Assembly (NCBI GenBank): GCA_021234155.1
Contig: JAJEKV010000075.1
Span: 5,966,908-6,030,907 of the forward strand
Length of the DNA: 64,000 nucleotides
Reading direction: 5' to 3'
DNA from: Isoetes taiwanensis
Taxonomy: Eukaryota; Streptophyta; Lycopodiopsida; Isoetales; Isoetaceae
A program made the position numbers and the translations under genes. The notes below the pieces were generated by a model. The model was not told where the DNA came from. It saw nothing but the letters and a program-made list of their open reading frames with translations, and did no database searches. Positions 1-64,000 of this stretch are shown piece by piece (within the stretch, counting starts at the first letter, position 1; each line of letters opens with the position of its first letter).

Positions 1-1460
1 GAAGGGAATGGAAATGTAAGAGTGAAAGGAGAAGGAGACGCCATTGTGACATTTCAAAATGTCAAACTTGTACCGGATTTGAAGAGGAATCTGCTTTCTG
101 TTGCTTGCATCACTCGTAAGGGTTTCAAAGTTTTCTTTGATGAAGATGAAGCAATAATTTTTCAGCCATGTGAAGAATTCATGAAGATGATAAGAAATAT
201 GAAGGTGATTGCTCGTGCAAGAAGAGAAGGCAATTTATATAAAATGGAGATTGTCCCTGCCCAAAATCAGGCCAATATAGAGCACAGAACATTGAGTACA
301 AGAAACATATTTTTTGGAGTGATGGTTGCACATCCCAGTTTAAAGGAGCAAGGCCTTTCTGGTATTTAGGAAGGAACTATGTGTGTAGTACAGGAATTGA
401 GTATGAGTGGAATTTCTTTGCCAGTTCTCATGGCAAAGGAGAACATGATGGACAAGGTGCAATATTGAAAAGGGTTTTGGCAAGAGAGCAATTGAAGTAT
501 GAGTCCTGGAAATTGGAGCGTGCCAAAGACATTGTCGATTTCATGAACTGGTACATGATGAACAATCCACCAGACCCTCATAATCCTACTCAAACACATT
601 GGATTGCTGCTAAGAGAGTGCTGAGATACATCAAGGGAACACATGATTTTGGTATCTTGTATGAATCAAATAGTCAGCTTGATGTAGTTGGATACACAGA
701 CTCTGATATGGCTGGTTGTGTGGACACGAGAAGATCCACGAGTGGTTATGCATTCTCAATTGGAAATGGTGCTGTAACTTGGAAAAGTAAGAGACAAAGC
801 ACCGTTGCAATTAGCACTGCTGAAGCAGAATATAAAGGTTGTAGCATTGCAGCATGTAAATCCGTTTGGATTCAAAAATTCATGGAAGAAATTGGGATTC
901 ACGACAGCAGACCCACTTGCATATTCACTGATAATATGAGCAGCATACGCATTGCAAACAATCCTGTTTTTCATGGCAGAACTAAGCACATTGAGACGAC
1001 CTACCATTTTGTACGAGAAAAAGTTGAGAATGGGGAAATTGATATCCAATACTGCAGGTCAGAATATCAGATTGCAGATATTTTTACAAAACCATTAGGA
1101 AAAGCCAAGTTTGAAGATTTCAGGTTGGCTCTTGGCGTGAGGAAAGAGGAGTCTGGAATATCACATTAAGGGGGAGTGTTAGAATAGTATAATGTGATAT
1201 ACATTGGACATGTTAAGTCATTGTAACTTAACGTTGTAACTTAACGTTGTACCCCATGGGACACTTTATATTAGCCCATGGGGCCCTCATTTTTTATCTT
1301 TTTCTCTATTTGCCACCCAACATAAGGACGTGGCACATATATATGTACCATCACATGAGTTAGTGTAATACACAAGTTTCTTGCTCCTCCTTTGTTACTT
1401 GCTGCGTCTCTTCCTCTCTCTATAGTCTTCTGCTGTTCAGATCATCTTCCCCACTCAACA
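1..1460 (+). mobile_element. Ty1/copia remnant A, broken, with 3' LTR
   Basis: This is a fossil of a Ty1/copia retrotransposon. The first 250 bases encode the end of the protease and the GAG-pre-integrase region (LLSVACITRKGFKVFFDEDE). From about 580 to 1168 there is a copia RNase H region with the typical KRVLRYIKGT, YTDSDMAGC, STAEAEY and ADIFTKPLG motifs. A polypurine tract (AAGGGGGAG) lies directly before the 3' LTR at 1177. The element runs off the left edge and lacks most of the middle of pol, so it is broken. Its RNase H region and LTR closely match those of remnant B, so the two belong to one family. Confidence 0.9.
1177..1460 (+). repeat. 284-bp copia LTR, copy A
   Basis: It starts TGTTAGAATAGTATAATG directly after the polypurine tract and ends CACTCAACA. 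The same 284-bp sequence, with scattered differences, recurs at 8180-8463, and an inner piece recurs at about 4235-4389. The differences between the two full copies suggest insertions that are not very recent. Confidence 0.88.
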
Positions 1461-4234
1461 AGCACAAGGTGCTTGTTTGAACCCATACAAAGATTTTCCC
1501 AATTTACAAACAGATGCTTCTTAACCTGGCACCTCGAAACCTAATGGCTGCTCCATGTAGACCTCCAACTCGAGGTTGTCATGTATTTACATCCATTTAA
1601 TGTAATGGCCCATTTTGATTTTGCAACTAAGGCAATGATTGTTCTTATTATTGCCATCTTTGCGATGGCGGCAAACGTTTCTTTGTAGTCGATTCCTTCT
1701 TTGTGACCAGTCTTGCTTTGTACTTATCTATGCTGCCATCAGCCTTCTATTTTATTCTGTAGACCCATTTGGAGCCTATGACATGCTGATTTTGTGGTCT
1801 AGGAACCAACACCCATGTATGGTTTTTCATAAGAGCTTTGTACTCTTCACGCCATTCTTGGCATTTAGCAGCCTCTTCATATAAAGAAGGAAGCGAAGTA
1901 TTCAAAATTTTCGTCGTAAAAGCATAGTTACAATGCTCTTGTTCTTCCCGTCTCGTCTTGCTCCGCGTGACAGGTGGAGAAGGAGCTGAAAACTTTAAAT
2001 TAGACTTTGCTTCCTGATTTTGAGCATCCGTACCACTACTTGTACTTGGCTGATCCGCAGATTTGTTATAATACCAAAACTCTTCACCTGTTTCATCTTT
2101 GAATGTGACAACCTTGGTTTTCTTAGTCTAATCCACCTATGGTGTTTGCGGCCGATCCAGAAGACTGTCAAGAACATCCTTCAAAGTTGGAAAAGGATCC
2201 TCCCCTTGATCCATGGCTGATAGAACAGTGGATCCATCATTTTTTTCATCAAAATTGACATCTCGAGATATAACCAATTTCTTGTTTATTGGATCCCATA
2301 ACTTATAGGCTCTACTCTTTTCACTTTGCACTGTAGCCAACAAATATGCAAGGTATGGCTCTATCATCAAACTTAGATTTAAAATTCAGATTGCATGCAT
2401 ATGCCTTACATCCAAAAACTTTCGAATGCTTTACTGTTGGCTTAACACCTGTAAATGCTTCCTCTGGAGTGATGCCATTTAATGTTTTTGTTGGCACTCT
2501 ATTAATCAAGTATACTGCAGTTTGTACTGCTGCTGCCCAAAAACTTCAAGGTAAACGCTTACCTTTCAGCATACTCCGTGCCAAGTTACATATGGATCTG
2601 TTCATGTGTTCTACGACACCATTTTGCTGCGGCATATGAGGAGCTGTTAGCTGCCTTTTTATACGTCTTGTCTTTTATGAATGCATTAATTGTGTACTCC
2701 CCTCCATTATCGCTGTGCAAATTCAGAATTTTATGCCCTGTCATATTCTCCACCATTTCTCAAAATTCTTTAAACTTCTCCAAGACTGCTAATTTTGTGT
2801 TTATATAATAAATCCATGTCTTCCTTGTGAAGTCATCTATGAATGTCATGAAATATCTTGCTTCTCCTATTGCTGGTACCTTCATGGGTCCACAAACATC
2901 GGAGCGTACTAATTGTAACACTCTAGTAGCCCGCATAGACTTCCCCTTTGGAAAAGGGAGTCGCGTCATCTTTCCAGTTTGCAAGCTTCACAACAGTAAA
3001 TCAAAAGACTTCAAGGCAGGTAAGTCTCTCACCACATTTTTTGTTTTCATTTTCTCCATGCAGTTGAATAAGAGGTGGCCACGTCTCTCATGCCATAAAA
3101 TCTGCCCCTTCTCTTCCTTATTCATTATATTCTGATGTTCAGCTCTTCCAATATTGGAACACCACAAAACTCATAAAATCTGCCTTCTATTTTTGCTCGA
3201 CCAATTAGTTTGGGGTGTTGTCCCTTAGTAACAATTAATGCTCCATCCTCATCAAATATTACACGAAGACCTCTATCAGTGAAGGAGGCAATGGATAACA
3301 AATTATTCTTCAAGTGTGGGACATAGAGTACCTCTGGTACCTTTCTGAATTCCCCATTTGGCATTGAGAGTTTTACATCTCCTACTCCAACTTTCATCGT
3401 GGCTTCATTTCCCGAAAGAATGTTTTGTCCACGGGCAGATTGTCTATTATTCATAATGTCTGGATTTTCGCTCATGTGTCGAGTAGTGCCACTATCAAGA
3501 AAGAAAGACTTATCATTCATTTCTGCACAGTTTGCTTGATCAATCACATTGGTTTCACATTTTAAATCATCACAATCAGGCACGAGATAATAGGAATCCA
3601 CATTCTCTTCATTATCACAATAAATGTCATAGACTCCATTGCTGCCATCACGTTTAATTCCTGTTTGGGCAAAATTACCTTGGTCGGAATAATTACCTCG
3701 TCCTCGTCTTCCTCGACCTCGGCCTCTTCTTCCACCATGTGCTCTTCCACGCTGGTAATACCAATCATTTCGATTTCCTTGGTTTCTTTGGCTAGACCAT
3801 TGGTTTTCAGAATTCCTAGAGGCAGAGGGTATATTCCTTATGGTTTAATCATCACCATTCCATGAAGCGTTAGCATAACCTCCTCGACCTCTACCTCGTT
3901 GTTGCTGATAGTTTGACAAAGAGGAAGCTTCATTGTTATAATTATAATTTCTGTAATTTCTATAGGATCCAAAGTTTTGGCTTCCTCTTCTAACACGACC
4001 TCTAAATTGTTGCTGATTTCTTGCATACAAAACTTCTTCCTGTTCTTGGACCTTAGAATCCAATCTAGAGGACACCTTTACAAAGGTGGGCGCATATGCA
4101 TCTGGCCTGGTTTTATAGGAATCAAGAAACACAACATATTCTTTTGCATCCGTGTTAAAGAGCATGCAATAACTCCTCTGTTGACGAATCTCCAATGGCC
4201 ATGAGCTGACTTTTTATGCCTTCAAGTTCAGCCC
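1461..4234 (-). mobile_element. Ty1/copia remnant C, opposite orientation, broken
   Basis: On the minus strand, from right to left, there are a gag-like part (about 3838-4204, ending in an RGRGRGG-rich tail), a protease region with FFLDSGTTRHMS (about 3125-3601), integrase pieces (2137-2984, including FIDDFTRKTWIYY and KVFGCKAYA) and the start of the reverse transcriptase (about 1500-1890). No LTR of its own is visible. It lies directly between the LTR of remnant A and a partial LTR of remnant B. It is broken in several places and is probably old. Confidence 0.85.
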
Positions 4235-5220
4235 TCAACGTGTAACTCAACGTGTAACTTAACGTTCTACCCCATGGGACATTTTATATTAGCCCATGGA
4301 CCCCCTCATTTTTTATCTTTTTCCCTATTTGCCACTCAACATGAGGACGTGGCACATATATATGTGCCATCTCATGTAATACACAAGTATCAGAGCAGGG
4401 ACGAGAGTTTTAGATGGAAAGACTCCACATGAGGTTCATTACAAAAGAAAGCCAGGTGTAAATCATTTGCGTGTATTTGGATGTAAAGCTTATGCGCATG
4501 TTTTTAAGGAGGATGGCAGGAAGAAATTCGATGACAAAGCAAGAGTTTGTACCATGCTTGGCTATAGTTTGAGGGCTAAGGCTTACAGATTATGGGATCC
4601 TGCTAAGCAAAAAATAATTGTCTCGCGTGAGTGACATTTGATGTCACTGATCAGCAAGAGCAAGACTTAAAATCAGCACTGGCATTGGAAATATTTGAAT
4701 TTCCACTTAAATGGCGGCAAGATGAAGCATCAGATTAAAACAGGCCTGTTACACCTCAATGTCAACCGAGAGTTTGGCCCGATAAAGTGCTTACCTATGA
4801 AAGAAGAGCTGGTAAGGAAGTAGCAAAAGAAAATATTGTGAAAAGTCAACAGCAAAGTCTGTTACAACTCAGCTGAACGTAAAATCAGCCCCTAGTACCA
4901 ATGTGGCACCTAGGGCACAAAGACCGTTTACAAGAAGCCAAGGCAATATTGAGTCCAAAACAAGTGCAGCAGCAAATCAATGCAATTTTGCCAATATTTA
5001 TGAACCCATTTCATTTGAAGATGCTAGGCATTCCAACGAATGGAAGGACGCAATGGATGAGGAGTATAAATCCATACTAGTCAACAATACATGGGAATTG
5101 ATGTCAAGACCAAAGGACAGAAATGTCATTGGATGTAAATGGGTCTATAAGCTAAAGTATAATGCAGATGGGACTGTTCAAAGGCACAAAGCCATGTTGG
5201 TGGCAAAAGGTTTTGCTCAA

Positions 5221-6858
5221 AGAAAGAAAGAAAGAAAGAAAGATTTATTAACGTCTACGTAAGACCCGAAGGGTCTATGAGACCATAACACAAACAGAGT
5301 TCAAGACCTCCAGGAGGAAAACCCTCCTGTTATCTAAAGTATAGAAACAAAAATATTGAGTTTAACAATTAAAAATCTAAAAATCTGCTCAGGTAGGGAT
5401 TGATGGAGATAGCCCATTCGTTCCTGTGATTGCTGCAAAGTAATTCATAATACCCCTTCTTGGCTTGCTTTGATGCTTGATGCTTGGCCTCTTCTCAAAA
5501 GACTTTTTATGTTTCATGGCTGCTGATCTTTTTATCTTCTTAGACTGTGCCAAAGTCACCCCTTTAGGGTCAGGATACTTCCTCTCTTGTGATGAGTCCA
5601 CTATCATCTTATCATCCTTTGACTCAGATGAGAAGAAATTAGTTATTTCTGTTTGCTTCAGGCCCGTTGGATTCTTTTGTTTGAGAATATTTCTCCTGTC
5701 TAGAGATAGCTCATATACAAAGTGAGACACACATTTCTGATCGTAATATTCTACCAGGTCGTAGAGATGTGGGGTCTCTAAAAAGACAATGATATCTGCC
5801 TCTAATAATGTAGTAGGTTGGGCAGGTAAAAATAAAGTGTTCTTCTGACTCAACCATGTTTAGATCGCACATTGGGCACTTCCGATCCTCACGACTAATG
5901 TTTTTCGCCCTGCCAACCTCAATCTCCAACTGGTGGAATGACACTCTAAACTGCCCCATAGAGTATCTCACTTTATTCGGCAGATCAATATCTAAATATC
6001 CAGGCCTTATGATGAAACCATCCGCTGATATATTTAGGAAGTTATCCTTATAGAATTTCTTTTTAGCAGGCAACGGGATTTACCCATGTATTTGAAACAT
6101 AAAGATATTCCAAGTCATGGCGTATAAGCTGATTGATTTCTTGCTGAGTAAAATTCAGATTATCATCCATTATACTGTATTGAAAAGGTGGGATATTTCC
6201 CATAGAGAAACCCATCTCCTCAAACAATTTAGATGTCCTTGAGAACCAACAGCGCTTACCTTGGTCTGCCAATGCTTTAGACGACACATATGCCAACCAG
6301 GGAAGTCTTTTTTGACCTTCTTGTGACTGTCCCAGACGGTGTAACTTATGTAAATAAGTCACTGTTTGAAAGGCAATGTAACTTATGTAAATAAGTCACT
6401 GTTTGAAAGGCAATTTCAACCTTCAGAGGTTTTGCATTAAATTCAGCAAGCATTATATCATGGGGTACAGAATGTTTGCTTCTAATCTTTCTAGAAAGGA
6501 GAGAAATTTGGAGCCTCTCCAGTTGACCCCAGTCACCGGCTCGTAGGTCAATTCCCCATATTTGTGCACCATATAAAGCTGCCAGCTTCACCAACGTGTC
6601 GAACAGGAAGAGCTTTGTATGAACATCTTGGAAATGGAGTTGGTAGCACTGTTTTTCTAGCTGTACAAGAGAAGCATATCCTTTTGCAATCCTTGCCTGA
6701 CCAGCCTCCCTTAATCTGAAAAGAGGACCCGCAAACTCAACACCCAAGTAGGTGTACGTAGAAACAATTTCTACAGGTTGTCCTTGGAAAGTAAAAGATT
6801 TATTTTTCCAATTTTTCCAAGAGGTATTAAATACCATCACTTTGGTCTTGTTGAGATT
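5221..6858 (-). mobile_element. 5'-truncated LINE inserted in copia RT
   Basis: On the minus strand the element begins inside the reverse transcriptase with [12 protein letters not shown], followed by the TYTYLGVEF motif and the region after the RT (to about 6063). A C-terminal zinc-knuckle-like stretch follows (CPMCDLNMVESEEHFIFTCP, about 5800-5930). The last part (5389-5853) has a good PIP-box match, QTEITNFF at about 5632-5655. The element ends in (TTTC)n, read as GAAA repeats at 5221-5240 on the plus strand. The frame changes near 5750-5850 and a 37-bp duplication lies at 6341-6414, so it is not intact. The copia reverse transcriptase frame resumes at [13 protein letters not shown] near 6863, which places the right junction. 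No clear target duplication is visible. Confidence 0.85.
6341..6414. repeat. 37-bp perfect tandem duplication
   Basis: Positions 6341-6377 and 6378-6414 are identical (unit starts GTAACTTATG and ends AAGGCAAT). The duplication lies inside the LINE coding region. Because 37 is not a multiple of three it shifts the frame, so it arose after the element lost function or was the event that inactivated it. Confidence 0.9.
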
Positions 6859-8179
6859 TACTTAGACACCTATGCTCCGGTAGCCAAAATAGAAACAGTG
6901 AGGTTAGCCATATCGCTTGCGGCTCAATTTGGATGGAAGTTGTATCAACTTGATGTGAAAAGCGCTTTCTTGAACGGAGAACTCAAGGAGTTGGTCTAAT
7001 TGGAGCAACCACCCGGATACAAGCACGACGGTAACGATTTTGTTCGCAAACTGAACAAAGCATTATATGGGCTAAAACAGTCATCTCGGGCTTGGGCTTG
7101 GTATTCCAAACTTGATAGTTACTTATTGAGCAAAAGCTTTGTAAGGAGCAGTGCAGATTCTAGTCTCTATATTAAGCATGATGGTGATGACATTACTTTG
7201 ATCGTAGCATATGTCGATGATCTCATTGTCACGGGCAGTTCTCTCAAGTTGATTCAACATGAGATAAAACAATTTGGAGAGTTCTTTGACATGACAAATC
7301 TTGGACAGTTACACTACTTCTTGAGCATTGAAGTGCAGAAGGTTGCCAATTGCCAATAGAATCTTTATCTGTCAGAAAAAGTATGCAGAAGATTTACTAA
7401 GGAAATTTCATATGGGAACTGCTAAACCAGCTTCTACGCCAATGGAGGTTGGCATTAAACTTTCTGCTCATGAAAAAGGTGCAACGTTATGCGATGCAAC
7501 ACTCTACAGGGCATTAGTAGGAAGCTTGAACTATCTCACTATCACCAGACCTGATATATCATTTGCTGTAGGAGTATTGAGTAGATTTTTGGCTAATCCT
7601 ACTCAAACACATTGGATTGCCGCTAAGAGAGTGCTGAGATACATCAAGGGAACACATGATTTTGGTATCTTGTATGAATCAAATAGTCAGCTTGATGTAG
7701 TTGGATACACAGACTCTGATATGGCTGGTTGTGTGGACACGAGAAGATCCACAAGTGGTTATGCATTCTTAATTGGAAATAACTTGGAAAAGTAAGGCAA
7801 AGCACTGTTGCAATTAGCACTGCTGAAGCAGAATATAAAGATTGTAGCATGGCAGCATGTGAATCCGTTTGGATTCAAAAATTCATGGAAGAAATTGGGA
7901 TCCACGACAGCAGGCCCACTTGCATTTTCACTGATAGTATGAGCAGCATACGCATTGCAAACAATCCTGTTTTTCATGGCAGAACTAAACACATTGAAAC
8001 TACCTACCATTTTGTACGAGAAAAAGTTGAGAATGGAGAAGTTGATATCCAATACTGCAGGTCAGAAGATCAAATTGCAGATATTTTCACAAAGCCATTA
8101 GGAAAAGCCAAGTTTGAAGCTTTCAGGTTCGCTCTTGGCGTGAGGAAAGAGGAGTCTGGAATATCACATTAAGGGGGAG

Positions 8180-8463
8180 TGTTAGAATAGTATAATGTGA
8201 TATACGTTGGACATGTTAAGTGATTGTAACTTAACGTGTAACTTAACATTGTACCCCATGGGACATTTTATATTAGCCCATGGGCCCCCTCATTTTTTAT
8301 CTGTTTCCCTATTTGTCACTCAACATGAGGAAGTGGCAGATATATATGTACCATCTCATGAGTTAGTGTAATACACAAGTTTCTTGCTCCTCCATTGTTG
8401 CTTGCTGCGTCTCCTCCTCTCTCCATTGTGTTTTGTTGTTCAGATCATCTTCTCCACTCAACA
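8180..8463 (+). repeat. 284-bp copia LTR, copy B
   Basis: This is the 3' LTR of remnant B. It starts TGTTAGAATAGTATAATG after AAGGGGGAG and ends CACTCAACA. It has the same length as the LTR at 1177-1460 and is highly similar to it. Confidence 0.88.
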
Positions 8464-8464
8464 T

Positions 8465-9085
8465 CAAATTCTTCCAAGAATTATACCTCAAGCACTGGTT
8501 CCATCAAATTCTTCCAAGAATTATAATTCTTGCCATTAAGAATGTACCTGTCTTGAGAAAGAATTTTTTCCAGTGAATTCTCCATGATCCACAACCTGTT
8601 CTGTCACCAAATTCTGGATGTGCCAGAGACGCGTACTTAATGGATAAGTTTGAAGAGGACGTCCAATAAATTGGACGAATTTTCAATTTGATACAACGGC
8701 CAAAGTTAGGAGACAAAAAAGGGCAGGCCAAACAAGGAGGAACAAATTTGGCCTTGTACAAGCCAAAAAAAGCTGGGTAATAGATCTTTTGGAGACGTCA
8801 CAATTCCACCAATTTGTTGTGACGAATTTGCTTGCTGATGTCCAGCGGAGGCCCAGGGATTACATGCCCTCTGATACCACTTGTTAGTTTAGTGGAGGAG
8901 AGAAGAAGAGACGCAGATGACAGCACCAACAAAAATATATATTATTCGTCCAGATACAAAATACATCTTGCAGGGTCAAGATTAGAAACTTTATGCATTC
9001 TAAAGACCACACGTCAACTCCTACATAGACTCTACTTTTATACTATGTACATGATACATTTGCACTGTTAACTAACATGCTAACA
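8465..9085 (-). mobile_element. Copia remnant D: LTR, PBS, leader, gag start
   Basis: Read on the minus strand, a 204-bp LTR at 8882-9085 has TGTTAG and CTAACA ends. It is followed two bases on by TGGTATCAGAGGGC (8866-8879), a primer-binding site for initiator-Met tRNA. A leader of about 280 bases follows, then a gag start near 8587 that includes the copia-like LNGKNYNSWK motif. The element stops at about 8465 against the LTR of remnant B. A 22-bp direct repeat (TCAAATTCTTCC at 8465 and 8504) lies at the truncated end. Only the 5' end of the element is here, so it is broken. Confidence 0.82.
8882..9085 (-). repeat. 204-bp copia LTR of remnant D
   Basis: The ends form a short inverted repeat (TGTTAG and CTAACA), and a copia-type primer-binding site lies at the expected two-base distance. 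The sequence is unrelated to the 284-bp LTRs, so it belongs to another copia family. Confidence 0.8.
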
Positions 9086-9476
9086 GACTTGTCACAACGT
9101 ATAGTCTATGTCACATAGTTTGATCGAAGCAAGGATATGTGCCATAAGAAAATCAGCTTAAGATCATCACAACCTTTTGTTTTTCCAGTGTTCATCTTGT
9201 TGAAGGTGTTTTAAATCAATGAGCATGGAGGATTTAGACCTTGTTTCTAAATCTACTCTGTTTTTGGCATGTCTTAAAGAGAGCGATCCACACTTGCGGA
9301 TCTTCCAATGGTTGCAACGCGCTTGCACTAGAACTTGGCAGTCTTCTTGCTATACATCAGATTAAACATATCTGCCCCATAAGGCCCTCTTCTTCTTACA
9401 AATGCCTTCGTATGCCTCCTTAAACCCTGCAATTGTCCTCGAATTGACTGCCATTCCTTTTTTGGCTTTTTGTAGT
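9086..9476. other. Stretch without recognised gene
   Basis: I see no coding region, splice pattern or repeat that I can name here. Confidence 0.5.
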
Positions 9477-9522
9477 AGGCTGCATTCATCGCTGCTTTTT
9501 TTCCCAGCGATGAATGCAGCCT
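9477..9522. repeat. 18-bp perfect hairpin followed by T-run
   Basis: Arms 9477-9494 and 9505-9522 (AGGCTGCATTCATCGCTG and its complement) pair perfectly around a 10-base T-rich loop. A run of about 16 T follows almost at once. It could be a young fold-back duplication or a transcript that ends at the T-run. No transcript evidence is available. Confidence 0.75.
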
Positions 9523-9554
9523 GTTTTTTTTTTTTTTTCCTTTTTTATGCAATA

Positions 9555-9675
9555 TCTCTAGGTGGCTGCAAATGCGCCCCTAGCTGGACATGATTGATGT
9601 ATATTTGGTCTCATAGACCCAAGCGGTCTCTCATAGACGTTAATATAATCTTTCTTTCTTTCTTTCTTTCTTTGT
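9555..9675 (+). mobile_element. LINE 3' tail copy ending in (TTTC)n
   Basis: The last 70 or so bases, with GGTCTCATAGACC, GACGTTAAT and then (CTTT)n, match the 3' end of the minus-strand LINE at 5221-5290. This is therefore a heavily 5'-truncated copy or a SINE that borrows the LINE tail. The part before it (GGTGGCTGCAAATGCGCCCC) may be upstream LINE or SINE sequence; only the last 70 bases are directly matched within the window. Confidence 0.7.
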
Positions 9676-10110
9676 AAGTTAGCTTAGGCAGGGAGTTCAT
9701 TGCTATAGTGGGCATCCAATGCATGGTCAAAGTCAAAGCAGTCTCATGAGGTGGTGCACGAGGTGGTGTTCCCTAACATATGAAAGCAAGTCTTAAGCCA
9801 AAAGAGAGGAGCATGTTCACCAGTGAGTGGCTGGCGTGGCACGTACAAATCCTCAAATTCTCTTATAAAGACTGGAGAGCGTATCAGGTTGCAGCAAGCG
9901 GAATTTGCAGCATTTGGCAATTGAAGTAAAGCCATTTAAATTTTGAGGTTATGCCATCTCGAGGAGGAAGTGGCCATACTTTGTTATATGAGCCCTGATA
10001 TCAGCTATTCTTGTTTAGGCCATTGCTTTCAAACCCTCTAATTTAGGCTGTTACTTTCAAGCCCTGAGAGCTCGGACAATAATCTACAGGTCTAAAATTG
10101 TTGAATATCA
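9676..10110. other. Stretch without recognised gene
   Basis: A short minus-strand reading frame (9744-9935) shows no motif I recognise. The chromatin gene to the right may have an intron here, but I cannot identify its next exon. Confidence 0.4.
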
Positions 10111-10330
10111 TCACTTGGGCTTACCTGCAGTTCTTTGTCTGTTGCGAAAGTTTTCCAATGCCAAAAGATGCTCCTGCAATCCCTCTAGGAAAGAGGACAT
10201 CAGATAATCAGCATAAAGCAAGATGGGGATGCATTCTTCAGCAGGAGAAGACCCTTCTCTGCCAAGCGTGTTAATGAGGTCTCTTAAACCAAATATGTTG
10301 GTGGAGATGGCGTGCATGACAAGAAATGGT
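10111..10330 (-). pseudogene. LINE reverse transcriptase scrap
   Basis: The minus-strand translation contains CIPILLYADYLMSSF followed by LEGLQEHLLALENF. This is the pattern of the catalytic YADD block and following helix of plant LINE reverse transcriptases (compare LIYADDVDLLAHTLEGMQ in the LINE at 43-45.7 kb). The second D of YADD is Y here, so it is inactive. It lies just past the last recognised exon of the chromatin gene on the same strand. Confidence 0.7.
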
Positions 10331-10476
10331 ACTCGCTAATGCTCATAGTGTGTGCCTTATGATCAGTTTATCAACTGTCCAATCCCCTTATCAATGTCCT
10401 ATATGAAAATTTTGAATACTATAGAAACTAAAAAACAAATTTGCCTTTGCACTTAGTGAATACTGAAAAGCAATAC

Positions 10477-13400
10477 CTGACTGGCCTCATAGACGACAAT
10501 TCCATTCATGCAGCTTCTGTAGCACTTTCGTAGCTTATTCAGAACGCACAACTGATGTGAAAATAACTGCACGCCTTGAATCCACTCTGGTTGTTCGTCA
10601 AAATCAACAATAGGGCAAAGTTTTGCCTTCTGAAAGCACTGCGCAAATTAACATTCTGGAAGAGAATGCAGAAGGAACACATAAAACCTACCTCTTCATT
10701 TCGGCTGGAATGACTACGACTCAATGCAGCTTCACATAACTTATTATAGCACTTAATAAGCTCCTTAACTCGTTCTGTTGCAAGAACCCCAATATCAGTC
10801 GTTTCCCATGTACACTGGTCATAACCAAGACCTTTCCACTTGAAAAGCCATTCCTCATTTTCTTGGGAGCTTTGTATGTCCGCAGTTTCTTTCATTAACC
10901 TCCGTTTTGCAAGTACCCGATGTGGCTCCATCCATTCTGGATCCCATTTCAATGCCTGTACAACAGGCTGTCATGATGAATTAAGTTGAAAATTATGTCC
11001 TCATAAAGTTATAAAAATTACACTACATTTCCTTATTCCCAATTTTCATGCCATCAAGATTGACATGCTTATTACACTATAGAATGTGGAAGACAATCCA
11101 ATATAGACCTCATATACACACCACTATCAATGCTACATAACCAAGACTAATCTGATTTTTTGAGCATCCTTGTAAAATCTACAATACAAGGTTCGAGCAT
11201 CAAAACACATTCCCACCTTTCCTAGTTCGCGATTCTTCTTAAATGTAGCCAATTTTTTGGGGGCTAGTTTGAAAAGCTCATTTTCAGATATCCAAGAGTT
11301 ATGTATATGTGACCGGCCTTTCCACTTGACAAAATACATTTCCTCAAAGCCACCTCCACCCCGAGGGACATCGGGAGCTGGGAACATGTTGGAACAACTA
11401 ACAGCTGTCGAGAAATTGGTAGAACCTTGGTCATATCTTACATCCCAAATCGTATCCACTGCTAATTGTGAATTACTACAATCAGGACAGTACCATGCTT
11501 CCTTTGGTACATGACCTAGAGGTGGGTCCAAGCAACCAAGATGATAGGTATTCCTGCAACCTATCCCATCACAGCACCTGTAAACAATGGCATTAATCAT
11601 AAAAAGATATAGTAGAAACCTGCAAGACACAGTGTGCTTACAGCAGTCTTCCTCCTTGCCCACAAATTTCACAAAGGCTGTGGTGATCATCATCTGCATT
11701 TAGACATGCCCGAAATTCTCCATCCAATTTCATGCCCATCGCTCCATCATGCGGGCCATCAGCATCACTTGCTTCAAAATTTGCTGCTTCAACACCAGCT
11801 TCAAATGAGCTCTGACCACCACCACCCACATCTTCAGCATCTGTTTTGACATTCAATCCTGGAAGGCTATATGACATTAAGCAGTGTCCTTGATTGGTGG
11901 CATGCCCCATGTCACCAGGAGAAACTGGTGTGTAAGTTGGACTTTCTGGGATCTTATCAATATGACAGGAACTACAGCATCCCTCTTTACTGGAAACATA
12001 AAAAAAACATGGAATATTAGATAAGCAGGCTGTCTAAATATAGCTTCCACATGGACACAGATGCAGCTTATTACATTGCATCTTCCGTAGTTCCACAACA
12101 GTTGCACACTCCATCAGAATCTTGTGTGCCTGGACCTGCCTCATCACGTTCCACATAACTATGAGGTGTTTTTTGTTCGTGCTGTACGTGGTCCTCAACA
12201 TTCATCTGCTTCTTGGAGAGAACAACACTAGAACACTCCTTGCTGTGAAGATCCTTAACCTGCTTAGAAAAATCATCTTTGCCTTTTAACTCATCGAGCG
12301 CCTGCTGATAGACTGTCTGAGCTTCCAAAACAGCTGATTGGAAACATCTAACAATCGCTGAGTCCTTTGGTATATCGTAGTCCTCCCCAAATGGTCGCAA
12401 TAAGCTGCATTTTAACCAAATGCAGAGCAAGTTTAAGGACAACCAAACAAAAATAGACTCAAACTAAGAAAAGAGAAACTGAAGTCACAGGTGTTCATTG
12501 CTAAGAAAACGTCAGTACACTAAGAAAAAGAAAGGATAACGACACAAGTTCGAGATTGGTAAGAAACTCAAAACAAAATTTATAATGACAACACTAATCC
12601 CATTGAACACACTACACATGTGTAACATGATCCTTCAAAGAATAATTACCTCTTTCGAACAACCAGATATTCTTGAGATGAATCCAATGGATGAAAAAGA
12701 CGTACAACCTTGTGATTACCTGCCAATTTCTTTTTAACAAGTGTCTTGGGCCATTTATTTCTACATAATAACATTCCAGGCCACCATATCCCAGTCTCCT
12801 GAATCTGCGTTAAACATAAGCATCTTTGCACCATAATTATGGAAAAAGAAATGGGTAAACTTATAGAAAATACGAAGGGGAAAGAAATTGCAAACGATTT
12901 TAGCACCGTATGTGTAACGCCTTAGTATAAATAAGACATATAGAAGGAAACATCCTGGAACGCAATTCATTGAAAAGAAACAAATGAAGGAAATCAGGTG
13001 ATCTAACTTGAAAGATCTCGATCATGTCTCTATATCCCACCTTGACCCAATATACCATTGCAAGTGCCTTTTCTTCCATTGTCATTTTATCTTCAGCTTT
13101 CATAGAGGCAGATACACAGTCCACTGTGATCTGGGTCATGGTGTCTTCATCCTTGTGTTTTGCATCCTTCATGGTTGATAAATCGACAGAAAGGGACACA
13201 CATCCAGGCACAATATGCATCCCTCCCATTTCTGCACAAGCCTCCTGCATGAGAAGATGTTTAACAAAGATCGAAGGAAGAATAAATGAAACAGGCAACG
13301 GATTGAGTCTAAGTTTCTGCTAAGGTGTTTGGGGTGCTGTTTCTAAAACAGATTAGGATGATCAACATTGAATAGAAATACAGCTCTACTACTAGACGAG

Positions 13401-15925
13401 CACAAAGAATTGACTAACAGAAGGGCCAAAAAGGAAGATCTGTTCCCTATGATCCAATCATAAATGTACCTTCATGATAAGATTGGACCTCCCAGACAGC
13501 AAGAACTCACTGAACAGGGCAAGAAACCAGAATAGAAGCACAAATTGATTATCAGGAACTAGTAAAGCACATGACTTTATAGGACAAACGTCCATACAAG
13601 ATTCCTAACTTCTACCTATCATAGACTATAGCCTTTTACTAACACCCAAGAAGGCAGGCAGAGGCTCCCTTACGTAGCATCATCCAGCATACTGGCCGAA
13701 TCGAGTAAAGATAAATGGTTTTACTGGACTCGTGTTCTTAATAAATCACCTTCCACCATTTCAATATCTCCCATACGCACTTGAAACATCTAAGATAAAC
13801 GTGATTATTCGGCATGATTTGGTGCAATAAGGCAGACAGATGGAGCTCTCCAAAGCAGCTATCTACGAAAAGACAACTCAACGATAATTTCTTGAACAAA
13901 CCCACAGATAGTTTCCTTAGACATCGTACTGTACTTTGTACAGAGCATCAGAGATTATGCCACATCATCCAAGTCTTGGTCACTCAAACAATCTAGCCCT
14001 GTTTTGGCCTTGTATACCAATCTTATTTTCAATACCGTTCCAATTTAGGCTTAAGAGAATCATCGCATTCCTTTGATACAAGAAGTGATCAAGTTAAACC
14101 AACCTGTGGAGCATTACAAGAGGCATATTTTAGCTCCCAGGCATTGTCCATGCATCGCCAATTCTTTGCATTAACGTCTTCATCAAATGGAACCCTGAAT
14201 CGCATACAAGTGATGGGATCAATAAAGAAGTAATGGGATAAACCAATAGGGAAAACAGCACGCATGCATGAGCAAATGTTTTTGTGTGTTTCACCTATAT
14301 TGTAGGTCGCAGCTTTTCCTACCACATGCATCAAATACATAAGGAGACAAAAAGAAAGGAATTTATCAAGCATTTACTCTCCTGAAGAGGTAGGAACAGC
14401 CCCCTTTGCCACGTCTTTCTTATTTACATAAAGGCTTCTTGTGGTACTACCCTATCATTCTTCCGAGTGAGATTCAAGCCAGTCATATGCATCTTCCTAA
14501 TCAGATGGGTCTAGAGGCTCCCCAAAAGTAGATAGCATTCAAAATGACATACATTTATGTCCTAAAACATATCGTTGTGTTTTTTGCAACTTCCAGTAGA
14601 TAAAGATTAGGAATATTCTGCATAAGATTTAAAATGCTTTTTTATCCTATTCGGTTGCAATGCCACAGCATGAATTAATTTCTATGAGCTCAAATATGAA
14701 CCATCGAAATCAAAGTAATGTCTATTCTATTACCTACCTTCTCCATGCATGGCAATCAATGCACTTGACCCACTGGCTTCCCCTGGTATCATTATTGGAT
14801 GATGCAACTTTGTCTTCGTGCCAAGATGATGAATGACTCCTCTCTGGTGTCTGACCAGAAGAAACAGCTTTTGTACATAGATCTTTAGCAGAAGCTGGGC
14901 TGACGGCGGTGTTTCCCTTTACTGAACACCCCTTTTGGGCATCCCTCTTAGACTTGCGCGCATCAACATCAACTTGTCGTGCATTCTTCTCCGGCTTGCA
15001 TGTTTCATGCTTTGCATTCCTTCCAGAAACAACCTCAGTGTCGTGTTCCCTAGTTGAATCTTTTATAGCATTATTCAGAGCAATATTTTTCATAGATGAT
15101 GGTTCTAAACTATTCCTATTGGCCCCTTCATGTGTCTGTGACGCTCTTAGTTCTTGCTTGCCTGTATTCTTTGATCTCGTCCCTGTCTGGCCAACCATCT
15201 GGCTCCCTCCCAGCTTATCATTTGCTATGCAAAAGTTCATGCTATCAGATCCCAATCTTCTTTTCTTTGTTGATATGCTATTGTCTGTAATTTGCCTCCC
15301 CAAATCATCCATCCCCCCATCATCAATACAGGTCTGTCCTCCCAATAGTTCCCTTGTGTCTGCAACACACCAATCCAGTCACGCACAAAGGAACACAAAT
15401 TCCAGCACCAAATTATAATTTACAGAACGTTACACCAAATCCTATCATACTTCAAATTCAGATCATAATCTAAAGCAACTACAGAAACATATCTAAGGAA
15501 CTATGTTGATGACACTTACTGACGTGATCAACTGCAGGTCCAACTCCAGTACTAGAACTTTCCTGTCCTGCACCAGCTAGCTTTCCATACCTGGTTTTGA
15601 TCCTAGCTTCAGAAAATGCTTTCCTATAGTTTTTGGCATCTAACCTCCGTGCTGTTGCACACCTCCCACTCTTTGTTTGCATATCTTCATTATTCATCTC
15701 ATTTGGAATCTCTCTTGGAAGCACTAAAATTCTTTCTGTCTTACTGCTCTCAGATACCAAAGATCTGCTGCTAAGAGATGGTGTCTTTATTAAAAATTCA
15801 GGTGCCACCGCACCATGATCATTGCCTTCAATATCAACATCCTCATCTTCATCTCCTATCCAACCAATAAGGAAACAGCTGCTAGAAATATTCCCCTTAT
15901 TAGGAGAATGGTGAACCACAGCCAT
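10477..15925 (-). CDS. MOM1/CHD3-like chromatin protein, 5' ten exons (partial)
   Basis: Ten exons join in phase with GT-AG borders: 15925-15520, 15359-14738, 14194-14104, 13244-13041, 12804-12650, 12404-12075, 11989-11642, 11577-11217, 10955-10692 and 10629-10477. Together they give 978 codons without a stop. Domains are a CW zinc finger at residues 332-373 (WVKCIDCHAWRR, then WRCMDN and YASCNAP), a PWWP-like domain about 435-500 (VYWVK, WWPGMLL, LLRPF), a C4HC3 PHD finger 709-752, chromodomain 1 about 798-835 (YFVKWKGRSHIHNSW), chromodomain 2 about 843-892 (WLFKWKGLGYDQCTWE) and the start of an SNF2-like region (FSHQLCVLNKLRKCY). The IWDVR stretch and both chromodomains recall MOM1 and CHR4-type proteins that act in plant chromatin silencing. 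The end of exon 4 is a choice: 13041 (AAG|GTGGGA) fits the PWWP best, but a later in-phase donor exists. The rest of the SNF2 region is not seen; it may lie left of the window behind a transposon-filled intron, or the gene may be cut. Domain calls come from motif reading. Confidence 0.85.
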
Positions 15926-16093
15926 GGTCCCTCCATACGCCTACGCCTAATTGTGCGTGCCTAAGCCACGGAGCAATGCGACGCTCTCTCCGTAGAAACC
16001 GAATGATGGCGGAAATTCGTGGCGGGCGGCTACTTTTCGGTTTCGATTCCAAAAAGGTATAAGTGGAATACCTTTAAAGAAAAGTGAGGTTAA
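15926..16093 (-). promoter_or_regulatory. 5' flank of the chromatin gene
   Basis: This stretch lies between the start codon and the inverted-repeat element that begins at 16094, so the promoter or 5' leader is very close to, or partly supplied by, that transposon. I see no clear TATA box. Confidence 0.35.
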
Positions 16094-16306
16094 GACCCTT
16101 TTTCCACGGTTGGCTTAAAATATGGCTGTCTTATCAATACATATATAAAGCAGGTACAATTTCTGTTTGAGCCTAATATTTCCACCCTGGAAAAAAATGT
16201 GGGCATGACATGTGCCCTATAAAAAATAAAAAAGTAAATTCTATTAGTGTGACGTCACTGTGCTCTCCCTGCTGTCTGAGATGTCTCCGAATCGCCCCCT
16301 TAAGCA

Positions 16307-16372
16307 TTGGAGTCTCCAAATCGCCCCCTTTCTTTCTTTCATTGGTATTTCAATGGTATTTGGAGACTCCAA
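16307..16372. repeat. 15-bp inverted repeat around CT-rich loop
   Basis: The arms TTGGAGTCTCCAAAT (16307-16321) and ATTTGGAGACTCCAA (16358-16372) are perfect complements. TCTCCAAATCG occurs again just after, at about 16382. It lies inside the Harbinger-like element. Confidence 0.7.
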
Positions 16373-18352
16373 ATTGTCTAGGGTCTCCAAATCGGCCTAG
16401 ATTTGTCAATCCGGCCCTGCTCAACGGCAATCCCTCAGTTCCAGGTCCAGTAAAATTCTCTATGGCAACACGATTCTGAAGGTCGGATTCCCCCCAAACA
16501 GGTGGAGCGACCATGAAGCTCCGCTTCTAGCCAGTTCTCAAAATGAAAGATGTCGCGCTTTTGTTCTTATCTGCTTCCTGGGGTTCTTATCCGCTGCGCA
16601 TTCCTGAGCCAGGGCTTCTAGTGTTTCGAAAAAAAAAAATTCAAGAGTTATTTCGTCCAAAGCAATGGATGTTGCGTCCATCCCCTTCGCAAATGACAGT
16701 CAGTGAGAAGTATTGCCATAACAATCGGTGAGAAGTATTGTCATATGCATGAGTCCATTCTAATATGCAGCTGCCCATCGATCATTCGCAAGGAAAAATC
16801 ACAGGATGATTCAACGGACTCAGCATGGCATCCTTCACAATTTCTGGAACTATGGCCGCCAAATAGTAGCTGTGCCTGTCTTATATGCCACAAATTTGCA
16901 GAAGAATGAAGGTTAACAAAGTTTTTGCTCCATTTTGGCTTTCAAAAATCAGTCTCAGACCCTCTGTTAAATGCATTTTTTCTCTTATCAACTTTGTCTG
17001 GGCTAAAGGGGCCTCCAGATTGAAGAGAGCAAAATCTGCATCATAGATCCATCCCCACAAACCATCATGGGCATCATAGGTCCATCCCCTGCAAATTATA
17101 AATTCATAACTGAGATAAAATATCCGAGCAAAATCTAAGGAATTAGAGAGATTCAAAAGTTTCATGAGAACAGTGAATTGAAATCACTGTTGAAATGGCC
17201 AGAAGAAATTGATAGTACAATCCAATAAAAAAAATGCGGGTCTAACAACCTCATGCGTTCCTCTTCTCTGATGCAAACTTCTTCGGCTAAAAAGTCACAT
17301 CAAACACTTGATGCCCTTGTTTGTGACAGCTAATGCAAAGACGATGAAATAGAAGAGTAAAAGAATGAGGGCATAAATCCATAGCAACCAGGGTACTCTG
17401 CAGCATAAACAGACAGGGACGAAAGCGGAGTTGTTTTCCTACAAACATGGGAGTTATGTTCCCCATCATCCCCCCATGATGTGTTCTGCAGAGAGGAGCC
17501 CATTTTCCATAGTCTTCACTAGAATTCTAAGCTAAGAAACAATAAATCGTAATGAAACAGTTACAACACAATACTATTACAAAAATGTCTATAAGTATCT
17601 TGTTACCCATCAAGATTTGTCGTAAAGAAAATGCTCTTTAAGAAACAAATCATAAGATTCATCATGAACTTCAAAGCATTAGTTCTGTGTTCCCTTGAAA
17701 ATCTGTCTAGCATCACAATGAAAATTTTGCTGCAAAATAGGAGCCCAAGAGATGCAGCAGAGCTACGCAGACTGGCCAAAACCTAGGTGGATCTTTGCAT
17801 GTATCTGTAAGGACACCTAGAAGCTCAAAATCATTACACTAAAACAAACACCAGAATGGCTTATCTGGAAGCAAAACGGCAGCAGATCTGTCTATCGAAT
17901 ACCTGTCAATTCTTAATGCCATTAGCAAAAGCCTTTCAAGGGAAAAAAGGGATCCTTCTACTTCAGCTCTGCAATGGCGAAACAGGAAATATAATTGAAT
18001 CAATATATTAGCAAATATTTGTGGACAGAAAAAAACAAATGGCTAAATTTGTAAGGTATTTAGGGAATAATGAAGGGACTTCAGGGAATAGTGAAGGGGA
18101 TTCACTAGACTAACAGCAAAAGATCGCAATTTATGCTCAAGTTCATGATATGTCATTAGAGATCCTCGTGTCTTTGATAACATGGCAATGTTCAATTTCT
18201 ATTATGGGCACTGCAAACGTTGTATAAGTATTTTGAGCATTCAAATTTTAACATGCTTTTTGGTGCTTATCTCAAATAAAAGAAACACCTAATTTTTGGA
18301 AGGAGGATGCTTAATGGAAAAAGTAACATACTCATAATTTATCAAGCCGCTG

Positions 18353-18388
18353 AATTTATCGCGGCGGCCAAGGCCGCCGCGATAAATT
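18353..18388. repeat. 17-bp GC-rich perfect palindrome
   Basis: The arms AATTTATCGCGGCGGCC (18353-18369) and its complement (18372-18388) are separated by two bases. The right arm plus TTCTTGTA recurs at 56291-56327 in a weaker palindrome, so this is a dispersed element end or fold-back unit. Confidence 0.8.
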
Positions 18389-18481
18389 TCTTGTAACTAT
18401 AAGACAATCATTCTTGTGACATGTCTTATAAAAATTAGTTTTCCACGGCTTCATTATAAGAGATGTCTTATAATATAAGAC

Positions 18482-18919
18482 ATGTCTCATAAATTTGCTT
18501 TTCCACTACTAATCTCTGCGTGGTTTTCTTGCATGTTTTATCACAGAGAGGCACAATTTCGCTCACAATTCCTTTGTACTATGTTCTTGCAAGTCTCAGG
18601 CCAACCTATGGACAACTATGCTGACAATGCTATATATAAATGGTGTGCCAGTTATGAAAATATGAGCAAATATTACAGATCTTTGCAATGTTCCAGGCAA
18701 TGTTCCAAAAACGATCCGCAAACAGCCCACAGATGTAACGCTATGGCAGCACCTTCAGCACTGCAGGCTTCAGCATCATCTTTTGTGGGAAGCAACTTTG
18801 GCAATGCTGCTCCAAAACAGGCACCTTCTTCTGTTAAGATGATGCCTTGCAGCTGGAGTTATGGCTATGGTGGCCGGAGTCAATGCAGCTCATGCAGTTT
18901 TAAAAGTTGCTCCAGGTGA
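18482..18919 (+). other. Unrecognised 145-codon reading frame inside the TIR element
   Basis: The frame is open for 145 codons. The first 20 or so residues are hydrophobic and the C-terminal third is rich in Cys and Ser (CSRQCSKNDPQTAHRC, QCSSCSFKSCSR). I do not recognise it. It may be a captured host fragment or chance. Confidence 0.25.
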
Positions 18920-19550
18920 ACCCAAACTCGGATCCAAGGATGCTTTGAAAAAGTATGCCAATATCTGTGTTTCAAACCCCAAACAGAATGAAGGCCACTC
19001 TTGCTTGCAACGCCCCTCTCTTTGGGGCCACCATTGAGCATGAAAGCTTCAATCTTACATCCATGCTCTAACATACATCTGAAATAGACTATTCATGCCA
19101 AACTTCTGCATCGTGCTTTAACATGCAGCCGAAATAGACTATTCATGCCAAATTTTCATCTCTGCAATTTTTTGGGACCAGAAGCTCTGCACAGATGATC
19201 TGTTGGAGAAATTGGGGCTGCATTTTTTGCCCTTGATATGGCGAGGCAGAAGCGGAAGCTGGAAAATCGGACCAGCCAGCAAATCTGACAGAGGAAGAGA
19301 CGGATTCGACCTCATTTTTTGGAGCCCCACAATTTTCGGCGGAGAAGCCCTACGATTGGATAAAATTTGATGTCTTATTTTCTGGCGGGGGGTTTCCCCC
19401 GGAATAAAATGGGACTCCAAAGTTGTACGGTAGGCACATGCGACATGTCCTAAAAATTTGTGTGGAAAAACGACGATGTCTTATATGATTATGTGGCCCA
19501 ATCATATCTTCACAAATTTAAGACAGTAGTGCCATGGAAAAAGGGCCTAA

Positions 19551-20448
19551 CCTTATGAAAGGAGAAATTTTACGATGGCACCGCCACGTCTGCTCGAAAG
19601 TTCCTTCTGAAATTTAAAGGGTGAGTGAAATTTTTCGACGAAATTTTCTCCACTTTAAAATTTAGGCCGTTTTTGAACTCTAATGCAGTCGGAACTCTGT
19701 CTTTCTTGAACTTATAAAGGTCATTCTTGAGCTCGGATGCAGCCGGAACCTTTAAATTTAGGTCGTTCTTGAATCTGTCTATGACAGCCAGAAGAAGCCT
19801 TGAGAAGAAAAATGGACGGTCGCTGCCAGCCAGTCAGTCAGCCTTGAGAAGAAAAATGGATGGATGAGAAGCGTTTCCAAACAGTCTGCCCTTGTATTGG
19901 TCATGGTCATGGCGTTCGCATCCCTGGCTTTCTGTTCCAGGAAGAGATGGTCTGATAACATCGGAATGTTGCAGAAAAAAAATGTCTAAAACAGAGGTCT
20001 CAAACTGTGCATGCACCCATTCCCGGATTTATCATGCATTCTCTGCATTATCCAAAATTTCTATCAAGAAACCGGAACTAAATGATTCAAAGGAAAAAGA
20101 ACAAAAAGAAAACCCCCATGCATATGTACTTGCGATGGAGCTTCAACCTACGAGAAAATTTTAGAGCTTCAGAAGCTTTGGAGCTTCGAGTTCTTCAGTG
20201 GACGAGTCCAAGTTTTCTTCTATTGGAGAATGCATGAAACAGAGATGAAGAAGCAGAGTAGGAGACATGGCTGTGCAAAAACAGAGTAGAAGATGGCGCC
20301 GCCCAAAAACGCCGACATAGTTCAATAGAAAATTTCACTGTGTAAAAAAGCGTAAATAAGGCCGAAGTTTTAAGGTGGTTAAAATTTCATTTTTAAATTT
20401 TTTTCATGTCCACCTATTGGCCTGGTGCAGGATATCTTTATCCACCTA
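19551..20448. other. Non-coding stretch with local duplications
   Basis: About 19660-19770 holds a degenerate direct repeat built on AATTTAGGTCGTTCTTGAA and ATGCAGCCGGAAC. A 24-bp repeat beginning AGCCTTGAGAAG occurs near 19795 and 19841. GATGGCACCGCC (19573) and GATGGCGCCGCC (20291), each next to a GAAATTTT stretch in opposite orientation, may mark the ends of another small inverted-repeat element. No gene is seen. Confidence 0.4.
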
Positions 20449-20689
20449 CTAGTAACGGTGCCCAGCGTTGTTGGGCATTAGTTGAAAGTTTGTAAATGTT
20501 TTGACCGCAATGAGAAAATGCACTGACATTTATTATAACAAAAATATCCAAAGATAGTAACAGTGCTAAGCCTAGGGATTATTTGGGAACCCATAAAATT
20601 ATAAGAACAATGAAAATCGAGTGCAGTATTAACTATGCAGTTAAATTTTTATTGTTGACAACTTGAAATAATTACACATTGAAGAGGTA

Positions 20690-23600
20690 CATTACAAGAG
20701 AATATACAAGGGGTCAATTAGTGTCACTGATTGTGCCAATATATGGCCTAAAATTGCAACTCAAATGTTTTTAACAATTGATGCTATAGGTGACACATAC
20801 CAGTGACACAAAAATAGCAATAAGAATGTCACATATAATGTCAGCCCCTTTGTCACCTATAGTGTCAGTGCCAATGGCACCTTTAACGTCAAATGTAGTG
20901 TCACCTATATAGTCAATTACAACATCACCTTTAACATCAAGCATAATATCGGTAGAGTCACCTACAGTTGCCATAATGCTAAATTTATTGTCACAAATTA
21001 AATCATATTTACTGTCATTGCTAGTGTCAATTTTAATGTCGCCAATAAAGTCATTCATAATGCCGCCTATTTTCTCAGTACCAATGGCATCTTTTTGCCA
21101 ATATCAATGTCATTTATTGCTCCATTGTTGTCAAAAGTTGGGCACTCTTTATGTCAGTTACTAGGTCGTATAGAATGCAATTTGACGATATTGCCATATA
21201 TAGTGGCACTAATTAGATCATATATACTACAGTCGGATCAATAATAATATCATCAACAATAATATCACATATTCTGTCACTTTTATCAATGAATATTTTC
21301 GCTTATTGTGTCACTTATTTCATTGGATGTTTTCGCTTGATGTCACTTATAAGATCAGCTATAATGCCATCTATAGGGCAAATTATATTTCAACTAATCA
21401 TCTGAAACAACCAAGGAAACACAAATTAAAATAATATGTGATGTTTCCATATAAAATCAAAGCAGCACGGGGATTTGAACCCCATTGGCACCAGAATTCT
21501 TAGCCTTGCCACAATGCAAGGTCCCAGGTCCCAAAGGACCTAGATTATGCAAAGGGGCTATTTCCATATGCAGATGCTGCTCAAAAAAACAAATGCAATA
21601 TATTTCTTGCCTTCAAATGTTATTTTTTTTCCCAGCTATCCATGCACCAAAAGATGCTCATGCATCATTCTTGTTGGTAAGAAAGTGGACTGTAAGAATC
21701 TGTTTGAAATAAAACCAGAATGCTAAAGCACCAATAACCCTTCAATTTTCCAAAAATAAGACAATCGGCAACATTGCCTGGAAGAGCAGATTGACCTCCC
21801 TCATAGACCAGCCCACAGAAATTGACTCGTTAACAACAACTTTGGCTCTGCGAAACCTACAGAAACTTCAGTCCTACAAAACCAAATCAAATATGTCTGT
21901 GAAGGAAGAGGTCGTGTAATCCAGCCTGGCCTGCCGTAACTGAGTAGCCGTTCTGGAAGAAGATGTTAGATTTCCAGTTTCTAGAAACCTACCTAAACAG
22001 TCGTGATGCAACTATTACAGCGGAATGAAGCAGCTGTGGCTATGGTGCATCCTCGAAACCACCAAAGAGCCGCGCGGACCTGCACGCCATCGCCCACCGC
22101 CTCCAAATCTCAACCTAAAAAAAAACAGAAGAAAATATATACCTGACCCTAAAAAAGAAAAGAAATGTATATTGTACTGACCTATTCCCCAATGTCTGCA
22201 CGTGAGCCTTGCTTGCGGTAAGGGCCTGGCTGGACAGCAATTGAACATTTTCTTCACAAAGGCTATATTTTATATGAAATTGATTATTTCAAGGGAGCAG
22301 TGACCATTTCAAGTAAGTATTTGCATTTCAAAAGGGCATTAGCCAATAGCCATTCCTTGAGTAAGGCATGTAATTTGTTGAAATAGGCCAAATATTGGGC
22401 ACGTAAACCTGGGCCTCGGCCTTACGTGCCAAATATCTGCCCTCGGATGTACAGCCTCAGTCACGCATTTTTAGTTATCGGCCTCGGCCAGACCGATAAC
22501 CTTACCTAACCCACGCCGCACTAGTAAGATTATAGCATGCATGCCAAAAGTCACAGGGTCGAACTAGGGAAAGATACAAGTTGCATAAATATAACTTTTC
22601 AAGGGATTTATAAGAAAAGCATAGAGCATCAAAAGGGCATATTCTAGAAAAGTGGCTAGATACAACATTAACATGCCCCCTCGAAGGTAGGCATACATGT
22701 TTTTCTAAGGGTTTTAAAATAAAAGCATAAAGCAATGAAAGGGCATATTCTAGAAAAAGTGGTGTTAAGTGCATAGAAGCATCTAGTAGACATATTTAGC
22801 ATGCTCAAGTGTTTTTTTGTATTGCTTATTCTTATGCATTTTTGTATTGCAACTAATTCTTATGCATTTTGTTGGTTCGTCAATAAAACAAAACCTATCA
22901 TGAATGGCACTTAGTCAGCGTACTTCCATTTATATTTGGATGCGAGGACTTGAAAGCTAAGGGAAAATTTTAAACTTCGCACAAAGAACATTGAACACTT
23001 CATTAAAGAAAGATGGCTTGCTATTGCTTTATTTTTTAAAGATGGGCAAGTGCTTTCAAGTTTTAAGAGGATTTTATTGGAACTTTATCTTGAAGCAGGG
23101 CTAAAACGAGGGTTAAGAGTTCCACTAATGATACGTACAATTTCTCATTTCATTTTACTTGCAAGAACACCTTGAGGTTTACCATTTTCTTGTGCAAAAT
23201 CCTGATCCCTACAGCCTACATTCAGCTTTCACTTTGGTAATCACATAATCATCTATTGATCCAACCTACCAAAGACAAAAAGGATTTTAGTTCCATAAAG
23301 GACTTGTCAAAACTATAGCATCTTCAGTCATATTGTTAATGCTAACACTCATGGTGTCACTATATGAACTAGCATAAAAGATGACCGAATTGATGGGACA
23401 ATATCTTAGATATTGATGTTACTAATACGAACATCTATTGTGGCAATATACTATGGCCAAACAAGTATTGACGAAATAAGTGACACTCAAGGTGCTATTA
23501 TATTTCATGCTAATAACAACACTTATAATGTCACTAGTGGGCACTGACACTAATACTGATGTTATATCTCTAACAACTATTGTCGCTATATTTGATGCTA

Positions 23601-23879
23601 ATAACAACACCTATAACGTCACTAGTGGCATTGACACTAATACTGATGCTATATGTGTAACAACCGGTGATGCTATGGTTGGTGCTAATAGCAATATCTA
23701 TAGCATCATAGCTAATTACTGACATTGTTGGTGACATAAAGAGTGAGGCTATAGGTGACATAAATTGTGGTATCTATAGTGTCATTTCTATATAAATGTC
23801 AACAATATTGTCATAGTGTATACTTTCCAATGTTCTAGTGACGTTTTGATGACACTAATGGACCCCTTCTCTTGTAGTG
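20690..23879. mobile_element. Non-autonomous CACTA element, 3.19 kb, with GTA target duplication
   Basis: The left end CATTACAAGAGAA and the complement of the right end, CACTACAAGAGAA, are CACTA-type termini. Both continue with a GGGGTC-ATTAGTGTCA stretch, offset by eight bases on the left. GTA flanks both sides (20687-20689, 23880-23882), the expected 3-bp duplication. Subterminal arrays of degenerate GTCAC, TGTCA and GTGACA units fill 20715-21370 and 23330-23860. No transposase is seen in the middle (21380-23330). The two ends agree well, so the insertion looks fairly young. Confidence 0.88.
22392..22500. repeat. Two adjacent stem-loops with CCTCGGCC loops
   Basis: Arms 22392-22406 and 22422-22436 pair at 14 of 15 positions (GGCACGTAA core). 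Arms 22474-22481 and 22493-22500 (GTTATCGG and CCGATAAC) pair perfectly. Both loops contain GCCTCGGCC. They lie inside the CACTA element. Confidence 0.65.
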
Positions 23880-23945
23880 GTAGTACATCATTACTCATAA
23901 CAGATTTCATGTTTTGCTTTGGTGGGTATATGGTAAGTTAATGGG

Positions 23946-24749
23946 CTATTTCATCCTGTAGGATCTCTTTTTAGATTGCATTTGGAGTGAACCTCCTCTT
24001 GATTTTGAGATAAGATAAGATAAGATAAGATAATTTTTTCTTGAGAATGTGACATAGAATTGGCTGTGGGCAAAAACTGGTGTTGATAGATACATGCCAA
24101 CGGAGGTCATGGGCTGGCCTTGTGACTTGTTTATCGTCATCGAAAATGTGAGTCGCACAGGAAATTGTCTTCGCTTGAAGGGGAGGAGGTCATTGTCTGT
24201 TGGCTCCAAGGTTATCCTTGGTATGAGGACCCTTGTTCCTTTGTAGGTGCCTCTGATTATCTCCGCATCTATGATTCTTGAGTGCGCTTTAATTACGCGG
24301 GGGTGGGTGCCATTGCAAAGACTGGCCTTCGGGTTCATGTTTCTGAGTAGGATGATAATGGCACCGTACTTGACATGTCGCTTATGCGGTGGCATGCCAT
24401 AAGAGATCAGGTGGTTGATGAACTCGATTGGGAAGTCCCTTGTAGCATCTTCGCCTTCTGCGATGATGGCGTTTATGCTCGTATATGTATATGTATGAAG
24501 TTGTCCATGTAATCTTAGGAGCACCTTATTGTTGATCCTCAACGTATCTTCATTCTTTGATGTCAAGATGGCCTTGTCATACAACAAGTGCACATTTGCC
24601 TCCGTTATTTCCTTGTCAAAGATGATGTCAATCAAGTCGTCTTCCACAACGCATTCTTCGGGTATCTTAACCAAGTCACGGTCGAGCCCTGGCTCATTGT
24701 TCATCCGTTCCCCGTTACCAAGATGTAGCAGCCAATTAGAGAAAACCAT
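23946..24749 (-). pseudogene. Helitron PIF1-like helicase, C-terminal fragment
   Basis: The 267-residue minus-strand frame contains the C-terminal helicase motifs of plant Helitrons: IEFINHLISYGMPPHK, GAIIILLRNMNPKASLCNGT, IPRITLEPTD, FKRRQFPVRLTFSMTINKSQ and a VTFSR-type motif VI. The Walker A and B parts and the Rep domain are missing, so this is a fragment. A (GATAA)n microsatellite at about 24006-24032 has changed the very end. It lies just before the hairpin and CTAG terminus, as expected for a Helitron 3' region. Confidence 0.88.
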
Positions 24750-24760
24750 GATTCTTTTAT

Positions 24761-25037
24761 TTTGAAATTATTCCACTGTTCGTTTTTTTTACCTCGGGTT
24801 TTTTCCCAATGTTTTGAGCAGGAAATTCCGTCCTGTATTTTTTTTTTAATATGAATTGGTGGCAATATTGCACCATTTATTGAGTGTTTTAGAAATTAAT
24901 GACAACAAAACCAAGGCAAAAAGTAGAGTGTAGACTGGAAAGAGCCAAGGCCAAACTAATTTTGCATCAAAAAACATCTTGTATATCCATATAAGTTATG
25001 TACATGTACAAGTATTTTTACAAATCTGAGTACATTT
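24761..25037. other. AT-rich spacer
   Basis: Poly-A/T-rich sequence between the helicase fragment and the HAD block. Nothing else is visible. Confidence 0.5.
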
Positions 25038-25690
25038 TCATTGACAGTAATTTTTTACAACCAGATCATAGTCTGTAGGGTTTGCTTTTCCTTGCGAATC
25101 TGGTCTACTACTCAGGAAAGCAAGCACTGTAGGGGCTGATATGAGGGAGTCAAACATCTGTAGTATTTCTGCTGACATCCAATTCTCTTCATCTACATTA
25201 TTTGGGTGCCATGTCGGAGGATTTATGATGTTGTTTACGTTCAAGCAACACTTGATGGGGTCATCATCCACCAAGCATATCTGATCTTTTGAAAATCCTT
25301 CTATCACCTCCAAGGCCTCATTATATTCTTGATGAAGATATTTTTGCTCCATGTTGTGGTCGACGAACGATTCCACAATTACCTTGATCTAATATAATGT
25401 ACAAATCAAAGTTCTTCAGCTCTGGAACAACTTCTTTAATTTCTAATATATTGTTTCTCAACATGGATAACCATATACCAATGCTGGCTCTGTCCTTCAA
25501 ATGGCTCAACAATTTGTGAACACCAGGTCTTGGATACACTCATTTGGTCTTTGTCTCTAGAACCCCTCCAGGAAAAGGAGGTGCAACACGGTACTCTGCC
25601 TTGGAGAAGGACTTGATAAGAACTCCATTCAGGTCGAAGAGGATAAGTTTGTTGTTATTTGAAGTAGTCTCATCTCTGCACAATGCATAT
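25038..25690 (-). pseudogene. HAD phosphatase block, FCP/SCP (NLI-interacting factor) type
   Basis: After a splice-acceptor-like TTGTGCAG at about 25678 the minus strand reads KLILFDLNGVLI, matching HAD motif I in FCP/SCP form with the second Asp replaced by Asn. Then come YPRPGVHKLL and ASIGIWLSM (motif II region), and QICLVDDDPIKC (motif III), ending at a stop near 25038. The block is nearly continuous but is not in a single frame, so it is probably decayed. Members of this family dephosphorylate proteins such as the RNA polymerase II tail. It lies on the same strand as, and downstream of, the acidic linker and methyltransferase-like block, and may be the C-terminus of the same gene. Confidence 0.6.
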
Positions 25691-25728
25691 TTTAAGTTAA
25701 CAAAGAATTTTGAAATTCAAGAATAATA

Positions 25729-25798
25729 CACTCGCGCTATGCGCGAGACATGCTAAATAAATGGTCCATATAAAAAAGAACTCACACTGCGCGCGAGA
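25729..25798. repeat. Pair of GC palindromes in AT-rich DNA
   Basis: CTCGCGCTATGCGCGAG at 25729 and TGCGCGCGAGA near 25787 stand out in AT-rich, probably intronic sequence. Similar palindromes occur at 36394-36551 and 39053-39069. Confidence 0.7.
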
Positions 25799-25999
25799 TG
25801 ACTTACTCTTTTGTGGGTGAAGTCGCCTTTTCTCCCATCCTGGATGTCCTATCTTCTTCTTCAACTCTGACAGGACTAGAGTTAGTTTGTTCAAGAAGAA
25901 CAAAAGTATTTTGTACCTGATTCCTGTCGATTTACCTCAAGAATTCTCTCCTCTTCTGATAAGGCCTGCGCAAACTTCTACTGAGTTTGTGGATTCATG

Positions 26000-26938
26000 A
26001 TTGGCGGCGACTTTGGTTATGGATTTCCTGATTCAATTTCACTTTCTTCAGAAGCGGACTCTTCATCGGAGATAGTTTCTTCTGAAGTGTCATCCCCTGC
26101 ATCCTCCTCCTCAGACACTGGCTCTACCGCCTTCTTCTTTCTCTCCTTCTCTGCATCCTTTTGACCTTGCCGATTCTTCCTTTGTGCTTGCCTCTTGATA
26201 TGTCAGATGATGCTTCTCCGCATCAGGATATTACAGCTCCATAAACTCTTTCTGCTACTCGGCCACCCAGCTTTGAACTTTTCTGCCATTGGCTAGAGCT
26301 TCACGCCCAACCCTACCATTGACAAAGTAGTCACAGATTAAACCTCCCTTGGGTACAAATGTATCCACGAGGTAGAAAGCCAAGTTCGAGCTTAGTCTAT
26401 ACTTGTTCACTGAACCTCCCTTCAGGCCAACCTAATTCCTTCTCACATTCCTCAGCGGTCAGGTTGGATCCTTCTCTATAAATCTGAGTATCGACTCAGG
26501 AAGCTTTTGGGAACCACTCTTGTGTGCCTCATAAACCACGTCTGCTACTTTATTTATGATCATGTAAGTGATCATTGTTATGCCATGAGTGACATAATAG
26601 TTCTTAGCAGGCGTCCCATCTACCAGCACCCCGTGGGGTACATTTATATTGGCCTTTATTTGAGTGGTGGCATGCAAGATCTTTGGATATTCCTCTATAG
26701 GTTCAGACAGGAACACAAGTGTGATGTACTCTTCGGTGGCCTGCTTGAGACAATTTGAGATCATGGAGATGTAGTAATCCTGAGGGTATGTTCGAGAGTC
26801 CACCACAAACAATTAAGTTGTCTTTGGAATAGTCTGGGTGGCAACAACCAGAGAACCCTGACATGACTTCACCATGTAGGTTTCTGATATAGTCTCGGGA
26901 ATGTCCAAGTCCCCACTGACTCTGCACCTCAGCTCCAC
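26000..26938 (-). pseudogene. Possible DNA-methyltransferase-like block plus acidic linker
   Basis: On the minus strand, from right to left: VKSCQGSLVVATQTIP, then a 117-residue open frame (LFVVDSRTYPQDYYISM, ILHATTQIKANINVP, GITMITYMIINKVADVV), then FVPKGGLICDYFVNGRVGRE and ALANGRK, which resembles the motif I region of N4/N6 DNA methylases but lacks the usual FxGxG pattern. A charged stretch (EERKKKAVEPVSEEEDAGDD) follows. The assignment is tentative. The block is cut on the right by the CACTA end at 26940 and is interrupted. It follows the ParB-like block at 34.85-36.35 kb on the same strand, so one disrupted gene is likely. Confidence 0.4.
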
Positions 26939-26959
26939 ACACTACAAGAGAACAATGAT

Positions 26960-27620
26960 TTATTGTCACTTTTTTTGTCACTAAAATATCATGTCAAAAA
27001 ACTGATGTAAAAGTGACAATAAAAATGACAAAAATAGTGAAATCTAAATGACACTAAATGTGACAATAGAGTGATGCAACAGTGACAAAAGGATGGTGTA
27101 AATGTGACTATAATGTGACAATAGAATGATATGGTTTTGACAAAACCATGTGTCAAAAATTTGACAATAAATTGACTTAATACTGACAAGAGTAATGACA
27201 AACAAATGCTATAAGTCTGACTATAATGTGGCAACAGATGACACAACTACGACAATAGATTGACAAAGTTTTGACAAAACCATGTGCCAAAAATGTGTCA
27301 ATAGACTGACTTTAGAATGACAAAAGAAGTGACAAAGAAATGCTATAAATTTGACCATAGTGTGACAATAAAATGTCATAACTTTGACAAAGATGTTGGA
27401 GAAAAAGTGGCACAAATGTGTCACTAGTGTGCCAATAGAATGCCTCAAATGTGACAAGAGGGAGAGAATAAGGTGACAAAAAAGTGAACAAATTGACAAT
27501 AAGTTGGCATCAAAGTGTCAATACGACGACAATAAAATAACAATAAATAGATTTTGAGGTGACAATAGGATGACAAATAAGTGCCAATAAACTAACTTTA
27601 AAGTGACAAGTTCATAAGAA
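26960..27620. repeat. CACTA subterminal repeat array
   Basis: About forty degenerate units of TGACAAA, GTGACAAT and AATGTGAC, spaced roughly 10-20 bases apart, begin directly after the CACTA terminus. This is the usual transposase-binding region of such elements. Confidence 0.8.
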
Positions 27621-27736
27621 ATTATTCGAGAAGTCAAGATATCATCAATCATCTTCTTGATCATCATTGCCAGGCTCTAATATATAGTACTATCAATCAG
27701 ATGTCTGCGCCTGGGTACAATATGGACTGCAATCCA

Positions 27737-28099
27737 CTATGTTGGGTTAACAGGGTTTTCAAAAAAGAAAACCTGTTCAACTTGTTTAGGGTAAACGAAA
27801 GGTTCATTCATCTCTCCAAGAACCTGTGTTGAATCAATTTGGTAGAAACCTGAAGGATGTGATCTCATGGTCTGATTTCTGCATCTATAAACAACTTTGA
27901 ACCATTTTGCCCTCAAGATGGTTACATGAAATGAACGGAAGTCGACATCAATAATATCAATAATTTGCCCATAATTTGAAGATATGGCCAATTTCTTTAG
28001 CTTTGTGGTGGATTTATGCTGGATTCTAGTTTTTATGCTAGATTGGTAGATACTACAATGCCCGAAATGGATTTGGAAGAAGTGAAAAGGGGGCAACAA
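27737..28099 (-). pseudogene. CACTA transposase-associated fragment (DUF4216-like)
   Basis: The 120-residue minus-strand frame has FRSFHVTILRAKWFKVV, SGFYQIDSTQVLGEMNEPFV and KQVEQVFFFENP. This matches the pattern of DUF4216 in plant En/Spm transposase proteins (KC.W, a 'D..K' turn, then QVKQVFYVEDP). It is a fragment, located where the 3' end of the transposase gene is expected inside a CACTA element. Confidence 0.7.
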
Positions 28100-28448
28100 A
28101 ATTGTCCAGTGTGATTTCCAACTAATGGGTCTCGATCCAATGCCTCAAGCATGTCGCCTTCTACTATGGAATATGCACGGGGTATTTTTGATCATTTTGA
28201 ATACGCGCTAATGATAGGGCAATGCCTGTTGGAATGGTTCTTACCAGCAGTCTGCCCCTGTTATTGGCAAAATATCAAGGCCTCTAATTTAGTGTTAATA
28301 TTCTTTCCTTTTCAATTGTATTCATTTTAAATTGTACGTTGATGGCTTTTGCAACCTTTAGATAAGTATGATCCATGAATTCAAAGAATATATTGTCCCC
28401 TTTCTTGCTTAATTCTAAACATTACTTCAATCTACGTTTTATATATAG
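28100..28448. other. Stretch without recognised gene
   Basis: AT-rich sequence upstream of the uL14 exon. It may be its original intron. I see nothing else. Confidence 0.4.
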
Positions 28449-28572
28449 GGATATGGGTATAGCTATTGTGAAAGAGGGTAAGCCTGATCTTTGTAAGAAA
28501 GTTATGCCTACTATTATTGTTTGTCAATGCAAACCCTGGAGGAGAAAAGATGCATTTTTGTATATTTTGAAG
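28449..28572 (+). pseudogene. RPL23: Isolated exon of ribosomal protein uL14 (RPL23)
   Basis: The exon reads [20 protein letters not shown] and then [20 protein letters not shown]. It matches the well-conserved uL14 segment GDMVMATVKKGKPDLRKKV and QRKPWRRKDGVFMYFE. A TATATAG acceptor precedes it and GAAG|GTAAGC follows, so genomic DNA with introns was copied, not mRNA. Several invariant residues are changed (for example RQRK to CQCK) and no neighbouring exon is visible. It sits inside the CACTA region, so it is probably a captured and decaying fragment. Confidence 0.85.
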
Positions 28573-29440
28573 GTAAGCTAGATTCGATCTAGCAAATTTG
28601 CAGAATACTTGTTGCAAGTTTTGCAACGGCAGAGAATAGAGTTTCTGAAAACCTAAAGTTTGATTTACAAGTCCTTTTCTTTTTAAACAACATGATGTTG
28701 GATTTGCAGATGTTTTGGTTGACATTTCTGATCAATTTCTTTCATTCCATGTGGCCTTGATCAGAAGACTTGCACCATGTTAGTTTCTTCTAGAAACCAT
28801 TTTCTCTAGGAACTGGATATTTCTGCAGGGGACTGGATATTTGAAATAGGTAGTAGAGAACTCTCTCTTTAGACTGTGGCGCCTGAAGTGTGCCTGAAAA
28901 AAACCTAATTTAGGTGTTTGGTTTCGATTCCAAATTAACCTGCAAGCATCTGAGGGAGGGAGGCACTGCAAAAAAGGCTTTCTGGTTTTGGAACACTCAC
29001 ATAGGTACATATATTAGAGCTGATACCAACTCACAAAAGCAATAGAAAGAATACGAATGTAAGTCCTTAAGCTTCCATGGCTAGAGCCAGCATCACATTA
29101 ACTCTGTGAAAATATCCTTCTATGGTAATGATGATAGACCTGATAAGGCATAACTCAAAGCTGCTTCACATGATGTAGGTAAGAGAGCTATCTTCCTTTT
29201 TCTATATTGTTGTTCATAGCGAAATAGAAGTATCCCTGTAACTACAAAATATGGTGCAGGGCTAGGAAACTATCATTTATTAAATGTGCTTCTAGTGGCT
29301 TTTAATGTGTTTCACAACTTCAAAAAAATTCCTTTTTATGGAAATCCCTTCATTTTGAATTACTGGGTTGTTTCATCTAATTTTTTTGCTTTGATATTGA
29401 GCATGGAATTTGATCATCATTACTTGCAGAGAATACGAAG
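28573..29440. other. Stretch without recognised gene
   Basis: AT-rich sequence between the uL14 exon and the repeats before the EAPP-like exons. No further uL14 exon was found by eye. Confidence 0.4.
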
Positions 29441-29610
29441 ATGAAGAATGCATCAGAGATGAAGAATGCATCAGAGAATACAAAGATGAAGAGTTTTCGG
29501 CCTTCTTCAGCAGAGTTTCCAGCCTGATGCGGCCCCAATGCAGAACTTTGGCCCTGATGCGGCCCCTGATGCAGAACTCTGGCCCCTGATGCGGCCCCTG
29601 ATGCAACTAC
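29441..29610. repeat. Local tandem repeats
   Basis: An 18-bp unit (ATGAAGAATGCATCAGAG) occurs twice from 29441. From about 29523 to 29605 a CCTGATGCGGCCC / CTGATGCAGAACTCTGG unit is repeated about four times. Confidence 0.75.
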
Positions 29611-29916
29611 GTCGGCCTTTCCATGATGCCGCCCCTGATGAGGAACAGAGGAATGGAAAGAATATCTGTTGGTGGCGCCGCCACAGCTCCGCCAGAAAAG
29701 AGCCCCAAAATTACCTGAAAATAAAAAAGGCTGTAATCTAAAGGAATCGATGGGTGCTGAAGGTTAAAGAATGGGGGCCTTAATTTTAAGTTTTAGCAAT
29801 TTGCTGACATGGATAATTAGCTAATGTAGTAATTTTTGTTTTTCAAATTGCCTCCATTAGTGGAATCGAGCCCTTAAAATGGTTAAAGAATGCGATAATT
29901 TTAGGGTTTGAAGATT

Positions 29917-31656
29917 ATGGAGTCCGGCGATGGAGCGAAGGCCTCTGTAGCGGCTTCACCATGCTCCTCGTCTTTGTCTGGTAATATGACTGTTTGCAGT
30001 AATCGTGTGTAGGAGCCATATGGTGCTCTTATTGATACAAATCCTAAATTGCAGACCCTTGTATTTTAAGCTTTTTTGCATTTTTAGTGTTTCCGTTTTA
30101 CCTTCGATGCCACGCAGAAGAAGATGAAGTGCAAAATAGGCAAGTAGACCAAGGACATCAGATGATTTGGTAACAAAAGGCATCCGCATGCATTTTCAAA
30201 AGCAAGCTCTATGTATTTGGGGTAAGAACAGAATACCAAGGATTTAGTTCGAACTATGGCATGAGGTTTTCAGTGTTTATTATAGGGAGCAAAGCTTTTA
30301 TTCTGGATGAACTGAGAAGCATGCTCTTCCTAGGCAAGATGACAACACAACCAGCTTATTTTCTCTTGGGCCAGCTTATGAGAAGGATGGAGATTTCAAA
30401 TAAGCTTATGAGTTATGATGACCAGGGAAGCATAAGAGATACTAAGGTAATCTATTTAAGCTTATTTCTCCTTCAATTTTATTTGTTCCATTCTTCAGTG
30501 GTGGTCATCGGTAGATTTCTTTCATCCACTATGCAGCCAAATCCAAACTTTGATGTACCGCTAGCGTTCTCTAGCTGAATGCCTTCCTACTGTCCTTTCT
30601 GGCACTTATAGAAGGTTGTATCTGTCACAAAAGGACGCACTGGGGAAACATTCTATTATATATATCTCCTTCAAGGGGCATGCAATGGAAATATTAGTAA
30701 TAAAAAACAGGATGTTTTTCTATATTGTGATGACTGTTCTGGCTCCCGCAATATACCATGTAATCAATTTAATACCTTTATGTCATCCACTTTAGGACTG
30801 GAATAGGAACCATATGATGTCTCCTCAACATTTGCTAGCAAGAGCAGGTGAAGATCTTGTGCACATTTGGGCTTATAAGTACATTAATCCTCCTCCAGTT
30901 TTATTTGTAGATGCTGATGAGAAGCTGAAGTTGGACGAACCAGAGTATTATGATGCCTCAATTGATGACAAAGACCAGCATTGGGCTGATTTCCAACGCC
31001 AAGGTCGTAAATCCGATGTTGTTTTGAGCTACCCGACATGCTTTACTACGCGTTGTCTTAATTGCCAATGGTAATGTATAAACATCTAATTTACAGTAGA
31101 AAAAAGATTCTGTTTTTTCAAAGTCATCTAACGTTTCATGATCGATATTAAACCTGCTTTGTGTTTGGGAATCATAGGCTGGTTTATCAGATGCTAAAAT
31201 TAGCAAAGGGCATTTAGAGCAAAGGGCACGTAGAATTGGTTTTGTTTAAACCTAAATAGAGAAATTATATACTCCTATGGTGAATATTCGTTAAAAAGCT
31301 GTAGGAAGACAGAGCAATACACCTTGTAATTATGTCATATGTATTAGGAAGCCATGCTTATGATGAAATTAGATTTCACAGACGTTGATGATGCAAAATG
31401 CAGGCATGAGGTATATGTTACGCAGTACAGAGCTATGTTTGTAAGAAACTGCAGGATAAGGGAAAATGTTAAGGTTCGATTTTCATTGCAGACCAATAGG
31501 AAACGAAAATCGCGAAGTGCTCAACATGCTGAACATGTGTATAATGATGATGAAGCATATAATCCAGTGTCCTGTTCCGTTTGCGATATTGAAGTAGCTG
31601 TTATAAACAAAGATGAAGTATATCATTTTCTTAACATCATACCTAGTTATTCTTGA
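29917..31656 (+). CDS. EAPP: EAPP-like (E2F-associated phosphoprotein) gene, partly resolved
   Basis: Two exons are well supported: 30796-31070 (after TTTAG, ending AATG|GTAATG) and 31404-31656 (after AATGCAG, ending in TGA). They join in phase to give PEYYDASIDDKDQHWADFQR, SYPTCFTTRCLNCQ, HEVYVTQYRAMFVRNC and CSVCDIEVAVINKDEVYHFL, the conserved C-terminal half of EAPP. A possible first exon is 29917-29980 (ATGGAGTCC to TCTG|GTAATA); middle exons are unresolved. The first conserved CxxC is YxxC here (SYPTCF rather than SCPACF), and the usual CQRHE is CQWHE, so zinc binding is doubtful and the copy may be decaying. It lies in the CACTA region and could be a captured copy. Confidence 0.7.
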
Positions 31657-31939
31657 GTCCATTGTATATATAGTCTGCTGAAATAGAAAGGGCAATGTTG
31701 TCTTGTACATTGTTGAAAGACTCGGTCTATTTTACCTTGTGATGGCCAATCTTCAATGGTATATGATCAAAACATGGATACATGTTCTGAAATCTTTTTG
31801 CTGCAAGTTTTTGAACAGGTGGGACTTTTATAAAAACATAATCTATTTCTTTTATGATGGGATCTGTTGTTGGGGTTGACCATTAAATAAGGCTACTTAG
31901 ATCATCCTGAGGAATCTTGTTGCAGGAATATATTGACTA

Positions 31940-32300
31940 ATTTAGAATATGACTAAACATATGTCAAAACATTGCCAAAAAAAAGTGACAAACATGGCCT
32001 AAAATATGTTAAAATAAGTGTCAAAAAGGTAATGTGACAAAATAGGTGCCAAAGACTTGCCAGAAAAGTGACAAAAACTCATCTGAAATTGACACAGTAG
32101 GTGCCAAAGAATTGCCAAAAAAGTGACAAAAATAGATATAAAATATGACACTCTAGATGACACTAAATTGTCAAAAAAACAACCTAAGATATGACAATAT
32201 AGATGTCAAAGAATTGCCCAAAGAAGTGACAAAAAAAATGCTATAAAGATGACAAATAGGGTGTCAAAAATTTGCCTAAGATATGACAAATAGGGTGTCC
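31940..32300. repeat. Second GTGACAAA / GTGCCAAAG array
   Basis: Degenerate units GTGACAAA, GTGCCAAAG and ATTGCCAAA fill this stretch and resemble the CACTA subterminal array at 26960-27620. No CACTA terminus is found at either side. Confidence 0.65.
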
Positions 32301-32339
32301 ATCCTCTGAATTCGGGGTCATCATTTCTATATTGATGAA

Positions 32340-34800
32340 TAAAAAGCATGTTACTTTTGAAGACGTGTATGTGAATCCTTAGAAGACCATGTATTTAGAG
32401 CGGGTTTACAATAAGAGAACAAAGCAAGAAGTCCTTTTCTTGAAGAGTTTATTGCACCCCATGTTGACGTCAAAGACAATTGAACAATGGTTGCGCGCCT
32501 ATACAAGGAAAAGAAACCCACCCTCGGGGTCTTTCGAACAAAGAAAAAAGATGTTTTTGAAGGTCTTTTGGTCGTGGTTATGATGGATCCTTTGGTCGTG
32601 GTTATGGCCAAGGAAAAGTTATGGTCGAGGTTACGATGGAGGATATGACCATGGGTGGGGGTTATGGTGAGGTTTCACGATGTAGTAGTGTGTATGGTCG
32701 GGGTTGATGATTATAATGGTCGCCATGATTATAACACTTTTTGTCGTAGTGGATATGGACGTGGGTCGTGGGTCACGTGGATATCAATCTAGATATCAAT
32801 CTATTGTGTGTGAATATTGTGGTCGTGATGGTCATGGCATTGCAAGATGCTTTGATAGAAAAGAGGATGAGAAACGAGATATGGAAGCTAATTGTGTTAA
32901 TACATCACGTGATAGTGAACAGTATGGTGTGGAAAGAACAATTGGACATCTGTGCAAGCTAGTACAAATGTTTTAGGAGTACCGACAACATGATGATAGA
33001 TTCAGGTGTGCATCCTGCTCCCAAATAATAATGATGGTATTGTGTGTTAAGCAATGGTGTTGAGCTTTGTTATGGTGTTGGGCATGTGTGTATCAAACAT
33101 GTTCCTTATTCATGTGTTATTGTGTGTTGCACTATGGTGTCAACTTCTACATATAGTGTTGGAATTTATTTCTTATATATATTGTTGAGCATTGATATTG
33201 TGTGTGGTATTGAAATATTAAGTTCCTACCTTATAGTATTATCTTGAGTTTATATGGTGTTGTCTAGCTATTATGTTTACAGCTTTGTGCAATTTTCATC
33301 TAGGTGCAACGCAACATATGGTATATGAGAAATCCTTGCTCAGAAATTACCATCCCTTGCGCGTTTTAAAATATGTTTATATGGGAGATGACAGTCGTCA
33401 ACAAATTCTTGGTATTGGTGATCTACCATTACGAGCTCATTCAGGAATTCATTCTTTGCGTGGTGTTTTACATGTTCCTGCTTTACATCGTCATTTACTT
33501 TCTGTTTCTCGATTAACTGATGTTGGTATTCATCTTTACTTTGATGAGTTATTTTGCTACCTTTTGAAAGATGGCTTAATACTTGGTACTGACATGCGCC
33601 ATCACAATTTATATGAGTACCGAATTACAGATGGTCTAATCTATGCTCTTACTGCACGACATCCTGATGGAGATTTATGGCATGGACGCTTTTGTCATGC
33701 CTCTTTTTCAGTCTTGTTGGACATGAAGCGACATGGTGTCGTTAATGGCTTCTCGATGGATTCTCGGGCACTCTTGGCACCATGTGAGGCTTGTGTACTT
33801 GGTATTTGTGGACCATTGCCACGGTCACTTGGTGGTGCCATATATTTTCTCTTAATCATTGATGATTACTCACGTTATTCTTTCATCTTTTCTCTCAAGA
33901 AGAAATCTGATGTTTTCTCAACGTTCTGTAAGTGGAAGGCAATGGTGGAATTGCAGATGGATGTGCCCTTAAAAAGCATTCGCAGTGACAATGGTGGTGA
34001 ATTTAAGAATCATGTATTTGACTCTTTTTGTACTAATGCTGGCATTCTGAGAGAATTTACAGTACCACATACACCACAGCATAATGGATTGAATGCTATT
34101 CGGAGTATGTTGCTTCATTCTGGTTTAAATACACAATTTTGGGCTGGAGCAGCGAGTACAGCCGTTTATGTTCAAAATTATATATCTTCTTCATCTGTCG
34201 CTGGTTTCACACCTTTTGAGATATGGTCTTGCAAGAAGCCCACAGTAGCACATTTTAAAGTATTTGGCTGTCAAGCCTATGCCTATATTCCTAAGGAGAA
34301 ACGGAGTAAATTACAACCAGTTGCTCAAAAGGTTATCTTTTTAGGATATGCTGATACTGCACCAGCTTATCGACTGTTTGATTTGGTTTCTAAGAAAATT
34401 GTTCTCTGCCGCTATAGAGATACTATTGTTAATGAAACTATTATGGCCCAGTCTCCTTCGCCATCTGTTACTCACGATATTCTATCAAATTTCCGAGAAC
34501 ACTATGATGACGATATTTTTGATGATCGTGCCATTGAAGAAGTCTCATTGTTGCCTGATATTTCGGATTTACCTGATAGTGTTGGAGGCGAATATGAGGA
34601 TATATCTGCTCAATTACATGACAATATTATTTCGATGGATGATAATGTTCCTCAGCCACATGCAAAACCATCTATACAACCTCTTGAAGTTATGTCTCAG
34701 CAAGAGTTTCACACTTCTCGTGTTACTCGACGGCGTCCTCCGGTTACTTTGCGGTAGATGGGCTGGTTTTTCCTTGTTCCTGGATTTATATTCCTGAATA
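32340..34800 (+). mobile_element. Ty1/copia remnant E: gag, protease, integrase
   Basis: A short gag piece (about 32389-32583), a glycine-rich stretch, and a CCHC knuckle (CEYCGRDGHGIARC, about 32809-32850) are followed by a long frame at 33273-34757. That frame has the protease end (HLGATQHMV), GAG-pre-integrase (DLWHGRFCHASF), and an integrase core with LLIIDDYSRYSFIF and IRSDNGGEF. Reverse transcriptase, RNase H and LTRs are absent, so it is broken, although the long frame is fairly well kept. It is a different family from copies A to D. It sits inside the disrupted ParB-like/methyltransferase-like gene. Confidence 0.88.
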
Positions 34801-34849
34801 AATCTAGGCGATCACTTTGAGTACTTGAGCAGGTCTTCATCAGTTATTT

Positions 34850-36345
34850 TCATCATGTCCAAGATACACTGCTCAAATAGGTTTTCTATTCTAGACATCT
34901 CAAAGAGTTCCTTTGAGATGGCCTCCCTCATGACACGGAGGTCTTTCATGGACTTGCAGAAAGGGCCTCTAGAAAGGATGGTACATCTTTGATTTTTGAC
35001 ACATTCTTCATAAAGACCTGTCCATCTATAACAGACTGGAGCACCTTCAGAATTTCTTCTTCCCTTAACCCATGTGCACTCCTCAAGTCCGTGACTGTAA
35101 AATCTTCAAGGGATCCTTTCTCAAGTTTCCCTGCTTTTCCTACAAGCACTTCTGCTGTCCACTTGTTCTACACCTCATTCCATTTGTCCCACACATGATC
35201 AGGACTGAACACTATGTGGTAGGAATCAGAGGGACCTTCCTTGGACTTATTCTTCTTGGTGCCAGTTTTCTCTTCCTCCTCTGCAACATCCTTCTTTTGT
35301 ATGATGACCTTGCTGATCATCTTTATTATTTCCTCGTAGGAGTTGTCTTTCTTCTCCCCTTCTTTTTTCTTTTTGAAATTGGACGGCCAAGCTCAACCCA
35401 TTGATGCCTCAACTGAGTGTTGTCCGTCAATGACAATGTAGCACAACGTATCGCTCTTCCTTAGGTCATCCCATGTCTTCTGTGTATGGCTTGTCATTGA
35501 CTGAGTCCCATGGTAAAACATCAGCTGGATTTGGTACTGTGGTGGAAAATTCAATCATGGACTTCTGTATCCTCAGGGCATGTTTGGGATCAAAGAACCT
35601 AGATATGAAAGATGCTCGAGAAGATCTTATCAGCTTGTCAATGGCTATGCTTTTTGTTACGTCCAAACCAAGTGGATACCATTGCTTGAACTTCAGAAGC
35701 CTGTCTACAGCATTAACCCTCGATTTCTTTTCAATATCTGTTTCCTTCACTGGCTTTGGCAAAGGTACTAGGGCCAAAGTTTCTGACTCAAGTGCACTGC
35801 CACTACTACCGAAACCAGATATGTAGAAGCTTGAAGATAGTTTCTTCTGCAAACCTCGTCGGACTATAGATATTCCTGCACATACAGAACGAATTGTATG
35901 GTGTGGGCCTTGAATGGACCATCCATACTTTGTAACACCATCTGCTGTCTTATCTGGCCTGAATCTGTCTATACCTGCATTGTATTTGGAAATGCTGAGA
36001 TTCTTCTTTACAATCTTCTCTATTATGAAGACACAGATCTGGTCATCAAGCTCCTCGCATGAAAGGGCCAACTCTACTTTTTTGAAGGTCACGTCTTTAT
36101 TTTCCCTTAAATGCAGGACCACGTCATACTTTGAGTCTACCCTGCTCACAGTAACATACCATTCAGACCCCATAGGTAAAACTGTATGTTATGACTCTGC
36201 CATCATCAATTAGCTTGATGCCAAGAGTCCGATCTATCTCTGTTTCTTCTTGTACTACCTTGGGTCTATCCTAGGTTTCTTTGAGGGTGCAATAGTTGAT
36301 ATAACTAGTGCTCTCTTGGAAGCTATAAAACAAATATCCAAGTTA
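34850..36345 (-). pseudogene. ParB/DGQH-like domain block of an unfamiliar gene
   Basis: On the minus strand, after a TTTTATAG acceptor near 36340, a short conserved-looking lead (KRALVISTIAPSKKPRIDPR) precedes a 235-residue open frame (36173-35466) containing FDPKHALRIQKSMIEFS and NPADVLPWDSV. It is followed by LRKSDTLCYIVIDGQHSVEA near 35404-35455. The last motif matches the ParB/Srx-like fold and DGQHR proteins. A lysine-rich stretch and a helical-looking part (EGPSDSYHIVFSPDHVWDKW; LEDFTVTDLRSAHGLREEEI) follow to 34850. The blocks are in different frames, so the gene is damaged here. The function is unknown; in bacteria ParB-like domains are often joined to DNA methylases, which fits the block at 26-26.9 kb. 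Confidence 0.5.
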
Positions 36346-36393
36346 GCCATTGCTGAAGTATTTCTATGTTAAGTAAGCAACTTGCACAAATAT

Positions 36394-36551
36394 CTCGCGC
36401 GTGGCGCGACAAGTCTATAAAGATTTATTATGAGAGCAATTTTTTTGGCTTCGCGCGTAGCGCGAGTCCGAGGATCCAGGACATTAAGAGAGATGGAATG
36501 TGCTCGCGTAAGGTTGATCTCGAATATGACCTCGACTAGCGCTACGCGCGA
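36394..36551. repeat. Cluster of CGCGCGTAGCGCG palindromes
   Basis: TCGCGCGTGGCGCGA at about 36397, TTCGCGCGTAGCGCGAG at about 36453 and AGCGCTACGCGCGAA at about 36538 occur within 160 bases of AT-rich DNA. They resemble the short GC hairpins found at Helitron 3' ends, but I do not see a CTRR terminus behind them. Confidence 0.7.
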
Positions 36552-36699
36552 ATCAGGAAAAAAAGTAACATAACACTACACAGAAAGCCATTGGATACTT
36601 TTATCCATATCTCACATAATGTATAAGCAATATGTAGCTTATTATACCAAAGTCAAACCATATGAAACATTTAAATGGCCTATAAGGATTTATTAGCAC

Positions 36700-39034
36700 T
36701 GCAATCTTGTACCTCTTCTTGATAGTGGCAGAAGTGATGACCAAATTGGTAATGCACATGCACGATAAAGGAGATATCCAGTGCCTGCAGCTACCAGGAG
36801 GGGAAGGTACCTTTTCTATTATGCAATATGCTGATGACACTTTTGTTTTTTTGAAGAAAGATGAGAAGAGTCTTCCAAATTTCCTCATTGCAATGGCACG
36901 ATTTGGCAAAATATCAGGGGTTCGTCTAAATAAGAGCAAGTGTGCTATTATTTTGAACTCTCAGGTAAAGATGTTGGAACAATAATTTTAGGCATCCCAC
37001 TAGCCTTAAATTCCTCATTCAAGGGACTGTGGGATCCAATTGTGACTCGGATCAAAAGAAAACTTGGTTTGCATTCCTCCTCCCTCTCCTTGGCTGGCAG
37101 AGTTCAGATAGCAAATGCAGTCATAGGCAATTGTATTTTTCCTCTGCAATTATAGGTGACAAAGCCCCGTATGCCAAGATTGAAGTAGCCATCAGAAAAT
37201 TCATTTGGCAAGGAGTACATAAAGTGGCCTGGGATGACCTGACTAAATCCAGGAAAGAAGGCGGGCTGGGATGCAAGGATTTGTTTGTTCAAGCACAAGC
37301 TTTGGCAGCTAAGATGATTTGGAGAACCATTCAGAATAATTCCCCATCTCCATCTCAAAAATTGGTTAGATATTGGGTGCAAGAATCATACCCTGTATGC
37401 AGTCATAGCTTGAAACATCAATTATCAGATTCTGTATACTTCCAGTTTACCCCTTGCCCCAATACTTCCAGTATCTTGAAAAGAATGTTTGAGGCCTGGA
37501 ATTTAGCTTCCTTATGCTATAAACCTCCAATTCTTGATGCTAAATCTAAAGAAGTAAATTTCGTTTGGCATCCAGGTGTGGTAAACAGTGAAAATGATTG
37601 TTTGGCTTTAATGCATCCTCAAAAATATATGTAGTGGCATCAGGCAGGGATTAGACAGATTGGTGACCTTAGAGATGGAGTGACTGGATGGAAATCTTGG
37701 GATGAAGTTGCCAAACTTACCAAAGGATCACTGCTGGACAGGAAGATATATAATGTAGTAATGGACAGAATCAAACAATTTGATGAGTTGACTAGTAGTT
37801 ATAATCAATGGCACTTGAAGGGCAAGGAGATTAATTCAGTGGGGGGAATTTACAAGGCATTAATTAATCATAAACCTTCCAGGGCAACCCTTTTATGGAA
37901 CTGTAGAGAGAAAACCTTGGCAGCAGTTTGTACAAAAGGATGGAAAAGCTATACTGCAAACAAGATAAAGACCTTCAGTTGGCTCATCCTCCATCAAAGC
38001 TTAATGACTAACTCGAGAAGATCCAAATTTGATCCTTCCATCTCACAGACATGCCCTATGGGATGTGGAGAGGTAGAATCCTCGAATCATATTTTTCAGT
38101 GTCCGGTTGTTAGAGAATTCTGGAGTTGGACTGCTCAGATTAACAATGGAACCATTGGTGAAGCTGACCTGATAGAATTCTTGAATACAGAAAACAGAAT
38201 ATTGTGCACAATCAGATCACTATGTTGCTGGGCTGTGTGGAAACATAAGAACAGAGTAGCAATTGAAAATACCCAACCTTATATGGCTCAAACAAACTTT
38301 CTTAGCTGAGCTGGTAGACTCGACTGTGGCTCATAGATCTATGAAGGGGAAGAATTATGATAACGGATGGACAACCTTTGGTAGATTTCAGGGAATTTAT
38401 GAATTTTTTGTTCTTAATCTAACAGCCAATGATGATATTTTGCACAGATGCCATGAGGAGACTCAATAGGTATGGTGTTGCGGATAGGGGAATGGGAGTA
38501 GCAGATGATTCGGACAGCGAAGAATCGAATCTCCTAGGATCGAGGAAGAAGACATTTTTATTCAGCTGAAGCAGTAAATGATTCATGCATCTGCAATAAA
38601 GAAGATTCTTAACAGACCTGAAGCTTAGAGCCACAACAACCTCCGACCTTACTTCATGAATTTATACCACAAGTGGCAGCAGAAGAGGGAGGCTCATGTC
38701 CTTCTACTTCTGGACTTCACCAACTACCCTGTGGCTAAGCTGGATCTATTGCTGAACATGTTTGGCAGGAATAGAGTAATGGACTAACCATGCAGGACCT
38801 GATTGATGCACAATAGAGCAAGCTAAACAGTTTTTGAACATTCCATAAGTCTGGTTACATGGTTTTTTGTGTTGAAAGATGCATTGTGTAGCAGGCTCTG
38901 ATTTTGAACACATTTCCTGTTATGAGGAATGTGTATATGATATCAAACTGAATAGTATGCTTCATATGGTATACTTTATGACTATGTAAATTATTTTTAT
39001 GAATACAAAACCCACCTTGCCTTAAAAAAAAAAG
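36700..39034 (+). mobile_element. 5'-truncated L1-type LINE with zf-RVT domain and poly-A
   Basis: The element starts in the reverse transcriptase (YLFLIVAEVM; IMQYADDTFVFLKKDEKSL at 36820-36880) and continues through GRVQIANAVIGNCIFP, KFIWQGVHKVAWDDL and GGLGCKDLF. It ends with the plant zf-RVT pattern (KIKTFSWLILHQSLMT; CPMGCGEVESSNHIFQCP, 38046-38105). About 600 bases of 3' untranslated sequence end in a run of A at about 39025-39034. Frame changes near 36970-37150 and a stop at 37632-37634 show that it is inactive. No clear target duplication is visible. Confidence 0.88.
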
Positions 39035-39550
39035 GGCAGGGGGGGGGAGGGGGTTCGCGCGTACCGCGAATCGAAGGACAACCCGACATTTATGCTACTA
39101 AGATTGATGGAATCTAGGGCACTCCACAAAAGGCTTAAGATAGAAAATATTAAAGAGAGTATGCTTCCTAAAAAAGAAAATCATAACACAGGGAATCCGT
39201 AACCCACTTCCCTGTCTCTGATGAATACAATTGAAGATTAAGATACTAAGAATTATAATCACAGAGCATTGCAGATTCACGTAGATGTGCAGTTTAATAC
39301 TGCGAGGCCCGATGTGATAGTGAAGGCCATGATGAAAAATATGAGGGAGTCCCAAATGCAGGTTAGACATGGCTCTATCATACGTTGCATTGGTCATACA
39401 AGTGGATTGGAAAGAACGGGTTGATATTTCCTTATTGGAATGGGGGTTCTTGTGCATCTCTTTTTGTACATCATGGAGATAATGAGTTTTGTGAGCCATA
39501 CATTTAAAAAATTAGGGTATAAGCCTAATGTGTAGGTCGATGTCTTTAAG
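39035..39550. other. G-rich tract, GC palindrome, no gene
   Basis: A G-run (about 39035-39051) and the palindrome TTCGCGCGTACCGCGAA (about 39053-39069) follow the LINE tail. The rest to 39550 shows no gene I recognise. Confidence 0.45.
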
Positions 39551-40270
39551 CTTGAGCAACGGAGGAAGCAAGAGTTATATGTTGCTTGAAGAGTGGGTGA
39601 TCTAACTATGTCGTTTTTAAGCGGCTTGCTTAAGCTTCATAAAGAGCACCATTTACACATGGACTTGAACCCGGGCAATGTCTTGCTTCATTTTGACTTT
39701 GGAAAAGAGAAAGGATGCACTGACCCCCAGGTTATCTATATTGGTATCTGTGATTGGGGAGAAGAAAGGCTAATAGGTGAGCCAGTGGAAGTGAAGCGGT
39801 GGGCATACAAAGGCATGGATGGTGCTGGCAAAAAAGCCATTGAGAATGAAAGACTTGCCTATTCGTACATGAATGATGATTTGTATTGGGGTCCCAAAAT
39901 AGATGGAACTCAGATGGTAGCTACAAGGGGACAACCTACTTTATCTATTACCTTGCTGATTTTGCATGCAAGCATTATTTCTTGGAGGCTATGGGTACTA
40001 CTGAACAAAGCCAGAGGTTTTGAAACATGTGCAATTATTTGAAGCACTGTGTCGAATCCCCAATACGAGACAAAGCACATAAGTTTGATCTGAACCAGCT
40101 ACTAAACACCATGCAGAGCACTTGGAATTGCTCTCCAACACATTGCACAAGATCCCAAATGGAATCAGATTGGATTCCTCAAGTTGGGTTAGGTGCAGAC
40201 GATGTTGACCAAGCTGGACTAGGTCACGCTTCGCATGCCATTTATGAGCTCTCTTGTATGCTATCCTAAA
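39550..40270 (+). pseudogene. Atypical protein-kinase-like block
   Basis: The plus strand reads LLKLHKEHHLHMDLNPGNVL, a match to the HRDLKPxNV catalytic loop with His-Met-Asp-Leu-Asn, then YIGICDWGEE, where DWG stands in place of DFG. An open frame of 149 codons spans 39593-40042, and a related frame continues to 40269. The N-lobe is not visible, so only the catalytic loop half is present. It may be part of one gene with the blocks at 40494-41147 and 41306-41860, on the same strand. I do not recognise the family. Confidence 0.5.
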
Positions 40271-40493
40271 AGTAAAAAAAAATTATTGATTGAACAATTG
40301 CTTTAGACACATTTAATAAAACATCATTGGCATTTTATGTATTTGTTTTCATTGCACTTGATTTTTTTTATAATTTATAAGTAATTGAACAAATAACTTA
40401 CTTACAAATCATGCCAAACAAAAAGTATGTCTTAACAACCGAGTACGTCTCATCAGCAAGAGACTATTTCTCATCAGCAAAGAGAAGGGGCTG
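40271..40493. other. AT-rich spacer or intron
   Basis: AT-rich sequence between the kinase-like block and the next coding-like block. It could be an intron. Confidence 0.35.
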
Positions 40494-41147
40494 ATGAAAC
40501 TGGGCAGGGGGGGCAACTTCTCCTTCTCGTCCTCTTTGATAACTCCAGACGGCTTTGTATTCCCTTCTCTACCTACATTATCGGAGGTTAGGGCACAACA
40601 GTTACAAAGAGCAGAGGAACATGCTAGAACAAACGAAGCGCGTGCAAAAGAGTTGGTGAGGCTGAGGGCAATGCGGAAGTGGCCAGGAAAGAAGGTGTCA
40701 CAATTACAGAGGTTCATGGAGTTGCATGTGACATGGGCCCAGGTTGTTGCCCACAAGGGGCGGATTACGAGGATGTGGAGGCTAATTTATACGCCAAACA
40801 GTTTGACGCCGACTGGCCAAGCAGGAGAGCAGGCAAGTATAAAGCATGCGACTGCAAGATCCCTGAAGTCCGAGCTAAAGCTTTGGAGAGATGGGTCCAA
40901 ATGAAAGGAACGATGATAAACAAATCATGAATTCAGCAAGACGTTTGCCAAGCAAGTGTATTATGAGATTGTAAAGGGGGAGCCTGTAAATTATGCTAGC
41001 AGAAAATGGAAGCAAGAAAGCGGTAGTGGCAGCAGCAAGAGAGTGAAGCAGATAAATGATTCTAAAAGCGCCTTGGGTGATGAACCCGTAACTATAACTT
41101 TTAGAAGTGGGAGGGAGGGGGGTGCAAGGGGGGATAGTTGCAAGTAG
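40494..41147 (+). pseudogene. Unrecognised coding-like block
   Basis: The sequence shows coding-like composition spread over overlapping plus-strand frames. It includes a charged helical stretch (RAEEHARTNEARAKELVRLR), a Cys-bearing part (HGVACDMGPGCCPQGADYED) and a basic tail (KQESGSGSSKRVKQINDSKS). I do not recognise a family. It is interrupted, and sits between the kinase-like and RING-like blocks on the same strand. Confidence 0.35.
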
Positions 41148-41305
41148 GGGTGCGGTGGATCAAGAGGCGATCTCAAGGCTCAGTCAGAAAATGAAAGAAG
41201 TTGAAATCTGACTCTGTCAGAGGAGAACTTGGCTTAAAAGACCGTGTGAATGCTCATGACAAGATGGCTGCGGAATTAGCAAACACGAAGAATTAGCTTG
41301 CAGCT

Positions 41306-41860
41306 TTGGGTAGGGAAAATACGATGTTGAGGGTAGATAATGAGAATATGTGCAGTTTGACCAGAGCCTTAGTTTCTGATCCCCTTAGAGTCTCAAAGGA
41401 GCAAGGTACTGCATACCTCCCTCCCGAATACTTATATGAGAGTCAGTGCGAGGAGATAAAGAATGGGGACCACAGATATAGTGCAAGTTGCGGGGACAAT
41501 TTGACTCAAGTTAGTTGGTATGCCTTGGGATGTGGACGTCGTTTGCATTTGAGGTGTTTGTTGGATTGGATGATGGGCAGTAGGTTCTGTCCAGCGGAGG
41601 ATGGATATATTATATCGGAGCATCAGTATGCCGTGCTTAACATGCAATTGCGCGTGCTCCCCTTGCCACTTCTGGTTGCTCACAGGAGGGACGAAAACAT
41701 GCATATGTTCAGAAGCCAACATGAGATGGACCTTTGGAGGGGGGTGGAAGAACCGCGTGAAGGTGAGGATGTACCAGATATTAACCAGTACCTGCCTCCC
41801 GCTCCTGGGCCACAGGGTGATTGGGTGAACCCTGGTCCAGACATGGTGGTGGAGGATTAG
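41306..41860 (+). CDS. RING-like zinc-finger protein block, function unknown
   Basis: The 184-codon open frame has a Cys/His pattern SQCEEI...SASCGDN...SWYALGCGRRLHLRCLLDWM then SRFCPAED, which resembles a divergent RING-H2 finger in which the last CxxC has lost one Cys. A Pro-rich acidic tail (NQYLPPAPGPQGDWVNPGPD) ends the frame. RING proteins usually act as ubiquitin ligases, but that is only an inference here. Upstream sequence on the same strand is interrupted, so this may be the 3' part of a damaged gene. Confidence 0.4.
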   Translation: MGRENTMLRVDNENMCSLTRALVSDPLRVSKEQGTAYLPPEYLYESQCEEIKNGDHRYSASCGDNLTQVSWYALGCGRRLHLRCLLDWMMGSRFCPAEDGYIISEHQYAVLNMQLRVLPLPLLVAHRRDENMHMFRSQHEMDLWRGVEEPREGEDVPDINQYLPPAPGPQGDWVNPGPDMVVED

Positions 41861-41879
41861 GATGATTACCTTGTCCCGT

Positions 41880-43080
41880 GAGCTTCCAATACACTTCTAT
41901 CTATATTATTAGTTTTCCCTGAGATCTCAGATGCACATGAACCAACGTTCGTTGACGAGGATTTGTTTGACTTAAGACCTTAGGCTCACACTCAAGGGGA
42001 ATGGATTGACTGCTTAGGTCTCCAGAAGTCATTGCAAACAGAATTCATGGCTATAGAATTAGGTTGGCATAGGAACATGGCTATTGGGTAGTCCTCTCCA
42101 TCCGCCCGTCCTGTGCATACTTTGCAGAATAGGCTAATAAGTCTTGGGACTCGACCATAGCATGCAGGGTGCGTAAAGGGGGCTACTCCTGGGTTACATC
42201 TCCCCAGTCCCAATGAGGCAGGAGGAGATTGCCCCCTCAAGAGGTACGTATGCCCATTGCAGTCGGCTAGAGGGCAACTGCCCGTCTACGACTTGAACTC
42301 CATGGAAGGTGACGCATCACCTCAGAGGTGTCGAGCCCATGCCTTGCCCACACGCAGTGACAAACCATCATGCCTAACCTGCTAAGATCCTAGTAAGATC
42401 CAGAGAGATCAATCTGCCATGGGACATGTCCTCCTTATCTGCTGGTCTAGTCCTGCCACCCACAGCCTGGTGGGCTCTTATGCAAAGGCCGCATTAATTG
42501 GGAATTAATGAGGCTATCTAGATACATCAACTACTAAGGCTTTCAGGATCTCTACCCTCCTTCCCAATACACAGAAGTGCACATAGAATAGAACATCATC
42601 ATCCATAGAACTAAACTATAGAATAACATCTAATCTATCTACCTAAACATACATGGTTAGGTTCCTTTATTAGGGCTTGTGATCTCAGAGGCTATTAGGC
42701 CTCTAAGGTTAATCTAACATGCTAAACCAGCTCATCGCCAGAATAAAAATCGACATTGCACAATAGAATTGCGATTTACCTGAACCTTGGCTTGCTCCAG
42801 CTCCTCGGAATATGTCCATGCTTCTGTTGAAGGCGAAGGCAACCGAATCTTGGAGATCTGTTGTGCAAAGCCAGCTTGGCGGCGTCTGACAATGTGAAAT
42901 AGCAGTTTGGCTTGGCAATGGCTCAAGGAAGCTGAAATGCAAAAATGGAAAGGGTTTAGGGTTTTCCTTTTTGTTCCTTTTACATGACCTTTTAGGGTTA
43001 GGGCTAAAAGGGCATGTGGGGTCTTGCCATGTGGCAAAGGGGTTAAATGCACATGTTTATAGACGTGCAACATAGAAAGT
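41880..43080. other. Stretch without recognised gene
   Basis: Moderate GC content, only short reading frames, no motif that I recognise. The right part (42900-43080) leads directly into the LINE. Confidence 0.4.
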
Positions 43081-43082
43081 TG

Positions 43083-45655
43083 CCCCTTATGATGCAACCC
43101 CTTACGGTTTCCAAGTACAAGTCATCAGTAGCTGTGGACATGGACCTCATCTTCCTCATGGAGACATGGGAACACCCAGGCCACAGGCTGCCTGATCTGC
43201 TAGGGTACCAGCATTTTTCAGTGTTCAATGGTTGTACAGGGAGACGTGGGTATGGTGGGGTTGCCTGCTACTACCGATAGCCTTGGCACATTTGGTTTCC
43301 GTCCAGAAGACCGACAGACATAACCGCTACTTGTGGATCCGAGTGCACCACCCTGGCGGAGATCCTCTCTTCCTAACTGCTTGCTACTTTCCCCATGCAG
43401 AGAGCCCCTTCTATCACGGCCACCCGGAGGTGGACAGGATGGACCCGTATGTCGATCTATATGATGACATATAGCAGCACAAGCAGATGGGCAGAGTTAT
43501 GCTCCTTGGAGACTTCAATGCGCGGACAGGGGTGGAACATTCCATGCGGCTGGACCCCCTAGCGGATGACGTGCTGCAGTTGCGTCCCGCAGAGGCAGTT
43601 TGCACACGGCACTCAGATGACAATCAGGTCAATCGCTTTGGCAGACAATTGCTCCTGATGTCGGCATGGACAGTCGGGACGAGGAGGACGACTCAAATCA
43701 TATCCCACTCTATGTGAAGCTGGCCAAGCCAGCCGCTACGGCCCCCTCAGTAGCAGTACCTTGCCGACCTCGGTTGCGCTTGGATTACGAGCAGGCGGAG
43801 GGTTACACTGACATGCTCGCAGAATCCCTCCCGAGGGGCCCCTGGTTGAAGCGACAAACCGACCAGCCGGTTGAGCTCCTCGGAAGCGGCCTTGAGATAG
43901 ATGCTTTGGGAGACCTCCCCCCCAGAGATCGAGATCGCGCAACCTTCCCGCATAACGGATGGTTTGATCTTTGAGTGTAAGGAACACAAAGCGCACACTG
44001 GATCCCATCGTGGATCGAGACCCGGCGAGCTCGGGCCACCAGCCATTATCGTGCCTTCCTCAAGGAAACAAAGACAAGGTACCGGCAAGGCACCGGGGAG
44101 AAATGTTGCCCCTCTTGGGCCCACCCGAGCTTTCACGGCGCGAGGATACTTTGCGAGCAGCACAGTCCACGGGGAACATCACGCCGTGCGGTGGGAGTGC
44201 ATACGAAGCGGCTTTATGATCCCCGGGAACACGGACGGATGTTCCCCCGCAACATGGCCCACCGCTGGTGATCAGAGAAGAAGATGTCGAAGAGGGGCTG
44301 CGGCGCTGGCTAATGGGAAGGCGGAGACTTGGATGGCACCGCAAGCGGAGTTGCTCAAGTGGGCGGGGCGGCCCATGGTGCCCGCTCGGCTGCCTTTGTT
44401 CAACAAGGCACTGCAGGAGGGTTTTCCCCGGTCATGGACCACAAGTAGGGTTGTTCCGATCTACAAGGCGGGGGCACCCACATTGCCCGACCAATTCTTA
44501 GAACCATCATGGTCATTTCGGTATTTGCCAAAGGCGTGCGCGGGCATTCTCGAACAGCAGGTAACTAGATGGGCAGAGGCAGCGGAAGTCAGAGCACTTA
44601 CCCAGGCAGGCTTCCCAGCCCGACATTCGACCATCGATCACATCTTCACACTCAGGACCCTGGTGAGGACAGCAGAAACCGTCGGGAGGACCTGTACTGT
44701 TGTTTTGTGGACTTTGCAAAGGCTTTCGACACAGTCCCCCGGGAAAAGTTGTGGGCGAGATTGCACCATTTGGGGCTCCCTACGGATCTGCAGAACGCAG
44801 TGTACATACTGTATGAGAGCTGCACAGGCCGCATGCAACCGGAAGGACAGTCATTTGCCAGTAGCATTGGAGTTAGGCAAGGTTGTCCTCTCTCACCCAC
44901 ACTCTTTGGACTTTACATTGACCAGTTGGAAGCCTGGCTAGCTGCCAATGGAGGGGACGGCATACAACTCTTGCACCAGATCATCCGGCAGCTCATCTAT
45001 GCGGATGATGTGGACCTCTTGGCCCATACACTAGAGGGAATGCAGGCACACCTAGATGCCCTGGACACATTCTGCCAGGTGACAGATATGCGGGTCAACC
45101 TGGCCAAGACTAAGGTGGTCCTCATATCCTCCTCACGTCATCCGGCACCTCCGACGCTCACTTACCAGGGGCAGATGCTAGAGGTCACATCCAGCTACAA
45201 GTACCTGGGGGTGGAATTCCCGTCCTCAATGTATTGGGATGCATCCATTCGCCTTCGGGTGACCGCATGTTAGAAGGCGATGTACGCAATGCAAAACAAT
45301 AGTCACAGGGCAGAGCTGTATGACTGGGGCCACCAGTCACATTTGTTCCGGGCACTGGTCGAGCCAGTTCTTTTGTATGGGGTCGAGGTGTGGGGCCCAG
45401 TGGTGTCTTTGGCGACTTGGAACGACTTAGAGCAGGTCCAGAAGGCATTTTTTACGCGGGCACTTGGCGTCAAGCCCTTTGTTGCAGGAGACAGGATTCA
45501 TGCCCCTGCAGCATGCGGCCCTCGATAGGCACATTGTCTATTTCCAGAAGGTGGCCAACATGGGCGACACTCGGCTCCCGCACTTGGCTTACGCTGTGGC
45601 GATGAGCCCACAACGACTCAGGGCTTGTTGGAAGGACAAGAGAGCCCAGTATTTT
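43083..45655 (+). mobile_element. GC-rich LINE with endonuclease and reverse transcriptase
   Basis: The endonuclease part (about 43083-43650) has LIFLMETWEHPGHRLP, GRRGYGGVACYY and MLLGDFNARTG. The reverse transcriptase follows, with CFVDFAKAFDTVPREKLW, GVRQGCPLSPTLFGLYID and LIYADDVDLLA (about 44690-45030), then YKYLGVEF and the C-terminal region VLLYGVEVWGPVV to about 45655. Stops near 43278, 43472 and 45271 and frame changes near 43650-43700, 44660-44690 and 45470 show decay. GC content is clearly above its surroundings. It is related to the LINE at 5221-6858 (TYTYLGVEF there). The 5' end and the 3' tail are not certain. Confidence 0.88.
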
Positions 45656-46530
45656 TCTCAATGTCTTTGTTCAATATCAAGAATTCAAAATATGTTTCTT
45701 GTTGTATATTTGTTTCTTTCATTCAATAATACCAAGGATGATCATATTATTTTTCTCAATGCCTTTGTTTTGCTATCAAGAATTCAAAATATTCAAAATG
45801 TACCTTTGTTTACAATCTACAATTCGAAACATTCAAAATATATGAAGTTGTGATCAGATGTGCCTCCTCGTGATGCGCATCGGCACATCTTCCACAACAG
45901 AATTGCAAGTAAAAAATAATTCTTGTATACAGAATATTTTGTTTCGCCCAGAATACCCAATTTTTAATGCCTTTTTTGGTCTATTTTCCTGGGTTTGGAT
46001 ACTAAGCGAGGCAAGCCATCGATGTAATATCTGCCTTGAAGAATCTGTCCAGTTTTGAATAGCTTGTGTCCAGGCTAGACTAAAGGTATCATGCAAATAT
46101 CATGTAGCACCGCATTTCTATGCATGCATTTGTATGAGTTTCATTTCTGTGCACCGCATTTCTGTAGACCGCATTCCTATGAGTTTCCTACAGAATCTTC
46201 TGGTTCTATGCTTGGTCTTGTAGCATGATCGGTGTGGGGTTTAAAAGAATGCTTTCTTTTGACCTCGAACCGCTGCTATAAACCCTCAGAAAGAACCTGA
46301 CGGAGATCAACATATTCGGTCCTAAATCAGTTTCGGCAACAGATTTCTTGTAAGATCCCTTTCAAAGAAACTATGGATGCCTTACTCTAGCAATTCTGTG
46401 GATCTTAAGCTGCTAAATCTAGCCTTCAAACATGGTTTTTTTGCGGCAACGGGGTGATCCTCTGCGCTTGAGCTTGAAGAATTCCCTAACAAAACATATA
46501 AAAAAAAGGTTCCCCAATTTTTATATTGTT
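45656..46530. other. AT-rich non-coding stretch with small repeats
   Basis: Repeats of ATTCAAAAT (45680-45845), and ACCGCATTTCT (46110-46180) are visible. ACAACAGAATTGCAAGTAAA at about 45897 recurs at 51219. No gene is seen. Confidence 0.5.
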
Positions 46531-46739
46531 GGGGATTGGCAACTCATCCCACTTTCCGGTGACACGCTCCCGGCTACCACCGGTCACAAGACCCCACCCT
46601 CCACACCGGAAAGTGGTTCAAGTTACCACTCCCCAGTACAAAGCGTAAATCTATGACCTTGGGGTATAACAATTTAAGGTCTTACCACAAGTTCGATAGA
46701 CCCAACCACTAGGCATCACACAAGCACTTACCTAGAAGA

Positions 46740-46870
46740 GAACCGTCTCACCTATTTTACACTCACTTTAGTGGGTGAAAATAGCTTTACCCTGGTTTTG
46801 GTGATTCCATCGCAGTGACTACTCTCCCGCGGAATCACTAACCCTCCGGGAACGGAATCCATTCTGGAGG
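46740..46870. repeat. Dispersed about 110-bp repeat, copy 1
   Basis: GTGAAAATAGCTTTA, GGTTTTGGTGATTC and GGAATCACTAACCCTCCGGG, in this order, recur on the opposite strand at 58735-58843. It may be part of an LTR or of a leader shared by two elements. Confidence 0.75.
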
Positions 46871-46959
46871 CCCCGTTATTCGTATCTTCTAATGGATCCC
46901 AGCCGTCCATCAAGATCCATCCTGATCGTCCATTTTATATCTTCCAGTGGAATCACATA

Positions 46960-47255
46960 TGCAAAATACTGACAGAAAGAATCACTGCTCTGTTATTCCA
47001 CGCAATGAAATCACACTGAATTGATACCGCCAGATGGAAGCACTTGTTGTAGTATTCACCCATCGTGGAATCGCCCGTGACATATTCCACCAGATGAAAT
47101 CACCATTCGGAATTGATCCCGCCTAGTGGAATCACCCGTGACAGATTCCGCCAGATAGAATCACCTTTCAGAAATTGATCCCACCCGGTGGAATCACATA
47201 TCATAATATTCTCTCCCCGTGGAATATTCGGGGCATATTCTACCAGAGAGAATCA
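46960..47255. repeat. 62-bp minisatellite, GGAATCAC-rich
   Basis: Units starting GTGGAATC at 47065, 47126 and 47188 are 61-62 bp apart and share GTGACA-ATTCC-CCAGAT and GAATTGATCCC. More degenerate units flank them on both sides. Confidence 0.8.
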
Positions 47256-47259
47256 CCAA

Positions 47260-48640
47260 GTACTTGTAGAAGCCCAATGTTTGCCATTTTCAATTTCAAT
47301 TTCTGCAGATGAGCGATGTATTCTTAAGGTATAGTTTACATTTGCTTGCAAAAGCAAGCGGGGTGGATTGAATTGGAATAAAATATAAATATGGGCTGCT
47401 CCATTTTTTCCGTGCCTGTCCATTGTTATTCTCTTCACTGCCCAGAATTTTTATGGATGAGTATTTGAACCCCTTGCCAATATCGCAATGCCATGGGCCG
47501 CTAGAACAAGAAACAAGGAATAGCGTGCCGACCATGTTCTAGTTCATCAGCCTTTGTTTGTAAGCCTTTATCCGTTTCGCTGCTTCTTTCTTACCAGACT
47601 TCCAGCGCGCCCATGCAGGTTTGAAATTGGTCTGCCGACGACGACATCCAGGCTCTGTAAATCAGGCCTCTGATAGCTGAAGTTTCTGGGGGAATTGACA
47701 GGAATTCTATGAAGGTTACTGCAAGAGGAGCCATAACCTAGAAGCAAGAAGGGAGAAGAAGAAGAAATTTTAACCGCAACTTCATGTACAAAACAAGAAA
47801 AAGGGAAATGGATAAGGATTCATGAATGCACTCGTTGTCTTGCATTGTAAATCTTCGGATAAATCCACCAGAACAGGACAATCTCGTGAATCCGCACAAA
47901 CCTTAATTTTCTCCAGTTGCAGGATAAACACCCAGGCTTACAAGCGCCAGCTCCAAGAGAAAAATCGTGAACCCTGCTTTAAGGGAAAAAGCTTGAAATA
48001 CATTTTGGAGAACTCCAATAGCTCTGAATTTTGTTGGATTTGTGGGGAATCCATGCACAAGGAGGCAGATTTCTGCCCCTGGTTGCCATTAAAAACTGCC
48101 CCTGGTCGACACTACTAAACCGAAGGTTTGCAGCGATGGCCTCTAAAGCAGAAGAGAAGGAAGAACACCACTTGTTTTCTGCCATATCCATGCTGTCGGA
48201 TCTGCAGAAGAAAATAAAATGAGAACAACAAAAGAAGGAAGATCTCCTCAACCCCAGCTTGTTCAATCGCCATCTATCGCCGGAGTAACCATTTAGCATC
48301 AGGGTTCCCATGAAAAGCATGGCTGGAACCATCATTCAATTTTTCCTGTGTGTCGACCAAGTAAAAATCATGGATCACATACGCCGTTGGTTGAACCAGG
48401 CGAAAAATAAAAAATTATGGATCTACCAGGAGACACAAAGAAGACCTTTGTCTTCAATTGAGAGATCAGGTCAAATGGTGAGAAAATCATTAGTATTGAG
48501 AGGGGTTGAGAGATCCACCGAGCTTGCCATTAGCAGTATACCACTTGAGCATAAAAGAGACGTCGTCGAGAGACTACATAATCCAGATAGCTCCTGGGTG
48601 TGGGAAAGTCATCAGGAACATGGACTGCTAATGAAATATA
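47260..48640. other. Stretch without recognised gene
   Basis: Short plus-strand frames (47822-48118 with FCWICGESMHKEADFCPW, and 48310-48681) may be pieces of a transposon protein but show no family I can name. It may belong to the LTR element to the right. Confidence 0.35.
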
Positions 48641-51223
48641 AGTCTCGTGTTGATTCTGAGCGTCGTCAGCAGATTGAATAGCCTACTGCAACTGATGTTC
48701 CATGTCACGAATCTTATTGTCCTTCTCAGCGAGAAGGCGCAGTTGGTCTCTGATCTTCCTGTGAGAATGTATAGCCTGTGATGATGATGGGCCGTGAGTG
48801 GAGAGCTGCAACTGGAGACTTGCAATTTCTGTGTCATCAATCAGCTTCTGTTTCTGAGCTTCTGCAAGCTGAGTTTGCAAGGTCGTGACTTGGGTCTGAA
48901 TGGCTGCTAGTTGGCCTTCTAGAGCAGAAATGCAAATTTCACCTTGTGTGACCACATGTAACTGATGAGTGTATTCATTATGCAAGCTTGTATACAGGGC
49001 CTGACTGTCAGCAAGAATTTTATCTTTCTCTTTGAGTTGGGCCAGAAATTCTTGGATAGTAGCCTGAAGTTGAACTTGTTGGTCTTCGAGTGTGGCGCAT
49101 GTGTCTTGTCCATTCTTGAGAGCCTCATGAGTCTCAACAGAGCATCATGTTTACTCTGAAGGCTTTCTTCTAGAGTCTGAACTTGAGTGGTGGCTGCCTG
49201 GAGATCATGGTGAACAACATCCGTGGAATCCATATGCTCTTTGACTCCATTCATAAAGTGCTCTTGAGAGTCGTGGAGTTTGATCATGCATTCAACGATA
49301 ATTTGCTCATACTGGTACAAGGCGTGTGTGGAAAGGCAATGACGGTTGTGGAATGATAGGAGCAGTGTTTTGAGAAACTTGCTGGGAGGTGGAGTTTATA
49401 GCTTGTGTTGATTGAGAGGAAGGAACATTGATTATTGGAGTACGACATAGTTCTTGTTGGTGTGGAAATGGTTGTGCGTGAGGACGTGGACGAGAACTTT
49501 CTTCTTGAAGTTCCATGATGGCAGGGATGACTGAAGGCGGGTGACTGGAGGCATTGAGGTGGCTTCTAGATTCGTGGGGGATATAGACTGGGTTCTGGAA
49601 GATAGTGATTGATAATTGCCTGGAAATGGGCATCCATAGTAGATTCGAGGCCAGAGCCTGGAGATTTACGAAGACGATCAACTTCATGGAAAAGATGCTG
49701 AAACATGATTTGGGGCCAATCAACAAAATTGGTGGAATAAATGGCAGCAATGGCAATGTGAAAGAAGTGTTTATTGATGTGTGTATTATTAATGGAATAA
49801 CCATAGAACTTCCTCTACAAAAATTTCACAAAAGCTTCATGGGGCTTTGCAATATTTGTGAGCTTGTGAGTGGTGGCGGCATATGGTGTTTGGGCATAAA
49901 ATGTGACATCATGATCTTGCAAAGCAGCCCAATTCAAAGAAGGAGTTCGAGGAGATAATTGAAATACCTGAGCCAAAAGATTCTGATTAAGGGTGATTCG
50001 GTTGTGATCTACCATCGTCTGGTAATCTGTATCAGTCTTGATAAGATGAGCAACAAACTGCCGAAGTTGAATCGGATCAGGAACAGGGAGTTCTTGTTTG
50101 AAAAATTCGAACAATCCCGCCCTTTCAGAGACTTCAAAATTAGCACCTTCAAAAGGGTCGCGTACAGTGGCAGTGGAAAAAATAACGGATTCGAAGAGAG
50201 CAGGATCCACGGGCGCTATGGCCTGGAGAGTTCGGAGCTTTGAAGAAGCAGCCATGGTGATCAACGAAAGAATTTTTGGAGGCGGAAGACAAAGAGCGAA
50301 GAAGTTGCAAAAGCTTTTAGGGCGCGCGTCTGTTCAACAAGATTTTTATAGACAACTTCAAAATGGGATCTGAACCATTGATAGCGCCAAATGCCAGCAG
50401 AGATGAAAGAAATTTCCAAAATGCAAAAAAATTGGTTAAGTCCCAGAAAGCAACTAAGAGTGAATCAAGGGTGGAGATGAACTGGAGTGAACGGTCTGAT
50501 GGGACGTCGTGTTGACGTACCACACTGACCCCAAATTTGGCTCTATGTGTAGTTTTTTGCTGTCTTTTTTTTTTTTTTTGGTAGAAAAACAAACATAAAG
50601 CCCACATATTTTTTTATTCCAAAAATGCTAAAAACAATGTGTAGTTTTTGGCTAAAAAGTCTCCACAGAAAATTGACAACCTTTTGAAACAAATTCAATG
50701 CGTTGTTTTTAGGTGGTGTTTTTTTTGTTTTTACTAAGAAAATAACATGTGGTTTTACAAAATATCCACATGTGGTTTTTGAAAATAGTAATTGTTCTTA
50801 AGCAACATGTGCTTTAACAGAATATCCACGTGGATAGTAGTTGTTTTCAAGTGTTGTTTTTACTAAATAATAACATGTGGTTTAGCAAAATATCCACATG
50901 TAGAAAGGTGTAGTTTTTAAGTGTAGTTATTAGAGGTAGAAAACTTGTGTGGTTTTCTTAAGTGTGGTTTTTTGGGTAAGAATTTGGTTTCTATATGTTG
51001 TTTTTAAGCAAGCTAGCATTGTTTCCTTCAAAAACATACATGCTTTTAAGCAATCTAACGTTATTTCTTTAGATTGCTAATGTGGTTTCCTTAAAAAGTA
51101 TATATGTTTTTTCTTAAATTTGCTAACGTTGTTTCCTTCACGCAACTAGACCTATTCCCTTTATCTTTGGGGATTGTATTTGTTGCTATTTTAGCTCTTA
51201 TTCAATAATCAATATACACAACA
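48640..51223 (-). mobile_element. LTR element F: LTR, PBS and unusual first ORF, broken
   Basis: Read on the minus strand: a probable LTR of about 832 bp (51223-50392, TGTTGTGTATATTG to CA), a two-base gap, and TGGCGCTATCAATGG, a TGGCGC-type primer-binding site like those of Ty3/gypsy elements. An ORF then begins at 50264 (ERAGLFEFFKQELPVPDPIQ, ITLNQNLLAQVFQL), followed by a Pro/Ser-rich part and a long coiled coil (QTQVTTLQTQLAEAQKQKLI). No protease, reverse transcriptase or integrase is seen, and no second LTR is found. It is broken and may descend from a non-autonomous element with its own ORF. Confidence 0.6.
50610..51130. repeat. Degenerate ACATGTGGTTTT repeat inside the LTR
   Basis: ACATGTGGTTT and AAAATATCCACATGTG recur about five times with variation between 50740 and 50905, and CTAACGTTGTTTCCTTCA-type units follow to about 51140. 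These look like internal duplications in the LTR of element F. Confidence 0.65.
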
Positions 51224-51249
51224 GAATTGCAAGTAAAAAACAATTATTA

Positions 51250-52348
51250 AAACGTGAAGATTTGGGTAGTTTCTATTATGACGTGGCAGCTAACGTGTCC
51301 GACTGAGGTGGACATATAAAATGCTTTTTTTTAACCATTTTTCCTTCTCTCTTTCTGCGCTTCAACTCTGCGGCTATGGCATTTCTATGATGCCTAGCCG
51401 AAACGATGGCGCTATTATCTTCTAGGCTAGATTGAGGTTCGATAAGGCGATGTAGGAGCTTTAGGGATCTTTTTTGGATGATTTTGGAGGATTGGTTAAA
51501 GTTTTTATGATTCATCACCGGAATGATGGCACTCTTGTTTTTGAGGCCAGATTCGACGGTTTATAAGTTTCAGGGATGTTTATGGAGTGATTTTTCGAAG
51601 ATCGGTGAAAGAGTTGCTTATATTTTGCAAGAATGACTAAAGATTGTGATAAACATAGATTTTTTGAGCTTTCTTGAGCTTTATTGGACATTTTGGTAAA
51701 TCTGGCATCTGAAAGTGCGAAATAGCTATCTCTGAATGACTTCTTGTCTTGAAGGTACGTTTATTAAAGATGTTCTGAGTTCTTTCGAATTTTAGGACCA
51801 TTTTACTGCCTTTGCATGCATGATTGCTTTGCTGCCTTTGCATGCCTGTTCTTTAGCTTTGAAAAACTTATAGGAAATGGAAGAACCCCCTATTTTTGTG
51901 ACGGGTGATCTAGAACCCACTATTTTTGTAACAGATGGTTTCAAAAAGATACTGGCTGCTCCTTTTGATGAAAAAGCTTCAGAAACTTGAAGCTTTGTCA
52001 ACATCGGAGTTAGTATGGCGAATTGCTAAATACGCCTTTAATCCTTTGTTTGATCAATGGATGGTAGAAATGTTGAATCAGATGAAGTTGTTTTATTGTT
52101 TTGGAACTTTTTATTGGTGATCTGAATATATTCTCGATATTGAATACATTTCTTTGTATTGTGTCGCATTTTAGAAGTAAAAAAATTGTCTATAAGTTGA
52201 ATGTAGTAACAAATAAAGAATGCAAGTAAAAAAAGCGAGAATGCAGATGAATGTAACTAAAAGAACAATTCCCCGAAAGAATGTTGTACACGTGGCACTC
52301 TAAGATTGGATAATATGGCATAATGGAAACTACCCAAACTTTATGTTT
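51250..52348. mobile_element. 1.1-kb TIR element with internal duplication
   Basis: The left end (51250-51280) and the complement of the right end (52319-52348) share AAAC-T-AAG followed by TTTGGGTAGTTTC-ATTATG. The inside has two related copies of about 130 bp (near 51380-51470 and 51505-51600, each with GATGGC followed by a GGC-AGATT stretch). There is no transposase, so it is a MITE-like element. The target duplication is unclear. Confidence 0.6.
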
Positions 52349-52719
52349 CGATTAAGCATTCAAGAACAGAGTATTCTGGTCGAAACAAAGTATTTGGGGG
52401 AGAAACAGAGTATTTTGAGCTAGTAAGCATTCAAGAACAAACAGAGTATTCTGGGCCATCAAGCATTCGACAACAAAGTTTTTTTAACCTCTTTCGCTTA
52501 AGCATTCAAAACCCAAGAGTATTCTAATAGCTGCGAAACACTTTGTCTAGAAATGAACAAAGAAACACTGGCAATGGTAACTGGAGCCTGTCATGCGGAA
52601 TGTGGATGCGCAACTTCCATTCTGCATCATAGAAGATTGCAACATGGCAGCATTAAATTACACCTCACCAAAAAAAGGCGACCCTATTTCTATATTGTTG
52701 TAAAAGTAGTTATGCATTC
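52349..52719. other. Non-coding stretch with GTATTCTGG-type repeats
   Basis: AAGCATTCAAGAACA and AGAGTATTCTGG recur three or four times (52353-52520). A related sequence lies in the opposite direction at about 45930-45957. No gene is seen. Confidence 0.5.
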
Positions 52720-53487
52720 GTAATGAATGTTTGGCCGAAATTACTGTATTATTCCTTTAAAATTATATGATGTAATTGTGCCCCAGCTTTTGCGGAGCGG
52801 CGCCGCCTGTGATCTGCGAGCTTCATCCTGCAACTTCAAGGGAGAAGGTAAGAAAGATAAAGCTATTCAAGTTTGTGGCTATGGCGGAAGCTATAGATTT
52901 GAAAATCAAGCTTGAATTGGGAATTTGAGATCGGAATTAGAGCTAGAGGTAGAGATGGAAGAAGAAAAGGAAGGGGAAGAAACAGATAAATTAGAAACAA
53001 AGGTTTAGGGGCAGAATCTCTTTGATCATTTCTGAGGAAGAGGGCAGATTTTTGAATTGGACCAGTGGACCTTCATGACCCAGTTGGATTTACAGCTTTT
53101 GGAGCCGGATTTCTTCTGCGAGGTTGGATTGTTCAGGATCGAGGCACAAACCTTATTCCGGTCCTCACTCCATTACCGGCCCTATTGTTTTTGCTCGGTT
53201 CCTCTGCTCTGAGCGACCAATCTGTTCTAAATCTATGGATTTGATCCTTTGAAAAACCTTGGAGTTTGAGGCTAGGCTATGAAAAATCCTTGAAGCGGGA
53301 AATAACTTCCAGTATATCTTCAATCTTTAAACTCCGGCATAGCCTACACCATATCTGCCATCGATTTGGCATAGCCTATTGTCCTCCGCAACAGCCTGCC
53401 GTCCTCTGCCAAAGCCATGAAGAAGGAATATTCTGGATGCTACGTGTTGGCCTATCAATGACGTAATTTCGGCCAAACGTTCATTAC
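52720..53487. mobile_element. MITE copy 1 with 25-bp TIRs and GGCGCCGCC motif
   Basis: Positions 52720-52744 and 53463-53487 are inverted 25-bp repeats with one mismatch (they start GTAATGAA and end AAATTAC). CTTTTGCGGAGCGGCGCCGCC lies about 70 bases inside the left end. The same TIR type, the same motif at the same place and a similar length occur at 58853-59585. There is no transposase. Confidence 0.75.
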
Positions 53488-55100
53488 CTCCCGTAATGCA
53501 TGCCTGTCAAGATTCCGGCTATAATGTTTCTCGGCGGCACCGCCAGACTCGATGGCACACTCGCGGCTCTGCCGCTGCTGCACCGCCTCGTCTGGCGGAG
53601 CTGCCTCAAAAAATTATATGCCAGAATCTTTTCCAGGCGTGCATTATATAGTACTTAAATTGTCGTACCCAAGTCCATAAATTCACACCTTCTTGTGAAA
53701 GTGGTAATGTATTATTATAAAGTTGGTGGGAGAAGGACTCACTTAAGTTATATACAATGGTGTGGTGACTCATCTAGGTGTGTTGTACAGTGCCTTATAA
53801 GCTAGGCTTCCCGTGGACGTTAGAATCGAACTATCCAGATTGCTTACTAAGTTTACATTTCCAAGCAAAAAATGCTTCTAAAATTTATGTAGACTCGACT
53901 ACCACCTCAGAATATTGGGTATAATATGTGAGCATGGAAGTTACAAGAATAAACAAGTGATGATCCATTTGTGTTGATAAATGTTTGTTCATCCTTGAGG
54001 TTAGCAAGTTACCTACATTATCTCACCAAGTAACATTTCACTTAATCAAATTCGATACATGTTTAGATGTTCTTTGTCTTCACTGGCATTATAATGTGTT
54101 ATTGATTTTCCTTTTGTTATTATTTTCTTTTAAGAAAACTGATACGTCTCATTAGTGGAATTTAATTCAAAATACACACAAAAAAATAAAGTAATCTACA
54201 CATATATAATCTATTATATTCGATAGGGACGCCCACGTGGCAACAAATTATGCATTTTAAAGTCTAACGCATGTTTTTCCTGGACTTTTTCCAGCAAGAA
54301 GAAAATGAAAAATAATGGGGCGGCATCTGGGTGCCACATAATCTTGTAGCACTTTCTGGTGTTCTGGTCGCCTGCCTCGAGCCTCGAACGACCCCAAATC
54401 CGACTTGAAACAGGTGGTTCTTTCTTTTATCCCCTTTCTTTTACTTTTTTTATGTGTCCCTTTGCAGACCACGAGAACAAGAACCCCAGAGCCAGTTTGT
54501 GGGTTTGCACAAGAATCATGGGAGATGTGGGAGTACTTTGTAACTAGGGCGGTAAAATCTAACAACAAAGCTCCGGTAATGGTCTTCGTCGTCGGAATAA
54601 GACTTTGCGCATTTATCTTCTACCCTTGAATCTGGCTCCTCGGATTGAAAATTTTCCCTAATCTGCCCTTTAATAGCATTATTCGCATTGGATTTCTCCC
54701 CGATTCTACATCCTGCACATATTTCTTAGCACCCAACTCGCCATTTTCATTCCAAACATCAAAAAATTCATTGTCGCGTTCAACTTTCCTCTTCGCCCCA
54801 CCATTCCAGACAACCAAATCAAATATTTCAGGCCCAAAATCCATGAATTGATCCGCAGAGCACCCCTCTGACACCAAGCACTTTGTAGAACACGATTTTT
54901 TGGCCCCTTCTTTCCAAGATGGAAGAAAATCAAAAGGGGGAAACATAGTTCCATGCTTTTGTGCACCATAAAACGGCAGTTCCTGAGCAACAGGGACAAA
55001 TCTGAATACCTGACGAGTTGCAACCTGCCCAAATGCGGAATATGGATGTTCTTTTCAGATTTTGGAATGAGAGTTGTAGCATAAAAAACCCTGCGTAAGG
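53488..55100. other. Stretch without recognised gene
   Basis: 53520-53610 is GC-rich with CGGCGGCACCGCC and CTGGCGGAGCTGC. The rest is AT-rich. A 108-codon minus-strand frame (54620-54946) is open but shows no family I recognise. Confidence 0.4.
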
Positions 55101-55274
55101 ATGGATGTGGGGATAGAGGAGCTCAGGGCGCTGGTCTTTGCTTCCATGCCAGCTGCGTCCAGGAAATCAATGCCCCTTTCAGCTGAAAATGCATCACATA
55201 TGGATTCAGGCAATGTACGTGGGGAAAAGGAAGATGGAAAACTCTCAGATGATGGTGGTGTGTCCGATATTCAG
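55101..55274 (+). other. Possible first exon of an unidentified host gene
   Basis: ATG at 55101 opens 58 codons (MDVGIEELRALVFASMPAAS and an acidic GEKEDGKLSDDGG end) that stop exactly in phase at ATTCAG|GTAAAT, a good donor site. The composition is plant-exon-like. I cannot find a second exon, and I do not recognise the protein. Confidence 0.3.
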
Positions 55275-56290
55275 GTAAATGCTAGTCTCAATCAATGTTA
55301 TTCATCTACCAGGGTCTACTGTCTTTTGCAGCAAATAACCTAAGGCTCACCTAGATGGGTGCACGAAACTAACTTTGGTTATCATGTTCTATCCATTATC
55401 TAGTTTCTTGCTGCGTGTCGTATAATTGCTCCAAAATTTCTCATTCGAAGGTGCCTCACTGCCATAATTGCCCAATTCTTCACTTTGAGCTGAAGAACCC
55501 AATTCTTCCAAAGTAGCGACATATTCTTCAAAATTTAACACGAAGTCTTTAAATTTGACAGAGGATTCAAAAAGCGGAATCCATTTGTGCTTGGAAGCTA
55601 AGGAATTTGCGCTATGGACTGAAGATTCCCCCTCAGATGCGATGGAATATGCCTCGAATATTTCCAAACCTGTTGCACGTCTTCTTCGTACTATTTTATT
55701 TTATCTTTTTGTTTTCTATAAGTAAAATATTCGTCCTTTTGTTTCTATCATCTTGATTAGCCGCCTCCAGATCCCATCATCCAAAAACAAACCATTGCAA
55801 AAACAAGACGCATCTGATGGTTGACACCATTTCCCTTAAAAAAGCAAAACAAAATCCCCAAAACTCATTGGGAAACCTATTGGAAAGGGAGATCTAGAAG
55901 AAGATTACGGTAGTAATATGTGGACTATTCTTTAAAAAATAGATATTTTGAAGATTACTTGTAATAATTCATGGAATATCCTTTAAACATACGAATATCT
56001 GGAAGGTTCTTGGATATAACCCAATCTAGATCCGATGGTGGGGAAAAGTGGGATTCAAAATAACTCGTGCTTAAGGTTGCTAAATACAACCTTAACATTG
56101 TTGTCTAGATTGCTCAATAAATAGAGTCACGTTATCATAAAAGCACACAAAAGGTCCATTGCCATACAGATTAAAAAAAAAAAACCTCGTCTCATCTATT
56201 CTACGGGCACAAAAACATAAGGCAATAGTTGGGTGTTCCAATCCCGCATGTTTTGTGTTCAAACAGAGCTCTAGCGGGAGAGAGAAATGT
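55275..56290. other. Stretch without certain gene
   Basis: A minus-strand 92-codon frame (55389-55667, KWIPLFESSVKFKDFVLNFE) looks coding-like by composition but matches nothing that I know. The rest is AT-rich. Confidence 0.35.
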
Positions 56291-56327
56291 TCGCGGAGGC
56301 CTTGGCTGCCGCGATAAATTTCTTGTA
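56291..56327. repeat. Copy of the GCCGCGATAAATTTCTTGTA palindrome
   Basis: TCGCGGAGGCCTTGGCTGCCGCGA is an imperfect palindrome, and CCGCGATAAATTTCTTGTA matches the right arm of the palindrome at 18353-18388 plus its flank. Confidence 0.7.
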
Positions 56328-56974
56328 GAGTTAACTATGCTTCACCCATTAAAATATCGTTATCGCTATAATGTCTATATGATGGAACCAATAGATAATT
56401 TTTAAATGTCCCCAAGGAAAGAAATTGTTTAGCACAAAAGATATTATAATGTATATTTGTGTATGAACTTTTCAAACCTTATGGTTCCACTCGTTTTCAA
56501 TTTACTTACCTGTTTATCATGCTTCTTGATGATGTTGATACGCTATTGATTATATGAATGAATACACCATGAATGCAATATATGATCCTTGATATTAAAG
56601 GGCCATTAGAATGTTTAAAATAGTTTTGACATGGGTATTTGGTCATAGGTCTATATTGTCAACAAAATGCAACATAAGGAGCTATTAATGGCTATGTGCC
56701 AAATTAGTTATATTTGTCAAACTTTAAAAGTGCGTGCTATTTCGTGTTCAATATTAAATTGGATAGTCAAACACTAAATATACTAGACAACTTATTACAT
56801 CCCTCTTTAACAATGTGGCTTTAATTGAATCATTGGGCAGGAAAAGTAAAGGTTTGGGATGTATATCCACAAATATTTATTTCCGTACCTTGAGGGTTAA
56901 GGTTTTGTATAGGGGAAGGGAAGCAGGGGCTCCCCTTCCGCAAAATGCGGCAGACCCGCTCCCGGCGGCTCGTG
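56328..56974. other. AT-rich stretch without recognised gene
   Basis: I see no coding region or named repeat here. Confidence 0.5.
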
Positions 56975-57240
56975 TTCTTGCATCAAATCATGTTTTTCAG
57001 CATCAAATCGTGTTCTTCAGCAGCAAATCGTGTTCTTCAGCATCAAATCATGTTCTTCAGTAGCAAATCGTGTTCTTCAACAGCAAATCATGTTCGGAGG
57101 CAGTAGATCTGGCAAGATCCAGCAAGCTTCAAGCATTTCAGGCAGGATTCGGCAAGATCCAGCAAGCTTCAACATTTCCGGCAAGATCCAGCAAGCTTCA
57201 AGCATCAGATGGAGCTCTGCAGTAGATCCGGCAAGCTTCG
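56975..57240. repeat. 20-bp tandem repeat and GATCCAGCAAGCTTC repeats
   Basis: About six units of TGTTCTTCAGCAGCAAATCR follow each other from about 56975 to 57090. From 57105 to 57240 GGCAAGATCCAGCAAGCTTC recurs at irregular spacing three to four times. Confidence 0.8.
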
Positions 57241-57289
57241 AGCAGGGCTTCGTCTGGTGAGGTAACCTAACCCTAAAATTTTCCACCGG

Positions 57290-58850
57290 CTGTTTACCTG
57301 CTAACGTGCAGAGGTTTACCTGCTGGGCGGAATGGATGCCCCAACTTCCATTCCGCGTTATTGGCGAAGACACGTGGCGGCACACAAATGCACCGTGATG
57401 ACCCAACTTCCATATTGTTTACATGTATGCTTGCATACCCTTGGGAAGGTGGAATGGCTCGCAAAAAGGCAAGATGGGGTGGGATGCACTGCAATACTGT
57501 ACCTAGGTAATAACCATTGGTATCTAAATGAAAAGACATTCTTAAGAAATCTTGTTTAGGATGTGGGTTCGGGATCACCTGCAAGACAGCCCTCTATGAG
57601 GACCCTTAGATCAAGCAGGGAGATCCTAGCTGAGTGCCAAGTAGGATTTTGCAAAGGGAACAGAAGAGAAGAATGAGAAAAACAGAACCAAAAGAAACAA
57701 TATCCAGAAATAGAGCTTCCTTGAGTCCATTTTGGCTCTCTTCTTTGACTGGAGTGTGGACTTCTGCGTGGCTTTCGGCGGGGGCATGGATCTGCTACCT
57801 GATGCTTGACCTGATCCCTTGTTTCTGCCGTGCTACGTGGAACTTAAGAATAGTCCTTTTCTTGGAGGTACATGACTAACACTCCCCCCCACCAAAGAAC
57901 ACTTGGTGGAGAGAGAGGCAGGAACAGTCTTTGGAGGTGGGAAACCATGAACCTTCTCAAAATCATCCTGTCTACTATGTGGGCGTGCTTCAGTATGGTA
58001 CTTCTGGATGAGATCTTGCCTATCTTTGAGAGTGTCAGAAGTATGTACCCCAATTGAAGGTGATGCATCAATGAGAAACCCGACTGTGCCATATCTTCAA
58101 AAGCACGGTGGGCTTCCGCGGGGACGTATTGGCATTCGATGAGGAGGCAAAGGCACCAGCACTAGCATTGGGATTGCAGTAGTAGATAGGACGCTTCTGC
58201 GCAATGGAACACCGAAGGAGACACTTCAGGGCGACACAGAATCCAGCCTGACGGTGAACTGAAGAATCAGGAGACGTAGCAGCACGCTCCAAAAATTGTG
58301 TGAGGCCCCAAACAGCTTGAGCGGGGGTCTGCCATCCTTGTTCATTCGGAATATAGATCCAATTCCGAGTATGCTCCAATGATTCTCCTTCATGCCAGAC
58401 AGAGCGACGCACAAAGCGTGGATCCTACAGAAGATCTGTAGAAATTTGAGCGGGGGTCCACTCCACGTGACCTTCTAAAGCCTTGGTCCAGAAGGAGGAA
58501 CGTCAATCTGAGGTGAGAAATTGACGGCGTGGAGGTGCTCTCAAGGACGCATACTGAGTGTGTTGCGAAGGAGGCTACATCATGGGCTGCTGGGCTTGTT
58601 CTCGAAATTCCTGAAGGAGATCAGCATCCAAGGTCTGACAACATCGGTCCCAATCTGAACATGAAAGAAGAGTATTGACGGGAGGAGGAACCCATTCCGT
58701 GGGAATGGTCTTACTTTCCAGATAGGCCCGGAGGCTATTAAACCCACCAACTGAACAGATCCCGGAGGGTTAGTGATTCTGCAAGAGGGTAGGCACCGCG
58801 ACAGAATCACCAAAACCATGATAAAGCTATTTTCACCCCACTTTAGTTGG
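57290..58850 (-). mobile_element. LTR element G fragment, broken, family uncertain
   Basis: A G-rich tract (GGTGGGGGGGAG on the minus strand, about 57884-57894) directly precedes TGTTAGTCATG, like a polypurine tract next to a copia-type 3' LTR. The LTR would run on the minus strand from about 57882 to about 57290. To the right, the minus strand has coding-like pieces (58068-58412 and 58580-58820; RNWIYIPNEQGWQTPAQAVW) of no family I recognise. The identification rests mainly on the tract and the LTR start. It is broken. Confidence 0.45.
58735..58843. repeat. Dispersed about 110-bp repeat, copy 2
   Basis: On the opposite strand this matches 46740-46870 (GTGAAAATAGCTTTA, GGTTTTGGTGATTC, GAATCACTAACCCTCCGGG). 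It ends just before the MITE at 58853. Confidence 0.75.
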
Positions 58851-58852
58851 AC

Positions 58853-59585
58853 GTAATGAACGGGAGGTTCAAATTACGCCATTATTCTTCCTATATTATA
58901 ACGTGGAAAAATACCCGTCTTTTGTGGAGCGGCGCCGCCACGAGCCTTCTACCCTGCGTTGCATCTGATCATCCGCTTCTACCTAGTGGCTAAGTTTTCA
59001 AAGTTTTTGTCTTGTAACATGCCAGATTCCATAGATTTTTCAAGTTCTGTTTGCTGCAGATGTGTATGCCTTCAACTTAGGACACGTATCCCTGTTGTAA
59101 CCAAATGAGATTTTTTGAGCGATTCTGAGAGATTCTTTGAAAAAAGAGATTTGCAGAGTTTGCTCTGTGAACGGTTTTGCAAAGCTCTCTCGGAAATGCG
59201 AAACATGGGCTTAAAACCTTCAAAAAGTAATCTATTTTGTCTATTGAAGAAAGTCGGCATCTTAATCGATCGTCTTTCTTAAGTGTTTTAAAGAAGAATA
59301 GAGCAAAGAAAGAAGAATGATCTTGAAGCTTCATACTGTTGTTGGATTCTACCATTTTTTTAGCCATAGCCAAGATAGGATCCACCGGAACAGAGTAGTG
59401 TTCTGTGTGTGAAGACGAAGAGGACGCCCTTTTTTTCGTCGGGTTTCTTCTTTTATGGAGGTATGGCCCCTTTTACCTTGACAGAAACTCCAAGAATTGC
59501 TTCTATAGCAGCGCCAGTAGGACTAGAACAGAGCAGTCACCAGAACAGAGCATGGAAGGGGTAATTTGAACCTCCCGTCCATTAC
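58853..59585. mobile_element. MITE copy 2 with 25-bp TIRs and GGCGCCGCC motif
   Basis: Positions 58853-58877 and 59561-59585 are inverted 25-bp repeats with one mismatch (they start GTAATG and end AAATTAC). CTTTTGTGGAGCGGCGCCGCC lies near 58918, at the same place as in copy 1 at 52720-53487. The length is 733 bp and there is no transposase. Confidence 0.75.
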
Positions 59586-59589
59586 GCAC

Positions 59590-59684
59590 GGGAAAATACC
59601 CCTCGAGGGTTTTCCAGGGGGTAATTTGCGAGGCGGCGCCGCCAGCAAATTACCCCCTGGAAAACCCTCGAGGGGTATTTTCCC
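59590..59684. repeat. Perfect 40-bp inverted repeat with 15-base GC loop
   Basis: Arms 59590-59629 and 59645-59684 are perfect complements (outer ends GGGAAAATACCCCTCGAG and its complement). The loop holds GGCGGCGCCGCC, itself self-complementary. It begins four bases after the right end of MITE copy 2. Confidence 0.95.
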
Positions 59685-60559
59685 TTATACATAATGCGTT
59701 GGTGGGCCTCGTAGAAAGTGCATTAAAAAGGTGGGAAAACGTCGTGCATTTTTCGTTTACAATTACGTGGCGGTAGACGCTTGACTGGGCGGCAATTTGC
59801 CCGCCGGCGGCACCAACTGGGCTGTAGCCTAGTTCCGACCACAACCAAAGGAAGGAGCTGGGGTGCTGTCGCTGTGCTAGGCTAGTGCTACGGCCTGAAG
59901 AAGAAGAAATGGTGTTTCAAACTCTTCGCTTTTTCGTCTGAAAGTCTTGTGTATGCCTTATGTTGCATAATAAATGTGGGTTTCCGTTGGCGCTTTCCTT
60001 CTGCCGTGTTTTGCCTGGCCTTTTGCTTTTCAGCTTTATTCCGGACCCAAATCATTGCAATCTTCTGGATTAAGCTTTATTTCTGATTTGGGTTTGCTTA
60101 ATTTGAGAAGAATAGGGTGTTTTTATTTGTGAGCTACGAGACAGAGTAGTTGAGGAGTCGGCTCTTTTCTCCCAAAGTATAGTGTAGTTTATACTTGTTT
60201 TCAGTTTCTTCCTCGGAGAGGAAGGCAGCAGGAATGGGTCCCTCTAACAAAAGAAAGACTGGCCTATATACACTCCCCCCAGGAAAACAACCCTGCGTCT
60301 TTTCACTGTCACTTTAGACTATTTTTCGCCAAATCCGGTAGCGAAAATGCTAGTTTTCAACCTCTAGTACATATTTAATTCCAGCTTACCAAAATTTCCA
60401 GCCCTTTTTCTGGACCCGCGCATTCGAAATCCGTAAGAAGCCCACTTGATTTTGCCCTTCAAGGATCCTTGTATTTGCGAAGACGGACTATTTCGGGCGC
60501 ATTTTAAGCTTGGATCCCCCAGCAATTATTCGATCTGATCCATTTGGGACCCCCTCGGG
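59685..60559. other. Upstream region of the DUF630/DUF632 gene
   Basis: No coding region is seen. TC-rich and T-rich stretches are present, and ATACACTCCCCCCAGG at about 60269 is a copia-like junction motif at most. It probably holds the promoter region. Confidence 0.4.
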
Positions 60560-60567
60560 TATATAAT
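60560..60567 (+). promoter_or_regulatory. Possible TATA box of the DUF630/DUF632 gene
   Basis: TATATAAT lies 148 bases before the start codon at 60715, a normal distance for a plant core promoter with a 5' leader of about 110-120 bases. No other support. Confidence 0.35.
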
Positions 60568-60714
60568 TTTTTTTCCGGTTTACAGGCGCGACCTTGATGA
60601 TATCAGGAGATTTAGGGCGGCACAGGTTCTGTGTTAGTTGTTGTTTTTACTGGATTTATGTAATCTGGCAGGGCAAGGTCTTAACTTGCCGGATGCAAAC
60701 TGCTAGTAGAACAA

Positions 60715-63700
60715 ATGGGCTGTAGCACTTCCAAGATACAGGATGATGATGGAGTATCAAGATGCCGACAGCGAAAACGTTCTGTGAAGAAGGCTGTAAA
60801 ATCAAGAAATGCCTTCGCTATGTCATATGCTGATTATATTCAGGCTCTGAAGTTTATGGGCGTTGCATTCCAGAAATATACAGAAGGGGAGTGCAGGGAT
60901 CAGCTTCCTGTTCCTGCCACACCTAGCACACCCCAGCCATCTTCGTCTTCTTCTCCATCACCCCCTCCATCCTTCTTTCAGAGAGGCGGGTCGCCTAGCC
61001 AATATATTATAGGGCAAACTTCTGGGACTAGGAGGATGCCTCTTGTAACAAGACCATCTTCCCCAGTCACTATAGTGGTCTCTCCTCCTAGAACTGGCAA
61101 AGGAAAAACAAAAGAAGAAGAAGATGCTTACCAGAAATATTTACATGATGATGCTCCTCCTCCTGAAGTGATGTACAATGAGCAATCTATTGCCTACAAA
61201 GATTATATAGCTCCTCCTGGTAGTCCTCCCCCTCCACCACCTCCATCATCTTCGGCTTCGGACTGGGATTTTTTTGAAATCTTCAGGCCTGCCATGCCAA
61301 TGCATTTTCATAGACCAGGGCATCTTTTCAGTGCAAGTGAGATTATACACGAAGATGAAGAGGAACTGAAGCAGGTTTTTGAAGATGAAGGTATCCCTCC
61401 ATTAGAAGTGATGTCCCCACCTGCAGATGACCTGAAAGTAAGGGTGATGGAAATGAGAGAACCACAAAAGAAGGAAAAAGGGATTGAGGAACCTTCCACA
61501 TCTTCTAAAGGTGAAGGTAAGGACCAGTTGAATCATGTAGAAATCAGTTCATTCAGAGAGATCAGTTCACCCTCCAGAGAGTCTGCGAAGGAACAAAAGG
61601 CAAAGGTAGATTCTGTGAAGGTTGAGAAGGAGCTCAAAGTAGTTGTCCCACAACGGAAGGAAAGGGAGCTTGTTGATGTTCTCAAGGTCATAGAAGAACA
61701 ATTCTTTATAGCCCATGACCAAGGACGGGATGTGGCACGGTTACTTGAAGCAACAAAGGCGCATCACACAGGTAATTCATGGTCTGCATGTTTCCCTGCA
61801 TGTTTCCTTCTTCACTTTGGCAGTTGCACCATAAGTATCCAAGCATGTTTGGTGACCTGAAAATAAGTCTTCTTTTTCTGCTTAATTTACCAAAGCTGTT
61901 TATGTGTATGGAGGCATTGTTACAACTTCTCAAGGATTTAGGAGTAAACATATGTATTATTCACTCCAGGAAGCAGAATCATATCATTCACTCCAGGTGT
62001 CATTAAGATTATCAATTCGTCATTGAAAGGGGGCTAAGATTTGCCACATTTGTTGTTTTTCTGATTTACTAAATTATCTGCAGACCTCCAAAACATTGCC
62101 ATGAACTTGCAATCGTTCATCCTCAAAGGACATTACAAATAGTTTGTCTGAGCTCTGCTGCCTGATGTTCCACTCACAGATTATTGAACCTGTTTTGGCT
62201 GATGCAAACTTGCATGAGCAAATTGTTTTAGTGATTTGACCTTTTAACTCATAGCAATTTCCAAGGAAAACAATAGCTTAGTAATGACTTTTCCTTAGCA
62301 AGGCCTTCATTCTTGCCCCTCCCTCCCTGGCCCCCCTTTTTTTCACCATACCGAGCTTCACTATCAGTATTTATCATCAATCATATCAAACTTCATTTAT
62401 TAGTCACTTTCGCAGGAATAATTAAGTAGATTTGGTATTGACGACTTCTCTGATACAGGATTTTCCAATCGGTCTGCTCGTTTATTACGTGCGGTTTCTA
62501 GGTCTCAATGGTCACCTAGCACACCTCTTTCTTGGATGAGTGAAGAATCCTCCAATGAAGACGGGTCCACATTAAGCCATGCGGCAACTCTAGACAAGCT
62601 GTATGCATGGGAGAAAAAGTTGTACGCTGAAGTGAAGGTAACTACTATTGATTAACTTTGCACTTGTTTAATAATCATTTGCAATGCAGTGATAAATTGA
62701 TCTGGCTTCTGTTTTAGAACTGATAAGGTTATGAACTGCTGGACTGCAGAAAATAGAGACAATTGGGTTGGATTCACAAAGGAAGCGAAGGCTTCTGAAA
62801 AGACAAGATACAAGGGGTGTAAGTCTTGAATTAATTGATAAAACAAGGGCATCAATTAAAGCATTGGAAACTCAGATGACAGTGGCTTTGGAGACGATGG
62901 AGGCCACATCAGTTTCCATACAGGCTTTAACAAATGATGAATTATATCCGGAGTTGGTAGAGCTGTTAGAAGGGTGAGTTCCATATCTTACGTGCAATTT
63001 TGTGATGCCAACTGTTATAGACTTTCCCACATGGTAACCTAGATTTGCTGCTAAAGCAGCTGGTGTTCAATAGTGAGCATACAAAAAATCATATAACAGT
63101 AGTGATTACCACTGATTTATACTAATATTAACTAATTTGATGTGTTCATAAAAATATTTAACAGTCAGCGAATTCCAGTGTCTCGCCTATATTCTTTAGG
63201 AATAGAAAACGTGCATTTAGTCAAGTGCGCTCTAATGGGACTAGCAGCATGTTTTAAGATAATCTTAAGAACACCACAGATAAAGAGTGCTCTAAAATAG
63301 GGTTGGAGATGCCATGACCGAAAAGGTAAAAGATTATATTGAAAAACAAAAGATCAGTGACAATGATCCACAGCTTATAATAGCACCACATATTCCGATT
63401 TGTATTTATTACTATGTTGAAAATATCAGGCATGAATACACCATTGTCTTCTATAATACAATTGTTCGCAATAAGATACATTGAGTTTGACACGGAGTTG
63501 TGCCAGACTATGTCATGGAGTCAGACAGTTAATGCCACTGAAAACAAATCTGTTGAAGGAGGGTGCCTCTGAAGAATAGATAATGTCATATGCTGTATTT
63601 TTATTTATGAAAAGGAGAGTGTGTAGGTATACTTCCTCATAGGGTTTTTTTTTGTTATTTTGTTTTTCCTGTTATGTTTTTCTCATGGGTTTTCTTTTGT

Positions 63701-64000
63701 TATTTGTAGGTTTACAAATATGTGGAAGGACATGCATAGCTGCCATGAATATCAGAGAGTGGCTGTGCTAGAGATGAAGATATGTGAGAACCCAGTGCTT
63801 GAGGCAACAAGTAGCTCACATAGGCAGGCAACGAAGCAGTTATTGTCAGCTTTAACATCTTGGAGAACCTCGTTTAGTGATTTAATTAAGTACCAGAGAG
63901 AGTACATGCGCCATCTGAATACTTGGCTTAAACTTAGTATATTCAAGCCACCGGGAGACTCAAGGGGTAAACATGGTGCGCATTCTAAGAAGTCAAACCC
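60715..64000 (+). CDS. DUF630/DUF632 protein (NRG2-like family), partial at the right edge
   Basis: Exons 60715-61771, 62459-62637, 62750-62973 and 63710 to beyond 64000 join in phase with GT-AG borders to give 583 codons so far. The N-terminus MGCSTSKIQDDD fits N-myristoylation of Gly2 and palmitoylation of Cys3, so a plasma-membrane location is likely. DUF630 covers residues 1-60 (CRQRKRSVKKAVKSRNAFAM). A Pro/Ser-rich linker follows (70-200). DUF632 starts near residue 318 (VLKVIEEQFFIAHDQGRDVA) and continues over the exon joins (LDKLYAWEKKLYAEVK; GFTNMWKDMHSCHEYQRVAV; SWRTSFSDLIKYQREYMRHL). Family members include nitrate-response and leaf-shape regulators in Arabidopsis and rice; the role here is not known. 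The first exon reads on into intron 1 for 29 codons before a stop. Confidence 0.93.

Follow-up and report, generated by a model that had tools for sequence, protein, structure and literature searches.

A broken gene on the minus strand of the window (i.e., the whole stretch of 64,000 nucleotides of Isoetes taiwanensis DNA that was analyzed) carries, in order from a putative ATG at 36350 to a stop codon at 25040-25038, a ParB-like DGQH motif, a lysine-rich part, a methyltransferase-like block, a charged linker, and a NIF/FCP-type HAD block; only the last of these, the phosphatase-like block, is statistically established. Stops and frame changes break the gene, no such protein is made today, and the locus is a pseudogene, representing one broken gene at most and no intact one. 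Tentatively, and with somewhat less than even confidence, we interpret it as a dead land-plant copy of a transposon accessory gene, a decayed variant of a kind described in algae, with an added FCP-type domain. The minus strand contains all strings quoted in the preliminary description of this DNA, in the order given there, and the transposon sequence between the two halves bears out the proposal, made in the same description, of a gene disrupted by copia and CACTA insertions (Table 1).

Table 1. Features of the broken gene and its surroundings (positions in the window).
Feature	Position	Strand	Remarks
Second CACTA	20690-23879		ends before the gene
NIF/FCP-type HAD block and stop codon (25040-25038)	25038..25675	-	PF03031; frame broken inside
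Intron	25676..25806	-	131 nt, GTAAGT...TGTGCAG; splices linker to NIF block in one open frame
Palindrome TCGCGCNNNGCGCGA	25732..25746	+	exact, inside intron
Palindrome copy	25782-25796		2 mismatches, inside intron
Lysine- and acid-rich charged linker	25807..26202	-	from sequence
Methyltransferase-like block	26186..26936	-	motif-I-like GGLICDYFVNG...ANGR from 26347
CACTA-type element	26940..32300 (approximate far limit)	.	CACTACAAGAG terminus at 26940
Copia fragment (gag to integrase)	32310..34757	+	inside gene; truncated at both ends by eye
N-terminal half	34758..36350	-	putative ATG to copia junction; includes the 240-codon open stretch
Lysine-rich part	about 35390-35200	-	
DGQH motif of ParB-like block	35417..35428	-	IVIDGQHSVEA, from sequence
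240-codon open stretch of N-terminal half	35469-36188	-	
Palindrome	36395..36409	+	exact, upstream of putative start
Palindrome	36451..36465	+	exact, upstream of putative start
Palindrome	36537..36551	+	1 mismatch, upstream of putative start
Palindrome	39055..39069	+	1 mismatch, beyond LINE, before kinase-like pseudogene

The two halves lie on the same strand, separated by a 7.8-kb gap filled with copia and CACTA sequence; they abut once the transposons are discounted, and without insertions and intron the protein would measure about 1120 aa. The length of the 240-codon open stretch was reached in none of 2000 first-order Markov simulations of the N-terminal half, and stop-free stretches of at least 50 codons cover 0.86 of the sense strand of this half, as compared to 0.40 in simulated sequence (0/500), with corresponding values of 0.91 and 0.43 (0/500) for the C-terminal half. 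Counting against these figures, the antisense strand is likewise well covered (0.87 and 0.71 in the N- and C-terminal half, respectively); the longest single open stretch of the C-terminal half is ordinary, being reached in 509 of 2000 simulations. CpG observed/expected ratios are low in both halves (0.28 and 0.43), but CpG content is not diagnostic because a host exon (0.28) and the window (0.52) are equally low. A search of Rfam gave no match at gathering scores, and no tRNA was found.

With regard to the C-terminal block, ILFDLNGVL begins at about 25644 on the minus strand and is followed by LVDDDP. Together, the two pieces of the broken frame match the Pfam NIF profile with 43 bits against a gathering score of 21.8 (E 4.8e-11), and they score 23.1 and 22.6 bits singly, which upholds the earlier assignment to the FCP type; a search of PDB sequences with this block returned two unrelated matches only (E 0.14-0.16). 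The catalytic signature of NIF/FCP-SCP phosphatases is DxDx(T/V), which is absent here; the signature reads DLNGV, the second Asp being Asn in this copy. The domain is a real, but probably inactive, phosphatase-like domain. The intron is canonical and of spliceosomal type, and contiguity and the open frame that this intron keeps support the proposal that methyltransferase-like block, linker, and NIF block belong to one gene.

The N-terminal half contains the string LCYIVIDGQHSVEA, previously read as ParB-like. A hydrophobic strand followed by a DGQH/GHxR-type motif (CYIVIDGQHSVEA) occurs once in the window; bare DGQH occurred 46 times in 200 simulated windows, and DGQH with hydrophobic context and a downstream Ala occurred in none of them, this pattern having been written after seeing the hit. 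No ParB profile in Pfam, NCBIfam, PHROGs, or PADLOC matched, and the matches of the N-terminal half that were obtained are at chance level (Pfam, E 1.5; PHROGs, E 0.19; NCBIfam, E 0.19). The score against a custom ParB profile of 10 sequences was equalled by 167 of 2000 shuffles, and among 243 other window stretches at least 6 outscored the query. ParB-like pieces follow a phage ParB profile in the right order with a score that is not significant, and three phage records and one plasmid record matched by a ParB-like piece are unrelated where annotated.

The string GGLICDYFVNGRVGRE, on the minus strand from 26347, fared similarly as evidence for a methyltransferase. No methyltransferase profile in the same four libraries matched, the block matching only DUF3859 below its cut-off (E 0.039 and 0.14), and the score against a custom whole-methyltransferase profile of 121 sequences was equalled by 185 of 2000 shuffles, with at least 6 higher scores among the 243 other stretches. 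For the candidate motif I (GG..hD.F.G...), GGLICDYFVNGRVGREALANGR, the score against a short profile was reached by 15 of 2000 shuffles and exceeded by 3 of 243 window stretches; the motif-I pattern, also written post hoc, occurs once in the window and in none of 200 simulated windows. Beta-class N4C/N6A DNA methyltransferases carry a DPPY/SPPY catalytic motif; none is visible in this block, which at best has a degraded VVDSRTYP. A 63-aa piece around motif I matched 16 phage records with unrelated annotations and, with E-values between 2 and 9, seven plasmid records, of which five are from Shewanella and one each from E. coli and Rhizobium. Four of the Shewanella matches are annotated as DNA adenine methylase and one as hypothetical; the match to these methylases was not counted, as the alignment falls on the N-terminus of the enzyme in the one Shewanella record examined and E-values of this size are expected by chance. 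Among PDB sequences, the block matched two designed helical-repeat proteins (E about 1e-4), none of whose matching stretches passed alone, and two glycosidases (E 1.3). Both identities stay at the motif level, with every profile test negative or inconclusive.

These results bear on a rival explanation, i.e., that the locus is a decayed host gene of a plant FCP1-domain (NIF) family, with an N-terminal part that would be a region of unknown fold restricted to plants and with ParB-like and methyltransferase-like motifs that would be chance resemblances. While such a gene would account for NIF being the one block with statistical support and for the failure of the other profiles, and while plant FCP-like proteins may carry DLNG-type signatures, it leaves both prokaryote-type motifs in the order known from ParB-methyltransferase proteins, as well as context patterns (post hoc) that no simulated window reproduced; we consider this explanation rather unlikely.

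Between the halves, the copia ORF (33237-34757) matches the Pfam domains SH3_retrovirus (1.1e-22), Pol_BBD (1.4e-15), rve (3e-11), and gag_pre-integrs (5.7e-09), with the gag part, the limit at 32310, and the outer limits of both copia and CACTA sequence assigned by eye. The CACTA element shows TGTCA-rich subterminal repeats at both sides, and its far terminus was not found, the limit at 32300 being approximate. Pieces of an EAPP gene are captured within this element. The missing copia ends (by eye) and the failure to locate the far CACTA terminus show that rearrangement has occurred; these observations, together with the lack of a target-site duplication linking the halves, favor the explanation that two unrelated genes, one contributing the DGQH half and the other the methyltransferase-like and NIF blocks, were joined by transposon insertions and deletions. 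The shared strand, the abutment of the halves, and a combined length near that of the published algal protein argue against this explanation, which we regard as unlikely. CACTA was also rejected as the carrier of the gene, as its terminus at 26940 points away from the C-terminal half and the second CACTA ends before the gene. Three inverted-repeat pairs (18-21 nt, 81-86% complementary) enclose the gene, each with one arm inside the other CACTA element; they look like chance pairs and are unconvincing as terminal repeats. The mobile-element origin suggested previously is plausible from published algal transposons, but no transposase was found among the ORFs read or the selected ORFs profile-scanned in the window, and no convincing terminal repeats were found here.

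An alternative to the transposon gene, namely that the locus is left over from an endogenous giant virus or from bacterial gene transfer, appears very improbable. ParB-methyltransferase fusions are a theme of prokaryotes and phages (a ParB-like motif lies upstream in 10 of 121 viral ORFs selected by motif), but the gene has a spliceosomal-type intron, and neither the methyltransferase-like block nor the 240-aa N-terminal stretch had relatives in viral contigs (a search for close relatives only); none were found in prokaryote genomes for one 51-aa query, or in phages for the N-terminal half to DGQH or the methyltransferase-like block. Structure prediction was uninformative: two AlphaFold models computed without alignment reached a mean pLDDT of 41.5 and 35.6, and none of the 51 Foldseek matches that the first model drew at E-values up to 10 had an E-value of 0.001 or lower.

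We thus favor the transposon accessory gene because of the NIF match, the canonical intron, the transposon-filled gap, the DGQH-context and motif-I patterns absent from 200 simulated windows (post hoc), the ordered, if not significantly scoring, ParB-like pieces, a length near that of the algal protein, and a GC-rich palindrome with five copies in the intron and upstream of the gene, as compared to 0.01 expected. Failing ParB and methyltransferase profiles, the failure to see a DPPY motif or recognise a transposase, very-low-confidence folds, and a published passage on the algal protein that mentions no FCP domain weigh against it. In its ancestral form, the protein (about 1100 aa) may have used its ParB-like domain to bind DNA, perhaps at the palindromes beside the gene as candidate sites, and its putative beta-class N4C/N6A DNA methyltransferase-like domain to mark the element's own DNA, while the C-terminal FCP/NIF-type HAD domain would have acted on, or merely docked to, phosphorylated nuclear proteins (e.g., the RNA polymerase II tail). 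A bolder version, in which a giant transposon in a land plant encoded an epigenetic module that recognised its own element (a ParB-like, methyltransferase, and FCP-type fusion that bound the palindromes and marked and regulated its own DNA), is quite improbable; with the palindromes grouped in the gene's intron and 5' region, the putative module would be a parS-like system within a eukaryotic transposon. If intact paralogues exist, a class of transposon proteins recently reported from algae, and perhaps able to bind and modify the element that encodes them, would extend to plants, with a phosphatase-type domain added that could touch transcription and with palindromes as testable candidate binding sites.

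Among the matches listed, the open-licence literature contains no land-plant ParB-methyltransferase-FCP protein, and ParB is unmentioned in the passages of PMC12695648, PMC8885841, and PMC9477723. Compared to FCP/SCP (NIF) phosphatases, the C-terminal block shares an above-gathering profile match over most of the domain and VDDDP, but has D-x-N for D-x-D, a broken frame, and attachment to a longer protein. ParB-fused DNA methylases of phages and prophages, which we take to be of the PF02195 plus PF01555 type, share the order of ParB-like and then motif-I-like segments; unlike them, the gene described here has no significant profile match, is longer, and has an intron, lysine-rich and acidic linkers, and a NIF domain. 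Finally, giant transposons of the alga Ectocarpus are described as encoding an accessory protein of about 1100 aa with ParB-like and methyltransferase regions, FCP being unmentioned in the passage on it. As far as that passage goes, our gene differs in its plant host, its additional C-terminal FCP/NIF domain, its dead state, the failure to find a transposase or convincing terminal repeats, and ParB and methyltransferase identities at motif level only, in halves split by insertions; by contrast, the domain arrangement fits, with both region types in one eukaryotic protein of about 1100 aa in transposon-rich surroundings.

The strings from which a broken multi-domain gene had been described were all found on the minus strand in the order claimed, and the gene extends for about 1120 codons from an inferred ATG at 36350 to a stop at 25040-25038 when the copia/CACTA stretch and one intron are omitted. 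Because its frame is repeatedly broken by stops and frame changes, it is a pseudogene; the gene is dead, with an NIF domain joined to its middle, methyltransferase-like block. In the N half, a 240-codon open stretch was attained in 0 of 2000 simulations, and long open stretches on the sense strand cover 0.86 of the N half (0.40 simulated) and 0.91 of the C half (0.43 simulated), coverage that 0 of 500 simulations attained for either half. The antisense strand is likewise fairly open (0.87 and 0.71, respectively), and the longest single stretch of the C half is ordinary, with 509 of 2000 simulations as long.

The proposed FCP-type phosphatase-like block was confirmed by a match above the gathering score of the Pfam NIF profile, which each of its pieces exceeded alone (E 6.5e-05 and 9.3e-05) and which the joined pieces matched at E 4.8e-11, or 6.4e-11 when the middle differs. 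The NCBIfam dullard-like model matched weakly (E 0.0002), far under its cut-off, and a PDB sequence search with the block matched no chain of the FCP/SCP family. The FCP/SCP signature is DxDx(T/V); here it reads DLNGV, so that the second aspartate is absent from this copy, and VDDDP is present.

With regard to linkage, GTAAGT occurs once in the C half, at the linker end, and splicing from there to the CAG at 25676 (131 nt) preserves the start of the NIF block, with 86 open codons spanning the junction. An alternative acceptor within 60-300 nt downstream skips the NIF start; since its frame is also open (94 codons), openness by itself cannot pick the CAG at 25676. From the splice joining linker to NIF, the methyltransferase-like block, linker and NIF block are therefore a single gene segment. 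The preliminary description of one minus-strand gene thus holds for these blocks, but the N half lies apart; the halves adjoin once copia and CACTA sequence is discounted, and no target-site duplication proving their junction was found. Disruption by copia and CACTA insertions was borne out by a copia gag-integrase fragment, both ends of which appear truncated by eye, and a CACTA element between the halves; the far terminus of this element was not found. Transposons are abundant in the window, whose host genes are of plant type and which gives the impression of non-seed plant DNA. Direct repeats at 581-1460 and 7594-8463 (0.88 kb, 93.5% similar) are, by eye, copia polymerase ends, and directly 3' of the pseudogene a minus-strand stretch (23946-24767; Pif1 2B domain, E 1e-11) reads to us as a Helitron-type helicase fragment.

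Features of the pseudogene and its surroundings (window positions)
Feature	Position	Strand	Remarks
N half of pseudogene	34758-36350	-	DGQH motif of ParB-like block
Methyltransferase-like block	26186-26936	-	C half
Linker	25807-26202	-	C half
Intron	25676-25806	-	C half
NIF block	25038-25675	-	C half; PF03031, FCP/SCP-type HAD phosphatase-like
Captured EAPP (E2F-associated phosphoprotein) exons	30796-31656	+	in CACTA element between halves; E 9.4e-31
Second CACTA-type element	20690-23879		ends CATTACAAGAG/CTCTTGTAGTG, matching GTA either side; by eye
TCGCGCNNNGCGCGA, ≤1 mismatch	25732		in pseudogene intron
TCGCGCNNNGCGCGA, 2 mismatches	25782-25796		in pseudogene intron
TCGCGCNNNGCGCGA, ≤1 mismatch	36395, 36451, 36537		upstream of pseudogene start
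LINE fragment	36700-39030	+	RVT_1 E 1.6e-06, slightly under cut-off; A-run at end; limits by eye
TCGCGCNNNGCGCGA, ≤1 mismatch	39055-39069		ahead of kinase-like pseudogene
Kinase-like (HMDLNPGNVLLHFDF)/RING-like pseudogene	39245-41865	+	Pkinase E 0.00042, zf-RING_2 E 0.0021; both under curated cut-offs
PHD + chromodomain exon	11133-11699		plant-type host gene
DUF630 gene	60685-61860		plant-type host gene; E 1.1e-20; DUF632 start under cut-off

The ParB and methyltransferase identities were recovered as motifs, but profile searches of the blocks in Pfam, NCBIfam, PHROGs and PADLOC gave no match to either kind of domain. DGQH by itself occurred 46 times in 200 simulated windows (about one per four windows by chance); DGQH with hydrophobic context and downstream alanine, and the motif-I pattern, each occurred in 0 of 200, both patterns having been devised post hoc. 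Three custom profiles, run without filters, were built from at least 120 viral stretches with the DPF.GSGTT pattern; at least 128 ORFs from viral stretches were listed, at least 121 with 130 or more residues ahead of this motif, and among the matches listed 10 of 121 carried a ParB-like motif upstream. Scores equal to the query's were reached by 185 of 2000 shuffles for the whole-methyltransferase profile (42 for the C-part of the block), 15 for the motif-I profile and 167 for the ParB profile, where both segments were in the correct order. Among 243 open window stretches, at least six beat the query in every custom-profile test save motif-I (three), and AlphaFold models had pLDDT values of 41.5 and 35.6. 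Given these profile, shuffle and AlphaFold outcomes, both identities stay putative, as motif-level leads.

The palindrome TCGCGCNNNGCGCGA is present in five copies with at most one mismatch (0.01 expected; five reached by 0 of 100 shuffles) and in 11 with at most three (3.43 expected); of these 11, four copies with three mismatches and one with two lie elsewhere in the window. The copies at 36447 and 39051 extend into a 28-nt repeat, 82% alike. Palindromes flank the pseudogene and the divergent kinase-like/RING-like pseudogene, with the LINE in between; the idea that the ParB-like domain bound to them is speculative.

Neither the ORFs that were read nor the selected ones scanned by profile yielded a recognisable transposase. 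Inverted-repeat pairs numbered 15 between 20000 and 43000; the three enclosing the gene (18-21 nt, 81-86% complementary) were taken as chance, since each has one arm within the second CACTA element. A decayed host FCP-domain gene therefore stays a serious rival to the mobile-element origin suggested in the preliminary description, an origin that the fit to a published algal protein makes plausible. Under a mobile-element origin, the ancestral product would have been a transposon accessory protein capable of DNA binding and methylation, whose NIF domain may have contacted phosphorylated nuclear proteins. As presented in the passage in section 5 of PMC12477816, the algal ParB-MTase transposon accessory protein (about 1100 aa) has neither the FCP/NIF end nor the plant host of the present gene, yet the present gene fits it in putative arrangement, length and setting; we thus file the pseudogene, short of proven membership, as a probable variant of the algal ParB-MTase kind.
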